NCBI GenBank assembly: GCA_002155895.1
Contig: MUMD01000017.1
Coordinates: 1-32,072, forward strand
Direction of reading: 5' to 3'
Source: Streptomyces rochei
GTDB lineage: Bacteria; Actinomycetota; Actinomycetes; Streptomycetales; Streptomycetaceae
DNA length: 32,072 bases
The notes under the pieces: generated by a model
What the model saw: only the letters and a program-made list of their open reading frames with translations
The model's database searches: none
Told to the model about the DNA's origin: nothing
Shown: positions 1 through 32,072 of the stretch, one piece after another
Layout of the letters: each line of letters begins with the position of its first letter
Numbering within the stretch: the first letter of the stretch is position 1
Position numbers and translations under genes: made by a program

Positions 1-19
1 GAATGTGTATAAGAGACAG
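1..19. other. Residual Nextera/Tn5 mosaic-end adapter
   Basis: Bases 3-19 match the last 17 bases of the 19-bp Tn5 mosaic end used in Nextera libraries exactly; only the first two bases are swapped. Translated from base 3 it gives the well-known artefact peptide MCIRDR. This is library adapter rather than chromosome, and it marks the likely end of an assembled contig. Genomic sequence appears to start at about base 20. Confidence 0.93.
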
Positions 20-84
20 GGCGATACCTCCTCCGGGCGCGCCCGCCGCTCACTCCCGCCCCCGGCAAGCCCCCGAAAACGCCC

Positions 85-123
85 GAAGGGCCACCGCACC
101 CTCGCGGGATGCAGTGGCCCTTC
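85..123 (-). terminator. Rho-independent terminator of the peptide transporter gene
   Basis: An inverted repeat pairs 85-94 with 114-123 (10 bp perfect), then a mismatch, then 96-98 with 110-112, around an 11-nt loop. Read on the minus strand it lies 36 nt past the transporter stop codon and is followed by GGGCGTTTTCGG, a short T run. The rest of 20-158 holds nothing else recognisable. Confidence 0.7.
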
Positions 124-158
124 CGGAGACCGGAGCCGTACAGCCGGGTCGGCAGACC

Positions 159-1655
159 TCAGCGGACGTCGCCCATGAGTTCCTTGACGCGCTTGCGGTA
201 CATCCAGATCGCGACACCGGCGAGGACGGCCAGGGCGGCCTCCGCGGCCACGATGCCCGTCTTGTTGAGGTCGACGCCGGCGATGGAGAGCAGACCCGTC
301 GTGGCGTCACCGGCGGTGACGGCCAGGAACCAGACGCCCATCATCTGGGACGCGTACTTCACGGGCGCCATCTTCGTGGTGACCGACAGGCCGACCGGGG
401 AGAGCATCAGCTCACCGCAGGTCTGGACGAAGTAGATCGCCACCAGCCACAGCGCGGCCGCCTTGTGACCGCCGTCCGCGATGGCCAGCGGGGCCAGGAA
501 GAGGAAGAAGGACGCGCCGACCAGGACCAGGCCGAACGAGAACTTCACGATCGTGCTCGGCTCCTTGCCGCGGCGGGCCAGCGCCAGCCACAGGGTGGCG
601 AAGACCGGGGCCAGGGCCATGATGATGACCGGGTTGACCGACTGGAACCAGGAGACCGGGAACTCCCAGCCGAAGACGCTGGTGTCGGTCGAGGAGTCGG
701 CGAAGATCGCCAGGGTCGAACCGCCCTGGTCGTAGATCATCCAGAAGACGGCCGCGGCGACGAAGAACCAGATGTACGCCGACATCTTGGACTGCTCGGC
801 GCGGTCCAGCGACCTGTCGCGCTTGATGCGGGTCAGCACCAGCACCGGGATGATCACGCCGAGCAGGGTCAGCGGGACCAGGATCCAGTTCAGGGTGTAG
901 ACACCGGAGAAGCCGACGATCGCGTAGAAGACGACGGCGAGCGCGGCCCAGAAGGCGGCCTTGCGCAGCGTCGAGGTCTTCTCCTCGGCCGACAACGGCT
1001 TCGGGACGACGCTGGAGTGCGGGGCCAGGTGGCGGCTGCCGATCAGGAACTGGATGACGCCCAGGCCCATGCCGACCGCGGCGAGCGCGAAGCCGAGGTG
1101 CCAGTTGACGTTCTCACCGATGGTGCCGATGATCAGCGGCGCCGCGAAGGCACCGAGGTTGATGCCCATGTAGAAGACGGTGAAGCCACCGTCGCGGCGC
1201 GGGTCGTCGGGACCGCTGTAGAGCTGGCCGACCATCGTGGAGATGTTGGCCTTCAGCAGACCCGAGCCGATGGCGACCAGGCCGAGCCCCGCGAAGAACG
1301 TGCCGGAGGACGGCAGCGCCAGCGTGAGGTGGCCGAGCATGATCACGCCGCCGGCCACGGCGACGGTCTTGCGGGGACCCCAGACGCGGTCACCGAACCA
1401 GCCGCCCGGCATCGTGAGCAGGTACACCAGGGAGAGGTACACCGAGTAGATCGCGGTGGCGGTGCCGGCGTTCATGCCGAGACCACCGGGGGCCACCAGG
1501 TACAGCGGGAGCAGAGCCCTCATGCCGTAGTAGGAGAAACGCTCCCACATCTCGGTCATGAAGAGAGTGGCCAGTCCGCGGGGGTGGCCGAAGAAGGTCT
1601 TCTCGGATCCGGGGGTGCCCGGGGTGACCGAGTCCTTCGTCAGGCTGGACGCCAT
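159..1655 (-). CDS. Proton-dependent oligopeptide transporter (POT/PTR family)
   Basis: A 498-aa membrane protein of the proton-coupled oligopeptide transporter family in the major facilitator superfamily. It is expected to import di- and tripeptides across the cytoplasmic membrane using the proton gradient. The family's diagnostic helix-1 motif E-x-x-E-R-F-x-Y-Y-G is present at residues 35-44 (EMWERFSYYG). The rest is a series of hydrophobic segments consistent with 12-14 helices, and the length is normal for bacterial DtpT-like members. The ATG at 1655 is supported by an AAGGA-like ribosome-binding site about 7 nt upstream. The gene is transcribed alone, has its own terminator, and is divergent from the response regulator gene across a 539-bp gap, so that two-component system is a candidate regulator (inference). 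The substrate range cannot be read from the sequence. Confidence 0.93.
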   Translation of the reverse strand: MASSLTKDSVTPGTPGSEKTFFGHPRGLATLFMTEMWERFSYYGMRALLPLYLVAPGGLGMNAGTATAIYSVYLSLVYLLTMPGGWFGDRVWGPRKTVAVAGGVIMLGHLTLALPSSGTFFAGLGLVAIGSGLLKANISTMVGQLYSGPDDPRRDGGFTVFYMGINLGAFAAPLIIGTIGENVNWHLGFALAAVGMGLGVIQFLIGSRHLAPHSSVVPKPLSAEEKTSTLRKAAFWAALAVVFYAIVGFSGVYTLNWILVPLTLLGVIIPVLVLTRIKRDRSLDRAEQSKMSAYIWFFVAAAVFWMIYDQGGSTLAIFADSSTDTSVFGWEFPVSWFQSVNPVIIMALAPVFATLWLALARRGKEPSTIVKFSFGLVLVGASFFLFLAPLAIADGGHKAAALWLVAIYFVQTCGELMLSPVGLSVTTKMAPVKYASQMMGVWFLAVTAGDATTGLLSIAGVDLNKTGIVAAEAALAVLAGVAIWMYRKRVKELMGDVR

Positions 1656-2194
1656 GGTCGATCCTTGCTGGTCGGGACGCGCTCATGAGGCGATGCGCGC
1701 CCGGTGGGGGGCGGCCGGCACCGGCGGCCTCGCCCGCCCGTCCCACGCCTGAGGGATTCCGCTCCGGATTGCGAAGCGGTGGGCGGCGGCCACCGGGATC
1801 CACGCCTCGCGTACGTCACTGCACGCGGTGAGGCCCGGCCACAGGTCATTCCTTTCGAGGCCGGCCGTGGGGGCCGGCCCGCACACAAAAGAGACCTTCA
1901 GCGTCGAACAGTCGCCAAAGGTCCTCTGGGTGCTACAGGCGCTGATTCACCATACGGCAGGACACCGCCCGGTATGGAAGGACTTGAGACACGGATCACA
2001 GGTGAAACCGGAACCGCGAACGATCTTTCGAAGGTCCCTCACAGGATGACATCCCACAGCCGCAAGTCCGTACCGGGGGGTCGGTCGGGCGGGCCGGCGG
2101 GCGCGTGTCCGGCTCGTCCGCATGTGGGGCCGGGCGGGACGGCCTCCTGGCGATCACGCCCCGGGCCCCGCTCCGGGCGGACTACCATCAGCTC
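1656..2194. other. Divergent 539-bp intergenic region with dyad symmetries
   Basis: No credible gene was found here. The gap must hold the transporter promoter (minus) and the response regulator promoter (plus). Two structures stand out. GGCCGGCC occurs twice, at 1859-1866 and 1872-1879, separated by 5 nt, and can form an 8-bp hairpin in the transporter leader. An interrupted dyad at 1950-1977 has arms CCATAC and GTATGG and could be an operator. Their functions are unknown. Confidence 0.5.
2183..2188 (+). promoter_or_regulatory. Probable -10 box of a leaderless response regulator transcript
   Basis: TACCAT matches the actinobacterial -10 consensus TANNNT and ends 6 nt before the ATG at 2195, which would place the transcription start on or next to the start codon. 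There is no Shine-Dalgarno sequence at a usable distance. No clear -35 box is visible. Confidence 0.5.
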
Positions 2195-2872
2195 ATGACC
2201 CGTGTACTGCTCGCCGAGGACGACGCGTCCATTTCGGAGCCGCTGGCCCGCGCACTGCGCCGGGAAGGGTACGAGGTCGAGGTCCGTGAGGACGGACCGA
2301 CCGCACTCGACGCCGGGCTGCAGGGCGGCATCGATCTGGTCGTGCTCGACCTGGGCCTGCCGGACATGGACGGACTGGAGGTCGCCCGCAGGCTGCGGTC
2401 CGAGGGGCACGCCGTGCCGATCCTGATCCTGACCGCGCGCGCCGACGAGGTGGACACCGTCGTCGGGCTCGACGCGGGCGCCGACGACTACGTCACCAAG
2501 CCCTTCCGCCTCGCCGAGCTGCTCGCCCGGGTCCGCGCCCTGCTGCGGCGCGGCGCCGTCGAGCCGCCGCAGCCGCCCGCCACGCACGGCGTGCGCATCG
2601 ACGTCGAGTCGCACCGGGCCTGGATGGGCGAGGAGGAGCTCCAGCTCACCGCCAAGGAGTTCGACCTGCTGCGGGTGCTGGTGCGCGACGCCGGCCGGGT
2701 CGTCACCCGCGACCAGCTGATGCGCGAGGTCTGGGACACCACCTGGTGGTCCTCGACCAAGACCCTCGACATGCACATCTCCTGGCTGCGCAAGAAGCTG
2801 GGTGACGACGCGGCGAACCCGCGCTACATCGCCACCGTGCGCGGCGTGGGCTTCCGCTTCGAGAAGAACTGA
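2195..2872 (+). CDS. OmpR/PhoB-family response regulator
   Basis: A 225-aa two-component response regulator. The N-terminal receiver domain (about 1-118) has the acidic pair D9/D10, the phospho-acceptor D52 (in VLDLGLPDMDG), T80 and K102, all as expected for an active receiver. The C-terminal winged-helix DNA-binding domain (about 128-223) ends with the typical YIATVRGVGFRF wing. It should bind promoter DNA after phosphorylation by the sensor kinase encoded 52 bp downstream, which is almost certainly co-transcribed. The ATG at 2195 was chosen because it begins the conserved first strand (MTRVLLAEDD). An upstream extension to 2105 would add residues not found in the family. Targets are unknown; the divergent peptide transporter is the nearest candidate. 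Confidence 0.95.
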   Translation: MTRVLLAEDDASISEPLARALRREGYEVEVREDGPTALDAGLQGGIDLVVLDLGLPDMDGLEVARRLRSEGHAVPILILTARADEVDTVVGLDAGADDYVTKPFRLAELLARVRALLRRGAVEPPQPPATHGVRIDVESHRAWMGEEELQLTAKEFDLLRVLVRDAGRVVTRDQLMREVWDTTWWSSTKTLDMHISWLRKKLGDDAANPRYIATVRGVGFRFEKN

Positions 2873-2924
2873 GCAGCGACATCACCCGCCGACCACGGCG
2901 CCAGGACCGCCCGGGTAAGAGGAC

Positions 2925-4196
2925 ATGCGCCGTCGACTGATCCAGTCCACGCTCGCCGTGGTGCTCGTCGTGATCGCCGTCTTCGGCGTCTCGCTCGTCA
3001 TCGTCGAGACCCGCACCATCAGCAGCACCGCCCAGGAGCGGGTCGACCTGGAGGCCGTGCGGCTGGCCAGCATCGTGGACAGCCGGCTGCTCGGCGCCGG
3101 GTCGGTCGACGCCAAGTTCCTGCGCGAGCAGATCCGGGACGCCCGGTACGCCGAGATCCGCATCCCCGGCGAGCCGGTCATCGAGGTCGGCAGCCGCCCG
3201 ACCGGCGAGGTCATCCGGGGCACGGCCACCGGCGAGGAGGGGGAGACGGTCCTCGTCGAGGAGCCCAGCTCCTCGGTGACCCGCGAGGTCGGCCGGACCC
3301 TGCTGATCATCGGGCTGGTGGCGCTGCTCGCGGTGGTCGCGGCGGTGCTGCTGGCGATCCGGCAGGCCAACCGCCTCGCCTCCCCGCTCACCGACCTCGC
3401 CGAGACCGCCGAACGTCTCGGCTCCGGCGATCCGCGCCCCCGCCACAAGCGCTACGGCGTCCCCGAGCTGGACCGGGTCGCGGACGTGCTGGACTCCTCC
3501 GCCGAGCGCATCGCCCGGATGCTCACCGCCGAACGCAGGCTGGCCGCCGACGCCTCCCACCAGCTGCGCACGCCGCTGACCGCGCTGTCGATGCGGCTGG
3601 AGGAGATCACCCTCACCGATGATCCGGAGACGGTGAAGGAGGAGGCGACGATCGCGTTGTCGCAGGTGGAGCGGTTGACGGACGTCGTGGACCGGCTGCT
3701 GACCAACAGCCGCGACCCGCGCAGCGGCTCGGCCGTCACCTTCGAGCTGGACGACGTCATCCAGCAGCAGATCGACGAGTGGCGTCCCGCCTACCGCAGC
3801 GAGGGGCGGGCGATCGTCAGCTCCGGCAAGCGGCACCTGACGGCCGTGGGCACCCCGGGCGCGGTCGCCCAGGTGCTGGCCGCGCTGATCGAGAACTCCC
3901 TGATGCACGGCGGGGGCACGGTGGCCCTGCGGACCCGGGTGACCGGCAACCAGGCGGTGGTCGAGGTCACCGACGAGGGGGCCGGCGTGCCGGGCGAGCT
4001 GGGGGCGCGGATCTTCGAACGGGCGATCAGCGGGCGCAACTCCACGGGCATCGGCCTGGCCGTCGCCCGCGACCTCGCCGAGGCCGACGGCGGCCGGCTG
4101 GAACTCCTCCAGGGCCGGCCCCCGGTGTTCGGTCTGTTCCTCTCCCGCACCCAGCCGCCGAAGACGTCCGGGGACTCGGGGGAGACGGTGCGCTAG
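2925..4196 (+). CDS. Membrane sensor histidine kinase
   Basis: A 423-aa sensor kinase. Transmembrane segments at about 5-27 and 125-145 flank an extracytoplasmic sensor region of about 95 residues. A HAMP linker (about 147-200) is followed by the dimerisation/phospho-acceptor domain, with H212 in the H-box SHQLRTPL. The ATPase domain has its N-box at ENSLMHGG (N324), G1 box at DEGAG (350-354), F-box at IFER (363-366) and G2 box at GIGLAV (375-380). All catalytic boxes are intact. It should autophosphorylate H212 and pass phosphate to D52 of the upstream regulator. An AGAGGA ribosome-binding site precedes the ATG. The signal sensed by the small external domain is not recognisable. Confidence 0.95.
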   Translation: MRRRLIQSTLAVVLVVIAVFGVSLVIVETRTISSTAQERVDLEAVRLASIVDSRLLGAGSVDAKFLREQIRDARYAEIRIPGEPVIEVGSRPTGEVIRGTATGEEGETVLVEEPSSSVTREVGRTLLIIGLVALLAVVAAVLLAIRQANRLASPLTDLAETAERLGSGDPRPRHKRYGVPELDRVADVLDSSAERIARMLTAERRLAADASHQLRTPLTALSMRLEEITLTDDPETVKEEATIALSQVERLTDVVDRLLTNSRDPRSGSAVTFELDDVIQQQIDEWRPAYRSEGRAIVSSGKRHLTAVGTPGAVAQVLAALIENSLMHGGGTVALRTRVTGNQAVVEVTDEGAGVPGELGARIFERAISGRNSTGIGLAVARDLAEADGGRLELLQGRPPVFGLFLSRTQPPKTSGDSGETVR

Positions 4197-4223
4197 CGGG
4201 CCGCGGCGCTCCGGGCGGCCCGC
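4196..4223. terminator. Bidirectional hairpin between kinase and gtrA-like gene
   Basis: A 9-bp G/C stem pairs 4196-4204 with 4215-4223 around a 10-nt loop. It sits exactly between two convergent stop codons and starts on the last base of the kinase stop. It has no T run, as is common for Streptomyces terminators. Confidence 0.5.
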
Positions 4224-4236
4224 CGGCCGCGAAGAC

Positions 4237-4809
4237 TCAGCGGTGGACCGCCGGGGTCCCGTCCGTGGCGGGCACCGCCGTCGGCTGCTCGTGCTCCAGG
4301 AAGGTCTCCGCCCGCGTCACCGGCTCCGGGGCCGGAAGCGTGCGGAAGACCCAGGTGCGGTACGACCAGAAGCGGAAGAGCGTGCCGATGCCGATGCCGA
4401 GGAACTTGAAGATGTTGCTCTGCAGCGGGCTGTCCCAGCCGAAGCCGTACGTCGCCGTGTAGAGCACGCCGTTCTCGATCACCAGACCGACGGCGCTGAA
4501 CAGCAGGAACAGCGACATCTCGCGGGTGCGGCCGCTCTTGTCGCGGTCCCGGTAGGTGAAGTACCGGAAGCCCAGGTAGTTGAAGACGATCGCGAAGACG
4601 GTCGCGATGATGCTGGCCCGCACCACCTGGAGGTCGGTGACGTGCCGTACGAAGTTGAAGACCAGGAGGTTCACCAGAACCCCCGCCCCGCCCACCGCGC
4701 CGAACTTCACGACCTCGCGGACCAGCCGGTCGACCCGTGCCCGCAGGGTGGCGCGGGGTGCGGGCGCAGCCGGGGGAGCCGGGTGAGCACCCGAGGAACC
4801 CTGTCCCAT
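4237..4809 (-). CDS. GtrA-family membrane protein
   Basis: A 190-aa small membrane protein of the GtrA family, whose members are proposed to flip or present polyprenyl-phosphate-linked sugars for cell-surface glycosylation. A proline/alanine-rich cytoplasmic N-terminus (1-25) precedes four hydrophobic segments at about 34-54, 65-84, 99-121 and 131-149. Family signatures include KFGAVGG at the start of helix 1, NYLGFRYFTYR after helix 2 and RFWSYRTWVF after helix 4. It has no catalytic domain. It is divergent from purK and convergent with the kinase, so it is a single-gene unit. A role in the envelope glycopolymer pathways suggested by the rest of the window is plausible but not shown. Confidence 0.88.
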   Translation of the reverse strand: MGQGSSGAHPAPPAAPAPRATLRARVDRLVREVVKFGAVGGAGVLVNLLVFNFVRHVTDLQVVRASIIATVFAIVFNYLGFRYFTYRDRDKSGRTREMSLFLLFSAVGLVIENGVLYTATYGFGWDSPLQSNIFKFLGIGIGTLFRFWSYRTWVFRTLPAPEPVTRAETFLEHEQPTAVPATDGTPAVHR

Positions 4810-4851
4810 GGTCGTGCAGGCCCCCGTCCGTGGGTAGGCGTCAATCCGTTC

Positions 4852-4857
4852 ATGCTA
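4852..4857 (-). promoter_or_regulatory. Candidate -10 box for the gtrA-like gene
   Basis: TAGCAT on the minus strand matches TANNNT and lies about 43 nt before the ATG at 4809. No convincing -35 box is present, so this is only a candidate. Confidence 0.3.
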
Positions 4858-4963
4858 ACCACCCGGACGCGCGATCTTCCTGCGGACGGACCCGGGGCGG
4901 CGGCCGGGGGCCGCGGGAAGGGCCGGGAAACGGCCGGTAAACAGGTGGGCCCCGCGCGGCCGA

Positions 4964-4969
4964 TACGCT
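4964..4969 (+). promoter_or_regulatory. Probable -10 box of a leaderless purK transcript
   Basis: TACGCT fits TANNNT and ends 6 nt before the GTG start of purK at 4976, the same geometry seen at the response regulator gene. There is no separate ribosome-binding site at normal spacing apart from the overlapping GGGG. Confidence 0.5.
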
Positions 4970-4975
4970 AGGGGT

Positions 4976-7838
<2,863 letters not shown>

Positions 7839-7845
7839 TCCGGGT

Positions 7846-7880
7846 GCGCGCGGGTGCGGCCGCCTGGCCCACCCGCGCGC
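7846..7880. terminator. Bidirectional terminator hairpin
   Basis: An 11-bp perfect stem pairs 7846-7856 with 7870-7880 around a 13-nt loop, centred in the 49-bp gap between the convergent dipeptidase and lipoprotein genes. Confidence 0.65.
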
Positions 7881-7887
7881 GGCGGGC

Positions 7888-9198
7888 TCAGCCCGCGGTC
7901 CGGTAGGCCGTCACCGCGTTGTCCTCCTCGGCGAGGGCGATGCCGACGTAACCGTCAGTGACGTAGGGCGCGATCCCCGGCCGGGTCTCCACGTCCTCGC
8001 CGGTGGCGGCGTCCACGACGACCGGGCCGTTCTCGGCGGTGGTGCCGTACACCAGGCCCTCGCGCACCAGCGTCACCTCGGGGGCGGTGCGGGTGCCGGC
8101 CTCGTCGGGCAGCGCCCACCGCTCCCGGCCGGTCGCGGCGTCGAAGGCGGCGACCTGATCGGCGTCCGTGCACACGGTGGTGGAGACGCCGTCGTAACGG
8201 CAGGTGCCGCCGGTCGCCGAGTCCCCGGGGAAGCGCCGCACCTCCTTGCCGGAGGCCGCGTCCAGCAGGAGCGCGCCGTCGCCCTCGTCGACCACGTAGC
8301 CGCTCGCCACCACCGTCTTCGGGCCGGCCGCGGAGAGCCTCTCGGCGGCCACGCCGGACTCGGACCACCGCTCCTCGCCGGTGGCCGGGTCGAGCCCCAC
8401 CACCCGCCGGTCGGTGCCGTCCTCGTCCAGGCGCAGCCCCACCACGGTGCCGCCCGCGACGACCGCCCCCTCCTGGAAGTCGCCCGGCGCCGACCAGACC
8501 TTGCGGCGGCTGTCGAGATCGACGCCGAAGAGCTGCCCGTGCCCCATGACCACCACGACGCGGCCACTGCGCCCGACGACCTCGCTCTGGCCCTCCTCGA
8601 CGGAGTAGTGGCCCTCGGCGAGCGGGATCTCCACCGACCACGCCTTGGTGCCCTGCGCGGCGTCGGCGGCCATCAGCTCCAGCGCGTCGTGGCCCTTGGT
8701 CGTGCCCGCTCCCGGCACCCGACCGACGAGGGCCGCCAGCACCAGCGTCTTCCCGCCGTGCTCCGTGACGAGCGGCCTGCGGGCCGTGTTGCCGCCCACG
8801 AAGGGCCCCAGGTCGTCGAGCCTGGCGAGCGGTTCGCGCTCGGGCGTGATCAGGATCGGGTCGCTGGGGACGTACCCGCTGACGATCTCCAGACCGTCGG
8901 GCCTGGCGATGTACACGACGCCCTTGTCCAGGGCGATGGGCAGAGGATGCTGTACGCCCGCGATGGCGACGTTGCCCTCCCCGGCCGACTCGGGCAGCGC
9001 GACGGCCCGGTCCGTGGAGAACCGCTTCGGCGCCTCGACGTGCCGTATCCGCTCGGAGGGCGTCGCGGACGTTTCGGCGGACGCCTTGCCGCCGGAGCCG
9101 GCGCCCTTCGGGTCGTCACCGCCGGATCCCCCGCACGCGCAGAGCGCGAGCGCCGCCACCACACCGACGGCACCCCGTGCGGCCACCCCGTGCTTCAT
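7888..9198 (-). CDS. Lipoprotein with PQQ-like beta-propeller repeats
   Basis: A 436-aa predicted exported lipoprotein. The N-terminal signal (MKHG, then a hydrophobic stretch to about residue 19) ends in the lipobox L19-C20-A21-C22, giving C22 as the lipidated residue, followed by a Gly/Ser/Ala-rich linker to about 50. The remainder carries repeated blade motifs such as GLDPATGEERW, LLDAASGKEVRRF, AFDAATGRERW and VDAATGEDVETR, typical of PQQ-like (PQQ_2) propellers. These act as binding scaffolds and generally bind no PQQ here. The ATG at 9198 has a strong GAGGGGG ribosome-binding site. It sits convergent to the active dipeptidase and divergent from the inactive one. Ligand and partner are unknown. 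Confidence 0.88.
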   Translation of the reverse strand: MKHGVAARGAVGVVAALALCACGGSGGDDPKGAGSGGKASAETSATPSERIRHVEAPKRFSTDRAVALPESAGEGNVAIAGVQHPLPIALDKGVVYIARPDGLEIVSGYVPSDPILITPEREPLARLDDLGPFVGGNTARRPLVTEHGGKTLVLAALVGRVPGAGTTKGHDALELMAADAAQGTKAWSVEIPLAEGHYSVEEGQSEVVGRSGRVVVVMGHGQLFGVDLDSRRKVWSAPGDFQEGAVVAGGTVVGLRLDEDGTDRRVVGLDPATGEERWSESGVAAERLSAAGPKTVVASGYVVDEGDGALLLDAASGKEVRRFPGDSATGGTCRYDGVSTTVCTDADQVAAFDAATGRERWALPDEAGTRTAPEVTLVREGLVYGTTAENGPVVVDAATGEDVETRPGIAPYVTDGYVGIALAEEDNAVTAYRTAG

Positions 9199-9231
9199 GA
9201 AGTTCCCCCTCTGTCGATCAAGACGGAGGTG

Positions 9232-9237
9232 AGGATA
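9232..9237 (-). promoter_or_regulatory. Candidate -10 box for the lipoprotein gene
   Basis: TATCCT on the minus strand lies 33 nt before the start codon, giving a short leader that contains the strong GAGGGGG ribosome-binding site. The -35 region is not recognisable. Confidence 0.4.
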
Positions 9238-9377
9238 GCCAACCGGACGGTGCCGCACCGAGCCGCGCCGACGGGCCGGGCGCGTGCGCCGTACCCCCGA
9301 ACGCCCCGCCCACCAGGAAGCCCTTTCCGCTCCGTGCGACGGTGGCCTCAACGCACGACGACCGTACGGAGCCCGCC

Positions 9378-10508
9378 ATGGCAGACCTCCAGGACGACCT
9401 GCACCCCGGCACCGAGGCCGCCGGGCTCGACGACCTGCCCGCGTCGTCCGCCGCCGAGGTCTTCCCGCCGGAGCCCTACGCCCCCGTGTCCGACCCCGGC
9501 GACGAGCCCCTGACCCGCGCCCACGCCGTGCTGGCCGCCCACCCGGTCGCCGACGGCTACAACGGCCTGGCCGGTGCGCTCAGGCACCTGCCCTGGTACG
9601 ACCTGGAGCTGGGCGAGAGCGCCGTCGACACCGATGTGCCGCGGCTGCGCGCGGGACACGTGGGCGCGCTCTTCTGGTCGCTGCACCTGCCCGACGCGGT
9701 CGACGCGGACCGGGCGGTCGGCGCGACCCTGGAGCAGCTGGACCTGATCAAGACGGTCGTACGCGCCCACCCGGAGGGCCTGCGCCTGGCCCACGACGCC
9801 GGGGAGGCCATCGACGCCCGCAACTGCGGCCGGGTCGCCGTGCTGCCGGGCCCCGCGGGCGCCACCGCGATCGGCGACTGCCTCGGCATCCTGCGCTCCC
9901 TGCACGCCCTCGGCCTGCGCGTGCTCACCCTGACCGGCGCGAGGTGGGCGAGCGAGGCGGGACTGACCCGGTTCGGCGAGGAGGTGGTCCGCGAGATGAA
10001 CCGGCTCGGCGTGATCGCCGACCTCTCCGGCGCCTCGGCCGAGACCGTCCGCCGCACCTTCGCCGTCTCCAAGGCGCCCGCGCTGTGCACCCGCTCCGCC
10101 GCCCGCGCCCTGCGCCCGCACCCCGCCAACCTCCCCGACGACCTGCTCGTGGAGCTGGGCGCGGCCGGGGGCCTGTGCATGGTGCCGCTGACGGCCGAGC
10201 AGACCGGTCCGACCGTCCGGGACGTCGCCGACCACCTCGACCACGTCCGCTCGGTGGCCGGCCCGCTCAGCGTCGGCCTGTCCGGCACCTACGACGCCGG
10301 CACCGCGCACCCGCTGGAGCTGGGCGACGCCTCCTGCTACCCGCGGCTCATCGCCGAGCTGCTGCGCCGGGGCTGGGACGAGGCGGACGTCGCCATGCTG
10401 ACCTGGGGCAACGTCCAGCGGGTGCTGCGCGGCGCGGCCTTCACCGCCCGCGCGGCCCAGCTGCGCCGGCAGCCGTCGACGGCGACGATCGCCGACCTCG
10501 ACGGCTGA
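9378..10508 (+). CDS. Inactive M19 dipeptidase homologue (pseudoenzyme)
   Basis: A 376-aa paralogue of the dipeptidase encoded 1.5 kb upstream. The fold is well kept: [44 protein letters not shown] and the closing ATIADLDG all align. Every zinc ligand is gone, however. HND becomes YNG (Y61, G63), the bridging Glu aligns with A160, the DLSH histidine is G218 and the FSHSS histidine is R239. It cannot use the M19 di-zinc mechanism and is more likely a binding or regulatory protein. An extra N-terminal stretch of about 50 residues is acidic and proline-rich. The ATG at 9378 has GGAG at good spacing; a GTG at 9342 is an alternative. The reading frame is intact with no sign of decay, suggesting selection for another function. 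Confidence 0.88.
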   Translation: MADLQDDLHPGTEAAGLDDLPASSAAEVFPPEPYAPVSDPGDEPLTRAHAVLAAHPVADGYNGLAGALRHLPWYDLELGESAVDTDVPRLRAGHVGALFWSLHLPDAVDADRAVGATLEQLDLIKTVVRAHPEGLRLAHDAGEAIDARNCGRVAVLPGPAGATAIGDCLGILRSLHALGLRVLTLTGARWASEAGLTRFGEEVVREMNRLGVIADLSGASAETVRRTFAVSKAPALCTRSAARALRPHPANLPDDLLVELGAAGGLCMVPLTAEQTGPTVRDVADHLDHVRSVAGPLSVGLSGTYDAGTAHPLELGDASCYPRLIAELLRRGWDEADVAMLTWGNVQRVLRGAAFTARAAQLRRQPSTATIADLDG

Positions 10509-10521
10509 GGCGCCCGCGGGC

Positions 10522-10914
10522 TCAGGCGTGCTCGATCCGGCACAGGCAGAACGGGTGCCCCGCCGGATCGGCGTAGACCATGAAGCCCTTCTTCTCCCGG
10601 TCCTCCAGGTCGAGGGGCCGGGCGCCGAGCGCGAGCACCCGCTCGTGCGCCGCGTCCATCTCGGCCCAGGTCGCCCCGCCGTCGAAGTCGAGGTGGAACT
10701 GCTGGGCGTTGCGGTCGGAGCGGGGCCATTCGGGCGGGGTCAGCCCGGGCGCCCGCTGGAAGGACAGCCGCGGCCCGCCCGGTACCTGGAGCACCACCCA
10801 GTCCGGGTCCTGCTCGTCGGGCGTGCCTCCGCCGACCTGCGCGTAGAAGCGGGCCAGTTCGGCCGGCTCGGGGCAGTCGACGACGACGGAACGGAAACGG
10901 GCCACGGATGCCAC
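10522..10914 (-). CDS. VOC-family (glyoxalase-like) protein 1
   Basis: A 130-aa cytoplasmic protein with a single vicinal-oxygen-chelate/glyoxalase-like domain. Landmarks are VVDCPEPAELARFYA near the start, the AQQFHLDFD strand at about 70-78 and YADPAGHPFCLC near the end. Family members include metal-dependent lyases, dioxygenases and drug-binding resistance proteins; the substrate cannot be assigned here. The GTG start has GGGAGG about 5 nt upstream. It is the second gene of a minus-strand pair with a close paralogue 33 bp upstream. Its 3' end lies 13 bp from the convergent inactive dipeptidase gene. Confidence 0.85.
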   Translation of the reverse strand: MASVARFRSVVVDCPEPAELARFYAQVGGGTPDEQDPDWVVLQVPGGPRLSFQRAPGLTPPEWPRSDRNAQQFHLDFDGGATWAEMDAAHERVLALGARPLDLEDREKKGFMVYADPAGHPFCLCRIEHA

Positions 10915-10947
10915 GGGGGCCTCCCGAGTTGACGACGGGGTGGGTGT

Positions 10948-11319
10948 TCAGCAGGCGCAGAGGCAGAACGGGTGCCCGGCCGGGTCCGCGTAAACCCGGA
11001 AGGTGCGGGAGCGGTCCTCGGCGTCCAGCGGCTTCGCGCCCAGCTCCAGCACGGCCTTCTCCGCCGCGTCCAGGTCCTTCACGTCGAGGTCGAGGTGGAA
11101 CTGCTGCGCCCCGTCCGGCCCCGGCCACTTCGGCGGTACGTACTCGGGGGCACCCTGGAAGGCCAGCGTCTGACCGCCGGGCAGGTTGAGGTCCACCCAC
11201 TCGTCCTGGCCGTCGCTCTTGTCCTCGACGGTGCCGCCGAGGACGTCGGCGTAGAAGCGGGCCAGGGCGCGGGGGTCGGGACAGTCCAGAACGACGACGC
11301 CCAGTTCGGCGATGGCCAT
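10948..11319 (-). CDS. VOC-family (glyoxalase-like) protein 2
   Basis: A 123-aa paralogue of the downstream VOC protein, sharing LDCPDPRALARFYA, WPGPDGAQQFHLDLD, GAKPLDAEDR and the end motif VYADPAGHPFCLC, so the pair arose by tandem duplication. It starts at the ATG at 11319 with a perfect AAGGAGG ribosome-binding site. It is the first gene of the two-gene unit and is divergent from the CGNR-type zinc-finger gene. The shared intergenic region carries clustered GTAAC dyads, suggesting joint control. The substrate is unknown. Confidence 0.87.
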   Translation of the reverse strand: MAIAELGVVVLDCPDPRALARFYADVLGGTVEDKSDGQDEWVDLNLPGGQTLAFQGAPEYVPPKWPGPDGAQQFHLDLDVKDLDAAEKAVLELGAKPLDAEDRSRTFRVYADPAGHPFCLCAC

Positions 11320-11356
11320 GACTTCCTCCTTGGAGTCCGCGGTCCGGTCGACCGCG

Positions 11357-11394
11357 CGGTTACCCGCACAGCACGGGTAACCGGTAACGGTTAC
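11357..11394. promoter_or_regulatory. Overlapping GTAACC inverted repeats (candidate operator)
   Basis: Two perfect inverted repeats overlap. CGGTTACCCG (11357-11366) pairs with CGGGTAACCG (11374-11383) across 7 nt. GTAACCG (11377-11383) pairs with CGGTTAC (11388-11394) across 4 nt. A further GGTAAC lies at 11414-11419. The cluster sits in the divergent region between the VOC pair and the CGNR-type gene and overlaps where both promoters should be, so it is a good candidate operator for a dimeric repressor or activator. Confidence 0.6.
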
Positions 11395-11415
11395 TGCATG
11401 CTCCCCCATGGGAGG

Positions 11416-11421
11416 TAACGT
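11416..11421 (+). promoter_or_regulatory. Probable -10 box of the CGNR-type gene
   Basis: TAACGT fits TANNNT and ends 7 nt before the ATG at 11429, consistent with a leaderless transcript. The box is itself part of the outlying GGTAAC half-site, so a factor bound there would block initiation. Confidence 0.4.
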
Positions 11422-11428
11422 CGCAAGC

Positions 11429-11935
11429 ATGAGTGACAGATCGCCCGCGCCGGGGGGCCTGGCGCTGGTCGAGGACCTGGTGAACACGATCGACCTCGAG
11501 ACCGGCGCCGACTCGCTGGACACACCGGAGGGCCGGGGGCGTTTCGGTGTCACGGAGGACGACCTGCCCGGGGTGCGTGAGTTGCGCGAGTCCCTGCGCG
11601 CGGTCCTGCTCGCCCACGCCGGCCACCCGCCGCACCGCACGGTGACCCCGCTGGGGGAGCTGCTGGCCGCCGCCCCGCTGGTGGTGACCGTCGACCCGGC
11701 CGACGGGGCGGCCGCCCTCGCCCCGGCCCGGGACGGCTCGCTGACCGGCAGGGTCGCGGCCGCCGTCGCCGAGGCGCTGGTCGCCGGCACCTGGGCGAGG
11801 CTGAAGGCGTGCGAGGCCGCCGACTGCCACTGGGCGTACTACGACCGCAGCCCGGCTGGTCGCGGCCGCTGGTGCTCGATGCGGGTGTGCGGGGCCCGTG
11901 CCAAGATGCGCCGGTACCGGGCCAAGGGGGCCTGA
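11429..11935 (+). CDS. CGNR zinc-finger (ABATE-type) protein, probable regulator
   Basis: A 168-aa protein of the CGNR zinc-finger/ABATE family, proposed to be stress-linked transcription factors. The N-terminal part (about 9-125) starts with the helical LALVEDLVNTID typical of the family. The C-terminal zinc finger has C128, C133, C149 and C154, with the surrounding WAYYDRS and RWCSM conserved. The name-giving CGNR tetrapeptide reads CGAR here. The ATG at 11429 is preferred over one at 11408 because it begins conserved sequence and sits at leaderless spacing from TAACGT. It is divergent from the two VOC genes across a palindrome-rich region, the usual layout for a regulator and its targets (inference). 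Confidence 0.85.
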   Translation: MSDRSPAPGGLALVEDLVNTIDLETGADSLDTPEGRGRFGVTEDDLPGVRELRESLRAVLLAHAGHPPHRTVTPLGELLAAAPLVVTVDPADGAAALAPARDGSLTGRVAAAVAEALVAGTWARLKACEAADCHWAYYDRSPAGRGRWCSMRVCGARAKMRRYRAKGA

Positions 11936-11957
11936 GTCGGGCCAAGGGGGCTTGAGC
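11918..11957 (+). repeat. 20-bp tandem duplication across the CGNR-type gene stop
   Basis: The unit CGGGCCAAGGGGGCCTGAGT occupies 11918-11937 and recurs at 11938-11957 with two substitutions. It contains the stop codon TGA at 11933-11935, so the second copy lies in the 3' flank. It looks like a recent small duplication with no evident role. Confidence 0.75.
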
Positions 11958-11977
11958 CGGGTCTGCCCACGGTGATC

Positions 11978-12013
11978 CACCGGGGCACCGGCCGGTCGCG
12001 GGACCGCCCGGTG
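11978..12013. terminator. Candidate bidirectional terminator
   Basis: An outer stem pairs 11978-11984 with 12007-12013 (CACCGGG/CCCGGTG), and an inner one pairs 11993-11997 with 12002-12006 around a 4-nt loop. It lies between the convergent CGNR-type and sugar-nucleotide dehydrogenase genes. Confidence 0.4.
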
Positions 12014-12037
12014 TCGTCCTTCTCGTCGCGTGCCGCC

Positions 12038-13381
12038 CTAGGCGGTCGGACGGCCCATCGCCCGGTACGTCCACCCGGCCTTGCGCCAGATCTCCGGGTC
12101 CAGGGCGTTGCGCCCGTCCAGGATCACCCGGGCCGTCACGGCCTCGCCCAGCGCCTCCGGGTCCAGCTCCCGGAACTCCCGCCACTCGGTGAGGTGCAGG
12201 ACGACGTCGGCGCCGCGCACCGCCTCCAGCGCGGAGTCGGCGTACCCGAGCGTCGGGAACAGCCGCCGGGCGTTCTCCATGCCCTTCGGGTCGTACACCG
12301 TCACCTGCGCGCCCTGGAGGTGCACCTGGCCGGCGACGTTCAGCGCGGGGGAGTCCCGGACGTCGTCCGAGTCGGGCTTGAAGGTGGCGCCGAGCACCGC
12401 GACCCGCTTGCCCAGGAGCGGGCCGCCGCCCAGCGCCTGCCGGGTCAGCTCCACCATCTGGCCGCGCTGGCGCATGTTGATCGAGTCGATCTCGCGCAGG
12501 AAGGTCAGCGCCTGGTCGGCGCCCAGCTCACCGGCGCGCGCCATGAACGCGCGGATGTCCTTCGGCAGACAGCCGCCGCCGAAGCCGATGCCGGCCCGCA
12601 GGAACTTCTTCCCGATCCGGTCGTCGTAGCCGATGGCCTCCGCCAGCTTGGCCACGTCGCCGTCGGCCGCCTCGCACACCTCCGCCATCGCGTTGATGAA
12701 GGAGATCTTGGTGGCGAGGAAGGAGTTCGCGGAGGTCTTCACCAGCTCGGCGGTCGGGAAGTCGGTGACGACGAAGGGCGAGCCCTCCGCGATGGGCGTC
12801 GCGTACACCTCGCGCAGCGTCTTCTCCGCCCGCTCGCTGCGCACGCCGACCACGATCCGGTCCGGGTGCAGCGTGTCCTTGACGGCGAAGCCCTCGCGCA
12901 GGAACTCCGGGTTCCAGGCCAGTTCGGCCTCGTCCCCGGCCGGCGCGTGCTCGGCGAGGTAGGCGGCCAGCCGGTCGGCGGAGCCCACGGGCACGGTCGA
13001 CTTGCCGACGACCAGCGCGGGGCCGGTCAGGTGCGGGGCCAGCGAGGCCAGCGCGGAGTCGACGTACGACATGTCACAGGCGTACTCGCCGTGCTTCTGC
13101 GGTGTGTTGACGCACAGGAAGTGCACGTCGCCGAAGGCCGCGGCCTCGGCGAAGTCGGTGGTGAAGCGCAGCCGCCCGGTGGACCCCTCGATCCCGGCGA
13201 CGTGCTTGGCCAGCAGTTCCTCCAGCCCCGGCTCGTACATCGGGACCTCGCCCCGCTGGAGCATCTCGATCTTCTCGGGCACCACGTCCAGGCCCAGCAC
13301 CTCGAACCCCAGCTCCGCCATGGCCGCCGCGTGGGTCGCGCCGAGATAGCCGGTGCCGATCACGGTGATCTTGAGGGCCAT
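12038..13381 (-). CDS. UDP-glucose/GDP-mannose 6-dehydrogenase
   Basis: A 447-aa NAD-dependent nucleotide-sugar dehydrogenase that oxidises the C6 hydroxyl of UDP-glucose (or GDP-mannose) to a uronate in two steps. The Rossmann loop GTGYLG is at 9-14. The conserved GKSTVPVGS is at 126-134, NPEFLREG at 157-164, and the catalytic cysteine C271 lies in FGGGCLPKD (267-275). The UDP-binding C-terminal domain starts near GKRVAVLGATFKPDSDDVRDSP. Length matches UDP-glucose dehydrogenases (about 440-450 aa). The ATG at 13381 has GGAG 7 nt upstream and starts the first beta strand. The product, a nucleotide uronic acid, would feed surface polysaccharide synthesis. UDP-glucose is the more likely substrate, but the sequence alone does not settle it. 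Confidence 0.93.
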   Translation of the reverse strand: MALKITVIGTGYLGATHAAAMAELGFEVLGLDVVPEKIEMLQRGEVPMYEPGLEELLAKHVAGIEGSTGRLRFTTDFAEAAAFGDVHFLCVNTPQKHGEYACDMSYVDSALASLAPHLTGPALVVGKSTVPVGSADRLAAYLAEHAPAGDEAELAWNPEFLREGFAVKDTLHPDRIVVGVRSERAEKTLREVYATPIAEGSPFVVTDFPTAELVKTSANSFLATKISFINAMAEVCEAADGDVAKLAEAIGYDDRIGKKFLRAGIGFGGGCLPKDIRAFMARAGELGADQALTFLREIDSINMRQRGQMVELTRQALGGGPLLGKRVAVLGATFKPDSDDVRDSPALNVAGQVHLQGAQVTVYDPKGMENARRLFPTLGYADSALEAVRGADVVLHLTEWREFRELDPEALGEAVTARVILDGRNALDPEIWRKAGWTYRAMGRPTA

Positions 13382-13493
13382 GGGTGCTCCAGAGGTGTAC
13401 GGCAGGTGCGCGCCCGAGCATATCCGGGACGCGGGAGAACCCCGTCGAGCGGCTGTCGTCAAGCTCACCTATCCACGAACGCGGACGACGCTC

Positions 13494-13499
13494 TAAAAT
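13494..13499 (+). promoter_or_regulatory. Candidate -10 box upstream of the acyl-CoA dehydrogenase gene
   Basis: TAAAAT in an unusually A/T-rich patch (13492-13520) of the divergent region is the best -10 candidate. The patch continues into TTACTTAACGGTAGTTAGC, which contains TAAC and GTTA arms 4 nt apart and could bind a regulator. Confidence 0.35.
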
Positions 13500-13560
13500 T
13501 TGGGTTACTTAACGGTAGTTAGCGTGCCCAGCATCACAGCGTTTTGGAGCGTGAGAGACC

Positions 13561-14718
13561 TTGGCCGGATCGGCTGACTTCGACCTGTACCGCCCGTCCG
13601 AGGAGCACGACATGCTCCGCGACGCCGTCCGCTCCCTGGCCGAGGCGAAGATCGCGCCGTACGCCGCCGCGGTGGACGAGGAGGCCCGCTTCCCGCAGGA
13701 GGCGCTGGACGCGCTGACCGCGAACGACCTGCACGCGGTGCACGTCCCCGAGGAGTACGGCGGCGCGGGCGCCGACGCGCTCGCCACGGTGATCGTCATC
13801 GAGGAGGTCGCCCGCGCCTGCGCCAGCTCCTCCCTGATCCCCGCCGTGAACAAGCTCGGCTCGCTGCCGGTGATCCTCTCCGGCTCCGAGGAGCTGAAGA
13901 AGAAGTACATGACCCCGCTCGCCAAGGGCGACGGCATGTTCTCCTACTGCCTCTCCGAGCCCGACGCGGGCTCGGACGCGGCCGGCATGAAGACCAAGGC
14001 CGTCCGCGACGGCGACTTCTGGGTCCTCAACGGCGTCAAGCGCTGGATCACCAACGCGGGCGTCAGCGAGTACTACACGGTGATGGCCGTCACCGACCCC
14101 ACCAAGCGCTCCAAGGGCATCTCGGCCTTCGTCGTCGAGAAGTCCGACGAGGGCGTCTCCTTCGGCGCCCCGGAGAAGAAGCTCGGCATCAAGGGCTCCC
14201 CGACCCGCGAGGTCTACCTCGACAACGTCCGCATCCCCGCCGACCGGATGATCGGCGCGGAGGGCACCGGCTTCGCGACGGCCATGAAGACGCTGGACCA
14301 CACCCGCATCACCATCGCCGCCCAGGCCCTCGGCATCGCCCAGGGCGCCCTCGACTACGCCAAGGGCTACGTCCAGGAGCGCAAGCAGTTCGGCAAGCCG
14401 ATCGCCGACTTCCAGGGCATCCAGTTCATGCTCGCCGACATGGCCATGAAGATCGAGGCCGCCCGCCAGCTGACGTACGCCGCCGCGGCCAAGTCCGAGC
14501 GCGGTGACAGCGACCTCACCTTCCAGGGCGCCGCCGCCAAGTGCTTCGCCTCGGACGTGGCCATGGAGGTCACCACGGACGCCGTCCAGCTCCTCGGCGG
14601 CTACGGCTACACGCGCGACTACCCGGTGGAGCGCATGATGCGCGACGCCAAGATCACCCAGATCTACGAGGGCACCAACCAGGTCCAGCGCATCGTCATG
14701 GCGCGCAACCTGCCGTAA
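13561..14718 (+). CDS. Acyl-CoA dehydrogenase
   Basis: A 385-aa FAD-dependent acyl-CoA dehydrogenase, introducing the alpha-beta double bond in acyl-CoA breakdown (fatty acid or branched-chain). The first family signature CLSEPDAGSD is at 130-139, WITN of the FAD site at 162-165, the second signature region QLLGGYGYTRDYPVERMMRD lies near the end, and the catalytic base E370 is in YEGTNQ. All domains are complete. The start is a TTG at 13561 with only a weak GAGAG ribosome-binding site; no in-frame ATG or GTG fits better, as the next ATG is inside conserved sequence. It is divergent from the sugar dehydrogenase and convergent with the thioesterase. Chain-length preference is not evident. Confidence 0.94.
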   Translation: MAGSADFDLYRPSEEHDMLRDAVRSLAEAKIAPYAAAVDEEARFPQEALDALTANDLHAVHVPEEYGGAGADALATVIVIEEVARACASSSLIPAVNKLGSLPVILSGSEELKKKYMTPLAKGDGMFSYCLSEPDAGSDAAGMKTKAVRDGDFWVLNGVKRWITNAGVSEYYTVMAVTDPTKRSKGISAFVVEKSDEGVSFGAPEKKLGIKGSPTREVYLDNVRIPADRMIGAEGTGFATAMKTLDHTRITIAAQALGIAQGALDYAKGYVQERKQFGKPIADFQGIQFMLADMAMKIEAARQLTYAAAAKSERGDSDLTFQGAAAKCFASDVAMEVTTDAVQLLGGYGYTRDYPVERMMRDAKITQIYEGTNQVQRIVMARNLP

Positions 14719-14752
14719 CCGGCACGCGCGCGCCCGAGGCGTCCGGGAGGGC

Positions 14753-15319
14753 TCAGTCCTCGTACCCCTCCGCCACCCGCCGCTCCCGCAGCTCCATGAT
14801 CGCGCGGCGGCGGGCCAGGCGGTGGGTGCGGCGGATCTGGGCCTCCTGGTAGCGGCGCTTGTCCTTCTCGGTCTCGGGGATGACCGGCGGGACCGTGCGG
14901 GGCTTGCCGTCGGCGTCCACCGCGGCGAAGACCAGATAGGCCGAGCCGACCTGGGTGGCGGGCGTGGACTCGTTCCAGCGCTCGGCCATGACCCGCACCC
15001 CGACCTCCATGGAGCTGCGGCCGGTCCAGTTGACCTGGGCCTTCACATGGACGAGGTCGCCGACGCGGACCGGTTCGAGGAACGCCATCTCGTCCATGGA
15101 CGCGGTGACGGCGGGGCCGCCGGAGTGCCGTCCGGCCACGGCGCCCGCCGCGTCGTCCACCAGCTTCATGATCACACCGCCGTGCACGGTGCCCAGGAGG
15201 TTGGTGTCGCTGTGGGTCATGATGTGGCTCAGGGTGGTGCGGGACGCCGAGGTCGGCTTGCCCGGGATCTCCGGAGTCGCCGACTGCGCGGCCGAGGCCG
15301 GTTCTGCCTGGTCTGTCAT
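14753..15319 (-). CDS. Acyl-CoA thioesterase (hotdog fold)
   Basis: A 188-aa cytoplasmic acyl-CoA hydrolase of the YciA/BACH type that releases free acids and CoA. The hotdog core spans about 25-155, with the helix-start motif GTVHGG (43-48), then MKLVDDAAG (51-59, D55/D56 as likely catalytic acids) and the strand DEMAFLEPVRVGD. A charged Arg/Glu-rich helical tail (about 155-188) extends beyond the core and may aid oligomerisation. The ATG at 15319 is preceded by AAGGTGGAGG. It is convergent with the acyl-CoA dehydrogenase and could act on the same acyl-CoA pool. It is divergent from the first LCP gene. Confidence 0.92.
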   Translation of the reverse strand: MTDQAEPASAAQSATPEIPGKPTSASRTTLSHIMTHSDTNLLGTVHGGVIMKLVDDAAGAVAGRHSGGPAVTASMDEMAFLEPVRVGDLVHVKAQVNWTGRSSMEVGVRVMAERWNESTPATQVGSAYLVFAAVDADGKPRTVPPVIPETEKDKRRYQEAQIRRTHRLARRRAIMELRERRVAEGYED

Positions 15320-15438
15320 GGCCTCCACCTTATGCCGGGACGACAGGCGCGTGATTTGTGTCAGCTTCGCAACAGCGCCGCCCCTATTTTCCGACGACCC
15401 TTGTATGGCGCTCAGGGCGGACCTGCACACTGGTGCGC

Positions 15439-16716
15439 ATGAATGATTGGCCCGAGGGATGGTCCGGTGACAACCGCGGCGGCGGGTACGGACGCGGCAG
15501 CGCGAGCGCGCGGCCGGAGAGCGCCCGTGTGATGCGTCAGGTCCGTCGCGGCGCTCCGCCGCCGTCCGGCCCGGGCCCGTCGGCCCCGCCGCACGGCGCC
15601 GGTGTGCCGCAGCAGCCGTCGTACGTCGACGGCCAGGGCCACGGCGGCTACGACAGCGGCTACAACACCGGCCAGGTCTACGGCAGCCCCGGCGGCCGCG
15701 GCCCCGCCGGTCCGGGCCCGCGCCAGGGGCGGCCCGCGCCCGACTGGCGGCGACGGATCAAGTGGACCGCGATCACCGTGGTGACCGCGCTGGTCGTGAC
15801 CACCGTCGGCACCTACTTCTGGGCCGACTCCAAGCTCAACCGCGAGGTCGACCTCTCCAAGGTCATCGAGCGGCCCGGGGCCGGCGAGGGCACCAACTAC
15901 CTGATCGTCGGCTCCGACAGCCGCGAGGGCATGACCGACGAGCAGAAGAAGGACCTGCACACCGGCTCCGCCGAGGGCAAGCGCACCGACTCGATGATGA
16001 TCCTGCACACCGGGGACAACGGGGCGACGCTGATCTCCCTGCCCCGCGACTCGGACGTCGAGATCCCGAGCTTCGTCGGCTCCGAGTCCGGCAAGAAGTA
16101 CGAGGGCACCGGCCGGCACGTGAAGCTGAACGCCGCGTACGCGGAGGACGGCCCCGAGCTGCTGGTGCGCACCGTCGAGCACAACACCGGGCTGCGCCTG
16201 GACCACTACGTCGAGATCGGCTTCGCCGGCTTCGCGAACATCGTGGACGCGGTCGGCGGCGTCGAGATGGACATCCCGCAGGACATCAAGGACCCGAAGT
16301 CCGGCGCCGACTTCAAGAAGGGCAAGCAGACCCTGAACGGCGAGGACGCCCTCGCCTTCGTCCGCACCCGGTACGCGCTGGCCGGCTCCGACCTGGACCG
16401 CACCAAGAACCAGCAGAAGTTTTTGTCCGCGCTGGCCAATCAGGTGGCCACCCCGTCCACGGTCCTGAACCCGTTCAAGCTGTACCCGACCATGGGCGCC
16501 GGGCTCGACTCCCTCGTCGTCGACAAGGACATGGGGCTGTTCGACCTGGCGAGCATGTTCTGGGCGATGAAGAGCGTCAGCGGCGGCGACGGCACCTCGA
16601 TGAACATGCCGATCTCGGGCAGCGTCGGCGGCAACCTGAAGTGGGACGACGCCAAGGTGAAGAAGCTGGTCGAGCAGTTGAAGAACGACGAGAAGGTCAC
16701 CGTGACGGGCAACTGA
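15439..16716 (+). CDS. LCP-family glycopolymer transferase 1 (no LytR_C)
   Basis: A 425-aa LytR-CpsA-Psr protein. These membrane enzymes transfer lipid-linked glycopolymers onto peptidoglycan outside the cell. A long Gly/Pro/Tyr-rich cytoplasmic tail (1-102) precedes one membrane segment (about 108-128) and the LCP domain (about 152-335). Core motifs are close to the family standard: GSDSR (158-162), KRTDSMM (181-187), LPRDSD (201-206), KLNAAYAEDGP, DHYVEIGFAGF, LNGEDALAFVRTRY and the DLDRTKNQQKF helix. It therefore looks catalytically competent. There is no C-terminal LytR_C domain. It starts at the ATG at 15439 with no ribosome-binding site, so it may be leaderless. It is the only plus-strand LCP gene and meets LCP2 tail to tail. 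Confidence 0.95.
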   Translation: MNDWPEGWSGDNRGGGYGRGSASARPESARVMRQVRRGAPPPSGPGPSAPPHGAGVPQQPSYVDGQGHGGYDSGYNTGQVYGSPGGRGPAGPGPRQGRPAPDWRRRIKWTAITVVTALVVTTVGTYFWADSKLNREVDLSKVIERPGAGEGTNYLIVGSDSREGMTDEQKKDLHTGSAEGKRTDSMMILHTGDNGATLISLPRDSDVEIPSFVGSESGKKYEGTGRHVKLNAAYAEDGPELLVRTVEHNTGLRLDHYVEIGFAGFANIVDAVGGVEMDIPQDIKDPKSGADFKKGKQTLNGEDALAFVRTRYALAGSDLDRTKNQQKFLSALANQVATPSTVLNPFKLYPTMGAGLDSLVVDKDMGLFDLASMFWAMKSVSGGDGTSMNMPISGSVGGNLKWDDAKVKKLVEQLKNDEKVTVTGN

Positions 16717-16725
16717 GCCCGTCAC
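16702..16725. terminator. Shared hairpin spanning the stop codon of LCP1
   Basis: GTGACGGGC (16702-16710) and GCCCGTCAC (16717-16725) form a perfect 9-bp stem with a 6-nt loop, AACTGA, that contains the LCP1 stop codon. Only 12 bp separate the stops of convergent LCP1 and LCP2, so this hairpin probably ends both transcripts. Confidence 0.6.
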
Positions 16726-16728
16726 CGG

Positions 16729-18231
16729 TCACTGCTTGCCGCAGACCACCTCGTCGCCCCGCACCACCGTGCCCGACTCCTGCGGCGGGTCCGCCGGCCT
16801 CACCCGCGCGACCTTCTCGAAGCCGGCGCCCGCGATCACCTTCAGCGTCGGGCCCTGGCCCTTGACCGGGCGCAGCTCGCTGCCGGGCAGCGCGGCGGCC
16901 AGCGACTTCGCCGAGCGGTCCCAGCGGGGGTCGAAGGCGACCACGGTCCGCTCGACCGCGCGGTCGGTGGCGTTCCTGGGCACCTTGGTGGTGCGGAAGC
17001 CGGTCGCGGCCAGCGCGTCGTCCACCCGCTTGCCGAGACCCGGCGTGCGCGTGCCGTTCTCCACCTGGACCCGGATCTGCTTCGGGTCCACCGGGACCCG
17101 GACCGGCGCCGGGCCCTTCGGCTTCGGCCTGGGCCGGGCCAGCGGCTCGTCCTCGCGCAGGGCGTCGAAGATCCGCTCGGACTCGGCGGGGTCCCACTTC
17201 AGGGTCGAGCCGACGCCCTTGACGGCGTAGCCCATCTGTCCGATCGGCACGGTGGTGAACTCGGAGGACGAGGGCGAGAAGTTCCGCATCGCCCGCCCGA
17301 GCGCCAGCATCTCGTCGGTGCCGAACCCCTTGTCGGCCCGTACCGAGCCCAGCACCGCCTGGGTGACGTCCCGGAACTTCAGCGGGTTCAGCAGCAGCCC
17401 CGAGGACGTCGCACGGTCGATCAGGGCGGCCAGGAAGCGCTGCTGGCGCTTCATCCGGCTCAGGTCGGAGGCGCCGTCGAGGTGGCGGGCGCGGACGTAC
17501 TGCAGCGCCTGCCCGCCCATCAGCGTGTGCGTGCCGGCCGGCAGGTCGAGCCCGGTGTGGCTGTCCTTGAGCGGCTCCGCGGTGCAGACCTCTACGCCAC
17601 CGAGGACGTCCACGGTCTTCATGAAGCTGGTGAAGTCGACCTCCAGGTAGTGGTCGATCTTCACCCGGGTCATCTTCTCGACCGTGCGGATGGTCAGCTG
17701 CGGGCCGCCCTCGGCGTAGGCCGCGTTCAGCTTCACCGGGTGCCCCTTGTGCTGCTCGCCGGTGGTGCGGTCGGTGTGGTCGGGCGTCTCGGCGTACGAG
17801 TCGCGCGGCAGGCTGACCACGCTGGCGCGCTCCCGGTCCTCCGAGAGGTGCACGATCATGATCGTGTCGGTGCAGTGGCAGGGTGCGCCGCCCAGCCGGT
17901 ACTTCCGGCGCTCCTCCTCGCTGATCCGGTCGCGGCCGTCGGTGCCGACCAGCAGCACGTTCATGCCGTCGCCCGCGCGGGGCCGGTTCTTCATGTCCTT
18001 GAAGGCGTCGACCCGCGTGATGTCCGAGCCCAGGCCGGAGAGCACCGCGTGCCCGATCCCGGCGGAGGCGAGCACCACCACCGACAGGGCGGTCACCGCC
18101 CGCACGGCCCAGCGCGGGCGCCTGCGCCGTACGGGGGGCCGGGGCGGACGTCCGGAGGCCCCGCGCTGCGGCGGAGGGACGCCCCGGGACGTGGCGGCCG
18201 GGACCCGGGGGGAGCGGGGCGGCGTGGGCAA
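16729..18231 (-). CDS. LCP-family glycopolymer transferase 2 with LytR_C domain
   Basis: A 500-aa LCP protein. A basic, proline-rich cytoplasmic tail (1-40) is followed by one membrane segment (about 42-62), the LCP domain (about 88-275) and a C-terminal LytR_C domain (about 395-490, RVQVENGTRTPGLG...). Motifs include GTDGR (96-100), TDTIMIVHL, LPRDS (141-145), KLNAAYAEGGP, DHYLEVDF, LQYVRARH and LSRMKRQQRF. The residue before TDT is Cys (C120, with C118), where the family usually has Arg; C216 is also extracellular, so a disulphide is possible. The TTG at 18231 is chosen because GGAGGTG lies 6 nt upstream; a much longer open frame upstream lacks family similarity. It is divergent from the GT2 gene. 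Confidence 0.92.
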   Translation of the reverse strand: MPTPPRSPRVPAATSRGVPPPQRGASGRPPRPPVRRRRPRWAVRAVTALSVVVLASAGIGHAVLSGLGSDITRVDAFKDMKNRPRAGDGMNVLLVGTDGRDRISEEERRKYRLGGAPCHCTDTIMIVHLSEDRERASVVSLPRDSYAETPDHTDRTTGEQHKGHPVKLNAAYAEGGPQLTIRTVEKMTRVKIDHYLEVDFTSFMKTVDVLGGVEVCTAEPLKDSHTGLDLPAGTHTLMGGQALQYVRARHLDGASDLSRMKRQQRFLAALIDRATSSGLLLNPLKFRDVTQAVLGSVRADKGFGTDEMLALGRAMRNFSPSSSEFTTVPIGQMGYAVKGVGSTLKWDPAESERIFDALREDEPLARPRPKPKGPAPVRVPVDPKQIRVQVENGTRTPGLGKRVDDALAATGFRTTKVPRNATDRAVERTVVAFDPRWDRSAKSLAAALPGSELRPVKGQGPTLKVIAGAGFEKVARVRPADPPQESGTVVRGDEVVCGKQ

Positions 18232-18276
18232 GGTGACACCTCCGCGGGGACGGGCCGTGCGGCCGGACGTGCGATC

Positions 18277-18369
18277 CGTGAGCACCGTAGGCCCATACGA
18301 TCTGCGGCCCGGGGCTGTGACCCCCGCGGCGCGCACCCGTGTCCCCCGTTCGCGGTAACGTGAGCACCG
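18277..18369. promoter_or_regulatory. Divergent LCP2/GT2 promoter region with 11-bp direct repeat
   Basis: CGTGAGCACCG occurs at 18277-18287 and again at 18359-18369, directly abutting the GT2 start codon. TAACGT at 18356-18361 is a likely -10 box for GT2 (8 nt from the ATG, no ribosome-binding site). Its context TAACGTGAGC resembles the promoters in front of LCP4 and LCP6. A TACGGT on the minus strand is a possible -10 box for LCP2. Confidence 0.45.
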
Positions 18370-19416
18370 ATGAACGCCAAGTCCGACGTGCGGCTGCCCG
18401 CCGTTTCCGTGATCATGCCCGTCCTCAACGAGGAGCGGCATCTGCGCGGCGCCGTCCGCGCCATCCTCGCCCAGGAGTACGACGGCGAGATGGAGGTGGT
18501 GATCGCCCTCGGTCCCTCGACGGACCGGACGGACGAGATCGCCGCCGAACTCGTCGCCGAGGATGCCCGCGTCCACACCGTGCCGAACCCCACCGGCCGC
18601 ACGCCCGCCGCGCTGAATGCCGCCATCAAGGCGTCCCGGCACCCGGTCGTCGTGCGCGTCGACGGCCACGGCATGCTGTCGCCGAACTACATCGCCACGG
18701 CCGTACGGCTCCTGGAGGAGACCGGCGCGCAGAACGTGGGCGGCATCATGCACGCCGAGGGCGAGAACGCCTGGGAGGACGCCGTCGCCGCCGCGATGAC
18801 GTCGAAGATCGGCGTGGGCAACGCCGCCTTCCACACCGGTGGCCAGGCGGGTCCCGCCGAGACGGTCTACCTCGGTGTCTTCCGGCGCGAGGCGCTGGAG
18901 CGGCAGGGCGGGTACAACGAGGAGTTCATCCGCGCCCAGGACTGGGAGCTGAACTTCCGCATCCGCGAGGCCGGCGGGCTGATCTGGTTCTCGCCCGAGC
19001 TGCGGGTCTCCTACCGGCCCCGGCCGTCCGTGCGGGCGCTGGCCAAGCAGTACAAGGACTACGGCCGTTGGCGGCACGTGGTCGCCCGCTACCACGCCGG
19101 CTCCATCAACCTGCGCTACCTCGCCCCGCCGACCGCCGTGTGCGCGATCGCCGCCGGCGTCGTCGTGGGCGTGGCGCTGACCCCGTGGGGCTTCGTCGTC
19201 CCCGGCGGCTACCTCGCCGCGATCGTCGCCGGGTCCCTGCCGGCCGGCAAGGGCCTCGGGCTCAAGGCGCGGGCGCAGATCCCGGTGGCGCTGGCGACCA
19301 TGCACATGTCCTGGGGCTGGGGCTTTCTGACCAGCCCGCGCTCGCTGGCCAGGCGGGTCATCGCCTCCCGGCGCCCGGCGGTCCAGCCGGACGCCGACGC
19401 CGCCGGCGCCAGGTGA
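18370..19416 (+). CDS. GT2 glycosyltransferase, ExoA-like, membrane-anchored
   Basis: A 348-aa family 2 glycosyltransferase resembling succinoglycan synthesis protein ExoA. The GT-A fold (about 12-240) starts with VSVIMPVLNEERHL, has the nucleotide-sugar/metal segment RVDGHG at about 97-102 in place of a canonical DxD, and the acceptor-side QDWELNFRI near 197. Two hydrophobic stretches at about 255-300 anchor it in the membrane, so it acts on the cytoplasmic face and probably adds a sugar to a lipid-linked glycan. It is the only non-LCP gene inside the seven-gene LCP region and lies 6 bp from convergent LCP3. A role in building the polymer that the LCP proteins attach is an inference. Confidence 0.93.
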   Translation: MNAKSDVRLPAVSVIMPVLNEERHLRGAVRAILAQEYDGEMEVVIALGPSTDRTDEIAAELVAEDARVHTVPNPTGRTPAALNAAIKASRHPVVVRVDGHGMLSPNYIATAVRLLEETGAQNVGGIMHAEGENAWEDAVAAAMTSKIGVGNAAFHTGGQAGPAETVYLGVFRREALERQGGYNEEFIRAQDWELNFRIREAGGLIWFSPELRVSYRPRPSVRALAKQYKDYGRWRHVVARYHAGSINLRYLAPPTAVCAIAAGVVVGVALTPWGFVVPGGYLAAIVAGSLPAGKGLGLKARAQIPVALATMHMSWGWGFLTSPRSLARRVIASRRPAVQPDADAAGAR

Positions 19417-19422
19417 GGTCTG

Positions 19423-21102
19423 TCAGGACCAGGTGAACGCCGGGTTCACGTGCATGCAGGCGCCCTCGTCCGCGCCGTTGAGGGCCTCGGCCGACTCGGG
19501 CGTGGTGTCGTCGGCCTCGGGCGCCCGGTACGCCGTGCCCTCGCGCCAGTCGGCGCCCACGACGACGGTGACGCCCGAGACGTCGGTCGAGCGCCGCACC
19601 GAACTCGCCGGGACGCCCAGGGACTCGGCGACCCGCCGCGCGTCGCCCTCGAGGTCGGCGCTCGGGTAGCGGACGACGGTGCGCTCCTCGCTCGGCAGCA
19701 CCGAGGGGTCGGCGAGGGCCCGGTCGAAGCCCCGCTCCACGAGCAGCCCGGCGACCGTGTCGGCCCGTCCGCGGGCCGCCCCCAGGCTGTCGGTGCGGGT
19801 GCCGTTGCGCACCTGGACCGCGATCTCCCCGTCCGGGGCGGCGGGGTCGGCCGGGGCCTCGGGCTCCTGGGAGGGCTCCTTCTTCTCCGCGTCCTTGCCG
19901 TCCAGCGCGATGTCCTCGCGCACCAGCCGGAACAGCTGCTCCGCGTCCTCGGTCGGCTCCACGCGGGCGCCCACGTACCGGTTGGGCATCGTCGTCATGG
20001 TGATGCGCTCCGGCTTCACCTGGCGCAGCTCATTGCTCAGGTCGTACAGCTTCTTGACGGTGTCCAGGCCCGGGTCGACGGTGAGCGCCCGGGTGGCCTC
20101 CTCGGCGAGCCGGCGCAGCTTGTTCGGGTTGCTCAGCGTGGCGTTCTCGCGCAGCGTGCGCACCAGCGAGTTCAGGTACATGTGCTGGGCCTTGGCCCGC
20201 GCGAGGTCGCTGCCGTCCTCGAAGCCGTAACGGGTGCGCAGCCACTGCAGGGCCTGCTCGCCCTTGACCGGGTGGGTGCCCTTCGCCAACTTGAGGCCCG
20301 AGCCGTGGCCCTGGGCGTCGCGGGAGTGGATGTTGGCGTCCACGCAGACCGGTACCCCGCCGACGGCGTCCGCCATCGACACCACGCCCGCGAAGTCGAC
20401 CATGACGAAGTGGTCGATGTGGATGCCGGTCAGCTCCTGCCAGGTGGCGACCGTGCAGCCGGGGCCGCCGTGGCCGAGGCTCTGATTGGTCATCACCCGG
20501 CCCTCGCTCGCCGGGTAGACCTTCCCGTCGTCCGGGTCGGTGCACTTGGGGATGTGCACCAGGGTGTCGCGGGGCATGCTGACCACCGACATGTTGCTGC
20601 GGTCGGCGGAGAGGTGCACCAGCATCTGCACGTCCGCCAGCGGCGTCGAGCCGAACGTCTCGCGGGCGCCGCCCAGTTGCTGGTTCTCCTCGCTGTCCCG
20701 GGCGTCGGAGCCGATCACCAGGATGTTCAGCGGGGTCTGCCCGGCCGCGTTCGGCGTCGGCGCGGCGACCTTGCTGTCGCCCAGGTTCAGCGGGTCCTTC
20801 TCGATGTTGCTGTTGAGGTGCTCGTAGTAGAGGTAACCGGCGCCCGCCGTACCCACTATGAGCACGGCGAGCGTCAACGCCGTCCAGCGCAGCACCCGGC
20901 GGGCCCGACGGCCCCGGCCCGGGCGGCGTCCGCCGGCCGCGTCGCCGACCCCGCCTCCGCCGCCGTCCGCGTCACCGGCCCCTTCGAGGGCGGTCTCGGC
21001 CCCCTCGGCCCGCTCGGCTCCCTCGGCCGCCTCGGGGCCGTCCGGTGCGCCCTGACGGGCGTCCTCCCCCTGCGTGCTCCCCCGCACACTGCTCCGCGTC
21101 AT
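19423..21102 (-). CDS. LCP-family protein 3 (type A) with LytR_C domain
   Basis: A 559-aa LCP protein, the first A member of the A-B-A-B array; its closest relative here is LCP5. An acidic Glu/Gly/Ala-rich cytoplasmic tail (1-60), a short Arg-rich patch and a membrane segment (about 71-91) lead into the LCP domain (about 124-310). GSDAR (131-135), MPRDT, DHFVMVDFAGV and LQWLRTRYG are conserved. The usual R-S-D-T position reads LADVQM (155-160) and the RQQ helix reads AKAQHMY, so substrate handling may differ. A Glu/Pro linker precedes the LytR_C domain (about 435-525), and a conserved cysteine sits near the C-terminus. The ATG at 21102 has GGGAGGG upstream; a GTG at 21120 is an alternative. 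A perfect 18-bp palindrome at 21122-21139 lies just upstream in the 77-bp gap to LCP4. Confidence 0.92.
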   Translation of the reverse strand: MTRSSVRGSTQGEDARQGAPDGPEAAEGAERAEGAETALEGAGDADGGGGGVGDAAGGRRPGRGRRARRVLRWTALTLAVLIVGTAGAGYLYYEHLNSNIEKDPLNLGDSKVAAPTPNAAGQTPLNILVIGSDARDSEENQQLGGARETFGSTPLADVQMLVHLSADRSNMSVVSMPRDTLVHIPKCTDPDDGKVYPASEGRVMTNQSLGHGGPGCTVATWQELTGIHIDHFVMVDFAGVVSMADAVGGVPVCVDANIHSRDAQGHGSGLKLAKGTHPVKGEQALQWLRTRYGFEDGSDLARAKAQHMYLNSLVRTLRENATLSNPNKLRRLAEEATRALTVDPGLDTVKKLYDLSNELRQVKPERITMTTMPNRYVGARVEPTEDAEQLFRLVREDIALDGKDAEKKEPSQEPEAPADPAAPDGEIAVQVRNGTRTDSLGAARGRADTVAGLLVERGFDRALADPSVLPSEERTVVRYPSADLEGDARRVAESLGVPASSVRRSTDVSGVTVVVGADWREGTAYRAPEADDTTPESAEALNGADEGACMHVNPAFTWS

Positions 21103-21179
21103 CTCCGCGTCCCTCCCCACCCCCGCGCCGCGGCGCGGGCCCGTCGCCGCCCTGTGAGACGTACGGCGGGCCCGTCAGG

Positions 21180-22844
21180 TCAACTGGCGCACAACTTCTG
21201 GTCGGCCGTCGTCTTGTCCACGTCCGGCGTCTCCACCGACGTGGCGTCGAGCTTGACCCCGGGACCCTTGAAGTCCTTGCCGAGGGTGAGGGTCATGGTG
21301 GGCAGGCCCTGGGCGTTGGTGACGCTCTCGCCGGGTTTCATGGCGGCGCCGGACAGGCCGAGGATCTCGGCGAGGGCGCGGGCCTGGTCGGCCTGGTCGG
21401 GGGCGTACTCCAGGGTGGTCTTGGCCGCCTCGGCCTGCGCGTTGCCCGCGTTCTCGGACTTGGTGACGCCGGCCGTGGTCTGGAGGTAGTTGAGTTCCTG
21501 CTGGGCGCTGCCCGCCGGAGCGCCGCCGTTGAGGATGCGGACGCGGACCTCGGAGGGGTCGGACTTCTCGCCCTCCAGGCGGGCGGCGACGGCGGCGGCC
21601 TCCTTCTTCTTCGCCGCCTTCTCCTTCTTCTCGACCTCGGTGAAGGAGATGTCGTTGCGGATCGTGCTGAAGACCTGCTCGGCGGTGCCCGGCTTGAGGA
21701 CGACCGTCACCGGCTTCGGCTCGGCCGGGTTGTCGATCACCGGCACCGTCATGAAGGTGATGTTCTTCGTCGGCACCTTCTTCAGCTCCAGGGCGATGTC
21801 CTTGAGCGTGCCCACGTTGCCGATGGGCTTGTCCACGGTCAGCGCCTTGGTGGCGGCTTCGGCCAGCTTCACCAGCTTGGTGGGGCTGGTGAGGGTGTCG
21901 CCGGAGGCCATCTTCCGCATCAGCGAGCCCAGGAACTGCTGCTGCACCTTGATGCGGTCCAGGTCGCCCTCGTTGCCGAAGGCGTGCCGGGTGCGGACGA
22001 AGGCGAGGGCCTGCTCGCCCTCGACCTTGGACTCGCCGGCGGGCAGCTTGAGGTGGGACTTCGGGTCGTCCACGGCCTTCTCCACGCAGACGTCGACGCC
22101 GTCGACGGCGGTGGTGAGCGTCTTGACCGCGTTGAAGTCGGCCATCATGAAGTGGTCGGGCTTGATGCCCGTCGCCTCCGCCACCGTGCGCATGGTGCAG
22201 CCCGCGTCCCGGCCGTCCTCGCCGAGGCTCCGGTTGAAGCGGACGTCCTGCTCCCCGGGGACGATCTCCGTCGAGCCGTCCTCCTGCGTGGTCTCGCAGT
22301 CGGGGATGTCGACGATCAGGTCGCGGGGGATGCTGAGCGCGGTGGCGTTGGAGCGGTCCTCGGCGACGTGCAGCAGGATCGTGGTGTCGGCGTGGCCGAC
22401 GCTGCCCTTGTCGCCGTAGCCCTCGTTGCCCGCGCCGGTGCGCTTGTCGGTGCCGATGATGAGGATGTTGAAGGCTTCGTCCTTCTTGAAGCTGCTGCTT
22501 CCGGCGCTGCCGACGTCCGTCGTGGTGACGTTGCCCTCGAGGTGCTTGAGGTACAGGTATCCGCCGACACCGGCCACCAGGACGACGAAGGCCGTGCTTC
22601 CGCCGGCCCACAGCAGGGCCTTCTTCCCCTTCGACTTCTTCGCCGGGCGGCGTCCGCGCCGCCCGGGGGCCGGCTCCTCGGGTGCCGAACGGCGCCTGCG
22701 CTGGGGCGGTACCTCCCGGCCGGGCACGGGCGACTGCGGTGCGGAAGGGGGCAGTCGCAGTTCGTATTCACCGGTGCGCGGGTTCAGTACCCACTGGTCT
22801 GCGGGGTCGACGTCGTCTGCCCGCCCACGTCCTTGCGCGTCCAC
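21180..22844 (-). CDS. LCP-family protein 4 (type B) with LytR_C domain
   Basis: A 554-aa LCP protein, first B member of the array and about two thirds identical by eye to LCP6 across the LCP domain. An unusually conserved cytoplasmic start (1-41, including DPADQWVLNP and TGEYELRL) precedes a basic Lys/Arg stretch, one membrane segment (about 76-98) and the LCP domain (about 124-330). GTDKR (131-135), HADTT (151-155, where Arg is usual before the Asp), IPRDL (172-176) and AFVRTRH are present. The LytR_C domain follows a Glu/Lys-rich linker. The GTG at 22844 is chosen because it is the only start conserved in frame with LCP6; a GTG at 22871 (9 residues longer) with AAGGTG upstream is a real alternative. 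Confidence 0.92.
   Translation of the reverse strand: MDAQGRGRADDVDPADQWVLNPRTGEYELRLPPSAPQSPVPGREVPPQRRRRSAPEEPAPGRRGRRPAKKSKGKKALLWAGGSTAFVVLVAGVGGYLYLKHLEGNVTTTDVGSAGSSSFKKDEAFNILIIGTDKRTGAGNEGYGDKGSVGHADTTILLHVAEDRSNATALSIPRDLIVDIPDCETTQEDGSTEIVPGEQDVRFNRSLGEDGRDAGCTMRTVAEATGIKPDHFMMADFNAVKTLTTAVDGVDVCVEKAVDDPKSHLKLPAGESKVEGEQALAFVRTRHAFGNEGDLDRIKVQQQFLGSLMRKMASGDTLTSPTKLVKLAEAATKALTVDKPIGNVGTLKDIALELKKVPTKNITFMTVPVIDNPAEPKPVTVVLKPGTAEQVFSTIRNDISFTEVEKKEKAAKKKEAAAVAARLEGEKSDPSEVRVRILNGGAPAGSAQQELNYLQTTAGVTKSENAGNAQAEAAKTTLEYAPDQADQARALAEILGLSGAAMKPGESVTNAQGLPTMTLTLGKDFKGPGVKLDATSVETPDVDKTTADQKLCAS
21265..21420. repeat. 156-bp tract identical to 25048-25203 (copy 1)
   Basis: This part of the LytR_C coding region of LCP4 is base-for-base identical to the matching part of LCP6, and a further 20 bp match beyond two mismatches on its left. 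Sequence on either side diverges, including at silent sites, which points to gene conversion or a recently homogenised segment. Confidence 0.9.
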
Positions 22845-22960
22845 GGTCTCCCAATCCTCCGTAGGGGCCACGCGGCACCTTCTGCCTGAAGGCGCACGAT
22901 AAAGGGTCAACATGTGCACGACGCCAGGGCGGACCTCGCGGCGGGGGCACCGGAGCGCTC

Positions 22961-23031
22961 ACACTATCCGCCCGGTTCGGCGTCGAACGACTTCGGTGGC
23001 ACGCCGTGCGCCCCTACAACCGGGCAAATCC
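22961..23031 (-). promoter_or_regulatory. Candidate LCP4 promoter conserved with LCP6
   Basis: On the minus strand a -10-like TAGTGT (22961-22966) is followed by GAGCG and preceded by CGAACCGGGCGGA. About 50 nt further upstream lies GGATTTGCCCGGTTGTA (23015-23031). Both elements recur at nearly the same spacing in front of LCP6. The leader to the chosen LCP4 start would be about 110 nt. Confidence 0.5.
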
Positions 23032-23050
23032 CTCCTATTTTCCCGAGTTC

Positions 23051-24733
23051 CTACCATCGGTAGGGCTTGTACACGTCCATGCACGTGCCGGAGTCCGACC
23101 CGTTGAGGGCGTCGCTGCCCTCCGGCAGGTCCCCGGCCTCGGGTTTGCTCTGCTCCGGGTACGACGTTCCCGAGCGCCAGTCCGCTCCCACCACCAGCGT
23201 GATCCCGGACACGTCCGCGGACTTGCGCACCGAACTCGCCGGAATGCCCAGGGCCTCCGCCACCCGCCGGGCGTCCCCCGCCGTCTCCGCGCTCGGGTAG
23301 CGCACCACGGTCCTCTCCTCGGCGACGGCGGCCGAGGTGTCCGTGGCCGCCTTGACGAAGCCCTGGCGCGTCAGAGCCCGGGCGACCTCCGTCGCGCGGC
23401 CGCCGACCGGTCCGAGGGTCGCGGAGCGGGTGGCGTTGCGGACCAGGACGCCGATCTCGGCGTCGGGGGCGGCCCGGTCCTGCCGCCCCTCCCGCGCGGC
23501 GGCCGAGCCCTCAGCGCCGCCACCTTCGGAACCGCTGCCCTTTCCGGTGTCCTCGCCGCCCCTGTCGCCCTTGCCACCCTTGCCGCCCTTGTCGTCGTAG
23601 GACACGTCGTCGCGGAGCATCGCCCACATCCGCTCCGCGTCCTCACCGGCCGGGAGCAGGTGGTTCCCGTCCTGGGGGTCCTCGACGGTGGGCATCGTCG
23701 TCATGGTGATGCGGTCCGTCGGCACCGTCTTCAACTGCATGCCCAGGTCGTAGAGCTTCTTCACCGTGCCGATCTCCTCGGAGACCGTCAGGGACTCGGT
23801 GGCCGCCTCGGCCAGACCCATCAGCCGGCCGGTGTCGGTGAAGACGTTCTGGCTCTTCAGCGTGCGGATCATCGAGTTCATGTACATGTGCTGCGCCCGC
23901 GCGCGCAGCAGGTCGCTGCCCCAGGCATGCCGGGTGCGCAGCCACTGGAGCGCCTGCTCGCCCTCGACCTTGTGCCGCCCGGCGGTCATCTTCAGCCCGG
24001 AGCCGCCCGGCACGGCGGGCAGCGGGCGGTCCCACACGTTCTGGTTGACGCACACCTCGACGCCGCCGACGGCGTCCGCCATCGACACGACACCGGCGAA
24101 GTCGATGGTCATCCAGTGGTCGATGTAGACGCCGGTCAGCTTCTCCCAGGTGGCCAGGGTGCAGCCGGCGCCGCCCCGGCCCAGCGACTCGTTGATGATC
24201 GCGTTGGTCGCCGGGTACTTCTCACCGGTCTTCGGGTCCGTGCACGCGGGGATGTCCACCCTGGTGTCCCGCGGGATGCTCACCACAGAGGCGCTCTTGC
24301 GGTCCGCGGCCAGGTGGATGAGCATCTGCACGTCGCCCAGCGGCGGGTTGTCGCGGTGGTTCCTGCCGCCGCCCAGGGCCACGTTGGCGTCGGAGGCGCG
24401 ACTGTCGGAGCCGACCAGCAGGATGTTGAGGGGCGTCTGCCCGGCCGCGTTCGGCTCGGGCCTGTCCGCCTTGGAGTCGCCGCTGCTGCGCTCGCCCTTC
24501 TCGATGTTGCCGTTCAGGTGCTCGTAGTAGAGGTATCCGGCGCCGGCCGTGCCGAGTATCAGCACCGCGAGGACCGTCGCCGACCAGCGCAGCGCGCGGT
24601 GCCCGCGTCCGGCGCGCCGCGTGCCGGTCCGGCTGCCGCCGCTCCGCGTGCCGCCCCCGGGGCCCCCGCCGCCCCGGGGGCGCCGGACGGCGTCCGGTCG
24701 CGTCCCCTCCTCGTGCACCCTGCTCTGCGTCAT
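23051..24733 (-). CDS. LCP-family protein 5 (type A) with LytR_C domain
   Basis: A 560-aa LCP protein, second A member of the array and paralogue of LCP3. A Gly/Arg-rich cytoplasmic tail (1-47), a membrane segment (about 48-70, ending AGAGYLYYEHLN as in LCP3) and the LCP domain (about 101-290) carry GSDSR (108-112), LGDVQM (132-137) in place of R-S-D-T, IPRDT, DHWMTIDFAGV and LQWLRTRH. A Gly/Lys/Asp-rich linker (about 390-425) leads to LytR_C, with VRYPSAETAGDARRVAEALG and the closing CMDV motif also seen in LCP3. The ATG at 24733 has GGGAAG upstream. The gap to LCP6 is 226 bp, against 77 bp in the other module, and contains a strong hairpin, so LCP5 may have its own promoter. Confidence 0.92.
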   Translation of the reverse strand: MTQSRVHEEGTRPDAVRRPRGGGGPGGGTRSGGSRTGTRRAGRGHRALRWSATVLAVLILGTAGAGYLYYEHLNGNIEKGERSSGDSKADRPEPNAAGQTPLNILLVGSDSRASDANVALGGGRNHRDNPPLGDVQMLIHLAADRKSASVVSIPRDTRVDIPACTDPKTGEKYPATNAIINESLGRGGAGCTLATWEKLTGVYIDHWMTIDFAGVVSMADAVGGVEVCVNQNVWDRPLPAVPGGSGLKMTAGRHKVEGEQALQWLRTRHAWGSDLLRARAQHMYMNSMIRTLKSQNVFTDTGRLMGLAEAATESLTVSEEIGTVKKLYDLGMQLKTVPTDRITMTTMPTVEDPQDGNHLLPAGEDAERMWAMLRDDVSYDDKGGKGGKGDRGGEDTGKGSGSEGGGAEGSAAAREGRQDRAAPDAEIGVLVRNATRSATLGPVGGRATEVARALTRQGFVKAATDTSAAVAEERTVVRYPSAETAGDARRVAEALGIPASSVRKSADVSGITLVVGADWRSGTSYPEQSKPEAGDLPEGSDALNGSDSGTCMDVYKPYRW

Positions 24734-24852
24734 GTCCCTCTTCCCGCCCTCGGGCCCGCGAACATGCCGTCGCGCGCCACCCGTTCGCACTGTTGGACGT
24801 ACGGGGCCCCTGGTTGGCTGTACGGCGACGCCCGCGGATTGCTCCGGTCACG

Positions 24853-24884
24853 CGGAGCGACGTCCTTCTCGGGAAGGCGCTCCG
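24853..24884 (-). terminator. Hairpin between LCP6 and LCP5
   Basis: CGGAGCG (24853-24859) pairs with CGCTCCG (24878-24884), and CCTTC (24864-24868) pairs with GAAGG (24873-24877) around a 4-nt loop, giving 12 base pairs with one 4-nt bulge. It may end LCP6 transcription or act as an attenuator before LCP5. There is no T run. Confidence 0.5.
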
Positions 24885-24959
24885 GCCCCGGCCGTCCTCC
24901 GCCGCCGCCGCGCCGATGGACCGTTGTCGCCCTGTCAGACGCGATCGGGGCCCGTCAGG

Positions 24960-26708
24960 TCACTTCGCGCACTCCACCTTGTCGGCCGTGGACTTGCGGG
25001 CCTCTTCGGGCGCTTCCGCCGAGGCGGCGTCGAGCTTGACCCCGGCGCCCTTGAAGTCCTTGCCGAGGGTGAGGGTCATGGTGGGCAGGCCCTGGGCGTT
25101 GGTGACGCTCTCGCCGGGTTTCATGGCGGCGCCGGACAGGCCGAGGATCTCGGCGAGGGCGCGGGCCTGGTCGGCCTGGTCGGGGGCGTACTCCAGGGTG
25201 GTCCTGGCGACCTCGGCGTCGGCGTCGCCTGCGTTCTCGGACTTGGTGACGCCGGCCTCGTTCTGCAGGTACAGCAGCTCGCGCTGGGCGCTGCCGTCGG
25301 GGGCGCCGCCGTTGAGGACGCGGACGCGCACCTCGGAGGGGTCGGACTTCTCGCCCTCCAGACGGGCGGCGACGGCGGCCTTCTCCTTCTTCTCCTTCTC
25401 CGACTCCTTCTTCTTGACCTCGGTGAAGGAGACGTCCTCCTTGATCATGTCGAAGACCTGCCGGGCGGGCTCCTCCTGGAGGACGACCGTCGCCTTGACC
25501 TTCTCGGCGGGGTTGTCGCGCACCGGCACCGTGACGAAGGAGAGGTTCTTGGTGTTGAGCTTGCCCAGTTCGAGCCCGAGGTCCTTCAACTTGCCGATGT
25601 CGTCCAGCGTGGAGTCGACAGTCAGGGCCTTGGTCCCCGCCTCCGCCAGCTTCACCATCTTCGAGGGGCTGGTGAGCGTGTCGTTGGACTTGAGCTTGCG
25701 CATGAGCGAGCTGAGGAACTGCTGCTGGATCTCGATGCGGCTCAGGTCGCCGCCGAAGCCGACGGAGTGCCGGGTGCGGACGAAGGCGAGGGCGTCCTCG
25801 CCCTCGATGGTGTGCTTGCCCGCCGGCAGGTTCAGGTGCGAGTCGGGGTCGTTGATGTCCTTGGCGAGGCAGACCTCGACGCCGCCGACCGCCGAGGTCA
25901 GCGTCTTGACCGCGTTGAAGTCGGCCACCATGAAGTTGTCGGGCCTCACCCCGGTCAGTTCGGTGACGGTCCGCATGGTGCAGCTGGGGGTACGGCCGCT
26001 CTGGCCGAGGCTCTGGTTGAAGCGGACGCCGGTGGAGCCGGGGATGACCTTCGTGGAGCCGTCCTCCTGCGTGGTCGGGCAGTCGGGGATGTCGACGATC
26101 AGGTCGCGGGGGATGCTCAGCGCGGTGGCGTTGGAGCGGTCCTTGGAGACGTGCAGCAGGATCGTCGTGTCGGCGTGGCCCGCGCTGCCGTTGTCGCCGT
26201 AGCCCTCGTTGCCGGAGCCGGTGCGCTTGTCGGTGCCGATCAGCAGGATGTTGATCGCCTGGTCCTTCTGGAAGCCGCCGGTGCCCGCGCCGTCGTCCGG
26301 GAGGGACTCGATGTTGTCGTTGAGGTGCTGCAGGTACAGGTAACCGGCCGTACCGGCGGCGAGGACGACGAGCGCCATGGTCCCGCCGGTCCACAGCAGG
26401 ATCTTCTTGCCCTTCGACTTCTTCGCCGGCCGCCGCCGTCCCCGCCGCCCGGGTGGCGGCTCCTCGGGGGCCGTGCGGCGTCTGCGCGGCGGGGGGACCT
26501 CACGCTCCGGTGCGGGGGCGGAGGCGGACGCCGGTGCGCCGCGGCGGCGTGACGCGCGGCCCGTGCCGCCGGCACCGCGCTGACCCGGGACCCGCGACTG
26601 CGGTGCGGAAGGGGCCAGTCGCAGTTCGTATTCGCCGGTTTCCGGATTGAGTACCCACTGGTCTGCGGGGTCGATGTCCTCCACCCGCCCACGGCCTTGC
26701 GCGTCCAC
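24960..26708 (-). CDS. LCP-family protein 6 (type B) with LytR_C domain
   Basis: A 582-aa LCP protein, second B member and paralogue of LCP4. It has the same conserved cytoplasmic start (1-41, DIDPADQWVLNP and TGEYELRL), a longer Ala/Pro/Arg-rich spacer, the shared AKKSKGKK before the membrane segment (about 103-126) and the LCP domain (about 151-360). GTDKR (158-162), GHADTT, IPRDL, AFVRTRH and the FLSSLMRKL helix follow. LytR_C is at the C-terminus. The GTG at 26708 begins the segment conserved with LCP4; GGAGG lies 12 nt upstream, a little far. The homologous upstream GTG used as an alternative in LCP4 is out of frame here because of a one-base difference. The 261-bp gap to LCP7 carries the conserved promoter elements. 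Confidence 0.9.
   Translation of the reverse strand: MDAQGRGRVEDIDPADQWVLNPETGEYELRLAPSAPQSRVPGQRGAGGTGRASRRRGAPASASAPAPEREVPPPRRRRTAPEEPPPGRRGRRRPAKKSKGKKILLWTGGTMALVVLAAGTAGYLYLQHLNDNIESLPDDGAGTGGFQKDQAINILLIGTDKRTGSGNEGYGDNGSAGHADTTILLHVSKDRSNATALSIPRDLIVDIPDCPTTQEDGSTKVIPGSTGVRFNQSLGQSGRTPSCTMRTVTELTGVRPDNFMVADFNAVKTLTSAVGGVEVCLAKDINDPDSHLNLPAGKHTIEGEDALAFVRTRHSVGFGGDLSRIEIQQQFLSSLMRKLKSNDTLTSPSKMVKLAEAGTKALTVDSTLDDIGKLKDLGLELGKLNTKNLSFVTVPVRDNPAEKVKATVVLQEEPARQVFDMIKEDVSFTEVKKKESEKEKKEKAAVAARLEGEKSDPSEVRVRVLNGGAPDGSAQRELLYLQNEAGVTKSENAGDADAEVARTTLEYAPDQADQARALAEILGLSGAAMKPGESVTNAQGLPTMTLTLGKDFKGAGVKLDAASAEAPEEARKSTADKVECAK
25048..25203. repeat. 156-bp tract identical to 21265-21420 (copy 2)
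   Basis: Second copy of the perfectly identical segment, inside the LytR_C coding region of LCP6. The offset to copy 1 is 3783 bp, about the length of one A-B module. Confidence 0.9.
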
Positions 26709-26823
26709 GGTCGTCCGAATCCTCCGTCGGGGCCACGCGGCGCCCTCCCCTCGAGGCGCCAGGTCTGGCTCACTGAGTGCGCGGCCCGGGCGGAGCCCGG
26801 TGGCCGGGCACACCGGCCCGCTC

Positions 26824-26895
26824 ACATTAGCCGCACCGTTCCTCACCGGGCGACGTCCGGTGACACATTCCACGAACCTTACAACTGGGCAATCC
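26824..26895 (-). promoter_or_regulatory. Candidate LCP6 promoter conserved with LCP4
   Basis: On the minus strand TAATGT (26824-26829) is followed by GAGCG and preceded by GGAACGGTGCGGC, matching the LCP4 promoter closely. About 51 nt upstream, GGATTGCCCAGTTGTA (26880-26895) matches the LCP4 upstream element. Conservation outside coding sequence after the duplication suggests regulatory use. Confidence 0.5.
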
Positions 26896-26969
26896 GGCGC
26901 ATTTATTGGACAACTGTCCGCACTTCCCCGCCCGTTCCGTGTGCGGTCCGGCCCGTTTTGGAATGCGCT

Positions 26970-28160
26970 TTACTCGCAGATGTCCTCGGCCGCGGTGTTG
27001 CCGCTGAACGTCGGTTCGGGGGAATCACCGCTTCCGGTGGGCTTTCCCGCATCGTCCGGCGCCTGCGAGCCGGTTCCCGCCGCGACCGCGACGGGCTCGT
27101 CCGTCCGCAGGCGGGTGAACAACTTCTCCGCGTCCGGCTCCACGAGTTGGTCACGATTGGCGTCTCCCGCGTACGACTCCCGCGGCACGGTCAGGAATTG
27201 CACGCGTTCGGTGGGAATGTCGCGCAGCCCTCGTACGAGGTCGTACAAACCGCGCAGACTCGCCAGATCCGGGTCCGTCGTGAGAGAAGACGTGGCCGCG
27301 TCCAGAACGGGATACAGCTTCACCGGATTCAGCAGTACGTCATTGCTCTGCACCTTGTTGACGAGAGCCCCGAGAAAGTGCTGCTGCCGTTCCATTCGGT
27401 CGGTGTCGCTGCCGTCACCGAGCGATTTGCGGGCCCGGACGTAGCCGAGGGCCTGCTCCCCGTCGAGCGTCACCCGGCCCGCGGGCAGTTCCAGCCGGGC
27501 GGCCTCGTCGTTCACCGGCTCGCGCAGGCACACCTCGACGCCGTCGAGCGCGTCGACCATCTTCTCGAAACCCTGGAAGTCGACGACCACGTGGTGGTCG
27601 ACGCGGATGCCGGTCAGCTTCTCGACCGTACGGACCGAGCACGCGGAACCGCCCACCTCGTAGGCGTAGTTGAACTGGGCGAACACGGGCTGCGAGCGCT
27701 GCCCGTCCGGGCGCCGGCAGCCGGGCACGTCCACCATCAGGTCGCGGGGGAGGGAGACGGCGGTGGCGCTGTCGCGGCCCGCGGACAGGTGCAGCAGGAT
27801 CGTGGTGTCCGACCGCTCGGTCCCGTCGTCGCGCCCGTAACGGGCGTTGGCGTCGCCGGAGCGGGTGTCCGACCCGATCACCAGGACGTTCTGCGCGCCG
27901 CGGACCAGTGCGGTGGGCCGCTCCTTCTCGTACCGGGCGAGTTCGGCCGCCGCCGCCTCGTCGGCGGTGATGTTCCCGTTCAGCTTGGTGTAGACCGCCC
28001 ACCCGGCCCCCACCGCGGCGACGGCCAGCGCCGCGGCGCCCACCCCGGTCCAGCCGAGCCGCCGCCTGCGGCGCCGCCGCCGCAGCCCGTCCCCGCTCGC
28101 GGACGCCCCCGCCCCGGGCTCGTGGCGCCCGGGGGGCGTGCCCGCGTCGTCGTCGCTCAC
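26970..28160 (-). CDS. LCP-family glycopolymer transferase 7 (no LytR_C)
   Basis: A 396-aa LCP protein. A short acidic tail and a run of eight arginines (27-34) precede the membrane segment (about 36-58) and the LCP domain (about 88-275). Motifs are canonical: GSDTR (96-100), RSDTT (116-120), LPRDL (137-141), DHHVVVDFQGF, LGYVRARK and DRMERQQHF, so it should be active. There is no LytR_C domain; the C-terminal 40 residues are Gly/Ser/Pro-rich and end near a single cysteine (ICE). The GTG at 28160 has GGAGGGAG upstream. An in-frame ATG at 28199 lacks a ribosome-binding site. It heads the minus-strand LCP series; the 310-bp upstream gap contains a palindrome and a tandem repeat array. Confidence 0.93.
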   Translation of the reverse strand: MSDDDAGTPPGRHEPGAGASASGDGLRRRRRRRRLGWTGVGAAALAVAAVGAGWAVYTKLNGNITADEAAAAELARYEKERPTALVRGAQNVLVIGSDTRSGDANARYGRDDGTERSDTTILLHLSAGRDSATAVSLPRDLMVDVPGCRRPDGQRSQPVFAQFNYAYEVGGSACSVRTVEKLTGIRVDHHVVVDFQGFEKMVDALDGVEVCLREPVNDEAARLELPAGRVTLDGEQALGYVRARKSLGDGSDTDRMERQQHFLGALVNKVQSNDVLLNPVKLYPVLDAATSSLTTDPDLASLRGLYDLVRGLRDIPTERVQFLTVPRESYAGDANRDQLVEPDAEKLFTRLRTDEPVAVAAGTGSQAPDDAGKPTGSGDSPEPTFSGNTAAEDICE

Positions 28161-28231
28161 GTCTCCCTCCGTCCCGCACACGTGCGCTCCTACGATCATG
28201 GACCGAAGGGGCGGCGGGAGCGGACCGCAAC

Positions 28232-28247
28232 TGACCCGAACGGGTCA
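28232..28247. promoter_or_regulatory. 16-bp palindrome upstream of LCP7 (candidate operator)
   Basis: TGACCCG and CGGGTCA flank a central AA, giving a 16-bp near-perfect palindrome about 72-87 bp before the LCP7 start codon. It is a suitable site for a homodimeric regulator. No other copy was noticed in the window. Confidence 0.45.
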
Positions 28248-28318
28248 CGCGGCCCGGGCGGCGTCGGCACCGCCACGCCGGGCCGGCCCTGCGGCGGGGA
28301 AGGCTCGTCGCGCCTCGT

Positions 28319-28470
28319 ACGGCGTCCCGCCGCGCCTGGGCCGGCATCAGCCGTGCTTCGACCGGCGTCTCACCGTGCTCCGGTCGGCGTCTCACCGTGC
28401 TCCGGTCGGCGGCTCGCCGTGATGTGATCGGCGGCTCGCCGCGCCTTGGCCGGCCTCTCGCCGTGGCGTC
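28319..28470. repeat. 22-bp tandem repeat array, about seven copies
   Basis: Successive units begin at 28319, 28341, 28362, 28384, 28406, 28428 and 28450 with a period of 22 bp (one is 21). The two central copies, TCGGCGTCTCACCGTGCTCC plus GG and its neighbour, differ by one base; outer copies are degenerate. The array fills the space between the TIGR03089 stop codon and the LCP7 promoter region. The period is not a multiple of three and no gene overlaps it. Confidence 0.8.
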
Positions 28471-29235
28471 TCACAACGCCGTGGCGGAAACCCGCTCCGT
28501 CTCGATCCGCTGGTCCAGCACCCCGTCCCCGGCCCGCTCCAGATGCCGGCACAGCACCACCGAACCCCCGCTCGCCAAGGGCCCGTACAACCCGGCGCTC
28601 AATCCCTCCCACGTGTCGTACGGCAGCCCGGACAGGATGCGGGCCCCCGGACCCGTGAGCCCCAGCCCCTGCGCCTCCGCCCGAGCCCGTTCCACGACCT
28701 CCGCGCCGCTGAACTCCCGTCCCGCCACGATCAGCGCGGGTCCCTCCGGGTCCACCGGCACGTACGGCACGAAACGGTCGCCCTGCCCCGGCACCTCCAC
28801 GGCGTAGTCGGCGAAGCCCTCCGGCGCGGACGGCACGAACCGCCCGCCGAGCGGCCGCAGCGCCAGCGCGATCCGAGGCCCCGAGCACGCCCGTGCCGCC
28901 TCCAACGACTCCGGGTCCGGACCGCTCACCACCACGTCCGCCGCCGCCGGATCGCCGGCCACGTCGGCGACGACGCCGACCGACGCGCACGCCAGCAGCC
29001 ACACCGCCGTCTGCCAGTGCGCGGGCAGCAGCAGCGCGACCCGGTCGCCGGGTTCGACGGACAGTTCGTCCTGGAGCAGATTCGCGGTCTTGGCCACCCA
29101 ATTGGCGAAGGTGGCCACGGAGAGTTCGACGCGTTCGCCGGTGGCGTCGTCGTAGAAGGTCACCAGGGGGCGTCCCGGGTCCGCGGCGAGCGCGGAACTC
29201 AGCAGGTCGGCAGGGGTGCGATCGGTCGCGTTCAT
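28471..29235 (-). CDS. TIGR03089-family protein (acyl-CoA synthetase N-domain-like)
   Basis: A 254-aa protein matching the actinobacterial TIGR03089 group, which resembles the N-terminal part of AMP-forming acyl-CoA synthetases. TPADLLSSALAADPGRPLVTFYDD, FANWVAKTANLLQDEL and PGDRVALLLPAHWQTAVWLLAC correspond to the early synthetase strands. The family's AMP-binding P-loop and C-terminal lid domain are absent. This short length is normal for the group, so it is not a truncation, but it cannot be a complete adenylating enzyme. Function is unknown. The ATG at 29235 has no ribosome-binding site and fits a leaderless start. It is divergent from the amidase gene. Confidence 0.82.
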   Translation of the reverse strand: MNATDRTPADLLSSALAADPGRPLVTFYDDATGERVELSVATFANWVAKTANLLQDELSVEPGDRVALLLPAHWQTAVWLLACASVGVVADVAGDPAAADVVVSGPDPESLEAARACSGPRIALALRPLGGRFVPSAPEGFADYAVEVPGQGDRFVPYVPVDPEGPALIVAGREFSGAEVVERARAEAQGLGLTGPGARILSGLPYDTWEGLSAGLYGPLASGGSVVLCRHLERAGDGVLDQRIETERVSATAL

Positions 29236-29242
29236 CCGCGCA

Positions 29243-29248
29243 AGGGTA
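29243..29248 (-). promoter_or_regulatory. Probable -10 box of a leaderless TIGR03089 transcript
   Basis: TACCCT on the minus strand ends 7 nt before the ATG at 29235, with no Shine-Dalgarno sequence, the same layout seen at three other genes of the window. Confidence 0.5.
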
Positions 29249-29356
29249 CGCGGGCGACCCCGTCGGCACCGAGCGTACGGCGTACGGCACCGCCACCGGA
29301 TCGGAGGAAAACTCCCGACGAACCGTCAGTTCACCATTGGACAGATTTGTCCGGTG

Positions 29357-30802
29357 ATGTCCACGATCCATGGCATGCGTGGATTCCTTGCTTCCTCGAT
29401 CGGTGTCACGTGTGCGGCGGCCCTGGCCCTCCCGCTCGCCCCGCCTGCGTCGGCGGCAACCACCACCGGCTCCGCGACCCCGTCCGCCTCCTCGACCCCG
29501 GCCCGGGGAACGGACCCGGCTTCGGCCCGGGGAGCGGCCCCGGCTTCGGTCCGGGGAGCGGCCCCGGCCGAGGCGTCCGTCCCCGGCAGCACCCAGTCGC
29601 TGCCCCTCGCCCCGCTCGGCCGGGACCGCGCCCCCGGTGCCGCCCAACAGGGCGTCACCCCCCGGGACGTACGGCCATTCTCCCTGGTCGGTGTCGTCTG
29701 GGACGACCCGGCCGCCGAACTGCACGGCCAGGTCCAGGTCCGCACCCGCGCCACCGCCACCGGCTCCTGGTCCGACTGGCAGGAACTGGAGACCCACAAC
29801 GCCGACCACGCCGCCGACCCCGGCACCCCCGAGAGCACCTCGGGCCGTGTCCGCGGCGCCACCGCACCGCTGTGGGTGGGCGAGTCCGACGGCGTGGAGG
29901 TCCGGGTGCGGGCCGAGAGCGCGCCGGGAGCCGCCCGCACCGCCCCGGAGGCGACCGGCTCCGCCCGGCACACGGCCTTCCCACTGCCCGGCGGCATGCG
30001 CCTCGAACTCGTCGACCCCGGCGACGGCGCCCCGTCCGAGGGCCCCGGGTCGGTACCCGGGGACGGCAGTCGCACCGGCGCCCTGGCCCCCCAGTCCGCC
30101 GGGTCGGCGGAAGCGGCCGCGGCTTGGGCCGCCAACGCGGACCTCGCCCCGTTCGGCGCCGCCGAGATCCCGGCGGAGCGGCAGCGGGCCAAGCCGTACA
30201 CCGGCCCCCGCCCGAGCATCACCACGCGCCGCGGCTGGGGCGCCGACGAGAAACTGCGCGAGAAGAAGTTCGTGTACACGAAGAAGGTGAAGGCGGCCTT
30301 CGTGCACCACTCGGCCACCGGCAACAACTACCGCTGCTCGCAGGCCCCGTCAGTCATTCGCAGTATCTACCGCTACCACGTCAACAGCATGGGCTGGCGT
30401 GACCTCGGCTACAACTTCCTCATCGACAAGTGCGGAAAGATCTACGAGGGCCGGGCCGGGGGAGTGAGCAAGGCCGTCCTGGGCGCGCACACCTACGGCT
30501 TCAACTCCAACAGCATGGGCATCGCCGTACTCGGCACCTACAGCTCCAAGAAGCCCTCGGCGGCGGCGGTGAAGGCGATCGCCCGGCTCACCGCGTGGAA
30601 GCTCGGTCTGTACGGCATGAATCCGCGCGGGAAGACATATCTCAAGTCGGGGGGTGGCAATCTCCACCGAAAAGGTAAGAACGTACGACTGAACGTCATC
30701 TCCGGGCATCGTGACGGCTTCGCCACGAGCTGCCCCGGCAAGAAGCTCTACGGCAAGCTCGGCACGGCTCGCTCCACGGCGGCGAAGTACCAGGGCCGCT
30801 GA
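29357..30802 (+). CDS. Secreted N-acetylmuramoyl-L-alanine amidase (PGRP/amidase_2)
   Basis: A 481-aa exported amidase cutting the bond between muramic acid and the peptide stem of peptidoglycan. A Sec signal peptide ends near ASA (31-33). A low-complexity region with repeats of RGAAPAS-like sequence (about 55-75) and a beta-rich accessory domain (about 104-190) come next. The PGRP/amidase_2 domain is at about 285-470. Zinc ligands are visible at H317 (or H318) in FVHHSA, H451 in SGHRDG and C459 in SCPG, and Y352 in GYNFLI is also conserved, so it should be active. The start may be ATG 29357 or ATG 29375; the latter begins directly at the signal peptide. No ribosome-binding site is obvious, and a small dyad (29339-29352) lies just upstream. 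It stands alone, divergent from the TIGR03089 gene. Confidence 0.94.
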   Translation: MSTIHGMRGFLASSIGVTCAAALALPLAPPASAATTTGSATPSASSTPARGTDPASARGAAPASVRGAAPAEASVPGSTQSLPLAPLGRDRAPGAAQQGVTPRDVRPFSLVGVVWDDPAAELHGQVQVRTRATATGSWSDWQELETHNADHAADPGTPESTSGRVRGATAPLWVGESDGVEVRVRAESAPGAARTAPEATGSARHTAFPLPGGMRLELVDPGDGAPSEGPGSVPGDGSRTGALAPQSAGSAEAAAAWAANADLAPFGAAEIPAERQRAKPYTGPRPSITTRRGWGADEKLREKKFVYTKKVKAAFVHHSATGNNYRCSQAPSVIRSIYRYHVNSMGWRDLGYNFLIDKCGKIYEGRAGGVSKAVLGAHTYGFNSNSMGIAVLGTYSSKKPSAAAVKAIARLTAWKLGLYGMNPRGKTYLKSGGGNLHRKGKNVRLNVISGHRDGFATSCPGKKLYGKLGTARSTAAKYQGR

Positions 30803-30849
30803 GGGCGGCACACCGCACGACCACCGAGGGCGCCGGGGAACGGTCTGCA

Positions 30850-30881
30850 TACACTGGCCGGCCGAAAGACAGTTCGGCCGG
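30850..30881 (+). promoter_or_regulatory. Candidate manC promoter with hairpin at the start site
   Basis: TACACT (30850-30855) is a good -10 box. Immediately after it, CCGGCCGAA (30858-30866) and TTCGGCCGG (30873-30881) form a perfect 9-bp stem with a 6-nt loop. This dyad overlaps the expected transcription start, fitting an operator or a 5'-end hairpin. It could instead be the terminator of the amidase gene 55 nt upstream. Confidence 0.5.
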
Positions 30882-30905
30882 TCCCGGCAGGAAGCAGAGA
30901 CGACG

Positions 30906-31988
30906 GTGACAGAAGCGATCCTCCTGGTCGGCGGCAAGGGCACGCGGCTGCGGCCGCTGACGGTGCACACGCCGAAGCCCATGGTCAGGGCGGCGGGGGT
31001 GCCGTTCCTCACGCATCAGCTGGCGCGGGCCAAGGCCGCGGGCGTCGAGCACATCGTGCTCGCGACGAGCTATCTGGCCGAGGTCTTCGAGCCGTACTTC
31101 GGAGACGGCTCGGCCCTCGGGCTCCACCTGGAGTACGTCACCGAGGAGGAGCCGCTCGGCACCGGCGGTGCGATCCGCAACGTGGCGTCGCGGCTGCACT
31201 CCGGCCCCGAGGACCCGGTCCTGATCTTCAACGGCGACATCCTCACCGGCCTGGACATCGGGGCGCTGGTCCGCACCCACGAGACGACGGGCGCGGACGT
31301 CTCCCTGCACCTGACGAAGGTCACCGACCCGAGGGCGTACGGGCTGGTCCCCACCGACGACACGGGCCGGGTCCTCGCCTTCCTGGAGAAGCCCCAGACC
31401 CCGGAGGAGATCGTCACCGACCAGATCAACGCGGGCGCGTACGTCTTCCGCCGCTCGGTCATCGACACGATCCCGGCGGGCCGGCCCGTCTCGGTCGAAC
31501 GCGAGACCTTCCCGGAACTCCTCGCCACCGGAGCGCACCTCCAGGGCATGGTCGACTCCACGTACTGGCTGGACCTGGGCACGCCGGCGGCCTTCGTACG
31601 GGGCTCAGCGGACCTGGTCCTGGGCCGTGCCCCGTCCCCGGCCATACCGGGCCGCTGCGGTGACCGCCTGGTCCTGCCCACGGCACGCGTCGCGCCCGAC
31701 GCCAAGCTGGCCGGCGGCACGGTGGTCGGCGAGGGCGCGTTCGTGGCGGAGGGGGCGCGGGTGTTCGGCAGCACGATCCTTCCGGGGGCGGTCATCGAGC
31801 CCGGGGCGGTCATCACCGACTCCCTCATCGGCACCCGGGCCCGGGTCGGGACCCGCTCCGTCCTCACGGACACGGTCATCGGCGACGGGGCGGTCGTCGG
31901 CGCCGACAACGAACTCCGCTCCGGGGCCCGCATCTGGTGCGACGCCCACATCCCACCCGCGGCGCTGCGCTTCTCCTCCGACGCGTAG
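30906..31988 (+). CDS. manC: Mannose-1-phosphate guanylyltransferase-like NDP-sugar pyrophosphorylase
   Basis: A 360-aa sugar-nucleotide pyrophosphorylase that joins a sugar 1-phosphate to an NTP, most likely mannose 1-phosphate and GTP to give GDP-mannose. The N-terminal nucleotidyltransferase domain (about 3-240) has the signature LLVGGKGTRLRPLT (6-19), the K24 of KPMV, GTGGAIRN, the metal-binding D111 in FNGDILTG, and FLEKP near 157. The C-terminal part (about 260-345) is a left-handed beta-helix of hexapeptide repeats (GTVVGEGAFVAEGARVFG and similar). The GTG at 30906 starts the first conserved strand, with a weak AGGAAG upstream. manC is assigned from overall resemblance and my recollection of the S. 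coelicolor gene order; a glucose-1-phosphate enzyme is the main alternative. Confidence 0.9.
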   Translation: MTEAILLVGGKGTRLRPLTVHTPKPMVRAAGVPFLTHQLARAKAAGVEHIVLATSYLAEVFEPYFGDGSALGLHLEYVTEEEPLGTGGAIRNVASRLHSGPEDPVLIFNGDILTGLDIGALVRTHETTGADVSLHLTKVTDPRAYGLVPTDDTGRVLAFLEKPQTPEEIVTDQINAGAYVFRRSVIDTIPAGRPVSVERETFPELLATGAHLQGMVDSTYWLDLGTPAAFVRGSADLVLGRAPSPAIPGRCGDRLVLPTARVAPDAKLAGGTVVGEGAFVAEGARVFGSTILPGAVIEPGAVITDSLIGTRARVGTRSVLTDTVIGDGAVVGADNELRSGARIWCDAHIPPAALRFSSDA

Positions 31989-31989
31989 A

Positions 31990-32052
31990 CCTCCGGCGGT
32001 TGGGCGGGGGTGCCTGCGGGTGCCTCCGGCGGTGGTGCGGGGGTGCCTGCGG
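31990..32052 (+). repeat. Imperfect 30-bp direct repeat downstream of manC
   Basis: A 30-bp sequence at 31990-32019 recurs at 32023-32052 with two mismatches (period 33 bp). It lies just past the manC stop codon and runs towards the window edge, so more copies may follow. No hairpin or gene is evident in it. Confidence 0.75.
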
Positions 32053-32072
32053 CGGCCTGTGCGGGTTCGTGG

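What the first reader, a model, noticed from the sequence alone, without database searches (positions are those of the whole stretch)
15439..28160. Seven LCP-family genes in 12.7 kb
LCP proteins are usually encoded singly or in small groups. Here seven sit together with only a GT2 gene between them. Three domain layouts are present: LCP only (1 and 7), LCP plus LytR_C (2), and the A and B types with LytR_C. This suggests a specialised set for several wall glycopolymers or for different growth stages (vegetative, aerial, spore).
Basis: partly seen in the sequence, partly recalled or inferred. Interest (0 to 1): 0.7.

Follow-up and report, generated by a model that had tools for sequence, protein, structure and literature searches.

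The report
Streptomyces cluster of seven wall-polymer ligases
A soil bacterium carries seven related genes side by side for enzymes that fasten sugar polymers to its cell wall; such a cluster is already known from Streptomyces coelicolor, but here two of its members are doubled and one pair keeps copying one part from each other.

Summary
In detail: seven LCP (PF03816) genes lie in 12.7 kb with one GT2 gene among them, seven of ten PF03816 matches in this Streptomyces genome. The locus is not new. A 2021 review states that S. coelicolor has 11 LCP proteins, seven of them clustered as SCO3042-SCO3048. A complete genome holding the exact published sco3044 promoter shows a seven-gene locus. S. 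venezuelae has five, including the ligase CglA. Five is the usual Streptomyces state (41 of 47 scorable sampled loci); here an "A" gene (CglA by position) and a "B" gene are both doubled. Single-copy genomes carry either type of A with either type of B, which argues against a fixed polymer or stage for each copy. Two findings I saw reported nowhere in my searches: (1) within a genome the two A genes often share a near-identical LytR_C domain while the rest of the catalytic LCP domain stays 60-77% alike, as recurrent gene conversion would give; (2) a sigmaE-type promoter follows the A gene, mostly before B. LytR_C is reported to mediate LCP protein contacts, so a shared docking domain is my best guess.

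The parts
15439..16716 (+). LCP1: LCP domain only (position of vnz_13715; inferred SCO3048)
   Evidence: PF03816 E 5e-45
16729..18309 (-). LCP2: LCP + LytR_C (position of vnz_13705); an LCP2-like gene lies near GT2 in other families of the class; start codon uncertain
   Evidence: PF03816 E 4e-47, PF13399 E 2e-13
18370..19416 (+). GT2 glycosyltransferase (position of vnz_13700), divergent from LCP2
   Evidence: PF00535 E 1e-21; match of 80% identity or more in 59 of 61 Streptomyces genomes, one of them cut by a contig end; no orthologue in four genomes incl. the S. coelicolor-type one
19423..21120 (-). B3: LCP + LytR_C, first B copy (inferred SCO3046)
   Evidence: trees
21157..21182 (-). sigmaE-like site before B3: TGACC begins at the A4 stop codon, CGTCT downstream
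   Evidence: sequence printed, placed by the repeat coordinates; site class counted
21180..22919 (-). A4: LCP + LytR_C, first A copy (CglA type by gene order; inferred SCO3045)
21265..21420 (-). 156-nt stretch in the A4 LytR_C region identical to A6 (proposed gene-conversion tract)
   Evidence: offset 1499 from 22919; four-fold identity
23051..24790 (-). B5: LCP + LytR_C, second B copy (inferred SCO3044)
24936..24963 (-). match to the published sigmaE promoter of sco3044; its -35 overlaps the A6 stop codon
   Evidence: 3 mismatches in 28, none found in 100 shuffles
24960..26873 (-). A6: LCP + LytR_C, second A copy (CglA type by gene order; inferred SCO3043); start codon uncertain
   Evidence: model of residues 150-637, mean pLDDT 80
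25048..25203 (-). partner of the identical 156-nt stretch, in the A6 LytR_C region
   Evidence: offset 1670 from 26873
26970..28199 (-). LCP7: LCP domain only (position of vnz_13685; inferred SCO3042)
   Evidence: PF03816 E 1e-48; TagT match
28471..29235 (-). TIGR03089 family flanking gene
   Evidence: E 5e-82
29216..30802 (+). N-acetylmuramoyl-L-alanine amidase (Amidase_2), flanking wall gene
   Evidence: PF01510 E 7e-18
30711..31988 (+). mannose-1-phosphate guanylyltransferase, flanking gene
   Evidence: NF052502 551 bits
12038..13468 (-). UDP-glucose/GDP-mannose dehydrogenase, often kept near GT2 across the class
   Evidence: PF03721 E 5e-59; match of 57% identity or more in 12 of 20 class-level loci, 15 of 20 with weak matches of 27-29% counted

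Best explanation
This is the Streptomyces wall-glycopolymer ligase locus known as SCO3042-SCO3048 in S. coelicolor and vnz_13685-13715 (with cglA) in S. venezuelae, in its seven-gene form. SHOWN HERE: seven LCP proteins with the catalytic residues in place; five recurring classes; A and B doubled; LytR_C domains of A4 and A6 more alike than their LCP domains in the pattern of gene conversion; a sigmaE-type site between each A and the following B in the window. INFERRED from the family: each protein sits in the membrane by one helix, its LCP domain moves a lipid-pyrophosphate-linked glycopolymer onto peptidoglycan, and its LytR_C domain docks to other LCP/LytR_C proteins. INFERRED (my proposal): A4 and A6 are two CglA-type ligases that dock through one common, conversion-homogenised LytR_C interface and largely cover for each other, so seven-gene species should be buffered against loss of one A. 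The B partners can be raised on wall damage through sigmaE.
For: Domains. TagT D82, R84, D97, R118, D119, R217, R219, D224, R227 and Q231 present in all 127 LCP1, 133 LCP2 and 160 A rows, 174-175 of 175 B rows and 116-120 of 120 LCP7 rows. Gene order as published for vnz_13685-13715, where the gene 13710 is not described. Complete genome G246, with the exact sco3044 promoter, has 11 PF03816 matches, seven in one block LCP1-LCP2-B3-A4-B5-A6-LCP7, as the review says of S. coelicolor. Conversion: four-fold sites of A4 vs A6 in the same genome are more alike in LytR_C than in LCP in 24 of 25 distinct loci (means 0.88, 0.64); B pairs 12 of 33. Averaged over 25 loci, within-locus paralogues exceed between-locus orthologues by 0.11-0.20 over the five LytR_C blocks (0.78-0.91 vs 0.65-0.76); outside, in blocks with 100 sites or more, the largest excess is 0.06. 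Complete or two-contig genomes show 164-, 164- and 231-bp identical stretches. SigmaE-like site at 53 of 144 A-to-B junctions, against 0 of 113 LCP7-to-A, 0 of 23 B-to-A and 0 of 12 B-to-B. LytR_C domains bind each other in mycobacteria (passages of PMC11832169). The A6 model matches LCP structures, and an Rv2700-type structure, 6q10, weakly (E 0.017, prob 1.00).
Against: No activity, expression or polymer data for this strain. A = CglA rests on gene order; the Vnz sequences were not compared. Buffering by two A genes is a guess: the review reports no severe phenotype for all ten other LCP proteins, single-copy classes included, so redundancy may be wider than the A pair. LytR_C docking is reported in mycobacteria, not Streptomyces, and full-length LCP proteins gave no signal in that assay. 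LytR_C identity of the A pair varies between loci (four-fold 58-100%), and one locus of 25 goes the other way. Some assemblies are short-read and can blur similar repeats. At 91 of 144 A-to-B junctions the sigmaE pattern was not found, 3 of 5 A-to-A junctions have it, and a looser pattern also hit 9 of 116 LCP7-to-A junctions against 54 of 148 A-to-B. The sigmaE paper names sco3044 but not sco3046.
Confidence: 0.6

Rival explanations
1. The seven genes are a division of labour: each LCP protein serves one wall glycopolymer or one growth stage.
For: Five classes recur across the genus with class-typical residues next to the catalytic Asp. SigmaE-type sites lie mostly before B genes. The LCP domains of A4/A6 and B3/B5 stay diverged.
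Against: One-A/one-B genomes carry any A/B type combination. PdtA, the ligase assigned to PDP, lies outside the cluster. CglA loss affects several stages at once.
Confidence: 0.25
2. The extra A and B are neutral or dosage duplicates created and lost by unequal crossing-over, with LytR_C conversion a by-product of repeat recombination and no functional meaning.
For: Copy number and type change often: 18 (B) and 17 (A) parsimony changes on the locus tree of 107 loci, 8 single/double switches; forms BBA, BAA, BABA and BBABA all occur. Fragments of A or B occur in some loci.
Against: A4 and A6 LCP types stay separate in trees and the full-length copies keep the catalytic residues; the excess identity falls on LytR_C and spares the tail and most of the LCP domain; B pairs show no such excess.
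Confidence: 0.3
3. Some members glycosylate proteins rather than peptidoglycan, as A. oris LcpA does (review passages).
For: Best PDB fold match of A6 is A. oris LCP enzyme 5v8c.
Against: Peptidoglycan ligases match almost as well, and cglA loss lowers wall glycopolymer.
Confidence: 0.07

Closest known systems
S. coelicolor SCO3042-SCO3048 (review PMC7831098, section 57 and passages read; Sigle et al. 2016 not held, known only through the review)
   Same: Seven clustered LCP genes; G246, which holds the exact sco3044 promoter, has the same order of LCP genes
   Different: The G246 locus lacks the GT2 gene present in the window
S. venezuelae cglA locus vnz_13685-13715 (PMC11481543; abstract and sections 5, 9, 10 read)
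   Same: Order LCP-only, LCP-LytR_C (cglA), LCP-LytR_C, glycosyltransferase, LCP-LytR_C, LCP-only; amidase and nucleotidyltransferase on the same flank
   Different: Five LCP genes; the window has a second A and a second B
TagT/TagU/TagV of B. subtilis and Cps2A of S. pneumoniae
   Same: LCP fold of the A6 model and catalytic residues
   Different: About 20% identity to A6; that they lack LytR_C is recalled, not tested
LytR_C proteins of mycobacteria (VirR Rv0431, Cei Rv2700)
   Same: A6 model matches 6q10 (E 0.017) and, poorly, 2m5y (E 0.44)
   Different: Those are LytR_C-only; here LytR_C is fused to LCP

Membership tests
LCP glycopolymer transferase family | PF03816 domain above the curated cut-off | tested here: met
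   all seven, 141-166 bits vs cut-off 24.6
LCP glycopolymer transferase family | Conserved catalytic Asp/Arg residues (TagT D82, D97, R118, R219, R227 and others) | tested here: met
   present in all seven window proteins; at the place of TagT Arg95 LCP2 has C, A has H, B has L in the window
LCP glycopolymer transferase family | LCP fold | tested here: met
   predicted model of A6 only: 33 PDB matches at E<=0.001, led by named LCP enzymes; several are titled only as uncharacterised proteins or transcriptional regulators. Other six not modelled
LCP glycopolymer transferase family | One membrane helix with the LCP domain outside | tested here: inconclusive
   helix 14-38 of the A6 model, residues 1-25 under pLDDT 50; topology not predicted
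LCP glycopolymer transferase family | Phosphotransferase activity on lipid-linked glycopolymer | not testable with these tools
   needs purified protein or mutants
SCO3042-3048 / cglA locus | Same gene order and related members | tested here: met
   L173, L174, L175 and the loci; flanking genes named for the vnz locus match
SCO3042-3048 / cglA locus | A is the orthologue of CglA by sequence | not tested
   S. venezuelae sequence not identified among the loci; assigned by gene order only
sigmaE regulon (sco3044 promoter) | Published promoter sequence upstream of the B gene | tested here: met
   3 mismatches before B5; similar site before B3; activity not tested

The most novel reading that the evidence does not exclude
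[quoted passage not shown] The A-B pair would then be a swappable cassette whose B member is raised by sigmaE on wall damage.
Probability: 0.25. Interest if true: 0.6.

Novelty: new member of a known kind. Interest (0 to 1): 0.38.

Why it matters
It offers a simple, testable reason why loss of one LCP gene is severe in S. venezuelae (one A gene) but was reported as mild in S. coelicolor (two A genes, by inference). It also points to LytR_C, a domain of unsettled function, as the shared part of paired ligases.

Tried and rejected
Rejected: seven LCP genes as a surprise in itself (five is the norm, seven is in print). Rejected: one operon; the genes lie on both strands, and no sigma70-type promoter was found (streptomycete promoters are poorly covered by that scan). 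Rfam and tRNA scans of the window were empty. AlphaFold2 of LytR_C alone had pLDDT 48.6 and was not used further; a PDB sequence search with it found nothing. The alignment column for TagT Arg95 was misplaced by gaps and was replaced by counting two residues before Asp97. B pairs were tested for LytR_C conversion and showed none; the small difference goes the other way (0.60 vs 0.65, p 0.04).

Literature: searches listed no paper on LytR_C gene conversion or A/B shuffling; two searches listed only 15 of 39 and 15 of 336, and the library holds open-licence papers only, so this is weak evidence of absence.

Dropped rows: the 30 short loci L001-L030 were left out from then on; the trees left out loci without LCP7 or GT2, that loci without LCP7; the locus tree kept 107 loci with exactly one each of LCP1, LCP2, GT2 and LCP7. 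Identical loci L114, L140 and L158 were dropped but not. L108 lacked LytR_C data. One search used about a third of the between-locus pairs. For class-level loci I fetched 20 of 63 hits, chosen to span identities, not at random.

Full report
Observation. The window (C79 of an unnamed Streptomyces genome in 808 contigs) carries seven LCP genes at 15439-28199 with a GT2 gene at 18370-19416. The genome has ten PF03816 matches, one partial, seven of them here. Genes 1 and 7 have an LCP domain only; LCP2, B3, A4, B5 and A6 also have LytR_C. A4/A6 are 66-70% and B3/B5 about 55% identical; other pairs 28-40%.

What is already known. Review PMC7831098 (section 57 and passages) says S. [quoted passage not shown] PMC11481543 (abstract, sections 5, 9, 10) describes the S. 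venezuelae locus with five LCP genes and a glycosyltransferase, and shows that CglA is needed for normal wall glycopolymer content, cell width and septum placement. PMC6767563 (passages) shows sco3044 is a sigmaE target. PMC6593405 (passages) lists SCO3044 and SCO3046 as glycoproteins found by mass spectrometry, so both are expressed there.

Link to S. coelicolor. The published sco3044 promoter matches the window at 24936-24963 (-) with 3 mismatches in 28, none in 100 shuffles. Searched in 392 Streptomyces genomes with up to one mismatch it occurs in two; the exact hit is in G246, a single-contig 8.6-Mb genome. G246 has 11 PF03816 matches, seven in one block in the order LCP1, LCP2, B3, A4, B5, A6, LCP7. 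I infer that G246 is S. coelicolor or its species and that SCO3042 to SCO3048 are LCP7, A6, B5, A4, B3, LCP2, LCP1. G246 and G118 have no GT2 at this place, and no match at E<=1e-12 elsewhere.

Distribution. I fetched 60 loci from evenly drawn Streptomyces genomes (58 placed by GT2, 2 by LCP matches) and 80 loci nearest to the window's GT2 (biased to kin). In the first set, window excluded, 47 loci show both LCP1 and LCP7: 41 with five LCP genes, 2 with six (one of them by a second LCP7-like gene), 2 with seven, 1 with eight, 1 with four; 13 were cut or atypical. In the second, 63 show both: 30 five, 15 six, 18 seven; 17 cut or atypical. At least three loci occur in both sets.

Deeper history. 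A GT2 match of 80% identity or more is present in 59 of 61 Streptomyces genomes. In the family 60 of 61 genomes, 10 of them Streptomyces, have one at E<=1e-140, and in the class 71 of 118, 8 of them Streptomyces, at E<=1e-60. Of the 63 class-level hits outside the genus I fetched 20: a gene most like LCP2 (33-42% identity) lies near GT2 in 13 of 20, one or two LCP genes in 16 of 20, none in 4. The UDP-sugar dehydrogenase is there at 57% identity or more in 12 (15 with weak matches), and PurK in 8. So LCP2-GT2 looks like the old core, and B, A and LCP7 like additions in the family; this is inference from best matches, not from a tree of the class.

A and B as exchangeable units. A tree of A, B and LCP7 rooted on LCP7 separates B into B3 and B5 types (support 0.78 and 0.99) and A into A4, A6 and a basal group (A6 0.98; A4 0.36, or 0.92 without L069). 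Among 107 loci, the single-B/single-A states B3A4, B3A6, B5A4 and B5A6 occur 10, 12, 14 and 9 times, B3 or B5 with basal A 19 and 5 times, all four genes together 21 times plus one BBABA locus, and other mixed states 16 times. On a tree of the other four genes the B state changes 18 times and the A state 17 times; shuffled labels need about 50 and 60. So duplication, loss or exchange has been frequent but states still follow the tree. The direction of the changes is not settled.

Domain-limited gene conversion. In the window, four-fold-site identity of A4 vs A6 in 50-codon steps is 52-86% over most of the N-terminal and LCP parts, 92% at the first catalytic motif, 90-93% near the end of the LCP part and linker (15-20 sites), 76-79% at the start of LytR_C and 93-97% in its centre. 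Of 25 distinct loci with two A genes, 24 have higher LytR_C than LCP four-fold identity (means 0.88, 0.64; Wilcoxon p 1e-7, loci not independent); in 12 the first A copy is nearer in LytR_C to its own paralogue than to the first copy of any other locus, against 1 for LCP. B pairs: 12 of 33, means 0.60 and 0.65. Averaged over 25 loci, paralogues exceed orthologues by 0.11-0.20 at positions 526-650 (counted from the start of the stop-to-stop A6 frame), by at most 0.06 in other blocks with 100 sites or more, and fall below them in the last 19 residues. In single- or two-contig genomes the longest identical stretch is 164 bp (G246, G118) and 231 bp (G443); in the window 156 bp. Constraint on the DNA sequence alone does not explain this, since orthologues are less alike there than paralogues.

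Regulation. A sigmaE-like pattern near the stop codon of the upstream gene occurs at 53 of 144 A-to-B junctions (23 of 69 B3, 26 of 63 B5, 4 of 12 unassigned), 0 of 113 LCP7-to-A, 0 of 23 B-to-A, 0 of 12 B-to-B, 0 of 1 LCP7-to-B and 3 of 5 A-to-A; about 0.6 of 144 expected after shuffling bases. A looser pattern gave 54 of 148 A-to-B but also 9 of 116 LCP7-to-A. In the window the -35 overlaps the A stop codon before both B genes. Function is shown only for sco3044, in print.

Catalysis. All seven keep TagT D82, R84, D97, R118, D119, R217, R219, D224, R227 and Q231 (numbering anchored on R118; roles of Asp82, R118 and R219 as in the review). The residue two before D97 is R in 127 of 127 LCP1 and 118 of 118 LCP7 rows, C in 133 of 133 LCP2, H in 159 of 160 A, and L in 155 and R in 19 of 174 B. 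CglA, of the A position, works in vivo, so His there is probably compatible with function.

Mechanism. Read with the family's known chemistry, the cluster encodes membrane ligases that fasten lipid-linked polymers to peptidoglycan. A CglA lacking LytR_C behaves like the deletion in the disA suppression test (section 5), and LytR_C lets LCP-family proteins contact each other in mycobacteria. A homogenised LytR_C on two diverged A ligases therefore fits a shared docking face. This last step is inference.

Noticed in passing
L173 2676-6131; L174; G246, G118, G002, G010: The GT2 gene, near universal in the genus, is missing in the S. coelicolor-type genome and three others (G002 has only a 28% relative); in L173 and L174 LCP2 and B3 then abut.
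   Followed up: partly
window 15439-16716 and loci: LCP1 changes strand between species.
   Followed up: no
window 4976-15430: PurK, two M19 dipeptidases, UDP-sugar dehydrogenase, acyl-CoA dehydrogenase and thioesterase; several stay near GT2 outside the family. From recall only, this resembles the neighbourhood of the mycobacterial cpsA1 gene.
   Followed up: partly
window 2105-4196: Response regulator and histidine kinase with a DraK N-terminal domain.
   Followed up: no
L138, L141, L154, L166: A and/or B genes found on the other side of LCP1, so part of the module has moved.
   Followed up: no
A alignment, positions 251-300 of the A6 frame: A second, weaker rise of paralogue identity over the first catalytic motif.
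   Followed up: partly
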